Origin: Entoloma clypeatum
Lineage: Eukaryota; Basidiomycota; Agaricomycetes; Agaricales; Entolomataceae
NCBI GenBank assembly: GCA_963565915.1
Contig: OY751496.1
Coordinates: 1-64,000 of the forward strand
Length of the DNA stretch: 64,000 nt
Direction of reading: 5' to 3'
Shown here: positions 1-64,000 of the stretch, in pieces
How the letters are laid out: every line of letters begins with the position of its first letter
How positions within the stretch are numbered: position 1 is the stretch's first letter
The notes under the pieces: model-generated
What the model was told of the DNA's origin: nothing
The model's database searches: none
What the model saw: only the letters and a program-made list of their open reading frames with translations
Made by a program: the position numbers and the translations under genes

Positions 1-270
1 CCCCTAACCCCTAACCCCCTAACCCCTAACCCCTAACCCCTAACCCCTAACCCCCTAACCCCTAACCCCTAACCCCTAACCCCTAACCCCCTAACCCTAA
101 CCCCTAACCCCTAACCCCCTAACCCCTAACCCCTAACCCCTAACCCCTAACCCCTAACCCCTAACCCCTAACCCCTAACCCCTAACCCCTAACCCCTAAC
201 CCCTAACCCCTAACCCCTAACCCCCTAACCCCCTAACCCCCTAACCCCTAACCCCTAACCTAACCCTAAC
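1..270. repeat. Chromosome-terminal telomeric repeat array
   Basis: Tandem CCCCTAA with occasional CCCCCTAA and CCCTAA variants. The C-rich strand reads 5' to 3' from the left edge, as expected at a left chromosome end, so the G-strand unit is TTAGGGG with variable G number. The array gives way to CGGTTAAC at 271, the start of the first telomere-anchored element. The variability of the C run may be biological or sequencing error in homopolymers. Confidence 0.97.
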
Positions 271-1028
271 CGGTTAACGTTGGGGGCTGGGGGTGAGTCC
301 GGCCTTTGCTAGACTCAACGACGGACGTGCACCCAACCCTAGGGTTGGGTTGGGAATGTGGGTCATCTCGCTCAGCTGGTGTCGGTTCGAACAATCGACA
401 TGTCTAGCGATGAGATGGCTTGCTTGTTCGCCCTTGCTTACTCCAGCTCTGATGTCGACCATTGTGTCTGGCGTTTTTACGTACATTTCGTAAATAATGT
501 ACTTAGGTGGTTTCCCGTAACTGTTCTTACATGTTACTGGGTATTGGTTAGTTTTCTTGCTGTGTGTCCTTCGGGATAGCGGTCTTCGCCTTCAAAGATC
601 TTCGGACTTTGATGTGGGAGCGATCCGTTATTTCGGTTCACTCGGGTCTCACCCGGACCGCTGGTCCGTGATGGGGATTCCCCATAGCCTTACCCTTGCA
701 GGGTCCTGAGGCACGTGCTACTATGAAATTTCATGGTGGCACGTGCCTGTGATGGGCGCTGTCTGGGCGAGCGCCGTGTGGCGTCTTCCCTGTCGCGCGA
801 CTGTCGGACTGTGTGTCGAAGTGAACAATAGGCAGAGTCAGCTGCCCCAGAGAACAATAGCGTTATTGTTCTCTGGCATGACTCAACCGATTGCCGTTTT
901 CGGACCTGATGAGGCCTATAAAGGCCGAAATAGGATCCTGGACTTATCCCAAGTCCTATTGTCCACATCGGCACACAGGCCCCTCAGTCGCACTCCTCCT
1001 CGCTGCGCTCGTCGTAGTGCTCCTCCCC
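271..1028 (+). mobile_element. Telomere-anchored hammerhead element, subfamily A, copy 1
   Basis: This unit of about 758 bases lies between the terminal telomere and internal telomeric repeats and is near-identical to 36154-36865 and 36876-37587. It holds, in order: an inverted telomere-like start (GTTGGGG at 279), an 18-base palindrome centred on CCCTAGGG (332-349), several hairpins (for example ATGGGG/CCCCAT near 670-685), a long hairpin (850-875), a hammerhead core (892-973), a final hairpin (GCACT/AGTGC, 990-1020) and a C-rich end merging with CCCCTAA repeats. Open frames of 66-100 codons are present, but there is no reverse transcriptase and I see no credible protein. I infer a non-autonomous retroelement inserted at chromosome ends; the class is inferred from structure and position only. 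Confidence 0.65.
892..973 (+). ncRNA. Type I hammerhead ribozyme, copy 1
   Basis: The core CTGATGA (906-912) is followed by stem II G-GCC/GGC-C with loop TATAAA, then GAAA (927-930). Stem III begins TAGGA (931-935) and closes with TCCTA (954-958). U959 pairs with the last A of GAAA and U960 is position 17, giving predicted cleavage between 960 and 961. Stem I is GGAC (902-905) with GTCC (961-964), an internal loop, then TGCCG (892-896) with CGGCA (969-973). All conserved core bases of the family are in the expected register. The 5' and 3' ends lie in stem I, hence type I, as in retroelement hammerheads. U at position 17 is allowed but less common than C. Activity is inferred. Confidence 0.88.
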
Positions 1029-1087
1029 TAACCCCTAACCCCTAACCCCCTAACCCCCTAACCCTAACCCCTAACCCCTAACCCCCT
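1025..1087. repeat. Interstitial telomeric repeats after element copy 1
   Basis: A short run of CCCCTAA/CCCCCTAA/CCCTAA units directly follows the 3' end of the first element. It probably marks an older chromosome end onto which the element was added, after which telomerase extended the new terminus. Confidence 0.9.
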
Positions 1088-1095
1088 ACGTATTA

Positions 1096-1798
1096 GGTAT
1101 CAGGTATTGGGTATAAAAGTATTAGGTATCAGGTATCAGGTATCAGGTATAAAGGTATCAGGTATCAGGTATAAAGGTATTAGGTATCAGGTATCAGGTA
1201 TTAGGTATCAGGTATCAGGTATTATCAGGTATCCCCATGTTTTGATCTGTTTGTTTGGTTATGTATTAAATTTACTCAGCAGGGGATTGATACAGTGGGT
1301 GCGGACAGCAGGTATGAACAGATACAGCAGATACGGACAGCAGGTATGAATAGATACAACAGGTACAGACAGCAGGTACAGCAGATACACGTTTTGGACC
1401 TTGTATCTGTGGAGGGCATAAGGTATTCCGACCCGCCATATAAGTAGGTATCAGGTATTGGGTATAAAAGTATTAGGTATCAGGTATCAGGTATCAGGTA
1501 TAAAGGTATCAGGTATCAGGTATAAAGGTATTAGGTATCAGGTATCAGGTATTAGGTATCAGGTATCAGGTATTATCAGGTATCCCCATGTTTTGATCTG
1601 TTTGTTTGGTTATGTATTAAATTTACTCAGCAGGGGATTGATACAGTGGGTGCGGACAGCAGGTATGAACAGATACAGCAGATACGGACAGCAGGTATGA
1701 ATAGATACAACAGGTACAGACAGCAGGTACAGCAGATACACGTTTTGGACCTTGTATCTGTGGAGGGCATAAGGTATTCCGACCCGCCATATAAGTAG
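1096..1798. repeat. 351-base tandem duplication rich in GGTATCA units
   Basis: Two adjacent copies (about 1096-1446 and 1447-1798, offset 351) are essentially identical. The first half of each is a microsatellite-like run of GGTATCA/GGTATTA/GGTATAAA. The second half contains a block (ATTGATACAGTGGGTGCGG and following, about 1285 and 1636) that recurs near 35415 and 37705, inside or beside the subfamily B hammerhead elements. The 80-codon open frames are products of the repeat. Confidence 0.9.
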
Positions 1799-2389
1799 GC
1801 GAGATATAAATCCCTCGAATTCCGTGATAGGTTGTCCATCAGGATAAGCAGGGGTCAAGGGCAGAGACGGCCTGGCCTGGCTGTTTTGGATACGGCGTGA
1901 CCTTCTCATGGAATGAGACGACAAATAACAGAACGTGGGCAATGGTTATGTCATCCACTTGGAACATTGTTTATTTGCACGCTTCGCTCGTATACCGTTG
2001 AACCATCAAGGGCTTGAGCGCTGTCCACGAGTTTGCGGTTCACTGTCGACTGGAATGTTTTGTAAAATTGTACCCTGGAAGGGTTTGAGCGCTGCCTGAC
2101 GGCTTGCTGCTCACACCAGAACAGGGCCTACGTTTCGCAGCGACCACATTCAATGAACATGGCCCGGAGGCATGTGGTGGATGTTTAGTACAAGTGATTT
2201 ACTGTTACGAACTACGAGAGACAAGATAACTCGAAAGAAGGCACAAGAATCAACCGGGATCATATACTTAAAAACGCAGGGCAATGCACCCCTTGAACGC
2301 ATGTCTATATTTGCCACGCATTGTACACGTGGTCTGGCTTTATATATTGTCGACTGTACTCATCCCAGATTTATATCACACACTAACAA
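1799..2389. other. Spacer upstream of the TET/JBP-like gene
   Basis: No convincing gene. Two similar stretches beginning TTGAGCGCTG occur near 2012 and 2085, with a relative near 15200. A TATA-like stretch (TATATAT near 2341) lies about 50 bases upstream of the ATG at 2390 and may be its promoter. Confidence 0.4.
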
Positions 2390-4000
2390 ATGGCGATGCC
2401 GATGGCATCGAGTGTCTGTGACGATTCAGTTCTGGGCGGAGCTATCTTGGCCAAGGATTTCGAACTGAAGGACTGTATGTTCCGAGCGGAACTGGACTCA
2501 TTCAGTAGGGATACGGACGTCAGTGACTTGTCGGATTTGGAGGAGGAAGGAGAGGTCAGATTCAATGAGATTCATACAAGTGAAGTGTTGCTCACCCCGA
2601 CCACAGTTACAGAGTGGCTCTGAAGATATCCTATCAAGAGCAACCGCTCCACTGGAGCCTCCAAGGGTGCTTTCAGCAGCGAAAAGACATAAAGAGAAGC
2701 AACGAGAGAAGAGGAGATTTCAACGCGAAAAGGATAGACTTCTCTCACATAGGGCCGAGAAGAAGGTGGTTCAAAAACATATAACGCGTCTAGGTAAATC
2801 AAGAGATCGTATTGAGGGGAGAATCCACGTGCTAGAGATGGTCGTTAAAGGTAGGGTTGGATGGATGAATGGTGAACGTGAGCGGGGCGACTGTATGGTT
2901 TATTCCTTCCCCCAGCTTGTCAGAGACCCACACAATATGCAATTTTTCGACTGGGACGGATAGTGAGTGTCGTGTTTTTGAACGATGGGCTACTCCATGA
3001 TCGCTCAAGAACCTTAGCACACCACGCCCGATCTGCGAGTCCGGGCCATTTCGACGCATAATCGGATTACTGGGGGGAACGCCGCGTGATAGAGAGGGCT
3101 GGGTCAAAGTTCAAGAGGGAGCAACAGCGGCCACCGAACGACTGGCAAAAAAGCTGCGAGCATTAAAGACGCCAACAGGTACGCCTGGTCGTCGTGGGGC
3201 TTTCAACGCTATAGCGTTCGGGATATCGTATGGAAACGGACTCCAGGTACATTTCGTCGCAGGCCACGCCCCCCGGTATCCCATTTCTCTGTTTGATTAT
3301 GTTCTAAAGGAGCCAGTTAATCTGGGACTGAATGCCACAAGGTCCGCGGCGATTGAAGAGTTTTCAAATGATGAAAATATACTGCGTATATCACGTTTCG
3401 TAAATGGTGGAGATAACATGGTCCCCCTATCGAATGTGGGCTGACACACACCGGTCGGGTTGTACAGGTCTCTACGCTGCATATTCTCCAGTCAACTATC
3501 GCGCATCAAAGGAGGTGTTGGAAGAGCTGGTGAAACGCAACCCCGGACTACGGGTGAACTTCATAGACAGTGCATGGGCCTCTGCCACGGTGAATATGGG
3601 TCCTCAGACAGTCACGGTTAAACATCGCGATGGGCTGAACAAACTCACTGGCTGGTGCGCCATAACTGCCCTCGGCAGTGGGTTCGTCGACGCGGCGGGA
3701 GGACATCTCGTCCTATGGGATCTAAAGCTGATCATTCGGTTTCCCGCGGGGGCCACGATTTTGATTCCATCAGCGTTACTCTACCACTCAAACTCTGCGA
3801 TTTCACAAGAGGAGAGACGCTACTCGCTGACCCAATATTCGTCAGGAGATCTGTTTCGTTGGGTGGCAAACGGGTTCAAAAACGACAAGGATTTCGAGGC
3901 GACAGCCACAGTACAAGAGAAAATACTCAGGGCGGACAGTGAAGCCAGACGTCGAGAAGATAACATTAATTGCTTCCTGCCGTTTCGCAATCTCAAATAG
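2390..4000 (+). CDS. TET/JBP-family 2-oxoglutarate/Fe(II) dioxygenase-like protein
   Basis: Spliced model join(2390..2554, 2613..2962, 3018..3406, 3468..4000), 478 residues; every intron is GT..AG, 55-61 bases, and the frame is kept. After an acidic N-terminus and a basic coiled stretch, the C-terminal half matches fungal TET/JBP dioxygenases. It has the HxD iron motif H354-R-D356, the GGHLVLWDLKL strand, the distal iron ligand H408 (context LLYHSN) and the oxoglutarate-binding arginine region at R418-R419 followed by YSLTQY. Family members oxidise 5-methylcytosine or thymine in DNA. In Agaricomycetes they are often linked to KDZ transposons, but I see no KDZ transposase here. All catalytic residues are present, so activity is plausible. 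The start codon is the first ATG after a TATA-like stretch. Family assignment is from motif recognition, not a search. Confidence 0.8.
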
Positions 4001-4002
4001 TA

Positions 4003-7000
4003 TTACCATAGAGTTCTTTTCACCACAGCAAATAGAATGATGTTTTTCGCTATCCTAGATTCAATTGGGCTCGGTCTTTGCCCTCCAGAGACTATCGAGA
4101 CTCGTTTCTCCCGTACCGCCTGTCGTAGGGTTAGAATAGAACAGACAGGGATAGAGCAGGTTGAAAACGTACTGTACCGTGCAATCTTGTTTGGATGTAG
4201 AGTAGAAACTGTGTGTTCTCTTACCGTCTCAGCGTTCATATACGGGGTTGGGTTGTCCATGGGTATATCCCAGTTGAAATCGAGAGGGAGGACTGCCTGT
4301 AATTGAAATTTTAGGGCTGTTGGTGAACACTGCCCATTGGAAAGTCGTTCGATGCTGGATGGAAGGACTGCCCAAATGTAGCGGACGGTTTGTCGAATGT
4401 AGGAGTCGACCCAGTCAGAGACAGCAAGTTCGATACCCCCTATAGTCTTGATAGTGCACATTTGGTTGAGTCGATGCTTGAGTGCTCGAGAAAGGAACCG
4501 TGCGTTTATCATTGCGCATCTTTCGATCGGGTCGACACCCGCACGATACGTATCCGGATGGAATACATGGGCAAGTTCCATGACGGCTATAAGACTCGTG
4601 ATGGCGGCAAGATCATACATGTCTGTGATGTCGGGAGTGTGATCACTAGCGACGTCCTGTATTTCATCTCGTGTAACTAGGTTCTAGGATGTCAGCAACA
4701 AAAAAAAAAAAAAGAAATTAGGAAACAGACCTATAACCCTATGGAAGTAGACCGTGATCCGCCTCAGCAACGACAGAGCGGCTTTGGTTCGTGCCGCATA
4801 CAAGAAGGTCTCGCCTCTAGCGAAGCTATGGAAGAAGGCGCCAGAGGACCATAATAACTTGGACAGGCTGTAACACGAGCCCCCTGCAGTAACGCTGGCT
4901 TCGACAGATAATATTCGATATCTGACATCAGGTTCAATGACTCTATTGGATGGTGTCGAGGGGAGACTGAGTGTCTACGAGCATGGACGGATTAACGCGC
5001 AACTCACAATGTCTGACCAGGACGCACGAAGAGGGCGCGTGTGGAAGGGAAGCTAACAACGTTGGACTGGAACGAGTCGATTTGGGATGCGCCTTCTTCA
5101 GGGTGGGCAATGACGACCCATTGACGCCCAACAAGCGGTGTGATATATGTGAGAAACCCATGGGTGGCGAGATTCCACTCTCCAAAGCTCCCTCGCGTCG
5201 CGGCACACACCCAACGGAGTTCTACGTCTGGGAACTCTTCCCGACGCGAGCAGTAGGGTCGATCTAGGACTCGTTCCCAGCAATACACGTCGGTCCCAAC
5301 TTCAGGCGGAGGCCAAAAGTTGGAGGGGGATCTGGGAACCTCTCGCGTAGCAAGAATCGCACCGTGTTCCGCAAAAGTGTCGCTGGTTAATAGATCCAGG
5401 TATGTCCCGAGGACGAATCGATCACCTTGGTCATGTGCGAGAGTCCGATAATCTGAGAGGATCAAATCAGCTCGACGGAACGCGGATTTGCTCATGGTCA
5501 TACCGATTATCGTAATGTTGCGGGGAGCCCCGAAAATTTCTTCCATAGTTGACATATCAAACGTGTATGACATATAGTCAGCATAGTCCGGCGTCGAGTG
5601 CAAGGCGTGAGGGGGGGTTTTACCAGATGGCTTGATAGATTGGCATACTTCCATGAACGCGTTCATATCACACACATGCTGTTAAATATAAGCAAAATTC
5701 GAAAATAAATGTGATTTATGCGTACATGAAATGCAGGAAGGTACATCGGGTCCGAATCAATTTCGGTTAATGGAACGGGATTCGTAGCTGGATGCCTCTA
5801 ATGGGAAAAGAGGACATGAATAGACAGCGATTAATAGATGTATAGGCTGATTCATGCCTGAGCTTGCAATGGTAATTGGATGCGGGACATCACTGATGGG
5901 AGAGGCGCCTGTAGGGAGAGTTAATACCGTTGGACGCATAGGTAAGAATTGCATACAAGAGGTTCGTCCAACGGAGTGACTCTAACGGCCCTTGTTTGGT
6001 TCATGTATTGCGGATGGGGCGTAGTAAGGTCAATCAATGGAACGAGGGCTTCACTCGGTTCATCAGAGATGATTGTGGATGGTCATAAAAGTCTGAGACA
6101 TACATGACAATTCCGTATCAGAGGGAGTGGGAGAGGCAGAGAGAGGAGGCGAGGGACTAGGCTGTCTCTTCTTTGGACGGGACTTGATGGGTCTACGTGA
6201 GGACAATACAAGAGGATTCCTCCTAGACGGGGCTGGGCCAGCATCAGATTGCGTGATTGAGCGTTGCTTTCCCTTCTGCCTGGTACTTAGTCGTGTCCGA
6301 GGTGTGTGAGGGGAGGGACTTGGGGATGATGGAGAAGAGGGGTTAGCGGAGGGTTGACGTAAGGGAGGAGATGTTATAGAGGACGATTGACGGGGGAGAT
6401 GGGCAGTGTTCTCAGACGGTTGAGACGGGGTAGGAGGGCGACTGCCTTCTGGTTGGGCTGTGCGAGAGGGGCCAGCCACTTGTTCCTGGCTAGCAGAAGG
6501 CGAAGTGGACGAGGGAACTGGGGATTGGAGGGATGCTATCTCGGGGCCGAGTTGAGGAGAGGTGACGGGGGGGTGAGCTGTTATTTCTGCAAAGCTCAAC
6601 GCATCAATTGAATTAGTTGATTTTTATAACAATAACTAACCTGAGAACCATAATGCGCTACGGTCACCCTCATAGCCTTGAATAAGAGCCGTAACCTTGA
6701 TCATAGTTTCCCGCAAGGCAGTTGCCGCATCCGTTTTGCGCCGAGCGATTAAGAGGATACACTCCCAGATCAAGCGTTCGATGGCCTTGATAAGGTCCGG
6801 CTTGTCTCGGGCGAAACAAATCAATGCCTGCAAACGGATATCGAGGAAAGGTAAGGACAAGGAAACGGATAATAACTTACATCAAAAGCATCAATGCGAC
6901 TGCAAGGTATATCCCTCCAAAATATTTTATCACACAAGAACATAATCGGAGAAACCGTCACGCCCAGCATGAGTGGGGTCTGAACGCGACTGAATCGATC

Positions 7001-7931
7001 GCTGGTATCTGTTCTTTTGCTTTTGGGAAGCGCCATTCTATTGGAAAATGATGTTAATTGCTAGGATGATGATTGACGAAGAGGGGAACGCACACTAGAA
7101 CCTCTTCAGCGAGTCGTGGACAAGCCGCTGGGTCCATGAACCCCTAAAAGATGTACAGTAAGCTAACATAAACAAATGCGATCCAAGCCCCCACCTTATG
7201 AAACATGGCGACGTACGCAGCAGCCATGTTCATATTCGAACAAACCTTAGAGATCCGGCTGCTATGGTCAACTCTCAACGCATGACGGATGAGCATCTGC
7301 TCCGTCGGCAGATTGGACTCGCTTGAGCTAACCGACGCTCCAACAATCGTCTTGGAGGTCGCGAGGGTTGTGATACGGGACAGGCTGGTATTCATAGAAT
7401 CTACTATGGTGGTCCAGTCTGTGAGTTGTGACAAGCCCTAATAAAACCGATAAGAATAGTAAATACATTAGAAGCGAAGGAAAACTGCACGAGATCTCGC
7501 AATAAATCTCGACCGACCAACAGACGCGATGCATCTCTCCCGAGAGCGGGAGCAGGAGGCGAGGATAAATGACCATTGGAGATCCATTGGTCGATGTCCA
7601 GGACCCGATAAGCCAGGATCCGAGACATGGCCTTGGTGAGGTCCTTTGGGTTCGCTGCGGTCAAGTCTTGTGAGCGGGACCCCGGCGTCATCAGCATGGC
7701 CCTAGTAGCACGAAAGGTCGAGTGTTCTGCGCGGAGGTCGAACTCGTTGTCCTGCACGGTACGCGCAAATATCTATGTAGATTGTGATCAACGATGGGTC
7801 AGTAGGTTGCGACGGGGGCTGACCTGAAGTTCTTCGTCCCCAGTCACGTCATCTCCCTGGACAGAATGTGTATTCCACGGCAGGAATCGGAACAGCGTTG
7901 ATTTCGAGAAGATATCACGGATGTACTGCAT
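4003..7931 (-). CDS. JmjC-like protein with degenerate metal-binding residues
   Basis: This is a multi-exon gene; the exon set is only partly resolved. A helical N-terminal part (7931 to about 6640) is followed by a Ser/Pro-rich linker (about 6599-6063) and a JmjC-like domain (about 5780-4700) with a C-terminal helical part ending at 4003. Splices I can support remove 4967-5007 and the stretch just above 5674. The C-terminal half aligns by eye with the second JmjC gene (11072-14712), including RW..AAT.G.F, PDIT..YD and HP.TY..... ER blocks. Where the paralogue has the HxD iron ligands, this protein has Asn-Leu-Ala (5166-5174), and the distal His is Arg (codon 4942-4944). I infer a catalytically dead JmjC fold. 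Only 2 bases separate its stop from the stop of the dioxygenase gene. It could be a degenerating gene. Confidence 0.6.
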
Positions 7932-7991
7932 GGTGTATGTCGGGACAATGTTATTTGCACGAAGATTATATGTTTCCCCACGCCAAAATGG

Positions 7992-8006
7992 CACGTGACT
8001 GCGATG
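7992..8006 (-). promoter_or_regulatory. Variant of shared CACGTG promoter motif
   Basis: A variant of TATCCCAGTCACGTG on the minus strand (two mismatches), 60 bases upstream of the inferred ATG at 7931. The same motif sits 64 and 71 bases upstream of two other minus-strand genes. Confidence 0.4.
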
Positions 8007-8084
8007 CCTTTGCGGTCCTTGGGTAAGGGCACATGACCTGGATAATGATGCAGTGACGTGTGAGTGTGGTAATTCTCCTTCGAA

Positions 8085-8304
8085 TTACAGCTAAATGCGA
8101 AATGATAGGCGGTTGAAAACAAAACAATATCTAGGGCAGGGCTAGAATTTAAGTCCCCGATGGCCCAAATTGGTAATGATGGATTGCGCTGTCAGCAATG
8201 GTGAGCCGGCAACGTAAGGAAGTAACCCTTCGGAGTCCCAAAACCAATCCCGCCCTATGTCCTGTTTTTTTCCCAACCGCCTATCATTTCGCATTTAGCT
8301 GTAA
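8085..8304. repeat. Inverted repeat, fold-back or MITE-like
   Basis: 31-base arms at 8085-8115 and 8274-8304 are perfect inverted copies. Similarity continues imperfectly inward for about 25 more bases. The 220-base unit has no coding content and no target-site duplication that I can see. It lies between the N-terminal end of the JmjC-like gene and the F-box-like gene. Confidence 0.65.
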
Positions 8305-8574
8305 CGTGCATTGTTTGTTTGTTTTGGTTGCAGGGTCAGACCACATATTTCGGCAAATTGGGACACGATTGGGGCCCGACCGGTGTTTAGCCGAGCTAGG
8401 ACGCATGTCCTCGCTTAGCGACCTGTGACCGGACCAGAGAGCCATTCCTTACAGCTTCGTACGCTATAACCACGTTAGGTTACAAATTGATTGATCTTGT
8501 GTATCGGCCTTGCTGTGATACGAAATCTGGCAATACACAGTCGCCCGCGAATCTGGTTGAGGGAACAGCTATAA

Positions 8575-8589
8575 CACGTGACTGGGATA
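8575..8589 (-). promoter_or_regulatory. Shared CACGTG motif, exact copy
   Basis: An exact TATCCCAGTCACGTG on the minus strand in intergenic sequence. No gene start lies at the usual distance, so its role here is unclear. Confidence 0.35.
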
Positions 8590-8995
8590 CCAGGCCAGTA
8601 GGCACTGGTCCGACTTCGGATATGTGAGGATAAGTAATGAGGGACCTTCAGTAATGTCTAGAATCCCATATTGTTGACTAAATATCTTCAGCGAGCACAG
8701 CTGACCACCCTTCCGGCAAAATTAGTCGAAAATCAGTCGGAATTCTTCCACATTTCGCTCGACTATGCGCACATCAAGGGTTGACATTTTATCTCCATCT
8801 TTCTAGACGTTATGGAAAGGAATCGAATGAGAAAGATAACCCTAATTCAGGAAGCCATCGTTGGTATTGAAGATCTGGGGTGATCTATAATAAGAAAAAT
8901 GTCCGGCGTCCAATAGCCTATCACCGCATGAATGATACGCCCGCATTGTTTTCAAACTTTGTCTGTCTCTGCAGCGACGGATTACGCCTCACCAG

Positions 8996-10306
8996 ATGGC
9001 AGGCATACTACCCAGGACGATCCCACAGGATATCATTGACACAATTCTGGACGAATTTCGCAACACGGGGTCAGATATGATCGCATACGCCACTGTATCG
9101 CGGACATTCCTCGCTTACTGCCGCCGACGCATCTTTGCAACAGTTGTCCTTGATACCTCGTTGAGTGGAAAAGCCGTAGCAAGACTGCACCAAGCAATGT
9201 GTAACGACAAGTACATTGCGACGACTTACCTTCGAGTGCTATGCCTGTCGCAGATGGACTGGGACGACTTTAACGAGGATTTCATTGCAGTAATAAAAAA
9301 GATCGCGACAAACTCCAGGGTTCATACGTTCAGCCTGACCCTCACACATGAGGTCGATGGCTGGTTCGATGTCCCCACAGACGTTGCAAATGCCATGCGC
9401 GAACTTTTCAGGCTACCTAGCCTAAACAAGGTGATACTCGCGGATGTATTGGCCGGGGTGTTTCCCTTGGCGATCCTCCCAGCAGGATTACGACGGCTGC
9501 GTTGGACGGGCCATGGAGAGGCAGGACACACCTACGACGCACCTGATGATCGACGGTGGACGCGCAACCAGATATATCTCCACGTCCTAGAGGTTAGTCG
9601 GTCGACCTCAACCGTGTTCTCCAGACGCCTGTTGGAAGGGACGTGTCCCTTGAGGATAGGACGGCTACGCGTTCTTCGCGTCGAACGTGATCTTGACATA
9701 CCGTGTATTCAAGCAATAATGGATATGGCACGAAACGAATTGAGGGGTTTTATTTGGGCTGATATATACGCGACAGACCGTAAGACATTATTTTCATTGC
9801 CGACATGCTGGCTCATATAAATATAAATACCAGATGGCAATGAATGGGTCTTGTCAAATAACCCGCCAACGACTCTCCATTTACATTGCTTTGGAAACTT
9901 GGAATCCATGACGATTGATTATGGCCCACGGAGTAAAATATCGTTTCTCCAGAGAGGCCGAATTCCGCCCAGACTGCGAGAATTCAACGTCGTATTCGAT
10001 TATACGGCATGGGAGAAACGATTGGGCGCTCGTAAATTACGAGAGGAACTTGAGCGTCAACTGCAGGCGGAAGACATCGCATTCACTACCGATTATGTCG
10101 CCAGCGACCATCCGAATTTCGAGCGCATCAACTTCATCACATCCGTGAGTGCCGTACCCAAGGGAGAAATCGAATTATATATGAATGGGAAGTTGCCACA
10201 ATGGATGCCGCGACTTCACGTACTGGGAAGAATTCACAGCTGCGTACAGTATCCCACGGAGGTGACTAAATTCATAGAATCACGTATCGATGAATTCACA
10301 AAATAG
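8996..10306 (+). CDS. F-box-like protein
   Basis: Spliced model join(8996..9779, 9834..10306), 418 residues, with a 54-base GT..AG intron. The N-terminus (PRTIPQDIIDTILDEF) has the look of fungal F-box domains that bind Skp1 in SCF ubiquitin ligases. The rest is leucine-rich and strand-rich without a clear repeat, as in the many Agaricomycete F-box/LRR-like proteins. A specific substrate cannot be inferred. The gene lies between two minus-strand JmjC-family genes. The ATG at 8996 is chosen because the F-box begins directly after it. Confidence 0.6.
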
Positions 10307-10364
10307 CACCATTATCAACGAATTATTCTTTTATTAGGATAGAAATATATATATCTTCTCCGAT

Positions 10365-10834
10365 GTGGAAGATGTTTCTGTTGCGTATATTACTTATATA
10401 GAGTATACCAGGTATGTGCTCGGTATCACCTTCACGTCTGCCAGGAATGTACCGCATGTCGAACACGTCCCATCTACGTCAATTATGCTACATCCACAAT
10501 CGATCACTGTCATTGGGGCTCATGGCACCTCTTTTACGCCCCCTTTCACATACATTGTCCCGCGCACTCCTGTCAAGACTGGAACACAACGCATGGTCTT
10601 CCGTTTGACATAGGCTAAGCAGTTACGAGGGTTCCGAGGATTGGGACCACACGAGATAACTTCACAGATGCCGCCGATGAAAGTTTACTCACTGAGCACG
10701 AAATGTCTGATAACGTGACCATAGAGTCATATTTAAGACGGGTTTCCAAGAATAATACAATCCGAGCAGGCGATATGAAATACGAAGAGTATGGGGAGAT
10801 ACGACTCAACACAACGATCGCGGAGCGATCATGA
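10365..10834 (+). CDS. Possible small gene or gene fragment of unknown function
   Basis: An open stretch (about 10414-10608) and a second one (about 10624-10834, ending in a TGA at 10832) read like coding sequence on the plus strand. They are separated by a plausible acceptor near 10623. I do not recognise a family. No start codon or exon junction can be fixed, and the piece may be a remnant. Confidence 0.25.
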
Positions 10835-11071
10835 AAACCGCCAACATTCATGCCCCGCGGAACGCTGGCGTTGGGCTGTGCAGAATATTCTTACTTATTC
10901 CATTTCACCTCGTTGGCGCGGGACTTTCGCGCCACGAGCTTTCGTTATAATTTGACCGACCTCATTCGCGTCTACACAACGTGTCCACTGAGTTTCACTT
11001 GTAACATGTGGTGTGATATCAAGCGATAAACCCTAAGAGTAGCGAGGAACAACATCTGACCTATGTGAAGA

Positions 11072-14000
11072 CTACGTTTCCCGGCGATTTTTCTTGCGTG
11101 GGTGACTAGGAGAGGAACCCCCGGAAAAGTACGCAGCATCGTCTGGCGTCTTGCCATCCGCTCGCCACCCCATATCCACTGATAAAGGGTAGGACGTTAG
11201 AGTTAGAATTGTTTCATTAGGAAACCTCACTTTCGCAAATATCCTGACGAGGGGAAATGGTAATGTCGTCCGGTGGCGCCCAGGCAAAGGTCGTGAGCGG
11301 TTCGCTGTCCAACCTCACCCATTCGTTCCAGAAGGCTGGTATGCCTTCAAAGTGTCGAGTGACGAGGGCCTTTACCAGTCCCGCAATGGGTCGGCGAGTA
11401 TAGGACCAGGCATGGCCATCTTCAGCAAATTTCTTGGCGTCGCACACCGCGCGTGCTTGGAACGCGAGGTATCTCCAATACAGTTGAGGGAGATTGGCGT
11501 TCAGATTGTCGATTTTGAACCTAGAAAAGATCCATTCCGCCAGCTGTCTGGACAGCCTGCGGCCATCGATGATTGCGAGACGTTCAAAGTGGCTGATCGA
11601 ATATAGCTCATACGTTTGGGGGTGGAGGACATCAGAGAGTTCGAGGATATTGAGCAGGGAAAATACGTCATATATACCCTCAAATGTTGTAATGTCTGGG
11701 ATGTGGTTACCCGGGGAGTTGTCTGATAATACGGCGTTCATGTTACAAAAGGCGTAGTATGGAGAAAAGAGCTTACCGTAGGGTTCGTCCATAATGGGAC
11801 CGCTCCAGAAGCGCAAGATGCCTCTGAACGTATGCAGAGCGTCACTGGTATGTTGCGTGTTCGTCAATAATGTGCTCATCGTGAATGTTGTCAGGAAACC
11901 GAGGCATGTCTGGCGAATGGTGGACGTTGAGACAAAGTGACCACCATGGCATATCGCTGACGCCGACGTGAGAACGGCGTGGTTCGTGAACGGCTTCATA
12001 TACCTAAGGGATCTGGTCAACGGCGACGATGGTGAATTAAAGAAAGATGACGTTACAGTCGAGTACCCTCTTGAAGGAGTACAGCCTCTATCTTCATATC
12101 CTGCAGTAGACGAAATTGCTCGTCGTTTTGGTTGTAGAATTCATAAAGTCGAGAGAAATCCAGAACGTTGGTGGCGTCGGTCGACTGACCAGAGGCAGCT
12201 ACGACCCACCATTTGCCGCCATTTTTGGATACGCACTGCACGTATGTGCCCAAGCCGTCCGTGTCGATATGAAATGTAGTGAATGCGCCGGTGGTGGCTG
12301 CCAATGCCCAGCGCATAGCAGAACGGGGGAATGTATCTGCTGCAGACGCAGTAGACACTGAGAAAATCCTGTTTTGGGAGTTGGTGACCGAGGCATATAT
12401 ATCGGACGCCAGACTAAGCGGAGGTGGACGTGTCGAAAGGGGAAGGGGAAGGTCGAGGGCGTTGAGAATCTTTCCAGTCGGGGATTCATGGGATTTGGCG
12501 AGATCAGATATGGTCCCTTCGAAGAGCCGGAGAGACTGGTCCTCTTTTGTGGCAGGACGCGAGAGGTCTGGATAGGACAGTCAAACGGAGGCTGCCATAA
12601 GGAGTACAGACCGCGTACCTTGCACCGTGAATACCCGATTTTTGAATTTGCGGGTAAGGGACTCCAAGCCGGGCAAATCAAAATCGTGGTCAGCGGATCC
12701 TAGGCCCGTGACGAGTATATGCTGCCTCCGGTATATCTCCTGGATCTGAGTGGCATGATAAGATTTGAATTCGATGACGTCCATCACGCGGAACATAGAC
12801 GTGGAAGGGTCGGCAAGATGGAGGGGTAGACCCGACGAATGAAATTTGGATTGTACCAGCTCGTAGATTTTTCTGAACGAGTCTAGATCAGTGTCAAACT
12901 ACAATTAAAGGTCAGCATTTCATGTGAAGTATTCAAACAAATTTAGATCACATGAAACGAGGGCCTAAAGGGGGTTTTGCTGCCAGTTGGCCCATAAAAC
13001 GTGCAATGTTCGGGATCGAGTACACGAGGTTTCGCCGTAGAGTATCGACGCAAGGTAGATTGTACGTCATCTGCCTTGGAAACAGAGATTGTGTTAGTTT
13101 GACGAAAGGATCGATGATAAGTGAAAATTACCTGGATGGCTTCAAAGTCGATTATTTCAAACACCTTGCCATTGGATGTTCGTGAGTTCAGGTTACCAGC
13201 GTACTGGTCATGGTCGGCGGGGCGTTTATTGAGAGGAGCGTCGCAGCTACGATTACGTTTCGTTCTCGTTGTCTTGACGAGTGCAGCGGTGTTTTGAGGA
13301 TCGCGTTCGTCGATGTCCATGGGATCATCGGAGAGAGAGGATAAAGGACTAGAGGGTCGGCGCAGGGTTGAGAGGCCAGACAACAGCGAATCCACTCGCA
13401 TTGCATCTGGTTGCGCAGACGAGCTACCACCTGATGAAGAATATCAAATAATATCGGAGAGGCAAGAACTTTATAGAGGGCTCACCCGAGCGATCGAACC
13501 AAGTGGTTTGAAGGGAATCCTCGCTCACAGTGGTGAGTATGGCTTCAATGTCTTGAAGCCATCCTGCGTTTTCCGGATCATCGAGAGTGTCCGTTGCAGC
13601 ATGAATGAGGAAGTTCCAGCATATGTGTTCGATCTGACACAAGGGGGGAGGACGTTCTGTCGGTTGAGATTGCCATGCCTAGTGAAGGTTTCGTATTAGA
13701 GATTTGTACAGTGATCTAATGGGATAATAAGGGACTTGCCTGGATCAAGAATTCTCGAGTTAAATGTTCCGCGCGATGAATACGAGACGGCGAGAAGAGG
13801 ATCCCGACGGAGGTCGCCAAAGCGGCATCGAGGGGCAAACGGAAAGGGCCTGTACCAGAATTATTGCGAGGAGAAAACTCCTTGAGTTCGTCGGGTTTAC
13901 TGCATCGCGTTGGAAGCAATGTTATCGCAATAACACGAGATACGTACCAGTTTAATAAGACGGCAAGATCAGCAAGTTTTTCTGGAAATTCTTCCCCCTG

Positions 14001-14712
14001 CGGTCACTTTATTAAGACGAGAAGCAGACCGAGGCAAATGTTAACGTACTTGTAGCAAACGACGAAGATGTAGTGCTGCGAGTGCGATATTTATCTGGAT
14101 GGAAGCTGCGTCCGCATGGTCTGCGTTGTGGAGGGCACGATGGAAGAGTTGGATAAAGAAAGGGCGCGGTGACGTAGAGGTTTGCGGAAGAACTCCGGGA
14201 CGCAAGAGCAGACGACAGCCGTCAAGGACGACATGTCGCCAATCGGCTTGAAATTCGTTCCAATGCTATATCAAGGTTAGGACATGCTCGCAACGAAGCG
14301 AGAGACATACGGAATTCTCAGACAAGGGCACAGGACATGTTGTCATGTATGGCTCCGGCGGCATATCCAGGTCGCGAGCAAACATGACAACATCAAGAAC
14401 TCTATACCTGAAGAGCGCAGTGGCAATCCGGGCAATCTGTAGCGAAGAGAAACGGTTGAGCGCGGCAGTTTCGGTGAAGGGGGTCGTGGATTTTATGACG
14501 GCCTCATAAGATAGTGTTTGGCCACTATAGAGTCCGGCTTCGAACGTTTCGATCAGATTAATCAGACCCTGTGAACAGCGTAAGGATTATTGTTAACGTG
14601 GAGATCCTCTGGTTACCTGGATTTCGGGAGGGTACGAGACGGCCGGTCGAACGACAGTATGAGTGAGCCACGAAACATTAGTGAAAAAAGAGATGTTGGC
14701 TTTCGAGTGCAT
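11072..14712 (-). CDS. JmjC-domain protein with intact metal ligands
   Basis: Multi-exon gene. Supported introns include 12004-12056 (donor GTAACG, acceptor CTTAG), 11179-11230, and the intron between the PSFH and FDTD segments near 12900-12955. The order is: a helical N-terminal region (14712 to about 13450), a short Ser-rich basic linker (from about 13400), then the JmjC fold. Iron ligands are H (12269-12271) and D (12263-12265) in context FHIDTDG, and the distal H (11979-11981) in context FTNHAVLT. A Lys follows in GGKWW. A basic tail (HPRKKNRR) ends the protein. JmjC enzymes hydroxylate or demethylate proteins, often histones; the substrate here is unknown. The N-terminal part could be a separate gene, but the paralogue at 4003-7931 has the same order, which argues for a single gene. 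Confidence 0.62.
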
Positions 14713-15438
14713 GTCAAGGGATTCAGGACGTGACAATCACAGCGTGACACAAACAGGTGCAAGAGGCGTGATCACTCGGCGGCTGACAACCTCAGACTTT
14801 CCCACCCAGCCAAGCCATTCCGGTTAAGTCGGGTTTCGGGTCTGATGGAATTCTTAGGTTTAGATTTTTGTTTTAAAGGCATATGTTTATTCTTTTTTCA
14901 AAGCTGAGCTTGGAAAGTGATGGACTCGGATTTTGGTATGCTACAGCACACGATATTCAAATACGTGTATGATACGATAATATGATATTTTGAAACGAGA
15001 AAAAAAAAAAACGTTTTACTCGGGTTAGGCCTAGTCAGGGTTGTTCACATTGTATATTTACGACACGTGGTGTGAATCAGTCAGAAAGTGACGGAGACAG
15101 GGACGTCGGGAATTACCGCGATGTGTTTGGTTACCATCCGTTTTTTTGTTGCATGTTGACTTTCCCCTCTTCATCACTCGTGACACCCCAGAACGAGGCT
15201 GAGCGCTGCCTGCCTGGCGGCTGCTCGCTTTTGAATGGGTAGATACGTGTATGAGGACGGGTTCGGGTTCAAACCTCCGACGAAGAAGGGAATTATCGCC
15301 ACGTGTGCGTTATGAACTGGGATTGGGAGTTGAATTTATATGGTATGGCTTGACGGGACGTGCGCATGAATCCGACCCTGGAGGCCTGCAAGCCAACGTC
15401 GAATCGATACCATTGACTCCAACTCCTGACGTCATTCG
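14713..15438. other. Intergenic spacer before the minisatellite
   Basis: AT-rich stretches with an A-run at 15001. A GAGCGCTGCC motif near 15202 resembles those near 2014 and 2087. No gene seen. Confidence 0.4.
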
Positions 15439-17060
15439 TAACGTTTTCTGGGCGTGCCTGTTCGTGGGTGCGCTCTACACCGTTCGTGGTGTGTTTTCGT
15501 CTGGTCTAGTCGTGGGCCTGATGTACGCGTCGTTCGTGACGTTTTCTGGACGTGCCTGTTCGTGGGTGCGTTCTACACCGTTCGTGGTGTGTTTTCGTCT
15601 GGTCTAGTCGTGGGCCTGATGTACGCGTCGTTCGTGACGTTTTCTGGACGTGCCTGTTCGTGGGTGCGTTCTACACCGTTCGTGGTGTTTTCTGGGCGTG
15701 CCTGTTCGTGGGTGCGTTCTACACCGTTCGTGGTGTTTTCTGGGCGTGCCTGTTCGTGGGTGCGTTCTACACCGTTCGTGGTGTGTTTTCGTCTGGTCTA
15801 GTCGTGGGCCTGATGTACGCGTCGTTCGTGACGTTTTCTGGACGTGCCTGTTCGTGGGTGCGTTCTACACCGTTCGTGGTGTTTTCTGGGCGTGCCTGTT
15901 CGTGGGTGCGTTCTACACCGTTCGTGGTGTTTTCTGGGCGTGCCTGTTCGTGGGTGCGTTCTACACCGTTCGTGGTGTGTTTACGTCTGGTCTAGTCGTG
16001 GGCCTGATGTACGCGTCGTTCGTGACGTTTTCTGGACGTGCCTGTTCGTGGGTGCGTTCTACACCGTTCGTGGTGTTTTCTGGGCGTGCCTGTTCGTGGG
16101 TGCGTTCTACACCGTTCGTGGTGTGTTTTCGTCTGGTCTAGTCGTGGGCCTGATGTACGCGTCGTTCGTGACGTTTTCTGGACGTGCCTGTTCGTGGGTG
16201 CGTTCTACACCGTTCGTGGTGTTTTCTGGACGTGCCTGTTCGTGGGTGCGTTCTACACCGTTCGTGGTGTTTTCTGGGCGTGCCTGTTCGTGGGTGCGTT
16301 CTACACCGTTCGTGGTGTGTTTACGTCTGGTCTAGTCGTGGGCCTGATGTACGCGTCGTTCGTGACGTTTTCTGGACGTGCCTGTTCGTGGGTGCGTTCT
16401 ACACCGTTCGTGGTGTTTTCTGGGCGTGCCTGTTCGTGGGTGCGTTCTACACCGTTCGTGGTGTGTTTTCGTCTGGTCTAGTCGTGGGCCTGATGTACGC
16501 GTCGTTCGTGACGTTTTCTGGACGTGCCTGTTCGTGGGTGCGTTCTACACCGTTCGTGGTGTTTTCTGGACGTGCCTGTTCGTGGGTGCGTTCTACACCG
16601 TTCGTGGTGTTTTCTGGGCGTGCCTGTTCGTGGGTGCGTTCTACACCGTTCGTGGTGTGTTTTCGTCTGGTCTAGTCGTGGGCCTGATGTACGCGTCGTT
16701 CGTGACGTTTTCTGGACGTGCCTGTTCGTGGGTGCGTTCTACACCGTTCGTGGTGTTTTCTGGGCGTGCCTGTTCGTGGGTGCGTTCTACACCGTTCGTG
16801 GTGTGTTTTCGTCTGGTCTAGTCGTGGGCCTGATGTACGCGTCGTTCGTGACGTTTTCTGGACGTGCCTGTTCGTGGGTGCGTTCTACACCGTTCGTGGT
16901 GTTTTCTGGGCGTGCCTGTTCGTGGGTGCGTTCTACACCGTTCGTGGTGTTTTCTGGGCGTGCCTGTTCGTGGGTGCGTTCTACACCGTTCGTGGTGTTT
17001 TCTGGACGTGCCTGTTCGTGGGTGCGTTCTACACCGTTCGTGGTGTGTTTACGTCTGGTC
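15439..17060. repeat. GTTCGTG-rich minisatellite with higher-order structure
   Basis: The array is built from a 48-base unit (core GTGCCTGTTCGTGGGTGCG, ending ACACCGTTCGTGGTG) and a 98-base unit that adds TCTGGTCTAGTCGTGGGCC. Blocks measure 98, 98, 194, 194, 146, 194, 146, 194 and 146 bases, so from about 16038 a 194+146 pattern repeats with a 340-base period. Point variants (GGACGTGCC versus GGGCGTGCC, TTTTCGTC versus TTTACGTC) track the blocks. Open frames of up to 226 codons arise because 48 is a multiple of three; they are not credible genes. A degenerate relative occurs near 33025-33065. Confidence 0.95.
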
Positions 17061-17542
17061 TTCTCGATGATATCTTTCGATTGTCCCACTCGGGTCCCCG
17101 ATGCACATCAACACGCCTATCTGCTGGTAACGTGGGTTATTGCGTCTCTGATAGCGGATCTTGAACGTGTAGCGATGGATCTCTTCGTGCCATTTTGGTC
17201 GTGATCCCAAGTAACCCTTTGTGGTATACAAGAATTTACAGTATCTCATTTGGGCTTAAGGGATGACATCTCTGAAAGGAAAAACGCAGGCCAACACGCG
17301 TGAACAGGGATGGACGCATAATTTCAACTAAAATACACTTATTCGCGAGAAAGCGTGTAATATAGTCATCGAGATGACTGCCAATTAGCACATGCGTCTG
17401 GCGTGCGAAGTCCTCACGGCCCCAGATCCGTGTCAACAACACGATGCTACACGTGTATCAGGCATGCGTAACCGAATGATTGATAAAAACCATACCCCAT
17501 TGTTGTATAACCCATAACCCACTCTTCAACCGCCACCCCACC
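17061..17542. other. Intergenic spacer between minisatellite and PHD gene
   Basis: Unique sequence with no recognisable gene or repeat. It contains the presumed promoter of the plus-strand gene starting at 17543. Confidence 0.3.
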
Positions 17543-19204
17543 ATGTCCCAAGAACGGAGAAAAATGACCGCCAAAAAATGTACCGGAGGGCCCGCTACAC
17601 GCGTGTCGCTCGCGAGTCTGCCAGAGAGCGCGCCAAGCGCACCCGAAACTTCAGTGCCTCCACCGAATACCACAGACTTGAACGACAACGTGAGCTGTTT
17701 TACAATCGAATCACGTTTCGACCTCACTCACTGTTTCATAGATCTGTTCTGGCTGTAGGAACGGGGGGCATCTCATCGCATGCGATTCGCCTGGCTGCAC
17801 TCGCACGATATGTTGGTCGCGTCCGGGAGACAAGGCTGAAGGCGCCACTTGCATGAAACTTGAGAGGGAACCAGCCGAATCGGTCAACTTTTGTTGTCCG
17901 ACATGCCACGTCACCAAGTTGAACGCGTCTCATGCAAATATCCCAAAGTTGGAGCGAACGGACAAGCCATACATCGTGAGCGCAATCATAATCTTGCGCA
18001 GCGGGTGACGCTCATACATGGTAGCCGTTTTTTGATAAGGACGGGGCGCCGGTCCCAGGCATATTCCTTTCCATTGTGAACCCGTCGTTGTCTTTTTTTC
18101 CCGAAGTCAATGTTCAGACGGCGGCGATTATCGACATACGCCTGGATGGACTCAACCCGACCGATGGGCCCATGGGGTTCACACCCGTCCACTGCGCTGA
18201 CTACTTTGGTAACAGGCCAGATGAAGCGCTCTTACAATACTCGCTGTCGTTCAACTTTCGCAGCAAAAAGACAGTAGCCGAGTATGCAAAAACAATAAAG
18301 ACGGTCGTATCTCGATTGAAAAGGTGAGTCGTATCAAATAGCATTTTATTCCTCTAACGCTGGAATTGTTAGTCAAAACGTGTCCCGAATCGTAGTATAT
18401 TTCACAACTCATTCGACTGTCGATGGGATGTTGCACCATACGTTCTCAAAGGACTACAGAAAGGCTGGCTGCGATGATCCCGTTAGCGTACGTGGATTGA
18501 TTGAAACGAGGGGTCCAATCATCTCACTCACTGTTTTGATAGACGATCGAGCTGATATTTCCACCTGAGTTCCGCGAGATACTCAAAGGGGCCCGGTCGT
18601 CTTTATTATGGATGGTCTGTGGCGGCGTATCCGTCAACCGCGCGTCTTTCGAGCTTCTCAAGGACTTTTCTTCCCGGTAGCCCAATCAATTAAATTTATC
18701 ATCACAGCGCTTACAAGTTTTTTTTATATTTTATTTTATAGGAACGTATTCTATTACTCCATCGCGTTTTCCGCCCGGTCGTTTCAACCCCATGAGGTTC
18801 GGATCTTTGGGGGACAACTTTTCGAGAGGAGCTACATCGAAAACCAAAGCACAGAGCGCGCTCTGATGAGCGTCCTGCGAGACAATCCTCGACTGGGACC
18901 TCACACTGACGTTTTCTTGTTTCAGTCGAGTGTGGATTACGTTGTCGAATATTGGTGGACGCACCGTTCGATCCGTCCATTTGGAGTGCCCGTTCCAATA
19001 CTTTGCCCGGTGTGTCAATGCCTACAGACGGTGGCTCCATCGTACGTACCAGGAGGGGCCCTTACGTTTTCTTGCGGGGCTAAGCTTGCAGGGGGAAAAT
19101 GCAAGTATACAGAGCGTATCAAAGTACCCCATTGGCGTTTCAAAGGGGGGCAAGGATTAAACGATTTCGGTCAATGGGGGCATCGCAAGCTCTTGTCTTT
19201 GTAG
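17543..19204 (+). CDS. PHD-finger protein of a repeated fungal family
   Basis: Multi-exon gene. It starts at an ATG in context CCACCATG. The second exon (from 17742, after an intron ending CATAG) encodes a PHD-type zinc finger: CSGC, GGHLIACD, GC.R.IC, and a final CCPTCH. PHD fingers usually read histone tails. The following exons (about 18110 to 19204) encode a domain with blocks SIAFSARSFQP, GPHTDVFLF and RPFGVPVPILCPVC, which I recall from many uncharacterised Agaricomycete proteins but cannot name. CPVC and a later Cys pair suggest a second zinc site. At least five introns are implied, the last ending in TTTTATAG before 18741. Neighbouring JmjC and TET-like genes also suggest chromatin-related roles; this is association only. 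Confidence 0.6.
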
Positions 19205-19701
19205 CGTGAGTGATTGACGCTTGATCTTCAGTCAGGATTGACACTCAACTCAGCGCCTCATCAAATATCTTGTTTTGTGTCGTATTGCTGTTGTATGTTT
19301 AGATAAATGCAGTGTTTTTTTTTGGTTGTGTTACATGCTCTATCGCTTGAAAACCGAGAGCCTCTAATCATGGCATACGGTCGATGGCACGATGCGAGTT
19401 TTGGCGCGCGCTATGAATGCCGATCTTGTGGTTTTGAACCAGGTTTTTTGTTGCGGTGCGAATGTGTTTTAGGAATGCCTTCAAAGTACATCTGTCTGCT
19501 CGGATTGTAGATCGAACTATTGACCCCGAGACAATGCGGCGGGGTCAATCATTCTACAGTTTTGTTTCCATATGTTGGGTCTTCGTAGAGCATGAATAAA
19601 GGCGCCGCGAGAGGAATGACATTACAAAATACACGTATAGAATACAGACGCATGGATGAATATGGCTTGATACAGTTGTTGTACAGAAAAACCCCTACAG
19701 A
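19205..19701. other. Intergenic spacer
   Basis: A 67-codon open frame (19307-19510) with a few cysteines is present but has no recognisable family and no supporting context. Nothing else is seen. Confidence 0.3.
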
Positions 19702-21324
19702 TCACAGGACATCTTTGCTCTCTCGCTGAACTTCATGGAGGGCCGCGAGAATTTTGAGCGGCAATGTCTCGGTCTCATATGCGATAATCTCGGTCCAGCG
19801 CTCCCGGTCCGCAATGTCGTTCACGTCGAGGTTACAAGCGTCGGCAATGAGAGGATGGTAGTCAGGGCGGGTGTGAAGGAAATATATCAACGGCTTCAAT
19901 ACGTCGGTCCACTTGCACGCCGCTCCTCTATTATCTTGTGGGTGGAAGGAGACCGGTTCTGACTCCACCTGCGGGAAGTGTTTCAACTGAAAGGAAAATG
20001 AATTATCAGGCAACGGGTAATGGTCAAGATACAGACATTGAGCGGCAGGAGGCAACCGAAACAGCGGCCTCTGGGGAGTTGCATATTCTTTTGGAAATCT
20101 TTCCAAGAATTGTCGGACTTGGGCGGAGGTATAGATGGGCACTTTCCTATCCAATGTGGCCGTTCTTGCTTTATACCAAGGGCCCAGCATATGACACAGC
20201 CATTTGAGAATCGGTTGAGAAGACTCTTCAACTTCGTCATGTCGCCGCACGGCCCTTGGTCCTTGACCGCGTCAACTAATCCCCGCGAGAATGAAAAACC
20301 GCTTAATGATATAGGAACAGAAAGACGAACGTAGACAGGTGACAGGTATGCCGGGCGCAGCCGTTGCCGCGTCACTGACTCGGCTTCGAGAGCCCCTTTC
20401 TAAAATCCTCAGGCTTTGGTTTGGAGCTATGGGAATAAAAAGGGACCAACCCAAGGATACGGGGGCAAGAGGCGCCGAAGAGGTGGCGACTGCACGGTGG
20501 GTGCCAGCGTCTTCTTCCTTGTGGTACTCAAGGGTGATAGTCGGGAGGGATGGACGTCTCGGGGTAGAGAATAGGGAATTATTTTTGGATGGACCAGGAC
20601 GAGGGGCTAAAGAGCACGTTGATCGTGGGGCTATGAACGAAAACATCACCACATGCCTGGACTCGGTTTATCATACGGTGTTGTTCGCCGCTCTTCTCGC
20701 CGTGCCTGGAGCGGAGATGGTTGTCGGGGCAGTTTTGGTTTGATAACGACTGGACGTATGGATCAGATATCATCATCTTTACCATAGAGGAGCCGGGTAT
20801 ATGCGGTATATTTAGGCGTATCAACTCACGGGGAGGCAATAAGATGGGGGTAGGAAGAGGACGTGGCACAGCGGAAGAATGGGCGTCAAGGGCGTGGTCC
20901 TATCTGATATGAGAATACGATCAACGGTAGAGAGTGCGATAAACGGACCTGGAGCTGGATAGGGTCATAGAAGACACAAGGGCACGCTGGGCACTCGAAC
21001 CCACCAGATATGACGTTCTGTATCCCGAGTTCACGGGGAGAGTACCTGGTACTCACCATAAAAGCACGACACGCATTCGTCGACGAGTCACTCACTTGAT
21101 GACACAATACTCTCGTCCATGCAACATAATTGTTACAAATGCGCCCTGATGTTTGACGTGGTCTCGCACTGGGCAGCTGATCGAAATCGACGTCGGTCCC
21201 CGAAAACTCAATGCAGCATGAGGACTCACTCTCGCATGCAGTAGCAATAGAACTTTCTACAGACCAAACAGCGTTCGGCAGGGGGAGGAACGAGAATGCT
21301 TTCAGGTGATATAGAGGCAGACAT
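19702..21324 (-). CDS. Small gene with helicase-type C-terminal Cys-rich domain
   Basis: The C-terminal part (about 20300 to 19702) has the pattern GCVICW...HW...C, CFGCLLPLN, then an intron, then FHPQDNRGAACKW. It mirrors the C-terminal zinc-like domain of the adjacent RecQ helicase (GCVACW...CSACGLPVH). The first exon probably starts at 21324 with a Cys-rich piece (CLVCRKFYCYC). Between about 21107 and 20400 the exons are uncertain. It may be a stand-alone gene of this domain or a partial helicase copy that has captured a new start. An exact copy of the shared CACGTG motif lies 64 bases upstream of the ATG. Confidence 0.45.
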
Positions 21325-21387
21325 ATTCTTTTATTGGGAGTGGTTCGGGGTGGAACTGATTCAATTTAAATCGAGAGGCAAAAATAA

Positions 21388-24300
21388 TCACGTGACTGGG
21401 ATACCTGTGGGGTAGGCTACAACTGGATACAGAAATTTTTCCACGGAAAGGAAGACGTTTAATATGTTATGGAACCCTTTATGCGACTTTTGATACACCC
21501 AAGAGGGGAAAGGGGAGACCGCGTCGTCAAAGGCAATGCGGGGCCAACGGATGGTCTCTGCGTGAGTGCGTAGCCCAGAAATATGCTGAAGCATCCAGAG
21601 AAACGGGAAGAGGACGTCACTCGCTGGACAATACGCAGAAGGGGTAGTTTGATATGGATGAATGTACTGCTTTTTGACACCTGCATCGAGGTAACTGACC
21701 TAGAACGATGATAGACGTCATATCGTCAAAGGAATAGAGAAATGAGGCTCACATGGACTGGCAAACCGCAAGCCGAACACACATCGTCAGGGAGTTCCAA
21801 TGACTCTCGGAATATAGAAAAGTCTTTATGGGTGAGGTTTCCGGGTAGCATTTTACAGTCTCGGAACAAGTGTGTTTCCCATTGTTGTCCCGGTATCATC
21901 CAGCATGCAACGCAGCCTTGACCAAGCGCGAGCGCGAGTCGATGCATTTGGGCCAAATGAACGTCTTCTGCTTGAGGTGCGAGGGCTTTCTCTTCTAAGA
22001 TCTGGCGTGAGTGTAACGTAGAAAATTGAGCGGAAAGCGGGAGCTCGGAGAGATCACATGCGTCAGAAAATGTCGGTGGACGAGGGGTATTGGAGGCTGA
22101 CAAATAGCAATCAGAAAAAGACGACGAGCAGGCAGCAAGGGAGGAGAGTTACGGGCGATGGCATCCTTCATCAAATGAAAAGGAAAGTCTAACTTTGTAC
22201 ATCGGTCGGGTTGTGAGCGACTTTGTTTCTCGCATACATCACATAAATGGGTGATGTTGGGCAAGAGAGTGCATGACTGAGCGTCACCGTCGAGAAATTT
22301 CTGTATAATCAGGCGGCGACAATATCGATCTTCGTCAATAGAAAGTCGAATAAGATCAGATCCGAAACGGTCAGGGTGGGGCGCATGTGGACGGAAGAGC
22401 GGTTTCTTTGGAAGGACAACGAAGGACCAACAAGGCATGTCAGGATCTTCACGACCCATCCGGCCAACTTCTTGCATAAAGGATACGATATCGTATGGAT
22501 ATCCGCGATGAATGACATGAGTGAGACTTTTGACGTCGAGTGCAACACCGAGTATTGTTGTACTGCTGATTGCTCTATACTTGCCCATACGGAAGTCGCG
22601 CAAGAGGAGATCGATATTTTCCTGGGACATATCGCCGTCACAATACGGAATACCAAGGTCGGTTGCAGTTTGGCGTGCATTGGCCTTGCTGTCGCAAAAG
22701 ATCAACAGCTTGCTGTCAGGCGAGGATTCCATTGCTAATTTGAAATGTTTCTTCATGCCTGAATCGAGGTCGTCAACACGGACAACATTGAAGGAGATGG
22801 ACGGGCGAGGTGTTGCAGTTCGGATGACCGTCCAGGAGGTGATACCAAGAGCGTCTCGAAGAGACCCTTCAAGACTCGGGGGCATGGTGGCGGTCATAAG
22901 GACGAGTTGGACTCCAAGGGTAGCGATCCATTGCAGATAGCTCATGACCGGGCGAAAGCCATCATGGGTCAAGATCAAGTGGACTTCATCGACCATAAAC
23001 CGGGCAATATGAGGGCGAAATTTGCCAATAAAGCTTTCAAATTCTCGTCGGAAAGAGAGATACTGTTCTGGGTTGATGTAGACCGAATCGATGTGTACCA
23101 AAATGTGATTCGGTAATCGACTGTCACGGTTCAAGCGCGGCCATATGGCGTACGACATCCTGTGATGATTGAATCTGGAGATGAACTGTTCCTTCATGGA
23201 CCGCATAGGGAGGAACCAGATGGTGGTGTTTGGACAATCAAAGGTTCCAGCGGCGATAAGAGCAGGGAATGTCTTTCCAGTCCCTATATTAAAAATATAT
23301 ATAATGACAAAGGGGGGTCAAAGAAAGGAACGCACCTGTTCCTGAGATGTAGAGGATGTTATCGCGGTGCTCAAACATCAGCTGAGTGACGATGGCCTGT
23401 TCTTGATTTTTAAACCCATAAAGGCCATCGTGTAGTCTCATAAAGTCACGCAAGCTCTGATATAAGTATGGATGAGGATAAATTCGAGATTTTTGTGTGT
23501 CCAGTGCGGGCGCGACCGATGACTGGAATGATTGAACATGATTGAACAATGCGACGTGAGCATCAACGATATCGCGGCGATGGGATTGTTGGATTTTTGG
23601 GAGCAGTCTGTGTTCGAGCGCATCAATGAGCAAATCAGGGGATGTTGGACGGACAGGCAGATCTGGCGATCCATAGATTGTCGACGGAAGTTCAGGGTAC
23701 ATGATAGAGAGGATGGTGCGCTCCAGGTTGCGCATATGGGCCTCCCCTTTGCAGATCGTCCGGAGGAGTTCGGGCTCATGTCCAAACATCATATGCGTGA
23801 TAGCACTGACGAGTGTAGTCTGAATGAACAAAGGGCGGTCATAACCGCTGGGCATCTGGGCGTCACCGCCATAGTGGACACGGTCCGTATGCTCGCTATG
23901 ACCGAGCTGAGCAGCAATACCACCAGGGCGAAGACTGACCATTTCGAATAGGCGATGGTTGTACTTGATGACATACGAGATGAATTGGCGGTAGATGCGA
24001 ATTGTCATTCGGACTCCGAGCTCCGAAGATGTCCAAGAACCTAACCAGAGAGATAGCTCAGCAGCAACGACGGGTCGGTAAAGACCCGCGAACAAGAATG
24101 CCTGCGCATTGTGGTAGAGGCGTGGCCGGAAAACGTGTTGCCACTCGGCAAAGATTGGGCGGAGGAAGACTAAGAATCGTGCCAATAATCGACCCAACCT
24201 GGGCAACGGAACGCGAATTGCGTTCAGTTCTTGGCCGGTGGAAGCGCTAATTTTGTTGTAAGTGCCGCGAAGGATGATGGTGTCGAGCATCCAGAGCACA

Positions 24301-26972
24301 TTGCGAGCTGAACCGGCCGGTATTTCGAGATGAACCCATGACGCATATTCAGTAGATCTTGGGGGTTCACCGCTAGTAATGATTATACCCACGGCAAACA
24401 GTTTCTGCAGTTCATATATGGCGTCCATATACGCCTGACATTTTCCCGGTATCCAGGCGATTCCAGAAGGAGTTTCCGGGTCCTGAATACCAAAATCTTC
24501 CAGTTTATGTTCGATAATATGCTGTAGCACAGACGGTTGCTGATGCCATGGGTTGCTATGGTAGGTGGCAAAACCGAAACCAAGCTCTCGTGTTCGAGGA
24601 TCATCGAGGATCGGCACGTCCTTTGGAAGATGAAACTGTCCCCACAATAAATGGTCCATAGAGCTCTCGATGTCGTCCATGAGTTTGGTCTGGCACCGAG
24701 AAAGTGTGTCGAGCGAGATACATTTTCCATCGACGGTGAATGTGCGTCCATCGTTGGTGGGTGAGTTGAATAGAATTGTGGTGTGGTCCGAGGATCGGTA
24801 TGCACTTAGATGGCGCTTGAGAAGGTACAACGATGGCATAACAGATTCTAGGCCTTCAAGGTAAACCCTGATTGATTGATATAGTCTGCCATAAAATACG
24901 GGGTGTCGGATCAGCGGACTTGGAAGAATGAGACGGAAACTGTGAGACGGCTTACTCTTCAAGAGATGTATGAGGATATTTCTGCCTTTGTACCAACATG
25001 ATATATCCAAGCGTGACCCTACCTGTGAACAAGATGCTAGCGATCTTGGGTGTGATGTCGTTTGGAGACATCCATTGTCCAGAGATCCTAACAGAAGACA
25101 GCATGATGTAACGTGTAAAGACACTGCGGAACGGATCATCCTTTCCAGTGCTCTGGTTCTGAGTGTATAGGGCCTCTAGTAGCTTAATGAGAAGCTCCTG
25201 CACCGAATCCTGATAGGATGGTATGGTCCTCCACTCCGAGGCAGCATAGGGTGACGGCGTCATGGGTTTGAGAGTGTCCTGCTGCCAATGGCGATCAAGA
25301 TCCGGTATGCCCTCCGGGGTGTCATCGTCTTCCTCATCGTCGTCGTCGTCTGAATTTTCGTCATCGTCGATATCCTCGTCTGAAGGACCATGGTCGGGAT
25401 GAGGACAGTGGTTGAGGGCTTCATCAAGGGCCTGCGCAATGATACGGATATTATGGGGTACGTCAAACATATATTCGGGGTCTGGGCGGCACACGTTGTT
25501 CAAGAGGAGGATGATAGCCTCGGTGAGCCGACGTGCGTATTTTGCATGTGTTTCATATCTGACATCCTTGTGATGACGCTCGTAAGGGTTTTTATGTTCA
25601 GGTGTGGGCCGGACTCCGATTTTCCTTCTGAAGATGTGGGTCGTGATACAACGCTGCATGTGTGCCAAGTACGCATGAATACGACGAGGTAGCGAGTTAT
25701 ACACGTGATGGTCCACAGTTAGTCGATATAACTGGCTTATTCGAGCCAGCTCCTTGCCCTCGAGATGCTGCACCCAGCCTTGTTCATGTAGAAATCTGGC
25801 CATGGCTCTATCATCATGCGGGCTCGAGATAATTGGATTGGAAGGGGAGCGCGATTCTATCGTGTGTTTATACTTGAGCCAGACTTTGGTGCCGGAAACA
25901 GGCGGTGGCCGTTGCGTCACTTCGAAATAAGAACCGGTACCTAATCGCTGGCATGGGCGATAGACAAAGTCACGCCGTTTCCCTGCAGATGAAGGCAAGC
26001 CGCATTTGTGGCCTTTGAATGATTTGGACACGGTTTTCGCATGTTCGTTTTGTTCCGGATCGAGAGAGAAACCGCGTTTACAGGTTTGGCAAACTTGCAT
26101 GTTCAGATGAAGTCGTATACCAGGTATGGGATCAACGGGTTCGTGTGGAACGGTAGGGGTATCAGTAAATTGGTCAAAGAGTTGTTCATGGCTTTCCACA
26201 TAGGCTTTCAATTGTTTGACTTCGGAAGGGGACTTGGAAATGGTGGTACACTTTGTCGCGTGTTTGACTGGCTTTCGCGGGTTGACGATGTTCCCACAAT
26301 TGGTACAGACGATGATGTTGTAGGTTCTGTTGATAAGCCATCCCAGAGGACGAAATAAATCTCTCATAACATCGAACGAGAATTCGAGAGGCGATACCGC
26401 AGAGGCTACGGGTGGTTTCAACGGAGTGGGGGGCATGGGGGTGGTTGAGCGCCGTTGTTGGGGTCCGGGGAGCATGGGAGTGATAGAGGGCCCTTGTTGG
26501 GGTCCTGACATTGTCGATAGATTTGATGGCTCTGTCGGCTTCTCACAGCTGCGGCAGTGGATTTGTATGTCCTGAGCGGTGAGGCCTCCTGTTTGGCAGT
26601 TCGGGCAAGAGAACGTTCCATCGAGAGTGGGATAAACTTCGCGCAAGGATCCTGAAATAAGGATAGTGACGGAATAGAGGGAAACGTTCGGTGAAGGTGG
26701 ATGACTAGGAAGTTGAGAGGTTGATGTACACGTGGGTTGCGTTTGGTTTTTTGAGCGCTTGTGCCTAAGGCGCAAACGAGGTGTACAATCGGAATTTATA
26801 CACCAAGATCACTTACGGTTTGTGTGGCGCTGGTGTGGGGGGTGCTGAAGACTGGTTGGAACCCTGGGATCGTGTCCTTTTTGGTCTGAAAAAGGTGGTA
26901 CGTGACCTTCCGCAAAAAAAAAAAAAAAACAAGGACGGAGCAGTTAACGGATACGGACCCTTTTAGGGGCAT
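21388..26972 (-). CDS. Telomere-linked RecQ-family helicase
   Basis: Roughly 1,700 residues from many exons. The inferred first exon starts at 26972 (MPLKG...), then a basic Ser/Pro region. Next comes a DUF3505/OrsD-like part with two CxxC...H..C fingers (about 26320 and 26100) and an acidic run (about 25370-25320). A middle region (about 24300-23850) ends in LGHSEHTDRVHYG and recalls a tyrosine-recombinase fold. The RecQ core follows: Walker A SGTGTGKT split by an intron near 23340-23285, DEVH at 22979-22990, motif V near 22520 and QEVGRMGR near 22460, then a Cys-rich zinc subdomain (CDVCEKQ). A second zinc-like domain closes the protein. The last codons GIPVT-stop lie inside the shared CACGTG motif. 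Helicase motifs are intact, so it could be functional. This family is typical of fungal chromosome ends. Confidence 0.82.
21389..21403 (-). promoter_or_regulatory. Shared CACGTG motif, exact copy
   Basis: An exact TATCCCAGTCACGTG on the minus strand, overlapping the helicase stop codon and lying 64 bases upstream of the ATG of the next minus-strand gene (21324). The GTCACGTG core matches the general bHLH/CBF1-type site. Confidence 0.45.
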
Positions 26973-27138
26973 CTGAAAGTGATCAAGAGGAGTGGAATGG
27001 CGGAAATTTTGCTAGAGGATCGGAAAGAGTATTTGACGGGGTTTGGCGAAGAGACTGACGGCGCAAGGCGAAAAAAAAAAAAAGTTGAGAAGCGTGGGAT
27101 TCTAAATATAGAAGTTTGCATTCTATGTGAAGCTGCAT

Positions 27139-29893
27139 CTAGACTGACCACCGATGGTTTGTTACACAATCTAGAATGTTATCTACTTGGTCGTCTTTAT
27201 CGTCGTAGAGTTCAGGTCTATCGCCAAAATCGGAAGAGTCTATCATGGTAGCATATGCGTCTTCTAGATTCCCGAGATCGAGGTCTTGCTTGATGAGACA
27301 GATGGCGACGTGAGGGGTAAGAACCAACTCCAGAAAGTCAACCAGTCCAAATGGACGGATGTTCGGAAGGGTTCCAATCGAAAGTGGAAATCTTCGCAGG
27401 AGGACTCCCATGATAACAGCCTTTCCCTTTGGACCGTAACTAGCGAGACATGACGCAATTAGGCAGTGGAGGGGTGGGTTAACTTACTATCCAACCCTAG
27501 CTCGGCGAACGTCATTCTCATCTCGAGGTTGGTTGGTTTGGAAACGTTCCAATGTCGCAGTTGATAGATTATTCCAGACGGGCGAACTATGCAGATCTGA
27601 ACTCAACATAACGTTGCGAAGGTGCTCCTTTAGGCGCTCGATGCGTCTTGGGATATCGTGAAATTTTGGTTTGTCTGGCCAGCCCTTGTGTACAGCAACC
27701 TTGCTGTGCATATGTGCTTGGCGAAAGGTCGAGACCTCCAGGCAGATATTGAACAATATATCCTGATTGTTGGGGTATTTTCGACGAGCGTCCAAGAGAT
27801 TTTGGAGTTTCCCAGATGGTGGATCTGGAATTTCATGCTCGCATTCCATGTATCCACATATTTCGGGCGCGGGGGGCGTCTGATGTGGAAGTGTAATAGG
27901 CGTAAGAAACACGAATCTGGATAAGCTCTTACCGGTGTCCAATGGATGAGACTGGAAGAATCGTTACGATCCTCAACGTCAGAGTGTTGACGGCTGGCGT
28001 CAGTAGAACGGTTGTGCTTTATCATCGGGATTAGAATTATATACATAAAAAGGTAGAAGGCTTCTCGCCATGAGGGATTCTCGTTCAAGAGCCTGTTTGC
28101 TGCTCTCTGCGTGAGCGAACACTTGGGGATTGTTTGTAGGGAACGCAGTACGCGGTCGTTCTTTGCCGGTGTAGTTGGAACGTCGGATCTTTGGAGGGGC
28201 TAGAGCATGACGTGACGTGAGGTAAACATAAGAAGAAATGTTGACCTTTTTAGCAGGGGGAGCTTCGCCTTGTATACTGGCGCGCCGAGGAACCCTTTTC
28301 TTACCCCTTTTCTGCGATGACCCTAGAGTCAGATATAGTGTGGGGCGTCGGCGATTGGCGCCCTACCTCATGACGACTGTTTGACGGAAGAGTGGTTTGT
28401 GACGCTGGCGGTACTGGGGATGGTTGCCCGTTATCTGCCGATGCGACGGATGTTTCATGAAGTGCTTTGATGGACTGGTTGACCCAAGAAGACAGTCTGT
28501 TTCCGGCGAGAATATTGATCAACCTGACGACCAGTTTGCAACGGCTCTCTCTACTCTGCGGTTCCTTGGTATTTCCCTCTGGTTCATCATCGTCAGAAAA
28601 ACGATAGAGGTTATCTTCAGGGTCCGACTCGACGACAATCTTGAATAAAGCACCGAATTCTTTGGATCTTGGAGTAGCTTTGATAGAATCAGTTGTTTCC
28701 CATAATGGGTCAAGGAAGACAGTGGCGCCAAACTATAAAAAATGAGAATTGCGAAGGACATATGAAATTGGGATTTACCTTTTCGAACAACGTCATTATA
28801 TGTCCCCGGGAGACCATCAATTTAGTGTGTTTACCCCTGAATTTCTCCAGCAGCTTGCTAACCAATTTCTCCTGTTTAGCCTCATTCGGATGGGTACGAC
28901 GAATACTGGAAATCTTGTCGTGTTCCTCTTTGTGAAATAATTTTGAAACGTATAAACCCCTTTCTTGCGGGGTGAGTTGCGACCATTCATTGTGAATGAT
29001 GAGCCGCTGGATTGTCCGAACGACAAAAAAAATATAACGAGCGATATAGTCGCCCTGGGTCGATTCCGACAAAAACTAAAATAAAAATGAAAATATTATC
29101 GGGCGAGTATGAAAGTTCTGTCCGTACAGCAGTGCGTCGAAATAGGGTATCAGAATCTACGCGATCTGAAGAAAGCTGCGATACACGTTGAGTAAGATCA
29201 TCCCAGTCCAAGGAAGGAGATGTGGTGTCGCGGAATAGCAGATCCTATGCGGGTCAATTACATGTATACTTTATCTCAGTAAAGGACTTACCAAGTGTTC
29301 TGGTTGATCAAATGAATAGCCAGAGATTAACCGGACGAATGCCTTGTCTTCTTTGCTTGCATGGCTGCCTCTATCAGGATTCACAAGCAGTTCCTTCAAT
29401 GATGCGAGATAGAGGGGTCGAGTTGCATCGTCCTTCCATCGTCGGTAGCGTTTCCGCGCCTATTGAATCGACATCATACGTATAAAAGGACCGAGACTTT
29501 CGTACCTTTTCTTGAAGCGTGAGGTCGCGCTCTGGGGTACGATCAGAAACGGCGATGGGATAATGATGTACTGACCCTGATCGTCTTCTTCGGGTTGTCC
29601 GTGATTTCCTGGGCCATCGGCTTCTCCCGTCGCGTTTGATTTCGTTTCTGGCGGCATTGTTTGTGAAATTAAGAGGCTATATGCGCGGATACATGGCACT
29701 TACGTGTTGTGTGAACGATATTATCTACATGTGTAAACATTTTCTGGAGACTGCGGTGTATATTGGTTAGTCTGTCGAGGACCTGATCTCGTTCTTCTCC
29801 TTCTGGTTCTTCGAATGAAGTAACTTTGTCCTCAAGCTCTACGATTCGGTCCTCGATATTGGAAAGGGCTTGCATGATAGAGTGGGAAAACAT
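27139..29893 (-). CDS. Coiled-coil protein with RTC4-like C-terminus
   Basis: Multi-exon gene starting at an ATG (29893) with a charged N-terminal coiled coil (ALSNIEDRIVELEDKV). Middle exons encode a helical, highly charged region (for example 28760-29050). The C-terminal exons (27942-27139) give a pattern like RTC4-like domains: CGY..CEHEIPDPPSGKL, a WP....F..IP.RI segment, and PFGLVDFLELVLTPHVAICLI. RTC4 was named from a yeast telomere-capping screen, and its molecular role is poorly known. The identification is by pattern and is tentative. An exact shared CACGTG motif is 71 bases upstream. Exon junctions between 28520 and 27940 are not fixed. Confidence 0.5.
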
Positions 29894-30403
29894 AAGAGTT
29901 TAGATAAGATACGAATAGACAAGGATTTTGAGGGCCTTGTCCGCGAATAACAAAAATACAGTGGCACGTGACTGGGATAGCGCGGCGGTAGGGTGACCCC
30001 TAACCCTAGGACCCATCAGATAAGTCGGTTCGAATAACGATAACAACATAACTTCTACGAGGCGCTACCGTGGACTGAAGCACATAATAAATGGCCGGGG
30101 GCTCCTCTTTGGAGGATCCGAGAGCTTCGATGCGCGGGTTTTGCCGCCCACCCAAATTGCAGCTCATCTCGTTTCCCACAATATGGTTTCGGTCAGGCCG
30201 GAAAGCCCTCGGGCTTTCGCCTAGATCTCTCTCGGATCGCATAGTTGATCTTATGCTACCCAGACACATCTCTATTTGTATAGACGTCACGGTACTGGTT
30301 AACATAGCGCAAAGAACCTCACCCATCAATAATTATCTCCCATATGCGGTAAATCAATCAACCCTTCAATCTCTCCCAATCGCACATTGAGCCCAAACAC
30401 ACC
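29894..30403. other. Divergent intergenic region with telomere-like tract
   Basis: Holds the shared CACGTG motif and, directly after it, CCCCTAACCCTAGG (29997-30010), two degenerate telomeric units. A 99-codon plus-strand frame (30091-30390) is not convincing. It serves the minus gene at 29893 and the plus gene at 30404. Confidence 0.4.
29965..29979 (-). promoter_or_regulatory. Shared CACGTG motif, exact copy
   Basis: An exact TATCCCAGTCACGTG on the minus strand, 71 bases upstream of the ATG at 29893. Confidence 0.45.
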
Positions 30404-31440
30404 ATGCACCGGCTACCCACCCAGAGTCCATCCCGTGTCCCTCGCACCCTCAATGTATCCAATTCCTTAGATTTCGAAGAAAAGGTGTACTAACAGCTGT
30501 TTAATCTGCCTGATCAGGGGAAATCAAACGAGGGATCTGGCGCACAGCGGGGAATCGGTCCACCAACGCCCGAAGTCACAATACCGCCCCCATATGTTAA
30601 AAGGAGAAGCTACCTCCAGTTCTCCGCGATTGCATCCCGTTCCTCTGACCCTGTTCCGGCGTCTGGTAACAGCGCCCCCGTGAAGCTGACGACCGCAATC
30701 TCCAAAAATCGGTTACCATACAAGCTCCTGAACCCAGCGTCGGCCACCGATTAATAAGAGGTGCATACATTCCCTGCCTCTGTTGCCTGTCATTCTGAAA
30801 TCACGATAGCCCCTTTACCAACGGCTGAGCGCCGCACCGTCACTGCTAGGATGACCCCATACCATTCAACCCAGCTCGAGAAGTTGCAGAGAAAGGTTCG
30901 TCGCCTGCAATCCGACCTCGGGCGGGAAATACAAGGGAAAGATCAGTTAGAACAAGAGCTGCAGCCCCTTCGCGCGTTTCACGACAAATGGTCTCAGTAC
31001 GACCTCCAAGCACTCGTGGATGCCCCAGTACATGTAAGAGTCGAGGAGAACGACGACCTCCTACTCCAAGAAAGCCCCCATATCGAGGGGGATGATGTGA
31101 AGCTGGAAGAGCCTGTGGATCCTGACGTCGGCGGGTTCGAAGAGGACCCCTCAGCATTTGGCGACCCCCGCCACTGGGATTATGACGGTACGTTCTCCTG
31201 CCCCAGGGAAACAGTATTTAACAGCACACATCGCGCTCAGATCTCCACAAACGTCATGAAAAGCTCGTGCAAACCGTGCAAGAATGCAAATGCCTATTGG
31301 AAACCCTTTTCTTACCCATCGTTGAATCCGACCCGTCCACGAGGGGTGTTATTATCAAAAAGGTTCAAGAAACCCTTGGCGAGAGCCTCGATCTCGCCTC
31401 TCCATCGACGGAGAGGCGGGTTAGCGCACCCGAACTCTAA
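30404..31440 (+). CDS. Coiled-coil protein of unknown function
   Basis: The proposed start is the ATG at 30404. Exon 1 (30404-30484) may join 30518 across a very short 33-base intron. The junction between the second exon and the long exon ending at 31187 is unresolved; the frame of the long exon is read from 30812. The final intron is 31188-31240 and the last exon is 31241-31440. The long exon has a strong coiled coil (EKLQRKVRRLQSDLGREIQG) and an acidic tract. The last exon is helical (EKLVQTVQECKCLLETLFLP). I recall similar proteins in Agaricomycete genomes without a known role. It might encode a structural or transposon-linked protein; nothing in it is catalytic. Confidence 0.5.
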
Positions 31441-33075
31441 TCGACCCGAACAATCGCGATGATCAGAATCGCGCAGACATCCATGTAGATGGCTTGGATA
31501 TCTAAATGTTTGAGGTCAAGCCAACTGCTGGAAAACTGGCTATATTCCACTTCTCCGTACACTATAACCCTTTTTCCACATTTTCGTTGGTATAAGAGCC
31601 GCACGTTTCGCGCGAGAAATCACAAGTGAAATTGATGTCTAAGGGGAAGAAAAGAGGCAGGTCTTTGACCGGTCTGAGAAAATAAATGAGACATAAGACA
31701 GTGCGTATGGCGCCTCATGAGGTGTTGTCAAATGAACGTATCGACACCCAAGTATCAAAAGTGAACGTCTGTGGGATTTGCGAGAGTAACGGGAGGCGGA
31801 AGTACACGTGACTGGGATACGAGAGCGGTAGCGAAGGATTGCATACTGCGCGACTCGTCCCTTTTCTGTCATCGAAAGCGCTTTCAGGAACATGTTTGAA
31901 GAAACGTTGCTTCAAAATTCTGTTGACGTCCATCAATAGACCGATGTTACAATATTCTGAACCTACGAACTTCCCTTGACACACCGTTCGCAACCGTCTC
32001 GAACGGCTCGCCTTCTTAATTCATGTGCGTCGTGGTATCCGTTTTCAAATCTACACGTAAAAGCCACCGCCCTGATTCTAGGCCTGCGTGTTATGTACTG
32101 TTGAATGTGCCGCTGCAGAGCACGGCAATATTCAGAAGTTGAGCCAGACAATGTTAGGTGCCCGGTACCCTTTGGCTCGAGTGGCAGGACATAGTATCGT
32201 TCTCGAGCATTTGAGTTCAGCAGAATCATGCACCATTTTTGGTGAGGGTGGGAGGAATGACGACAATTGATTGACACCATACGTCAAAGTCATCGAAATC
32301 TCACCCTTCCGCCAGGTTATCCCAGTCACGTGACACCCTGGCAGAGGGTAAGGTAGGGGACATCCACGTTCAACAAACGTCTGAAAGTGTGACACTTTTG
32401 TGACAACCTCTGCCAAATCGGGACAGCAACAACAGAGTAGACATTATCTACGTCGATTTCAACCAATCGGTCCCATCGAATCATAGATGTACATGGGAGG
32501 ATATGAGATTTTGAATAAATTAAATAAATCATCAAAATTGAATAAGAAGATAGCAATCAGGGGTCTGGTCCCATCTTCTGACATGGAACTACTTTTACAC
32601 AGAGATAACCGTTCCAGGAATTTCTTCGCACCATTTAAAAAATTATTGAGGATGTGTCCTGGGCGATGGGTGTATTTATCATGTGACGCGATGTGTTCTG
32701 ACGCGTAGCCAGGTCAAAAAGCTATAAACTTTTTATTCTCATGTTCTCAGCCCCATCCGACCAACCCAGCGGCTGCTGTTAACCACTATCTAGAATTAGG
32801 TGGCTTCGATAAGGAAGAAACTACTTAGATCTTGTGCGATTATGGTTTTTGTCCCAGACGACCCAATTTAGCGAGTCGTCACGCTAGTCACACGACGTTA
32901 GTCGAACGCGGATGTCCCCTATGTCTGGACCCCGGATCATGTGATCGATCTGACCCAGCTGCGTTTCGTCTGGTATAGTCGCTTGTGGCGAAGTTTTTCA
33001 TCTTCCGTGGTGTTCCTTGTCCACACCGTTCGTGCAGGCTTGACAGCCCTGTTCGTGGGCTCATCGGGCACCTAT
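31441..33075. other. Intergenic region with paired motif copies
   Basis: Low-confidence frames only. The shared motif occurs at 31805-31819 and, inverted, at 32318-32332, enclosing 528 bases that could be a small transposon. A degenerate copy of the 15-17 kb minisatellite lies near 33025-33065. Confidence 0.35.
31805..32332. mobile_element. Possible MITE bounded by inverted CACGTGACTGGGATA
   Basis: Exact 15-base copies face each other at 31805-31819 and 32318-32332, and a loosely similar GCGGTAG/GCGGAAG follows inward on each side. No target-site duplication is seen, and the same 15-mer occurs singly elsewhere, so the pair may be chance. Confidence 0.25.
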
Positions 33076-33532
33076 TGCACCACATACCCTTCAATTCGAC
33101 CCACACGGCCTTGACCCAGTCCCATCATCACTTTCCTCGCTGACGGAAGATCTGCCGCGGTTTACTGGTGAGGCATCGCTTCTTGAACCTGTGCACAGCC
33201 ACCTGGTGCCAGATAGTCGCCTTCGTCGACACATCGCGCGACATCCAGCACGTCCTACTGTGGACCCTCCAGTGCCACCAACCGCGGAAAGGGCCCCTTG
33301 TCCCCATAACGCTCGGTGTAAGAACTGCGGGAAACCCCATGCCGCCAACTCCCCGCACTGCCAGTCCTGCCAGCACCGTTTTGACCGTCAATGGATGATT
33401 GAGAGGTATGCGACTCGTGTGGGACCTCCATGTACGCCCACTGACAGGGGAAACCGGTACCCGCCGCAAGGCCACCGCTTCTGGCGGTGTTCCGGGTGGT
33501 GGGGAGTTGTAAACCAGTCAGAGGACGCTTAA
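33076..33532 (+). pseudogene. Remnant of LINE ORF1 (zinc knuckle region)
   Basis: An open stretch without a clear start encodes a Pro-rich segment followed by CKNCGKPHAANSPHCQSCQ and HRFDRQW. This resembles the CCHC-type knuckles near the C-terminus of ORF1 (gag-like) proteins of Tad1-type non-LTR retrotransposons. The piece is isolated, with no reverse transcriptase in the same orientation, so it is probably a fragment. Confidence 0.45.
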
Positions 33533-34245
33533 AGCTATGGCCTCCAGCGAGGCTACCCCTCAATGTATGCAATGTAGTGCGTTAATCGTGGTGTGTACAT
33601 TCTCTGTGCCTGTATGGACCGGGGGTTTCAATTTTTTCCTCTTTACTCTGTGTCATGGCTTTCTTCCACACGTAAATACCTTTCTGATGTATTTACTCTA
33701 TGTCGAGCGGACTGTTCCCCTATAATACCGCTATACAAATTGTTGATAAAAAAAAAGAAAAAAGGAAAAAAGGATTACTGGCGAGGTATTTACCTCGCAT
33801 CCCCTAGCATCAACATCCTCTAATGCAAACCAGCACTCACCCGTGTCACCACCCACGACGGTTCCTAGAAAAGAGGTAAAAGTTGCAAGGGTGCGGGCCT
33901 TTGATAAGGGCTTTGTTGAGGTCGCAACTATTAGGGTCTCTGGGGAGGGAGTGCGTCTTTTTTTTTAATTGAAAAATTTATATTCCGGCGCCCGATCGCA
34001 GTCCGGTCTTGTACACTAAGTTACAAATTTATCGAGAACTACATACGAAAGTATTGGAGAGTAATGCCCTGTGGTCACGGCACATGTGCGGAAAGATATA
34101 TTATCCGAGAGTGGGGTCCGCCCATGGATCAAGTCCACAAGAACAGACCCCGTATATAAACTACATACGCCCGTAGGCAAAGACCGTAGTAACTAAAGAG
34201 ACCGTGAAAGAAAGAAAAACATAACAGTGAAGCTCACCCGATAAA
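33533..34245. other. Spacer with A-rich tracts
   Basis: Contains an A-rich tract (33746-33771) and a T-run (33959-33967) that could be relics of retroelement tails. No gene seen. Confidence 0.3.
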
Positions 34246-34670
34246 TTAGGGTGGGGGAAAGGCGAATAACGCGGGATGTTTTGCGAGCATCCCCAGGAAA
34301 TTGCCGATATTGTAACGTTTGTCGGAGGCGTCATCCCTATCAAAGAGACGACATTTGTGGAGGAGGTCATCTACCGTCTCGAGAGTGTCATCGCCGCAGG
34401 CGCATGTGAATGGGCCCGGATGTTTGAAACGTTGTCTGTAGGCACCGATGGGGGCATGGCCCAGGGTGGCGCGGGTGAGGCGAGCGAACAACGCGTTGTT
34501 GTTGCCCGCCCAGGAATTGAGCCAGGGTCCACCTTTGACGTGGTCCGGTTGGAATACCTTCTCTTTGTCTCCAGTGTGGAGAGGGAGGAAGGAGCGACCT
34601 CGGAATTCGGAGGCCCACCATCCAACGCTGGCCTTGGCGAGAAATTGGTCCTGCTGAGCTGCTGATGTCT
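34246..34670 (-). pseudogene. 5'-truncated LINE reverse-transcriptase C-terminus
   Basis: The minus-strand reading frame gives a Trp/Phe-rich segment and then LTRATLGHAPIGAYRQRF, CACGDD.LET and LLHKCRLFDR. This is the conserved end of fungal LINE polyproteins after the RNase H region (C.C...ET..H.L..CP). The frame is open to about 34670 and then stops matching, so the copy lacks the endonuclease and polymerase and is a dead 3' fragment. Confidence 0.7.
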
Positions 34671-34685
34671 ATCAACTCCTAGCGC

Positions 34686-34767
34686 CTAAGATACCTCCTG
34701 GCTCAGTGGTCAATAACACCGTTGGGGATTTAGTATACAAGGTCCAGGGTTCGATTCTCTGGGAACT
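34686..34767 (+). repeat. tRNA-like pol III unit, probable SINE head
   Basis: A perfect A box (TGGCTCAGTGG, 34699-34709) and B box (GGTTCGATTCT, 34748-34758) stand 38 bases apart. The T arm folds (CAGGG/CTCTG around TTCGATT), but the acceptor and anticodon stems do not pair properly, so it is unlikely to be a functional tRNA. It begins 16 bases from the end of the LINE fragment. Confidence 0.55.
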
Positions 34768-35412
34768 AACCTTTTATGGTATCGCATATCTCATTTGCTT
34801 TTGTAAATCTATATAGAACCCCGACGAAATGCGGCGGTTGGCGGACCACGACACGCCCCTGTGATACAGCAACTATACAGTAACGGTGGTGCGGAAGGAA
34901 CGGACGTGGCTGGCAGACAGCCTCGAGAACTGCGACACGTGACTGAAATGCAGCAGCGGTAGGTTAAGTGCGTTTAAATTAAATTCACAGCGCATGGGAA
35001 TACACACGACAGTGCCTGCCCTGGGGCGTGACATCAGCCGCAGGACCGGGCGCGCGGGGCTGAGACAACGCCAGGTTCTCTCCCTCGCCATTCATCCCTC
35101 TCCAGTCGCGTTGGCCTTCATCTATGTTCTTTCGTCTGAGGCCGTGAATATTGGGGGGATGTAAATTAAATATATGTTTTGAGATAGTTCATAGACATAA
35201 ATTTGAAGGCTGTTGTGAGCCAATCAAGGCGTGATAACCCTAAGATTGGCAGTTGAGACAGTGAGAAAAGGGCCGTTGTGAGTGTGCTGTGGGGTTGTCA
35301 AAGGGTGGGATACAAACTAATAGCAGACAAGTTTGGCTTGGACGGATTGCCACAATATTGATGTGAGCCGGGAAACGGCAGTAGCCCTATATGCAACTGC
35401 CCCGGAATAACA
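34768..35412. other. Spacer before the hammerhead element array
   Basis: Contains a variant of the shared motif (34936-34950, CACGTGACTGAAATG) followed by GCGGTAGG as in other copies. No gene seen. Confidence 0.3.
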
Positions 35413-36130
35413 TTAGGGGATTGATACAGTGGGTGCGGACAGCAGGTATGAACAGATACAGCAGATACGGACAGCAGGTATGAATAGATACAACAGGTAC
35501 AGACAGGGTATACCTTATACCTGAGGTATATACCTTATACCTATAGACCTGGGGTATTGGACCTTCCAATCTCTTGTATCTCCTAAATACATTATATCCA
35601 TCTATACCTCCATACCCTGAAACTAAACATTAGATTCAAAAAGCATACTGATAGGGTGTTGCCTGTAACTGTTCTTACGGTTTTTTTGGGTTCTGGTTAG
35701 TTTACTTGTTGTATATCCTTCGGGATAGCTTTTCGTCTTCAAAGTTCTTGAGACTTTGATTTGGGAACGACTCGCTATTTCGGTTCACTGTGGTGCGCCT
35801 TTCTGTCGGTTCGCTGATGGGGATTCCCCATAGCCTTGTCCTTGCAGGGTCCCTTCGGGACCCTGTTCGGTTCCGGGTTGTGGCGTTCTTCCCTGTCACG
35901 CCGCTGTCAGACTAGGCCCAAAAGTGAACAATAGGCAGAGTCAGCTGTCCCAGAGAACAATAGCGTTATTGTTCTCTGGAATGACTCAACGATTGCCGTA
36001 TTCGGACCTGATGAGGCCTTTAAAGGCCGAAATAGGATCCTGGACTTTCCCCAAGTCCTATTGTCCACTCGGCACAGGCCCCACAGTCGCCCCTTCCATA
36101 GTCCTTCTTTGTGAAGGAACTACTTCTTCC
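35413..36130 (+). mobile_element. Telomere-anchored hammerhead element, subfamily B, copy 1
   Basis: Near-identical to 37701-38423 and homologous in its 3' half to subfamily A (shared ATGGGG/CCCCAT hairpin, AGAGAACAATA hairpin and ribozyme). The left end is abrupt and lacks telomeric repeats, so it is probably 5'-truncated. The 3' end has a hairpin (AGTCCTTC/GAAGGAACT, about 36099-36120) and merges with CCCTAA repeats at 36129. Confidence 0.6.
35994..36074 (+). ncRNA. Type I hammerhead ribozyme, copy 2
   Basis: Core CTGATGA at 36008-36014 and GAAA at 36029-36032. Stem II loop is TTTAAA. Stem I GGAC/GTCC and TGCCG/CGGCA are kept while the internal loop differs from subfamily A. Predicted cleavage is between 36062 and 36063. 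Confidence 0.87.
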
Positions 36131-36153
36131 CTAACCCCTAACCTAACCCTAAC
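36129..36153. repeat. Interstitial telomeric repeats between elements
   Basis: CCCTAA/CCCCTAA units join the 3' end of element B copy 1 to the 5' end of element A copy 2. Confidence 0.85.
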
Positions 36154-36865
36154 CGGTTAACGTTAGGGGCTGGGGGTGAGTCCGGCCTTTGCTAGACTCA
36201 ACGACGGACGTGCGCCCAACCCTAGGGTTGGGTTGGGAATGTGGGTCATCTCGCTCAGCTGGTGTCGGTTCGAACAATCGACATGTCTAGCGATGAGATG
36301 GCCTGCTTGTTCGCCCTTGCTTACTCCAGCTCTGATGTCGACCATTGTGTCTGGCGTTTTTACGTACATTTCGTAAATAATGTACTTAGGTGGTTTCCCG
36401 TAACTGTTCTTACATGTTACTGGGTATTGGTTAGTTTTCTTGTTGTGTGTCCCTCGGGATAACGGTCTTCGCCTTCAAAGATCTTCGGACTTTGATGTGG
36501 GAGCGATCCGCTATCTCGGTTCACTCGGATCTCACCCGGACCGTTGGTCCGTGATGGGGATTCCCCATAGCCTTACCTTTGCAGGGTCCTACTCGGGTCC
36601 TGTCTTGGCGAGCGCTATTGTGGCGTTTTCCTCTCACGACCTGTCAGGCGTGTGACGAAGTGGACAATAGGCGGAGTCAGCTGCCCAGAGAACAATAGTT
36701 CTATTGTTCTCTGAATGACTCAACCGATTGCCGTTTTCGGACCTGATGAGGCCTATAAAGGCCGAAATAGGATCCCGGACTTATCCCAAGTCCTATTGTC
36801 CACATCGGCACACAGGCCCCTCAGTCGCACTCCTCCTCGCTGCGCTCGTCGTAGTGCTCCTCCCC
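36154..36865 (+). mobile_element. Telomere-anchored hammerhead element, subfamily A, copy 2
   Basis: A 712-base unit between telomeric repeats on both sides. It shares the layout of 271-1028 but lacks about 46 bases in the middle. CCCTAAC at 36147-36153 and GTTAGGG at 36162-36168 form a head-to-head telomeric hairpin at its left junction. Confidence 0.65.
36729..36810 (+). ncRNA. Type I hammerhead ribozyme, copy 3
   Basis: Core CTGATGA 36743-36749 and GAAA 36764-36767; stem I GGAC/GTCC plus TGCCG/CGGCA; stem III differs from copy 1 by one T to C change. Predicted cleavage is between 36797 and 36798. Confidence 0.87.
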
Positions 36866-36875
36866 TAACCCTAAC
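36862..36875. repeat. Two telomeric units joining element copies
   Basis: CCCCTAACCCTAAC is all that separates two subfamily A copies. Confidence 0.8.
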
Positions 36876-37587
36876 CGGTTAACGTTAGGGGCTGGGGGTG
36901 AGTCCGGCCCTTGCTAGACTCAACGACGGACGTGCGCCCAACCCTAGGGTTGGGTTGGGAATGTGGGTCATCTCGCTCAGCTGGTGTCGGTTCGAACAAT
37001 CGACATGTCTAGCGATGAGATGGCTTGCTTGTTCGCCCTTGCTTACTCCAGCTCTGATGTCGACCATTGTGTCTGGCGTTTTTACGTACATTTCGTAAAT
37101 AATGTACTTAGGTGGTTTCCCGTAACTGTTCTTACATGTTACTGGGTATTGGTTAGTTTTCTTGTTGTGTGTCCTTCGGGATAACGGTCTTCGCCTTCAA
37201 AGATCTTCGGACTTTGATGTGGGAGCGATCCGTTATCTCGGTTCACTCGGATCTCACCCGGACCGCTGGTCCGTGATGGGGATTCCCCATAGCCTTACCT
37301 TTGCAGGGTCCTACTCGGGTCCTGTCTTGGCGAGCGCTATTGTGGCGTTTTCCTCTCACGACCTGTCAGGCGTGTGACGAAGTGGACAATAGGCGGAGTC
37401 AGCTGCCCAGAGAACAATAGTTCTATTGTTCTCTGAATGACTCAACCGATTGCCGTTTTCGGACCTGATGAGGCCTATAAAGGCCGAAATAGGATCCCGG
37501 ACTTATCCCAAGTCCTATTGTCCACATCGGCACACAGGCCCCTCAGTCGCACTCCTCCTCGCTGCGCTCGTCGTAGTGCTCCTCCCC
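36876..37587 (+). mobile_element. Telomere-anchored hammerhead element, subfamily A, copy 3
   Basis: A tandem near-identical copy of 36154-36865 (offset 722, including the telomeric linker). Differences are a few substitutions. Its C-rich 3' end runs into telomeric repeats at 37584. Confidence 0.65.
37451..37532 (+). ncRNA. Type I hammerhead ribozyme, copy 4
   Basis: Identical in sequence to copy 3. Core CTGATGA 37465-37471; predicted cleavage between 37519 and 37520. Confidence 0.87.
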
Positions 37588-37611
37588 TAACCCCTAACCC
37601 CTAACCCCCAA
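37584..37611. repeat. Interstitial telomeric repeats before element B copy 2
   Basis: Four CCCCTAA-type units follow the third subfamily A copy and precede AACCAGTTAAC, which resembles the ACCGGTTAAC start of subfamily A. Confidence 0.85.
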
Positions 37612-38423
37612 CCAGTTAACAGCAGACACTAACACCAAACTCTAACATGTGACATGTGACACGTATTTTGATCTGTTTGTTTGGTTATGTATTAAATTTA
37701 CTCAGCAGGGGATTGATACAGTGGGTGCGGACAGCAGGTATGAACAGATACAGCAGATACGGACAGCAGGTATGAATAGATACAACAGGTACAGACAGGG
37801 TATACCTTATACCTGAGGTATATACCTTATACCTATAGACCTGGGGTATTGGACCTTCCAATCTCTTGTATCTCCTAAATACATTATATCCATCTATACC
37901 TCCATACCCTGAAACTAAACATTAGATTCAAAAAGCATACTGATAGGGTGTTGCCTGTAACTGTTCTTACGGTTTTTTTGGGTTCTGGTTAGTTTACTTG
38001 TTGTATATCCTTCGGGATAGCTTTTCGTCTTCAAAGTTCTTGAGACTTTGATTTGGGAACGACTCGCTATTTCGGTTCACTGTGGTGCGCCTTTCTGTCG
38101 GTTCGCTGATGGGGATTCCCCATAGCCTTGTCCTTGCAGGGTCCCTTCGGGACCCTGTTCGGTTCCGGGTTGTGGCGTTCTTCCCTGTCACGCCGCTGTC
38201 AGACTAGGCCCAAAAGTGAACAATAGGCAGAGTCAGCTGTCCCAGAGAACAATAGCGTTATTGTTCTCTGGAATGACTCAACGATTGCCGTATTCGGACC
38301 TGATGAGGCCTTTAAAGGCCGAAATAGGATCCTGGACTTTCCCCAAGTCCTATTGTCCACTCGGCACAGGCCCCACAGTCGCCCCTTTCCATAGTCCTTC
38401 TTTGTGAAGGAACTACTTCTTCC
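37612..38423 (+). mobile_element. Telomere-anchored hammerhead element, subfamily B, copy 2
   Basis: About 812 bases; the part from 37701 matches 35413-36128 at an offset of 2288-2292. Its left end follows telomeric repeats, so it is probably the full-length subfamily B unit. It includes the block also present at about 1240-1400 and 1590-1750. The right end (CTTCTTCC at 38423) meets unrelated sequence with no telomeric repeat, so this may be the innermost insertion or a recombination joint. Confidence 0.6.
38286..38366 (+). ncRNA. Type I hammerhead ribozyme, copy 5
   Basis: Same sequence as copy 2. Core CTGATGA 38300-38306; predicted cleavage between 38354 and 38355. Confidence 0.87.
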
Positions 38424-38607
38424 TATCATGGGGTTGAACCAGAACCGGTGACCATTCCCTCGTGCTCGTTCCTCGCTCGCGCGTGCAAGGACGAGAACGT
38501 ATGAACGCAGAACGTGGTAACGCGTTACGTGTATGTGACATTCTCCACTACTCACAACTTTTGAGTTTGCGCTTCCGATGGTTACGAGCACTAACAGCTG
38601 GTCACCG

Positions 38608-38767
38608 GTCAGGCTCCTAAACCAACCCCTCGACAAGCTTGAACGCGTTCTCTATGCTATACATGTATTACCTCATTATTTGGTTCATCCTTAACACGTG
38701 CACTACAAACAAACCTAAAAACGCGAACACTTTCAAGCTTGTCGAGGGGATGGTTTAGGAGCCTGAC
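38608..38767. repeat. 36-base inverted repeat, 160-base fold-back unit
   Basis: Arms at 38608-38643 and 38732-38767 are inverted copies with a single mismatch. The interior has no coding content. It sits between the hammerhead array and the duplicated 8.9-kb block. Confidence 0.7.
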
Positions 38768-39732
38768 AGCTGGGTAGTATGGGGGAAGCCATGACGAAAA
38801 ACTCGAGCCCGACGGCCGTTTGATTTTCAGGTACAGAGCTTGTGTTCATAGTTGTCGACATCAATCTAATCATAACTTTCCTCCGACGAGGACGACGTTT
38901 TCTCCCCTTTACTAGTTGCTCTGCTTGTCTCGATGGTAATTAACTTTTAGTATGCGGGAATGGACCAGCATACAACACATTTGGAACACATGGTCAATCC
39001 CTTTGTTCTTGAGAACATACTATAAGTACCATGTATTTGGACATCATTTGTTTAGTGCTTCGTTGTCGAAGAATCTGGGGCGGCGAGTTAGGGCAAATGT
39101 GATTTTGGAACGAGAGAGGTACGGACCCCTTCGAGTCAGTGGAGACGGCGGTATTGGTAGGTCTGAGTGAGGGTATGATGGTGACGAGGGAGGTGCTGGT
39201 GACGAGACCAGCGCTATGGTGCTCGTGGAACGGAAAAGGTGCTGCCCACCTACGTGCTCGTCGTGGTCGAGTTATCGCCTAGAGTTAATGGAGCCGGAGG
39301 GATTCGAGGGAAGACTGGCAGGAAATGGAAGTCAGTTAGTCGATTGATCAGTGTCGGTGACGTAGGACATTGTGCAGAGCGTCTATCCGCAGGGTGGTCG
39401 TTCGCGAAAGTCTGGAGATGGGGGTACGAATCATTCTTTCGTTTCCTTTTTGCCGAGCGCCACGCACCCAATACATGCACGCAAAGCATGCATGAGACGG
39501 AGCCTTGAGTCGGAGTGTGGCGGCTCGACGCTCCGGATCATATCAGTCAGCCTTCAGGCAGCATACCCGCAGTACCAAGAGTTCGAAAGTTCATTGTTGA
39601 ACTCTCAGTACGCAAAATTGAAACGCTAACCCAAGATGATGCAATTAACAGTAGCTGTGCTTTCTGGGATGTACATGTAGAAAACCCGATACCTCTCCTC
39701 GAACCCAAAAGAAAATGAGATATGTAGGATCG

Positions 39733-40550
39733 TTAGAGGCTGATGTTGACGTACGCCTTGATCAAGGCGGTGATGTTAACGAGACCGAGGAGCTTGACGA
39801 TTGCAAGGACGTCGGCTTGAGCATTCAGAAGACCGCAGAACGAGACCTGGAGGCCAGCAACAATAGAGAAGGTGACCTGAAGCAGCTCCGCCAGGCAGGC
39901 GCTGTTGGAATGACCTGTCAGTAACAGCACTCAACAACGACCATACAACTTACCCGATGCTGACAATGAATTGAAGGCAAACTTTGATATCCGACTTGAC
40001 ACAGGCATGGAAGGCGACCGACAGAACGGTGCAAATGGCCTAAACAGCAATCGTTATTGAGCTGACACACTCAGGCTTGTGACTGTGTTGCAGACTTACG
40101 ACAAAGACATTGATGACGAGTTGGGCGAGAGCCGCGACAGAGATCACTGCGCCGTTGGTGGAAAGGACGGCGCTGAGTTCGAGGTCGACCATCGCCTTCA
40201 CATCGACGACGGCAGCTCCAAGAGCGCCGCGGAGCATCTCGAGGTGTGGCTCAATGACTTCGAAGTTCACGGTACCGTCGACACCGACAGCTGCGTCTGC
40301 CAAAGAAGACAAATTTTGAGTGAAACGGAAAGCGAGAGAAAAGGGATGGACACCACTAACTCAGATTGTCTGAAACAACGGCGACGCGACTTTGCATATC
40401 GGCAAAGAGGGTGGGGATGTTGGAGCAGCCACAACGCCGGTCGAGAGCGTTGTGGTCTGCTTCAGCTGCGCGCGCAGGAAGACTAGTGGCAGAGGCGAGA
40501 CCGGCGAGGGCACCGGTGGCGAAGAGGAGGATGGACTTGAAGGAAGGCAT
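39733..40550 (-). CDS. Small secreted protein, left copy
   Basis: Model complement(join(39733..39901, 39954..40039, 40100..40296, 40361..40550)), 213 residues, with GT..AG introns of 52-64 bases. A signal peptide (MPSFKSILLFATGALAGLASA) is followed by RCGCSNIPTLFADMQ and then hydrophobic helices rich in Ala, Val and Leu. The paralogue at 57254-58046 has the same four exons, including an identical 86-base third exon. I recall related small proteins in Rhizoctonia annotated only as transmembrane or hypothetical. It does not have the eight-cysteine hydrophobin pattern. Probably secreted or membrane-associated; function unknown. Confidence 0.72.
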
Positions 40551-40640
40551 TGTGAAATGAGTGTGAGGTTGGGAGGAGAAGCTAGCGAGCTGAGAGACGA
40601 CTGAAGCTGATGGAGGGGGTGTCGTCGGCGGCAGGGGAAA

Positions 40641-40647
40641 CTTTATA
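40641..40647 (-). promoter_or_regulatory. TATA-like box of secreted-protein gene
   Basis: TATAAAG on the minus strand about 91 bases upstream of the ATG at 40550; the paralogue has TATAAAA about 97 bases upstream. Confidence 0.5.
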
Positions 40648-43600
40648 AGAACACGAAATGCCGAACCTTCCCAGGACGAAGCGAGGTAGTGGGACCCTGT
40701 ATATGATCAATAAGTTCCCTAACATGCAAGAAAAAAATTACGTTACGAGCGGCGAGGCGATCCTCGATCCCAACTCAATCCTGGAATGCTATTCCTTCCA
40801 TGTCCATATCTCCCGGGATACTACACTGTGGCAGCAGCACTCGCTCTTAGGGCCATTGAGTCAGTCGTTAACGTTCCTCATTACGGTAGAAGTAGCTACT
40901 CACAGACAGTAGCGTCGCCGCTCCTGCCAAAGTCTTGATGGTGATGATGATGCCACGTTACGCGTCACTGTCAACTGTCTGAGCCATTAAAGCCAAACAA
41001 CTGATCCGAGTCCAACATCAATTGACAAAGCCATTTTTCCGAAGAGTCTGAGGGACCAAACCATGATTGAATTTTCCCGACGAAGGAAGATTGGAAGACT
41101 TGCCCTTCAGACAGATCCACTGTTCCCACCAACGGGCAACTCATGCCTACGTGTGTATTGAAACAGGCTGCCCTGGACTTCATCAAAACGACAATTTATC
41201 TCAAAAGGCAAGTACAAGCTCTGACCCTGGAACGATTCGCGGCCAGGAACGCGAGACCCTTCGTGAAATGCAACCCCCTATACTTGAGCGAAGATACAAA
41301 TCATACGATCTCCCAAGTAGCACAAAGCCTTCAGGCTGAAGCATTCGCACCGCTTTAGATCGCGTCTGCTGAATAGTCACGCGCCAGGAGACGTCCGACT
41401 ATTACCACTGCACTTACCGTTGAGCTATTCAAGCAACATCTGGCGTTGAGTCTTGGCGGACTAGTAACTCGCGATGTACATAGCTTGGTGTGCGTACTTG
41501 CTTCTGACGTTCGACAATGACAATTGACAAAAAAAATGCCACCTCGATGAAGCATTGTCGAACAGGGGCGCAGGTACCCGGTCATGGTCTTCTTAGCCTA
41601 ATCCAACAGAGACGCTGGGAGTGATTCGGGCACGCCTTTTGTGGCAATTCGGAAATCAGTTACCGCGATCGTATCAAGGACTCAGAGGGAGCCTTACACG
41701 TGTAAGGGATGAGGTTGTTTTACTTCTGTTCACATAACTTGACGTCAGATGGTCCTCCAAATAAATCGAAAAATTTTCGCCATACTGCCCTCCACTATCT
41801 GTGCCTCAGAACAACCGCCGCCCGTAGAGGATATCAGCCCATGCCTGCTTTGAACCATGTTATGGTGACGTGCGATTACAAGGGGGAAAACAAGGCTTTG
41901 ACTGGGCAAATGGACGTCAGGCAAAGTAGGCATACCTTGTCTCTACCGTTAAGTAACTAACCCTAGCCAGATCCTGATGCCGTGACGCGAAAAAGTGCAC
42001 TTCATGACTCGAGGTCTAGGCGACCAAAGATGAGAATACACTTGGAATACGCCTTCTTTTTGACGACTAACCGTCTGAGACTCTGACTGTGAGACTGTCG
42101 TGCACTGGGGTGAGACTCCACATTTTGTCGTGCAGAAGTTCAGCGCGCTGCACTGCTACCATCGTGGCCAGCTGAGTGCAGACTGACGCCCTCCGGATCC
42201 GCACTTAGTCGAGGCGATAAGAGAACGAGCCGCCCGCAGCATTACCCCTGAATCCGACACGATTCCGGACCTGGTCCGTAGGAATCACGCCATCAGGATG
42301 TCGGCCCGCTCAGAAAGACCTTGTCATTCAAATGTTCCTCCACCCGATGACCTGTTATAGCTACCTTTGGACTGGGTTGTATGGCGTAGAAATACGATGG
42401 GCCGAGGCCGATACCATGGCTGTCCGCGCGGACCCCGACGACGCACCCGGCGCTGATTGACGATCAGATATTGTTCATGCGCCAACAAGCGGGTGTAGGT
42501 GAGATAGGTCCATAGTTCCGGCTCCCACAGTCTCGGCTCTCGAGGTGACGTGCTCAAAATTGCAGTCTTGTCGTTACCGAACATGCCGACAACTGCAGAG
42601 CCGCCGGGCGAATCCAGTGTTTCAAGGGTACAACTCGGGTTATCATTCACTGAAAGTTCGTAAGAGAAAGTACTGGATGGGATGGCAACACGTTACGCAC
42701 GATCCATTCATTGATATTAGGAGAGCGGCAGATCTTGGGATCCGGTCTAGAAGGCGCAAAGAGGGCGTCGACGGAACCCAGAAACTTCCATTGAAGGGAG
42801 GATGAAAGGAGTCGGTGAGGCTGGGAGTCGGGTTGACCAGATGACAGAATGGGATACGGTTTGTTGCGGGACGACTCGAGGTCAAGACAAGGTTGCATCT
42901 TCCTCTGACTCGTCCTCTTAGCTTCTTGTGGTGGACGTTTCGTTTGAAGGAACTTCTTGAAACATCAATGGAGAACGCACGCGCTTTACAAACTTGAGTT
43001 CAAAGAGTATGATCCCAAGACTTCGGGCAACAATGCAGGTGAAAATCAAGGCGATTTTAAGTCCTTTCAACCTTCTACTTCATCGACCTAGACAGAATAT
43101 TAACGTCATATATAAACAAGCACGGATTTCGCCCGAAATCCTTGCAGGATAGTTATGCTTACTGGCATAGCCCACTGTCGCACAACATGCCACCGCAGGA
43201 AGGGGGCGTGCCGCTCCTCCTCACGTCGTCCCAAGACTGTCCCCGTACCTCACACCAATTCGTCCGATCCGTACGTCACTGCGCCTTAAGGTGATGTGGA
43301 GGGATCATCTTATCGAACGGAGGCGCTATTGAGTGACTTCAGTCAGGCGCCGTCGGTCCTGCTTGTCTGGCTGGCGGCACCGATTGCTGCCTGGCGTGCT
43401 CGGTTGTCTGCTGTATCATTCTTGTTAGTCTGATGTCATTCCATGAGTAAAAATGAGAACGAAGTGAAAGGACCGTGAAACCGTTACCTTGCGAGAAGAA
43501 TGGATGAGGCAGTAGAGAATGTTGACAGGCCGTGGCTGTGGCTTGTAGAGGCACATTTGTATCGCCATCTGTCCGTCGTTCCCGTTAACATGTGCTGGTG

Positions 43601-44270
43601 AGAGCGAGTCAGGTAAGTTTGAGCGATGGTGCAGCGGGGGGGTCTCACCTGTCTTGTTATCATTGGTATGCTGACAGTCTCCCCTTTCCTGTCCTCCCCT
43701 CCCTCCGTCGTCCCGCGTGGCTGCGTGTCACAGTGCCACGGTCATTGATAGTGCGGGTGAGGGCTGGCCACGAATTAGTGGCGATAGAGGGCAAGTGCGA
43801 GAGTGCATACCTGTAAAGCTTTCCTTCTTTCTCGTCGTCCACATTCACTGTTTTCGCCCATACGCATGTGTTGCGCTTTCATGGAATAGGGTGGGGACAT
43901 ATGGTGACGGGGACGTGGAGTGATCGCTGTCATGACTATAGGGCCTGCCTACGGGAGACTAGGGACGTAGCGGGTCGTCGTCCGAGAACTTCCGCTGTTG
44001 AAGTGGCTGTTGGATAGGTTAGTGGGTAGGGAAGGCGGCGGCGAGGGTGCATACCTGCAGAGCGATCATTCGTCGTTGTCATTTTGGCAATGCAGCTTGA
44101 CGGTCGTGGGCCTGACACGCCATTCGTGCCAATGGTGAGGTGACACATAGGTGGTGGGGGCGGCGGGCGGCATTGTGGACGAAAAGTGGTTATCTGTGTT
44201 TGTCAATGACGTCCGAACCAAATACTTCTACTACTTTCCGCTTCATCTTGCAGGATCTGAACGTACTTGG

Positions 44271-45641
44271 ATGAAGCGCAAGGGTCGACCCACACATGGA
44301 GATAGCATCGCGGCCTCTGAATCCGTCAAGACACGTCCCCGGAAGAAACTTGGCGCCTCTCCCAGCACACCTACCTCTCGTACTAAACTTCGGAATGATC
44401 AAAAGACAGCTCCTGCCAAGAAATCCACCCGTCGACTTCTCAACCCAAAGCAAGAGGAATCCGATACGTCTCTTGTTGGACTCTTACCTACACTGGCTCC
44501 AGCGCACCTCGTCGAGCTCGCAGAAATCTGGAACTCCGATAACCGCATGCCTACTCCCGAATCTCGTCGCGCCTGGGCTCTTGCCAGGAAGCTCAAGGCG
44601 GAGATGGTACATCGCTGGTTCTACCGCCGCAAGCAGCTCGCAAAAAAGGCCAACATCCAGCTACCGAGGGAGAAGTATGCCCTTCCTGTGGGCACGCCGC
44701 CTGTCATCGAGGTAGTTTTCGCAAAAGAGGAGCCAGCTTGTGGCGACGACGGTCCGACGATGCAACCGCAGCATGACAGCGTGAAGGTCCAGCAAATCGG
44801 ACGCTCCAGCGCGTCCCCAGCGACGACGCTTCGCGACCTGACGAATATGGATTCGGATTGCCTCACTCTCCGTTCTTCGTCCCCTTTTGAGGAACGGCCG
44901 CACAACAGACGCGCATATACTCGCTCTTCGTCCTCAGCTCCAAGTTCTCTACCGTCTTCTTCGCCTCCTCCTCCAAGCTCTCCTCTCTCTTGCTCTCCCG
45001 CTTCATCCCCTTGCCCCGGATTTCCTCTTTTCCTGCGGACTGTCACATCTGCAAGTTCAGCTGACGAAGCAGACGCAGACGCTCGTCAGGTCTGGTGCAA
45101 TCAAAATAACAGCGAACAGGTTTCGAAATATACCTGCTGCCTATGTGCTTCGTCATTTCAACTAGGTATTGTGTACCGATGTCCTTCCCCTCGCTCCTTT
45201 CGTTAAACTGCAAGTCGACTCACAAACACCCTTTCTCCTCCTACACACACAGATTCTGGATCAACGCATTTACCGGCCTTCTTCAATCCTTATACTAACT
45301 TTCCTTGCGACGCGATCGAAAATCAACCTTTGGAGTATATCCCACTGCCTCTGACACCAGACTCGTTGCTACTCATGCAACTCTCTGCTATTCCGTTCCT
45401 CTCCCGCTCCGCAGATCTTCTGACGACGCCGCCTACTGATAATTCCTGTTGTGCTCAACAAATCTGTCTCGGCGGGAATACATACGCACATGATGGTTCT
45501 TTTATCGGTCGGTGTTTGCGGCCGTCCGTCTCGAGTGCTGAACATGGAGACGAAGAAGTTATGGAGTTCACCGTACATGGTCAAGTCGTGTGTGTCGACT
45601 TCCTGGAGGAGATGATGGATTTTGATGGGCTGGCCCTATAG
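44271..45641 (+). CDS. Homeodomain-like transcription factor candidate, left copy
   Basis: Model join(44271..45165, 45253..45641), 427 residues. A basic N-terminus precedes a helical segment (residues about 78-127). Its last helix VHRWFYRRKQLAKKA resembles homeodomain helix 3 (WF.N.R), but the invariant Asn is Arg119, so DNA contacts would be unusual. The rest is low-complexity Ser/Pro-rich with an acidic C-terminus, as in fungal activators. The open frame continues upstream without an ATG, so an earlier exon may exist. The exon junction (LD in SSFQLDSGS) is inferred from GT..AG and frame. Confidence 0.5.
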
Positions 45642-47745
45642 AGATGGCGCCCTTGTTGTAAACTAATTGTGATCGTAATCGCACGTAGCGTTAGCCAATG
45701 CTTTCATTCGCACCTGAACGGCTTTCTTTCAAAAACAACATTCTTTGCTTTCAAATGCAAATATCCGCGAGTCTGGCACATTTTTGCACGATAGCGAATA
45801 GTGGTACATGACGTCCAAGTAGACCCAGTATATTGGATTCAGAATCTGAGTTTTCATCAGTTCCTGTATACGTTCCCCAACCCCACGTAAATGTTCAGAA
45901 AGCACCCCCGTCAACCATGCTCATTATTTTCCCGCTGACTTTGCGCCACACCCATTCAACTTGTCGATATCGTCAAACTAACACGATCAGTCGATAAAGT
46001 CCTTCATCGTCTACCAGGCATGCAATCAAATAACTCGACCTTTCCTAAAGATGTTGTACAAAGGGTCGCCAAATTGAATCAAATTCTAGGCCCATTATGA
46101 CGAGCCCCGCTTGTACGCGAGTCGTTTGCGTTGTCAAAGTGCGAAATGTGGCTGACTATGCTTCACCAACGCTCGGGGATACGCGTACGCACGACCCTTG
46201 GCGGCTCGGAAAGGACTGCAAATGAATGTCAGACGACTTCGGGATTCATTACGGATTCCTCGCCGTCTTTCCCGCTAGAAAATTGTAACTTGAAGCAGAA
46301 ATTTCCAGGCTTAAAAGTTGAATGCGCTCTTTCCAAAGATGCTTTGTCCACAGCTCGTCCTAGCATCAAATATTGAGACACATATCTCGCCTTGAGTCAC
46401 GTTCTTTGAGGAGCCGTCGCCGCATGAGCTGACTACCGCCCTCAGCACCGTAATTTCACGCATCCAGCACGACGAAGGTCAAGGGGTTACCATGCCCTCC
46501 ACGGACATTGTCTGAACATCCATTAGGACACTAAGTTTACGATAAAGCGCACGGGGTTCACCTCTTGCAGGAAGGGGGACGTGCATCATATACTTTCACT
46601 CGTGGCGTTGGGACCAATAGAAAATGAGACCTCAAAGCGATGAGATACGGTGGAGAGCAACTAAAGGCAGACACATAACTCACGGTTTCTGTTTGGCGTT
46701 CAAAAATCTCGGCGTCATTCAAGTAAAAATCACATACCGTCGATTGAAATGCCGCGACTTCAACGAGTTCATCAATCAATTAATCAACTCTTTCTGTAAG
46801 AGTTTGAGCTGGGGCATGCGAAGAATTGTTGAACATTCAAATTTATGATCGTTGGTGTCACATGCACGTGCAGTGCCCTGCACGCCTCTCACAACCACGA
46901 TCTCCAAATCCACCGTCTGGAACACGTCAAATCTTCCATGCAGAAACAGACGAAAAACACGGCCATCCGTTATATCGGTGAACAGCTTCTGGCAGACAGA
47001 TGAAAACACTGGAGATCGAGGGTGGGATGAAGATGAGATGGAGGCTGGGGTTCAAGACTTTGGTATCGAAACCAGCTGCCCCCTTCGATTTTTCAGTGAG
47101 TGCGTATAATTATATGCCAAATTAGATGTTCCAGTCCTAACGCTACAAATCGTATTGCTCATCAAGGTTGAAGAGACATCCGCGCACGCGCATGATCGCC
47201 ATAGCTTCTTACGAGCGGTCACACAAGGATATGAACTTCAAACCTCCTGTTTTCTGACAAAGTCGTGTCTTGCTGATTTTCTTCTTATATATGTTCATGG
47301 TCGTTTTCGTCTAGTGTGTGAGATCGTCTAGGCTTCCGTATCGTCAACCTCTTCTCGAGGCTGAAATCTTCATTCTAGTTTGAGTTCCCCGTTCTCGGTA
47401 AGCTTGTTACTTTACTAGAAGGCGTGAGCCTGTTTATTACATACATAGGCGCTCGAATTTTCAGTCTTGTCAAAAATTTGCTCGGTTACCATGTGGCACA
47501 TATATGAACCCCTTTCTCGACAGCTGCCAATCAAGGTCTGGACGGGGCGGTTCCTGTATATTCAGCTACTGCTTACTCTTCAAATATGTATCGCTAGGAA
47601 TTGAGCGAGTCCCAAGAAATAGGCATCTGAATGGCTCAGTTAAGACGTCCAAAGGAAACCGAGTTTTCCACTTATTGTTGGCGTTCTTTTGGGCGCTTTG
47701 CCAACCAGTAGGTCGAGACTCATAGCACTCAGGGTCCTCGTCTCA

Positions 47746-47945
47746 NNNNNNNNNNNNNNNNNNNNNNNNNNNNNNNNNNNNNNNNNNNNNNNNNNNNNNN
47801 NNNNNNNNNNNNNNNNNNNNNNNNNNNNNNNNNNNNNNNNNNNNNNNNNNNNNNNNNNNNNNNNNNNNNNNNNNNNNNNNNNNNNNNNNNNNNNNNNNNN
47901 NNNNNNNNNNNNNNNNNNNNNNNNNNNNNNNNNNNNNNNNNNNNN
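47746..47945. other. Assembly gap of exactly 200 N
   Basis: The run of 200 N separates the two copies of the duplicated block. A round number indicates a gap of unknown size inserted by a scaffolder. Confidence 0.99.
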
Positions 47946-48793
47946 CGACGAGGACGACGTTTTCTCCCCTTTACTAGTTGCTCTGCTTGTCTCGATGGTA
48001 ATTAACTTTTAGTATGCGGGAATGGACCAGCATACAACACATTGGAACACATGGTCAATCCCTTTGTTCTTGAGAACATACTATAAGTACCATGTATTTG
48101 GACATCATTTGTTTAGTGCTTCGTTGTCGAAGAATCTGGGGCGGCGAGTTAGGGCAAATGTGATTTTGGAACGAGAGAGGTACGGACCCCTTCGAGTCAG
48201 TGGAGACGGCGGTATTGGTAGGTCTGAGTGAGGGTATGATGGTGACGAGGGAGGTGCTGGTGACGAGACCAGCGCTATGGTGCTCGTGGAACGGAAAAGG
48301 TGCTGCCCACCTACGTGCTCGTCGTGGTCGAGTTATCGCCTAGAGTTAATGGAGCCGGAGGGATTCGAGGGAAGACTGGCAGGAAATGGAAGTCAGTTAG
48401 TCGATTGATCAGTGTCGGTGACGTAGGACATTGTGCAGAGCGTCTATCCGCAGGGTGGTCGTTCGCGAAAGTCTGGAGATGGGGGTACGAATCATTCTTT
48501 CGTTTCCTTTTTGCCGAGCGCCACGCACCCAATACATGCACGCAAAGCATGCATGAGACGGAGCCTTGAGTCGGAGTGTGGCGGCTCGACGCTCCGGATC
48601 ATATCAGTCAGCCTTCAGGCAGCATACCCGCAGTACCAAGAGTTCGAAAGTTCATTGTTGAACTCTCAGTACGCAAAATTGAAACGCTAACCCAAGATGA
48701 TGCAATTAACAGTAGCTGTGCTTTCTGGGATGTACATGTAGAAAACCCGATACCTCTCCTCGAACCCAAAAGAAAATGAGATATGTAGGATCG

Positions 48794-49611
48794 TTAGAGG
48801 CTGATGTTGACGTACGCCTTGATCAAGGCGGTGATGTTAACGAGACCGAGGAGCTTGACGATTGCAAGGACGTCGGCTTGAGCATTCAGAAGACCGCAGA
48901 ACGAGACCTGGAGGCCAGCAACAATAGAGAAGGTGACCTGAAGCAGCTCCGCCAGGCAGGCGCTGTTGGAATGACCTGTCAGTAACAGCACTCAACAACG
49001 ACCATACAACTTACCCGATGCTGACAATGAATTGAAGGCAAACTTTGATATCCGACTTGACACAGGCATGGAAGGCGACCGACAGAACGGTGCAAATGGC
49101 CTAAACAGCAATCGTTATTGAGCTGACACACTCAGGCTTGTGACTGTGTTGCAGACTTACGACAAAGACATTGATGACGAGTTGGGCGAGAGCCGCGACA
49201 GAGATCACTGCGCCGTTGGTGGAAAGGACGGCGCTGAGTTCGAGGTCGACCATCGCCTTCACATCGACGACGGCAGCTCCAAGAGCGCCGCGGAGCATCT
49301 CGAGGTGTGGCTCAATGACTTCGAAGTTCACGGTACCGTCGACACCGACAGCTGCGTCTGCCAAAGAAGACAAATTTTGAGTGAAACGGAAAGCGAGAGA
49401 AAAGGGATGGACACCACTAACTCAGATTGTCTGAAACAACGGCGACGCGACTTTGCATATCGGCAAAGAGGGTGGGGATGTTGGAGCAGCCACAACGCCG
49501 GTCGAGAGCGTTGTGGTCTGCTTCAGCTGCGCGCGCAGGAAGACTAGTGGCAGAGGCGAGACCGGCGAGGGCACCGGTGGCGAAGAGGAGGATGGACTTG
49601 AAGGAAGGCAT
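48794..49611 (-). CDS. Small secreted protein, right copy
   Basis: Identical to the gene at 39733-40550: complement(join(48794..48962, 49015..49100, 49161..49357, 49422..49611)), 213 residues, with signal peptide and hydrophobic helices. It is probably the same locus represented twice by the assembly. Confidence 0.7.
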
Positions 49612-52600
49612 TGTGAAATGAGTGTGAGGTTGGGAGGAGAAGCTAGCGAGCTGAGAGACGACTGAAGCTGATGGAGGGGGTGTCGTCGGCGGCAGGGGAA
49701 ACTTTATAAGAACACGAAATGCCGAACCTTCCCAGGACGAAGCGAGGTAGTGGGACCCTGTATATGATCAATAAGTTCCCTAACATGCAAGAAAAAAATT
49801 ACGTTACGAGCGGCGAGGCGATCCTCGATCCCAACTCAATCCTGGAATGCTATTCCTTCCATGTCCATATCTCCCGGGATACTACACTGTGGCAGCAGCA
49901 CTCGCTCTTAGGGCCATTGAGTCAGTCGTTAACGTTCCTCATTACGGTAGAAGTAGCTACTCACAGACAGTAGCGTCGCCGCTCCTGCCAAAGTCTTGAT
50001 GGTGATGATGATGCCACGTTACGCGTCACTGTCAACTGTCTGAGCCATTAAAGCCAAACAACTGATCCGAGTCCAACATCAATTGACAAAGCCATTTTTC
50101 CGAAGAGTCTGAGGGACCAAACCATGATTGAATTTTCCCGACGAAGGAAGATTGGAAGACTTGCCCTTCAGACAGATCCACTGTTCCCACCAACGGGCAA
50201 CTCATGCCTACGTGTGTATTGAAACAGGCTGCCCTGGACTTCATCAAAACGACAATTTATCTCAAAAGGCAAGTACAAGCTCTGACCCTGGAACGATTCG
50301 CGGCCAGGAACGCGAGACCCTTCGTGAAATGCAACCCCCTATACTTGAGCGAAGATACAAATCATACGATCTCCCAAGTAGCACAAAGCCTTCAGGCTGA
50401 AGCATTCGCACCGCTTTAGATCGCGTCTGCTGAATAGTCACGCGCCAGGAGACGTCCGACTATTACCACTGCACTTACCGTTGAGCTATTCAAGCAACAT
50501 CTGGCGTTGAGTCTTGGCGGACTAGTAACTCGCGATGTACATAGCTTGGTGTGCGTACTTGCTTCTGACGTTCGACAATGACAATTGACAAAAAAAATGC
50601 CACCTCGATGAAGCATTGTCGAACAGGGGCGCAGGTACCCGGTCATGGTCTTCTTAGCCTAATCCAACAGAGACGCTGGGAGTGATTCGGGCACGCCTTT
50701 TGTGGCAATTCGGAAATCAGTTACCGCGATCGTATCAAGGACTCAGAGGGAGCCTTACACGTGTAAGGGATGAGGTTGTTTTACTTCTGTTCACATAACT
50801 TGACGTCAGATGGTCCTCCAAATAAATCGAAAAATTTTCGCCATACTGCCCTCCACTATCTGTGCCTCAGAACAACCGCCGCCCGTAGAGGATATCAGCC
50901 CATGCCTGCTTTGAACCATGTTATGGTGACGTGCGATTACAAGGGGGAAAACAAGGCTTTGACTGGGCAAATGGACGTCAGGCAAAGTAGGCATACCTTG
51001 TCTCTACCGTTAAGTAACTAACCCTAGCCAGATCCTGATGCCGTGACGCGAAAAAGTGCACTTCATGACTCGAGGTCTAGGCGACCAAAGATGAGAATAC
51101 ACTTGGAATACGCCTTCTTTTTGACGACTAACCGTCTGAGACTCTGACTGTGAGACTGTCGTGCACTGGGGTGAGACTCCACATTTTGTCGTGCAGAAGT
51201 TCAGCGCGCTGCACTGCTACCATCGTGGCCAGCTGAGTGCAGACTGACGCCCTCCGGATCCGCACTTAGTCGAGGCGATAAGAGAACGAGCCGCCCGCAG
51301 CATTACCCCTGAATCCGACACGATTCCGGACCTGGTCCGTAGGAATCACGCCATCAGGATGTCGGCCCGCTCAGAAAGACCTTGTCATTCAAATGTTCCT
51401 CCACCCGATGACCTGTTATAGCTACCTTTGGACTGGGTTGTATGGCGTAGAAATACGATGGGCCGAGGCCGATACCATGGCTGTCCGCGCGGACCCCGAC
51501 GACGCACCCGGCGCTGATTGACGATCAGATATTGTTCATGCGCCAACAAGCGGGTGTAGGTGAGATAGGTCCATAGTTCCGGCTCCCACAGTCTCGGCTC
51601 TCGAGGTGACGTGCTCAAAATTGCAGTCTTGTCGTTACCGAACATGCCGACAACTGCAGAGCCGCCGGGCGAATCCAGTGTTTCAAGGGTACAACTCGGG
51701 TTATCATTCACTGAAAGTTCGTAAGAGAAAGTACTGGATGGGATGGCAACACGTTACGCACGATCCATTCATTGATATTAGGAGAGCGGCAGATCTTGGG
51801 ATCCGGTCTAGAAGGCGCAAAGAGGGCGTCGACGGAACCCAGAAACTTCCATTGAAGGGAGGATGAAAGGAGTCGGTGAGGCTGGGAGTCGGGTTGACCA
51901 GATGACAGAATGGGATACGGTTTGTTGCGGGACGACTCGAGGTCAAGACAAGGTTGCATCTTCCTCTGACTCGTCCTCTTAGCTTCTTGTGGTGGACGTT
52001 TCGTTTGAAGGAACTTCTTGAAACATCAATGGAGAACGCACGCGCTTTACAAACTTGAGTTCAAAGAGTATGATCCCAAGACTTCGGGCAACAATGCAGG
52101 TGAAAATCAAGGCGATTTTAAGTCCTTTCAACCTTCTACTTCATCGACCTAGACAGAATATTAACGTCATATATAAACAAGCACGGATTTCGCCCGAAAT
52201 CCTTGCAGGATAGTTATGCTTACTGGCATAGCCCACTGTCGCACAACATGCCACCGCAGGAAGGGGGCGTGCCGCTCCTCCTCACGTCGTCCCAAGACTG
52301 TCCCCGTACCTCACACCAATTCGTCCGATCCGTACGTCACTGCGCCTTAAGGTGATGTGGAGGGATCATCTTATCGAACGGAGGCGCTATTGAGTGACTT
52401 CAGTCAGGCGCCGTCGGTCCTGCTTGTCTGGCTGGCGGCACCGATTGCTGCCTGGCGTGCTCGGTTGTCTGCTGTATCATTCTTGTTAGTCTGATGTCAT
52501 TCCATGAGTAAAAATGAGAACGAAGTGAAAGGACCGTGAAACCGTTACCTTGCGAGAAGAATGGATGAGGCAGTAGAGAATGTTGACAGGCCGTGGCTGT

Positions 52601-53331
52601 GGCTTGTAGAGGCACATTTGTATCGCCATCTGTCCGTCGTTCCCGTTAACATGTGCTGGTGAGAGCGAGTCAGGTAAGTTTGAGCGATGGTGCAGCGGGG
52701 GGGTCTCACCTGTCTTGTTATCATTGGTATGCTGACAGTCTCCCCTTTCCTGTCCTCCCCTCCCTCCGTCGTCCCGCGTGGCTGCGTGTCACAGTGCCAC
52801 GGTCATTGATAGTGCGGGTGAGGGCTGGCCACGAATTAGTGGCGATAGAGGGCAAGTGCGAGAGTGCATACCTGTAAAGCTTTCCTTCTTTCTCGTCGTC
52901 CACATTCACTGTTTTCGCCCATACGCATGTGTTGCGCTTTCATGGAATAGGGTGGGGACATATGGTGACGGGGACGTGGAGTGATCGCTGTCATGACTAT
53001 AGGGCCTGCCTACGGGAGACTAGGGACGTAGCGGGTCGTCGTCCGAGAACTTCCGCTGTTGAAGTGGCTGTTGGATAGGTTAGTGGGTAGGGAAGGCGGC
53101 GGCGAGGGTGCATACCTGCAGAGCGATCATTCGTCGTTGTCATTTTGGCAATGCAGCTTGACGGTCGTGGGCCTGACACGCCATTCGTGCCAATGGTGAG
53201 GTGACACATAGGTGGTGGGGGCGGCGGGCGGCATTGTGGACGAAAAGTGGTTATCTGTGTTTGTCAATGACGTCCGAACCAAATACTTCTACTACTTTCC
53301 GCTTCATCTTGCAGGATCTGAACGTACTTGG

Positions 53332-54702
53332 ATGAAGCGCAAGGGTCGACCCACACATGGAGATAGCATCGCGGCCTCTGAATCCGTCAAGACACGTCCC
53401 CGGAAGAAACTTGGCGCCTCTCCCAGCACACCTACCTCTCGTACTAAACTTCGGAATGATCAAAAGACAGCTCCTGCCAAGAAATCCACCCGTCGACTTC
53501 TCAACCCAAAGCAAGAGGAATCCGATACGTCTCTTGTTGGACTCTTACCTACACTGGCTCCAGCGCACCTCGTCGAGCTCGCAGAAATCTGGAACTCCGA
53601 TAACCGCATGCCTACTCCCGAATCTCGTCGCGCCTGGGCTCTTGCCAGGAAGCTCAAGGCGGAGATGGTACATCGCTGGTTCTACCGCCGCAAGCAGCTC
53701 GCAAAAAAGGCCAACATCCAGCTACCGAGGGAGAAGTATGCCCTTCCTGTGGGCACGCCGCCTGTCATCGAGGTAGTTTTCGCAAAAGAGGAGCCAGCTT
53801 GTGGCGACGACGGTCCGACGATGCAACCGCAGCATGACAGCGTGAAGGTCCAGCAAATCGGACGCTCCAGCGCGTCCCCAGCGACGACGCTTCGCGACCT
53901 GACGAATATGGATTCGGATTGCCTCACTCTCCGTTCTTCGTCCCCTTTTGAGGAACGGCCGCACAACAGACGCGCATATACTCGCTCTTCGTCCTCAGCT
54001 CCAAGTTCTCTACCGTCTTCTTCGCCTCCTCCTCCAAGCTCTCCTCTCTCTTGCTCTCCCGCTTCATCCCCTTGCCCCGGATTTCCTCTTTTCCTGCGGA
54101 CTGTCACATCTGCAAGTTCAGCTGACGAAGCAGACGCAGACGCTCGTCAGGTCTGGTGCAATCAAAATAACAGCGAACAGGTTTCGAAATATACCTGCTG
54201 CCTATGTGCTTCGTCATTTCAACTAGGTATTGTGTACCGATGTCCTTCCCCTCGCTCCTTTCGTTAAACTGCAAGTCGACTCACAAACACCCTTTCTCCT
54301 CCTACACACACAGATTCTGGATCAACGCATTTACCGGCCTTCTTCAATCCTTATACTAACTTTCCTTGCGACGCGATCGAAAATCAACCTTTGGAGTATA
54401 TCCCACTGCCTCTGACACCAGACTCGTTGCTACTCATGCAACTCTCTGCTATTCCGTTCCTCTCCCGCTCCGCAGATCTTCTGACGACGCCGCCTACTGA
54501 TAATTCCTGTTGTGCTCAACAAATCTGTCTCGGCGGGAATACATACGCACATGATGGTTCTTTTATCGGTCGGTGTTTGCGGCCGTCCGTCTCGAGTGCT
54601 GAACATGGAGACGAAGAAGTTATGGAGTTCACCGTACATGGTCAAGTCGTGTGTGTCGACTTCCTGGAGGAGATGATGGATTTTGATGGGCTGGCCCTAT
54701 AG
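53332..54702 (+). CDS. Homeodomain-like transcription factor candidate, right copy
   Basis: Identical to the gene at 44271-45641: join(53332..54226, 54314..54702), 427 residues, with the atypical WFYRRK helix lacking the invariant Asn. It is probably the same locus seen twice. Confidence 0.5.
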
Positions 54703-56811
54703 AGATGGCGCCCTTGTTGTAAACTAATTGTGATCGTAATCGCACGTAGCGTTAGCCAATGCTTTCATTCGCACCTGAACGGCTTTCTTTCAAAAACAAC
54801 ATTCTTTGCTTTCAAATGCAAATATCCGCGAGTCTGGCACATTTTTGCACGATAGCGAATAGTGGTACATGACGTCCAAGTAGACCCAGTATATTGGATT
54901 CAGAATCTGAGTTTTCATCAGTTCCTGTATACGTTCCCCAACCCCACGTAAATGTTCAGAAAGCACCCCCGTCAACCATGCTCATTATTTTCCCGCTGAC
55001 TTTGCGCCACACCCATTCAACTTGTCGATATCGTCAAACTAACACGATCAGTCGATAAAGTCCTTCATCGTCTACCAGGCATGCAATCAAATAACTCGAC
55101 CTTTCCTAAAGATGTTGTACAAAGGGTCGCCAAATTGAATCAAATTCTAGGCCCATTATGACGAGCCCCGCTTGTACGCGAGTCGTTTGCGTTGTCAAAG
55201 TGCGAAATGTGGCTGACTATGCTTCACCAACGCTCGGGGATACGCGTACGCACGACCCTTGGCGGCTCGGAAAGGACTGCAAATGAATGTCAGACGACTT
55301 CGGGATTCATTACGGATTCCTCGCCGTCTTTCCCGCTAGAAAATTGTAACTTGAAGCAGAAATTTCCAGGCTTAAAAGTTGAATGCGCTCTTTCCAAAGA
55401 TGCTTTGTCCACAGCTCGTCCTAGCATCAAATATTGAGACACATATCTCGCCTTGAGTCACGTTCTTTGAGGAGCCGTCGCCGCATGAGCTGACTACCGC
55501 CCTCAGCACCGTAATTTCACGCATCCAGCACGACGAAGGTCAAGGGGTTACCATGCCCTCCACGGACATTGTCTGAACATCCATTAGGACACTAAGTTTA
55601 CGATAAAGCGCACGGGGTTCACCTCTTGCAGGAAGGGGGACGTGCATCATATACTTTCACTCGTGGCGTTGGGACCAATAGAAAATGAGACCTCAAAGCG
55701 ATGAGATACGGTGGAGAGCAACTAAAGGCAGACACATAACTCACGGTTTCTGTTTGGCGTTCAAAAATCTCGGCGTCATTCAAGTAAAAATCACATACCG
55801 TCGATTGAAATGCCGCGACTTCAACGAGTTCATCAATCAATTAATCAACTCTTTCTGTAAGAGTTTGAGCTGGGGCATGCGAAGAATTGTTGAACATTCA
55901 AATTTATGATCGTTGGTGTCACATGCACGTGCAGTGCCCTGCACGCCTCTCACAACCACGATCTCCAAATCCACCGTCTGGAACACGTCAAATCTTCCAT
56001 GCAGAAACAGACGAAAAACACGGCCATCCGTTATATCGGTGAACAGCTTCTGGCAGACAGATGAAAACACTGGAGATCGAGGGTGGGATGAAGATGAGAT
56101 GGAGGCTGGGGTTCAAGACTTTGGTATCGAAACCAGCTGCCCCCTTCGATTTTTCAGTGAGTGCGTATAATTATATGCCAAATTAGATGTTCCAGTCCTA
56201 ACGCTACAAATCGTATTGCTCATCAAGGTTGAAGAGACATCCGCGCACGCGCATGATCGCCATAGCTTCTTACGAGCGGTCACACAAGGATATGAACTTC
56301 AAACCTCCTGTTTTCTGACAAAGTTCGTGTCTTGCTGATTTTCTTCTTATATATGTTCATGGTCGTTTTCGTCTAGTGTGTGAGATCGTCTAGGCTTTCC
56401 GTATCGTCAACCTCTTCTCGAGGGCTGAAATCTTCATTCTAGTTTGAGTTCCCCGTTCTCGGTAAGCTTGTTACTTTACTAGAAGGCGTGAGCCTGTTTA
56501 TTACATACATAGGGCGCTCGAATTTTCAGTCTTGTCAAAAATTTGCTCGGTTACCATGTGGCACATATATGAACCCCTTTCTCGACAGCTGCCAATCAAG
56601 GTCTGGACGGGGCGGTTCCTGTATATTCAGCCTACTGCTTACTCTTCAAATATGTATCGCTAGGAATTGAGCGAGTCCCAAGAAATAGGCATCTGAATGG
56701 CTCAGTTAAGACGTCCAAAGGAAACCGAGTTTTCCACTTATTGTTGGCGTTCTTTTGGGCGCTTTGCCAACCAGTAGGTCGAGACTCATAGCACTCAGGG
56801 TCCTCGTCTCA

Positions 56812-57150
56812 GGGCCATCAGCCTTTCATGGCAGGCTCACAAGCGCCCGAACCTGACCTTCGTGATTCATTCCCGTAATCAACATATGCAACGGAGACTT
56901 ATCCTCTTACTCCACAGGCCACTCATTTGCACCAAGCCTATGTTGCTGGAATGCACATGGGTAGACACATCACCTTTCTGTACGCACTTATCGGACCGCG
57001 GGACCTCGACAATTGCATCGGAGGAAATTGAAGCCGCCCCCCATAAATGCACGTCTCAGGCTCAGGCCTCAGGCCTCAGGGTCAAGGATCGTGGTAATTC
57101 CGTACACGACTTACTCTCTGCTTCGCTTATTCCCTTCTTACCCGACAGCG
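56812..57150. other. Unique spacer after the duplicated block
   Basis: Contains a short CTCAGGC repeat (57057-57078). It is the promoter region of the next gene; no coding sequence seen. Confidence 0.3.
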
Positions 57151-57157
57151 TATAAAA
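57151..57157 (+). promoter_or_regulatory. TATA box of secreted-protein paralogue
   Basis: TATAAAA about 97 bases upstream of the ATG at 57254, with a CT-rich stretch between. Confidence 0.6.
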
Positions 57158-57253
57158 GGCCAGCAGCCATGGCCTACATCTCCATCGTCTCTTGCCTTCT
57201 CTCCTCCGCGCAGCCTCTAAGCAACACCACTCTCTTTTACAACTCTCCATACC

Positions 57254-58046
57254 ATGCCTTCTTTCCAGACCATCCTCTTCGCTGCCACCGCTGCCCTCGC
57301 CGGCTTTGCATCTGCAGCCCCCGCGTATGGCTCTGACTCTTCCCTCGTTGCTCGTTGCGAATGCGACACCGTCCCTGCTATTCTGGCCAACGTCCAGACC
57401 CAAATCGCAATCGTCAATGTCGATTTGAGTGGGTACTTCATAATTCTCCCGATTTACAGTGGCTCACATGTGTATTGCGACTAGAGGCCAAGATCACTGC
57501 TGCTGCCCAGGTTGACGCGAAAGTCGATATCGCCGTCGTTACCCCTGCTATTGCCCAAATCAAGGCAATCGTTGATACGGCGGTCGTTCAAGTCAAGGCA
57601 ATCGCTCACCTCGATCTCAACGTCATCCTGGCCTCCAATGGTACCGTCCTCAGCGTCCAGGCATGTGCTCAGGTTGTTGCTCAGGTTATCGCGGTACGTC
57701 TCTCGTCTTGTATCCATGGACATCGCACTTACTCGTGCCTTTGTAGGCTATCTGTGCCGTTCTCCACCTCGCCGTCACTGCTGTCGTCACTCTTCAAGTC
57801 AAAGCCTGCCTCGATCTTATTGTTCAAGTGGGGTACGTCCTTTTGTTCTATCGTATCATATTCTGTTTGAACTCACATTTGGCCTCCAGCCTGTCCATCA
57901 CGGCCCTCTTGCAGACCCTCTTCAGCCTCGTTGTTGGCCTCCAGGCTGCTGTCTGCGTCCTTGTCAAACTCAACCTCAACCTTCTCGCCATCATCAAAGC
58001 CTGTGGTCTCCTCAACGTCCTCGCTTTGATCCACATCCAGCTCTGA
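57254..58046 (+). CDS. Small secreted protein, paralogue
   Basis: Model join(57254..57428, 57485..57693, 57747..57832, 57890..58046), 208 residues. Signal peptide MPSFQTILFAATAALAGFASA is followed by RCECDTVPAILANVQ, then Ala/Val/Leu-rich helices. Exon phases and the 86-base third exon match the gene at 39733-40550 exactly, so the two arose by duplication, but they are on opposite strands and clearly diverged. Function unknown; probably secreted or membrane-associated. Confidence 0.75.
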
Positions 58047-59675
58047 AAGGCATGATTGGATCCTGACGTCCGTCTGACTACGATATCATTTGATACTTAT
58101 CCATACCACGTTTCTGAATAATATAATTTGTTATACGCATCAGATCTTGAAGAGTATTGTGTTGTTCAGAATCGTCATCAAGTGTGCCAGAAATCTTTTT
58201 GTGATGATTCCATTCAAGGATTATTGTTTGCGTTTGCGTTCGGTACTTTTCGGAATAGACGGAGGCTTGAACATGTGGTGTCTTGGTGCCTTTTTGAATT
58301 TCGCATCGTTATAAATTCCGTATCTTCCCCCGCACCGTGGTTTCCTCAAGATCAATTCGATGGAGTACGTGAAACGATCGAGAAGGTACGTGTCAGTTTC
58401 TGGCGTATTGTCGGGCCTAGACAGACGCGGCGAACTGTATTGCGAGGGCCGAAAAGAGGTCTTATATTATGTTGCTGGAATCTGGAATACTTCGAGAGAA
58501 AAGCTAGGCGCCACATCTACGGGTAGTTGACGCTTCCATTGCCTCAAAATTGGCCATGTGAGCTCCAATAAAGGATCGGGGAGGAGGATGGCGCTCCTGG
58601 AAGTCGTAAGCGGCACCCAGCGATACCAATCCCGAAAGGACAGTTATGAGAAAAACACTAAACGCTCTCTCTAAGCAAGGAACTAAAGATAAGGCATAAA
58701 TACCTATATTCAAACGCTGAGCGTAGACATTCAAGTCTTGGTGAATGAGCCATTGGTAAAGTGGTCTATCATGTCGCGAATGAACTATGTGGAAGATTGC
58801 GAATTTGATAGTAAGTAGTGATTTATTGGGTCGTGCTTGCTCGATATCAAGACATACCAGAGTCCTCGATGCTGACGCATGATGGCTGGGTAATCGAAGT
58901 CGGGGACACGCGCAAGCGAGGTGGAAAGGGATTTTGGACACAATGTTAACTATGCGCTCTTTTCCGATTCTTCCCCCAAGAGAGCATACGTGTGGCTACA
59001 ACAGAGGGTCAGCGGTGATAGATAGTCGGTGAAATGCCCGCGTCCTGGGATGGGAACGTCGTGCTTATCACCAAAGCAGTTACAGGGCGGCGCACGTACA
59101 CGGATACTGAAGTTGGGCTATCGATCTGAACCAACTGTCATACCGACGTCCCATGTTAGGTGGTAGATAGACCAACACTCGTGAAGTTACCAAAGGATTT
59201 GGTAAATCGGTGCGTTCATAATGGTGTTGACCGGCGCAACGTGTTTGAGAAATGTTCGGGTAACGAGGGTATGAAACAGCAGTGCGTCCGTGGTATGCAC
59301 CTGCATCAATCTCATGACCTTCGAGCTGGGTTGAAGGATGGGGCGCTCTGGCTGGCGCCGTGGTAGTCAAGTGATTTCAACTGAGAAAGGGTTCGTGTAT
59401 CAGAAACGGCAGGGATCCAATATTGGAACTTCCGAGTCCAATTCAAGATCCTCCTCCGTTATCAGACCTAGTATCGAAGATGCCAAAACTCACCATCAGG
59501 CGTTTCTTGCCGTTGAAGATGAAGGGGAAAGACCCACGATATCGGTTCGGACACGTCGGTCAGCTGTTGAAGACTATCATATGTTTTGAGGGCACCGGTT
59601 TGAACGTAGTTTGGTTTCATGCAATAAGGGAAGATTCACGAATGAGAGTATCGTACACGCGGCATCAGGCAGTCA
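58047..59675. other. Region without an assignable gene
   Basis: A minus-strand 145-codon frame (58504-58941) contains a hydrophobic stretch and GT..AG-like sites and might be part of a small multi-exon gene. I cannot recognise a family or fix exons. Other frames here look like chance. Confidence 0.3.
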
Positions 59676-62600
59676 TCAACCCTCCTCTGCAGCCTCGCTG
59701 CTATTTTCAAGATTCGCATTACTCGCCCAGCAAATATGCCCACACCCTGTTGCGCAAGGATATCCCAACAGCCTTGACATCCTCTCGACAGAGGGATAGG
59801 CTGTGCTCGCCGCCGCCGCCAGTTGTTGTTCTGGGCTGCTGCTGGCATGAGCACTACCGATCAGAGGACCGAGACCATCAGAAGACAAGTCGAGGGCGCT
59901 ATTAATTCCGCTTCTAGTGGCCGGATATCCAGTGTCGTCATCAGGACCAGTAGACAAGTGCCTCCTGGACGTTCTAGGGGCCCCAAGGCTGGTATCTGGC
60001 ACCCCCAGTGACGTGGCATCAAGACGAGCTGGACAAGCGACTCCAGACGTGCACGTCTCTATGCTTGGTCCGTGCCCATAGTAGTCCCGATAGCATGCCT
60101 GATGTCCGCCATGTTTGCAGACGGTGCATTGAAAGAAGAGAGTTCGGACGGGCAGTCGGCTACTCGATAGCGGCTGTTAAGAGGGATAAATGCAAGACCG
60201 ATGTGATACATACCAAATAGCACAGATGATAGGTGACTTTCTGCACAGTCGGCAGAATGCATAGCTACCTTTGATGAGCTGAGAGGCCGAGGATCCCGCC
60301 GCCACTACGAACGGCTTCCTACATTGGCCACAGGATGTGTAGATTGTCGTTTCGAGCTGCGGGCAGGAAGTTCAATGATTGGCTGATCTTTTCAGAATAG
60401 ACAACATACAAGGGTGACGTGACGAACAGGATCAATTTCGCAGTGTTTGCGAAGATAGGCGGCACAGGCATGCAATCGTTGTCGAGTGAGAAGTTCTGTA
60501 GAGACGTTAATCGGTGAACCAGGAGAGAATACATGAGATGGCATGTTTGGTACGAACCGATGTATGACTCTAGGAAGCGTGTAACCCTGGACTTCGGGAT
60601 TCGTAGCTCTTCAGAAGCGATAATCGCCAACATGGTACAGGTTTGGACATCACCCTAAAAAAGAAATTAAGAACCAACTTCGACAAAGACAGGAAGAATC
60701 ACATACCTCATCCGCAAACATTCCAAAAGCTTCACGGAGCGCCACCCAAGCAAGATCACGGAACCTCTTCTCATCCGCACCCACAAGCTCAATCCGACGA
60801 TCAGTCAATGTCGTCGTATCAACATCAGGCGGGGGCTTCCCAGGATCGCCACCATCGACGTCTTCGCCATCAACTTCCAGGGGAGAAGCACGATTTAACC
60901 CCATCTCGGACGGAGCTATCGATTGACGCCTGTCGTGGTGGGAGTCCCGCACATCACGGAGTGTTTCCTCAGGTTTGACACCTCCTGCAACCTGGACAGA
61001 AGAGTCCCTAGACCCTGGGTCGAGAAACGTCACCTCACCAGCAGTCACGGTGCGTATGCTGCTCTGTGAGTCCTGGTGAACCAGTGGTGGTGGTAAAAGT
61101 ATGCGGGCACCCCCACCGACCGTCGAGCCAGCAGCCAATGAAGCCACTGTGGAGCTCCTACTGCGTGACTTGAGTTTTAATGAGTGTCGCCTCCGGGATG
61201 TGGGCCTCGAAAGAGTCGCAGCTTTGGACTGACGAGATGGTGAGCCTGATCCGACAGATTCGGTATCGGTAGAACGAGGTGAGGGCGATGACGACCCTTC
61301 CTCCCAATCATCGTCGTCATCTCCATTAGTCCCCTTGGAATGTCTCTCCTGTGTCTCCTCCTCGGACCAGCGATGTTGTCCCGCGACCCTAGATAGCGGA
61401 CTGGGGGCTGTGATACCTCGGTTCGGAAGAAGCAAGGGTGAGATAAGGGAGGATGCCGCGGGCGTCACACCGTCATCTTGTCCTGATTCGGCATCGCCAC
61501 CCGCACTCCCCCCACTTGGAGAGGAGGAATCAGAGTCGTCAAGAGCCCCTTCTCCGACATGACGCAGACTGGCCCCTCCACCACCCGTACCACTCGCAGT
61601 CCGTTCTGCAACTGGACTGATGCTGTGGGAGCCGGGAGTGGAAAGGGAAGGTCGACGGTACAGGGAAATGGAGGGCCGCCGTGCAAAGTCCGCCTCACTG
61701 AAATCGCGAGAGGTTAAGAAGGAAGGGCGGCGAGGCGTAACGGAGGAATTAGAAGGAAGGGGACTGGGTATTTGCCGCGGGGACGATGCGTTTGAGGACG
61801 CTGGGGTCATCCTTCGTGAGGCAGAGGCGGACGAGCTTCGAGGCTGCATGCCAGGCACTATCTGACTCGGGCTCGTTTTCCGAAGCCGAGCTGGACTGCT
61901 GACAGATGAAGGAAAGGCGTAGTTGAGATGAGCGGTAGCTGATGGTAAGATCGAGGAGGGGATTTGCGAGCTCTGGATAGAATTGCTTTGCTGGGACGAT
62001 TTTGATTCGGATGAAGGTACCAAGTCGGTCAGCGATGCACCAAGTAATAGCCAGGTCTGAGCAAGGCTTTCTTGTGCAGCTTCATATGCAACCTAATTTG
62101 GATTATCAAGAGCAATTCCCATCCAGTTATCCCAGTACACACCCGAGCATTGACAGCGCAGAGCTTCGGTCGATCTTTGCCATGGATAACGTAACCACGG
62201 GCCAGGCACTTGAAAATATCGAGTTTGTGCTCATCGTCGTTTCCCAAGGTACCAAGGTCTTGGGAGAAGGGCCTGTAACTTGCGTCGCCGAGCATTTTCG
62301 GCTTCACGTGGTGTTTCTCTGCCAGGTTACGTTTTTCTCTGGATCTGCACAAGGTTAGCAGGATCACCTCAAACCGAAGAAATTCATACATGTCATCATA
62401 CGGAACCTGCCACGAAGACTCCGTGTCGACGACGAAAGTAAGGGATCCAGAAGCATCCCATGTTGCAGCCGTTGTTGCGATAGAGTCTAGTGGTTTCGTA
62501 CAATTGCGCAGATCGATTTGAGAAAAGGTTCCGGAAGAGTGTTGACTCCATATGGCGTTGGCATCCCCAAAAGTGATGTCTTAACAACAAGATACATGAG

Positions 62601-64000
62601 GTCAATCAAGGAAGACAAGATGAGAGTCATTGGCTTACCCGTCACGCTACCTTCGGCTGCTGTCCCCGCGACGGACCACTTGGGGATCCAACTCCTCCTG
62701 ACATCCCAGATCTCAACGGCGTCGGCCCCGGCAGATGCAGACCCAAGGGCCTTCTCCAAACCGCTGGCGCCATTAGATCCGGTCTGTGACAGGTCTGCAT
62801 TCGACCCAGTCGAGAAATCCGCATTAGAGACCACAGCCAGCTCGCATTCGTACGACGGTCGCCAAACAACTCGTCGCACGGGGAAGGAGGGATGGAGGAT
62901 ATAGGTCGGCTTGTTTGGGATACGGGTGTTGAGACCCGGCACGGTGAGGTCCCAGACTTTGATGAGGCGGTCTAGTCCGCCGCTGACGAGCCACCCAAGA
63001 CCGCCCCCTGGTCCTTCCAATGCTCCTCCTAACGAAGCAGAACTCTGGCCCGTGAGATTCGGGGACACTTGGTTGCACCAGTCTAAGCTGGTTACTGAAG
63101 CCGTGTGTGCGACTGACAGGCGATCAAGAAGACCTCTTTGTCCCATCTTGAGGTCCCATCTAGCGTAGGGCGATGAAAGGAAGCTCAGTGATGTGGCGAA
63201 AGACGAACCTGTAGATGCTTCCGTTGTCAAGGCCGACAATGGCATGGAGGGGTTGCCATGTACTAGGAGAAAATGCGAGGCTGCGAACAGACGTGGGGTG
63301 GTGCACACGGATGAGAGATCGAGACATCTCGCGGAGATCCTATGGAACTTTAAGTAATGGTCGCTTTGAAGACGCATGGGGGACTCACCCATACGCGCAT
63401 GTCCCCGTCAGCCGAACCAGTTATGCAATAATGATGTACGATATTTGAAACAGACATGGCGTTGATAGAGCGAATGTGATCCTTTGACCTTCTTTCTGCG
63501 TCCTAAATCATTCGACCAGATGATACATGATAGAACTAGGAGTGTACCCACCATACTTGCCCGTCCCAGACTTGTTAACGTCCCACATTATAACCTCGCC
63601 ATTACGAGCGCTCGTCAGAATCTTGTTGTTGAACACTGTTCATTATTGAGAATAGGAAAATCAAGCCGTGGGCAGCTACCACGAACCTCCACGAGCCCAA
63701 GCCACGTCAGTACTGGCACAGTCCATCTTGAGGCCACTGCCATCCCAGAAGTTGCGAGATGCGTCAATGCGGTATCCTCCTCGACCAACCGACGATTTCT
63801 GTCCCGCAGTCAACGGTCGCGACCCATCCGTGATTTGTATAATTCTCAAAGCTGTAAATCAAATTAGCCCCCCAACTGACAGTCGTAGAAGACACAGACA
63901 TTCTTTCCCAGCCGACGCACACCTCAAACCGTCCTCACTCCTCGATATCACACCGCCCCCACTTGGCGTTGCGCGATAAAGGTAGACATTACGCGTGGGC
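59676..64000 (-). CDS. RTC1: RTC1/WDR24-like SEACAT (GATOR2) subunit, partial
   Basis: Multi-exon; the N-terminus lies beyond the right edge. From high to low coordinates: a beta-propeller start (CASAGKESLRIIQITDG near 63900), then WD40 repeats (EVIMWDV, ADGDMRVWDL, WDLKMGQRG, LDRLIKVWDLTV, VEIWDVRRSWIPKW) to about 62600. A long Ser/Pro-rich low-complexity linker follows (about 62020-60950), then a helical segment (AWVALREAFGMFADEGDVQTCTMLA) and C-terminal zinc-finger/RING-like cysteines (CRLCRKSP, CTVCKHGGHQAC, final CATGCGH) ending at 59676. This order is that of fungal RTC1 and animal WDR24. In the SEA/GATOR2 complex at the vacuole or lysosome it promotes TORC1 signalling. The domain order is complete apart from the missing N-terminus. 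The gene is conserved, marking the inner edge of the subtelomere. Confidence 0.85.

Follow-up and report, generated by a model that had tools for sequence, protein, structure and literature searches.

A stretch of 64,000 nt from the fungus Entoloma clypeatum (OY751496.1), referred to here as the window, starts at a chromosome end and contains repeats with the core of a hammerhead ribozyme. The locus raises the question of whether these repeats hold real hammerheads and, if so, what kind of sequence would carry a self-cutting motif directly beside telomere repeats.

Five hammerhead motifs near a chromosome end

Hammerhead motifs are found at 892-973, 35994-36074, 36729-36810, 37451-37532 and 38286-38366, each with CTGATGA, a 4-bp stem II, GAAA, a stem III, U16.1 and a two-part stem I. 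The original prediction had named these five units, with their core, helices and register, and was borne out in all these points by inspection and by a descriptor scan. The descriptor (stems of at least 4 bp, CTGANGA, GAA with A15.1, U16.1, and any base but G at position 17, i.e. NUH) matched the + strand of the window exactly five times, at the five units; the - strand gave no match, and neither did 200 windows simulated with a first-order Markov model. It also reproduced the proposed cuts, after 960, 36062, 36797, 37519 and 38354. The assignment to type I, a subtelomeric occurrence of a kind known from retroelements, was likewise right, as the CTGANGA, GAAA and NUH core is in register in 5/5 units and the three helices leave stem I with the open end. 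In copy 1 (predicted cut 960/961) stem I is formed by 892-896/969-973 and 902-905/961-964, followed by the core at 906-912, stem II at 913-916/923-926, GAAA at 927-930 and a 7-bp stem III at 930-936/953-959 with a 16-nt loop. The internal loop of stem I faces the 6-nt loop II, both loops being present, which is the layout of complete type I hammerheads. Judged by sequence, the window units are real type I hammerhead motifs, for which self-cleavage is predicted.

Folding gives a mixed picture of these motifs. The bare units of 82 nt (subfamily A) and 81 nt (subfamily B) have the hammerhead as their minimum-energy structure, with z of -3.3 and -2.9, respectively. When flanks are included (880-985, and also with 80 nt upstream) the minimum-energy fold is not the hammerhead, and its share of the ensemble, 0.24-0.32 without flanks, is at most 0.08 with a 20-60 nt tail, via another competing fold. 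No match at the gathering score was returned by an Rfam search of the window; the best sub-threshold match was RF02275 (HH9), whose cut-off is 52 bits and which scored 22.0 and 25.2 bits on the A units (n=3) and 18.8 bits on both B units. Under the rule by which the original prediction was to be refuted, that of no covariance-model match above threshold, this result counts against it, but we judge the rule too strict, since the curated cut-off applies to a family of the HH9 type and the case from structure is a strong one.

All five copies lie on the + strand. Copy 1 (272-1024, subfamily A) is the outermost element of the chromosome, preceded by a telomere tract of CCCCTAA and variants (1-271, + strand) that marks the chromosome end and runs into the telomere-like start of the copy, which blurs its exact 5' limit. 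It is a 5'-truncated terminal repeat without an ORF, matching positions 4790-5604 of a 10-kb locus, L028, that is described below. Its 3' tail, of type A (974-1024), is directly followed by CCCCTAA repeats (1025-1088), which are proposed to anneal to the telomere 3' overhang. The terminal repeat also holds GCTCAGCTGG ... GGTTCGAAC at 364-399, which we take to resemble tRNA A and B boxes and which would suggest a pol III promoter. Directly inside copy 1, at 1094-1744, there is a minisatellite-like GGTATCAGGTAT region duplicated at 351-bp spacing.

Copies 2-5 make up an interstitial, partly duplicated cluster at 35.6-38.4 kb. Copy 2 (35655-36128) is a 5'-truncated member of subfamily B whose hammerhead is followed by CCCTAACCCC; copies 3 (36155-36861) and 4 (36877-37583) belong to subfamily A2 and continue after the hammerhead with CCCCTAACCC and CCCCTAACCCC, respectively; copy 5 (37947-38424, subfamily B) has no telomere repeats after its tail. 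Reverse-complement telomere repeats are present at the 3' end of four of the five window copies, and two of the units, neither with an ORF, follow each other head to tail 722 bp apart. The cluster, in which 35415-38006 is partly duplicated (35415-35714 being identical to 37707-38006), looks as if it were a former chromosome end. Elsewhere in the window, 15385-17092 is a repeat array with a period of 48/50 bp, in which a 300-nt reference has 30 overlapping copies, and 38884-47745 and 47946-56811 form a direct duplication at ~9.06 kb spacing, identical among the blocks listed. On the - strand, 21998-26808 holds adjacent open frames, one with DEAD and Helicase_C and the other with a sub-cut-off OrsD match; this is a helicase gene near a chromosome end, and one that we take to be reminiscent of telomere-linked RecQ helicases.

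A reverse transcriptase frame between hammerhead-bearing repeats

Across the genome there are at least 49 matches to the hammerhead unit, and 37 of the 49 are identical over 111 bases, on many ends. Such identity, like that of the window blocks at 35415-35714 and 37707-38006, is in keeping with a passive subtelomeric satellite that spreads by recombination between chromosome ends and carries the hammerhead as a relic. The 722-bp head-to-tail spacing without an ORF is in turn what a retrozyme might leave behind, that is, a small non-coding element (~720-nt units) that makes circular RNA via successive hammerhead cuts and takes its reverse transcriptase (RT) from others; retrozymes of 600-1000 nt are described as carrying hammerheads (PMC6155905). 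The window itself holds no RT match, and it is the longer copies at other ends of the genome that bear on both readings.

Loci were compared over the first 10 kb of 19 contigs plus the second and third stretch of contig C17 (21 stretches), and the descriptor found 44 hammerheads in 11 of them. Several stretches have a long open frame flanked by two hammerhead-bearing terminal repeats. L028 (contig C8, 1-10000) starts with a telomere tract, a truncated repeat with the hammerhead core at 664 and CTCCCCTAACCCC, and goes on with an open frame at 790-4362, a second repeat with its core at 5473 and CTCCTCCCCTAACCCC. The longer copies have an RT frame of ~1190 codons and 4.8 kb between hammerheads. 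The original prediction was right about the hammerheads; what it lacked is their context, as the 3' end of an RT-encoding, probably telomere-attaching element present at other ends and not as a separate repeat family. A shared order is seen at the 3' ends, with the hammerhead, ~50-70 nt and then CCCTAACCC, the complement of the telomere overhang. The tails fall into three types (A, B and C), which differ in sequence and keep the same layout of hammerhead, tail and CCCTAA in nearly all listed copies, the last part being lost or changed in a few, such as window copy 5. Among the 51 tails of the window and 20 loci, 45 retain the 5' half of the hammerhead and six do not, five of these six beginning at a telomere tract.

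The identity of the encoded protein was assessed piecewise. A 400-aa piece matches PADLOC Drt3a at 1.5e-8 and Pfam RVT_1 at E 0.0021, below the cut-off, and the corresponding piece of another copy has no RVT_1 match; the best PDB match of the product is again Drt3a, at E 0.11. Taken together these matches identify the product, as a prediction, as a reverse transcriptase. A GIY-YIG endonuclease had no Pfam match up to E 1 in the six frames scanned, and no relatives were found among viral and prokaryote contigs. The product contains FYGIPKIHK...RPI, GDVVAFYPSI, YGRYIDD, PFLDM and YISHHPLDVKRG, which we take to be motifs of Penelope-like elements (PLEs), and the putative PLE label rests partly on these motifs. 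Counting against the assignment, the whole protein had no Pfam match, and neither copy reached the RVT_1 cut-off. Between subfamilies A and B the frames differ at dS 0.617 with dN/dS 0.076 over 751 codons (RT and C-terminal part), and the N-terminal part is looser, at 0.316 over 390 codons.

Of 39 RT matches, 36 reach the C-terminus, and the starts lie at residue 1-2 in 12 and at residues 100-1067 in 27. Twenty-seven of the 39 are within 50 kb of the end of a large contig, every one with its 3' end toward the centromere and none opposite, the remainder being interstitial (5/39) or on C17, a 55-kb contig with unplaced ends (7/39). Hammerhead matches behave alike, 34 of at least 49 listed being near ends, with none opposite, four interstitial and 11 on C17. 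Telomere repeats are present at the truncated 5' ends of copies, and the points at which a telomere tract meets the element are many and varied (110 tracts, 86 of them followed by element or telomere sequence, many of these 86 mapped rows being the element's own mini-tracts). At L045 9626-10000 on C17, a long TTAGGGG tract runs into an N stretch with oppositely oriented element copies on either side, probably two chromosome ends scaffolded together.

With a probability of about 85%, we regard the window units as 5'-truncated copies of an endonuclease-deficient, telomere-attaching Penelope-like retroelement that works as set out below. This reading is supported by the RT frames between hammerhead repeats, the varied starts, the uniform orientation, the telomere joints, the order shared by the three tail types, the low dN/dS, the near-invariant hammerhead and the like descriptions of endonuclease-deficient PLEs (PMC3846280) and Terminons (PMC6431247); anatomy, orientation, truncation and telomere caps are shown at the level of sequence. 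We count against it the weakly supported PLE assignment, the interstitial matches and those on C17, the sub-threshold Rfam scores, the departure of the flanked fold from the hammerhead, the findings on an animal PLE given below and copy 5 with its missing telomere repeats. A passive satellite is quite improbable: recombination may move copies as well, but the telomere-capped 5' truncations of graded length, the frames kept open in both subfamilies and an RT dN/dS of 0.076 require selection and reverse transcription. A retrozyme is very unlikely when longer copies with the same ends carry an RT frame, the units are joined via telomere repeats and not unit to unit at the cut, and truncated copies start at varied points.

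For the telomere-attaching element we propose that its RNA would end in the anti-cut 12-mer discussed below, a hairpin, the type I hammerhead, a short tail and CCCUAACCC. The CCCUAA end of this RNA would anneal to the G-rich 3' overhang of the chromosome, whose 3' end would be extended by the element's RT, with synthesis mostly stopping early and telomere repeats then being added onto the new end. The hammerhead would process transcripts, and in the 5' repeat it would release the ORF-bearing RNA from what lies upstream. In the 3' repeat, by contrast, its cutting would have to be restrained because it would separate the body from the annealing tail. Transcription, cleavage and transposition of the element are all predictions.

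Solo tails starting near the cut do occur, as would be expected of dead ends left by cleavage. For subfamily A, 19 telomere junctions in the terminal repeat were considered, and three of them are no more than 5 nt away from the cut (P 0.0016 against a uniform null; P 0.0075 among the eight junctions in the last 200 nt), with one of 19 within 2 nt (P 0.10). This test left out two junctions of the locus L042, which had been fetched by a pattern aimed at the cut, as well as ORF junctions, subfamily B rows, mini-tracts (~795, 4720, 4792, 4839) and matches within telomere tracts. A genome-wide pattern search found junctions near the cut at three places (four rows) for A tails and none for B or C tails. 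The excess is suggestive only, as the 5-nt width was chosen after the data were seen and the L042 junction retains at least 2 nt from before the cut. A microhomology weighting over the whole repeat was unusable, being dominated by the repeat's internal telomere tract.

Conservation of the hammerhead and of a strand upstream

The hammerhead varies little among copies. The 51 hammerheads reduce to five distinct sequences, one of them 5'-truncated, and the complete ones vary in 6 of 82 columns, all of them among the 31 unpaired non-core columns (P 0.002), in agreement with the earlier suggestion that subfamilies differ mainly in loops and that structure is under selection. Direct alignment of A and B gives five differences where ~34 would be expected for a neutral 82 nt at the dS of the frames (Jukes-Cantor arithmetic); an automatic alignment with an identity of 0.88 (10 differences) was discarded due to a misplaced 3-nt gap. 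In the same comparison, the identity of adjacent 50-column blocks lies anywhere from 0.26 to 0.98, with 0.55 for the tail. Covariation within the hammerhead is uninformative, as no pair varies. Conversion between subfamilies could mimic this conservation, but narrow tracts would be needed; one hammerhead (L021:8274) is mixed, with A-type loops and a B-type one-base deletion in stem I. By these comparative measures, RT and hammerhead are both under selection, and the near-invariance of the hammerhead between ORF subfamilies at dS ~0.6 looks new.

What the hammerhead is kept for is a separate matter. It may serve solely as a structural 3' end, for RT binding and exposure of the telomeric repeats, with self-cleavage incidental or suppressed and without a role in the life cycle. 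The annealing tail would be lost if the 3' repeat were cut, the flanking sequence favours other folds in the models, and a fold exposing the telomeric stretch is what has been proposed for rotifer Terminons (PMC6431247). In addition, an animal PLE inserts in vitro without hammerhead cleavage, mainly from unprocessed RNA, and its RNA-seq reads showed no ends at the cut (PMC11167929); by analogy, these data would speak against a need for cleavage here. On the other side, none of the core bases varies among the four distinct sequences that are complete, not even those needed for chemistry and not for shape, though the subfamilies stand at dS ~0.6. We consider a purely structural role a serious candidate, if one that we would not bet on.

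A well-conserved block starts near GTG[A/G]ACAATAGG, at a distance of 83-85 nt from the core that follows it (95 nt in a single copy, whose hairpin is longer), and includes a 12-mer that we term anti-cut. It is complementary to CCTATTGTCCAC, the six nt on each side of the cut, and is centred there. In copy 1 it reads GTGAACAATAGG (821-832, + strand) and is complementary to 955-966 in 11 of 12 positions; in the other window copies it lies, also on the + strand, at 35924-35935, 36660-36671, 37382-37393 and 38216-38227. Among 35 distinct modules (55 copies), 29 have the whole 12-mer, and in the remaining six the 5' truncation falls within or after it. Complementarity to the cut site is 12/12 in A2 and C and 11/12 in A1 and B, and simulated upstream regions did as well in 5, 0, 2 and 0 of 3000 (A1, A2, B and C, respectively).

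A conserved long hairpin separates the 12-mer from the hammerhead, in copy 1 at 835-884 (+ strand) with GAGTCA/TGACTC and a 13-bp inner helix (847-859/864-876), and type C exchanges two of its inner pairs on both sides. Pairs with a double change (two) are no more frequent than in shuffles (255/500); double-change cells (six) exceed all 500 shuffles, but the sequences are related. A hairpin in the tail was also considered as a feature and rejected, its energy being no better than shuffles for A (z 0.27) and weak for B (z -1.7).

With 80 nt upstream, the ensemble lies 8-13 kcal/mol below the enforced hammerhead (four copies, three subfamilies), and when five copies are folded to minimum energy, the cut strand is paired with 9-10 bases of the 12-mer. 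These models point to a non-cutting alternative fold, the energies, which cover secondary structure and ignore loop-loop contacts and the order of transcription, carrying no implication as to whether it is favoured in the cell. The restraint needed in the 3' repeat could come from the 12-mer holding the cut strand in such a fold, or the 12-mer could splint both products. Extended to the whole element, the 12-mer would make the hammerhead a self-regulated ribozyme, switching between cutting in the 5' repeat, which frees the ORF-bearing RNA, and holding in the 3' repeat, which keeps the annealing tail or splints the cut ends such that RT crosses the nick. We advance this switch tentatively and think it rather unlikely as it stands. 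We incline slightly to the reading that the 12-mer is unrelated to the cut and belongs to a set of ACAATAG motifs that serve the hairpin or a protein: the hairpin arms share ACAATAG/CTATTGT with it, and double changes are absent from its pairing with the cut strand, where 11 of the 12 pairs are invariant and one is unpaired in 5 of 10 rows. That reading has to contend with 11-12/12 complementarity in four lineages, which simulations reach in the few cases given above, and with the centring on the cut.

Relation to known elements

The putative element fits the endonuclease-deficient PLEs, which include Athena/Terminon and the fungal Coprina, and priming at exposed chromosome ends has been proposed by others for the family. 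Coprina, a group with fungal membership, is alike in its RT frame without GIY-YIG, its location at chromosome ends, uniform orientation and 5' truncation with telomere caps; it is unlike in that no account of a hammerhead module was found for it in the open literature, the comparison being one by description. Coprina is named as a PLE superfamily (PMC6515669), endonuclease-deficient PLEs are described at chromosome ends with uniform orientation and telomere-capped 5' truncations, including in fungi (PMC3846280), and PLEs are placed at mushroom chromosome ends (PMC7473861). The Terminons/Athena of bdelloid rotifers have a 3' hammerhead directly before reverse-complement telomere repeats and truncated head-to-tail copies (PMC6431247). 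The original prediction that no such family had been described from a fungal chromosome end was therefore too wide. What holds is narrower: a hammerhead in a fungal telomeric PLE was not found in the open literature, where an earlier description is possible.

Terminons differ in reaching up to 40 kb with extra ORFs, where the present element has 4.8 kb between hammerheads, and also in the form of the ribozyme. All available PLE sequences are said to show hammerheads, usually minimal and without helix III and tertiary contacts (review PMC6155905, similarly PMC7761336), and Terminon hammerheads are given as minimal, without helix III or loop-loop contacts (PMC7761336). The minimal form does not occur among our 10 aligned modules, all of which have a helix III of 7 bp, and this helix looks new when set against the published forms in those sources. 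The canonical PLE Poseidon of Anolis shares the pLTR-ORF-pLTR layout and a hammerhead close to the ORF start, and differs in having a GIY-YIG endonuclease, of which none was found here, and internal insertion (PMC11167929). Retrozymes, too, have hammerheads in repeats whose units measure several hundred nt (PMC6155905), and are non-coding and spread by circular RNA, unlike the RT frame and telomere joints seen here. A survey of the Pleurotus genome lists five Rfam type-3 hammerheads, a different type (PMC5040776).

The type of element is therefore known, and it is the form of the hammerhead and the conserved strand ~85 nt upstream, which on the fold models could switch it off, that look new. 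The element described here is compact, has a seemingly complete hammerhead and three types of tail, and is present both as several long copies of near-identical sequence and as a series of chromosome-end insertions, in which it can be tested whether cleavage helps or hinders telomere attachment, and how a self-cutting motif persists beside the sequence needed for priming. If the switch reading were true, copies that start at the cut site would record, in the genome, that the ribozyme acts in living cells, and the anti-cut strand, if it acts in this way, would be a natural riboregulator inside a telomere-extending retroelement.
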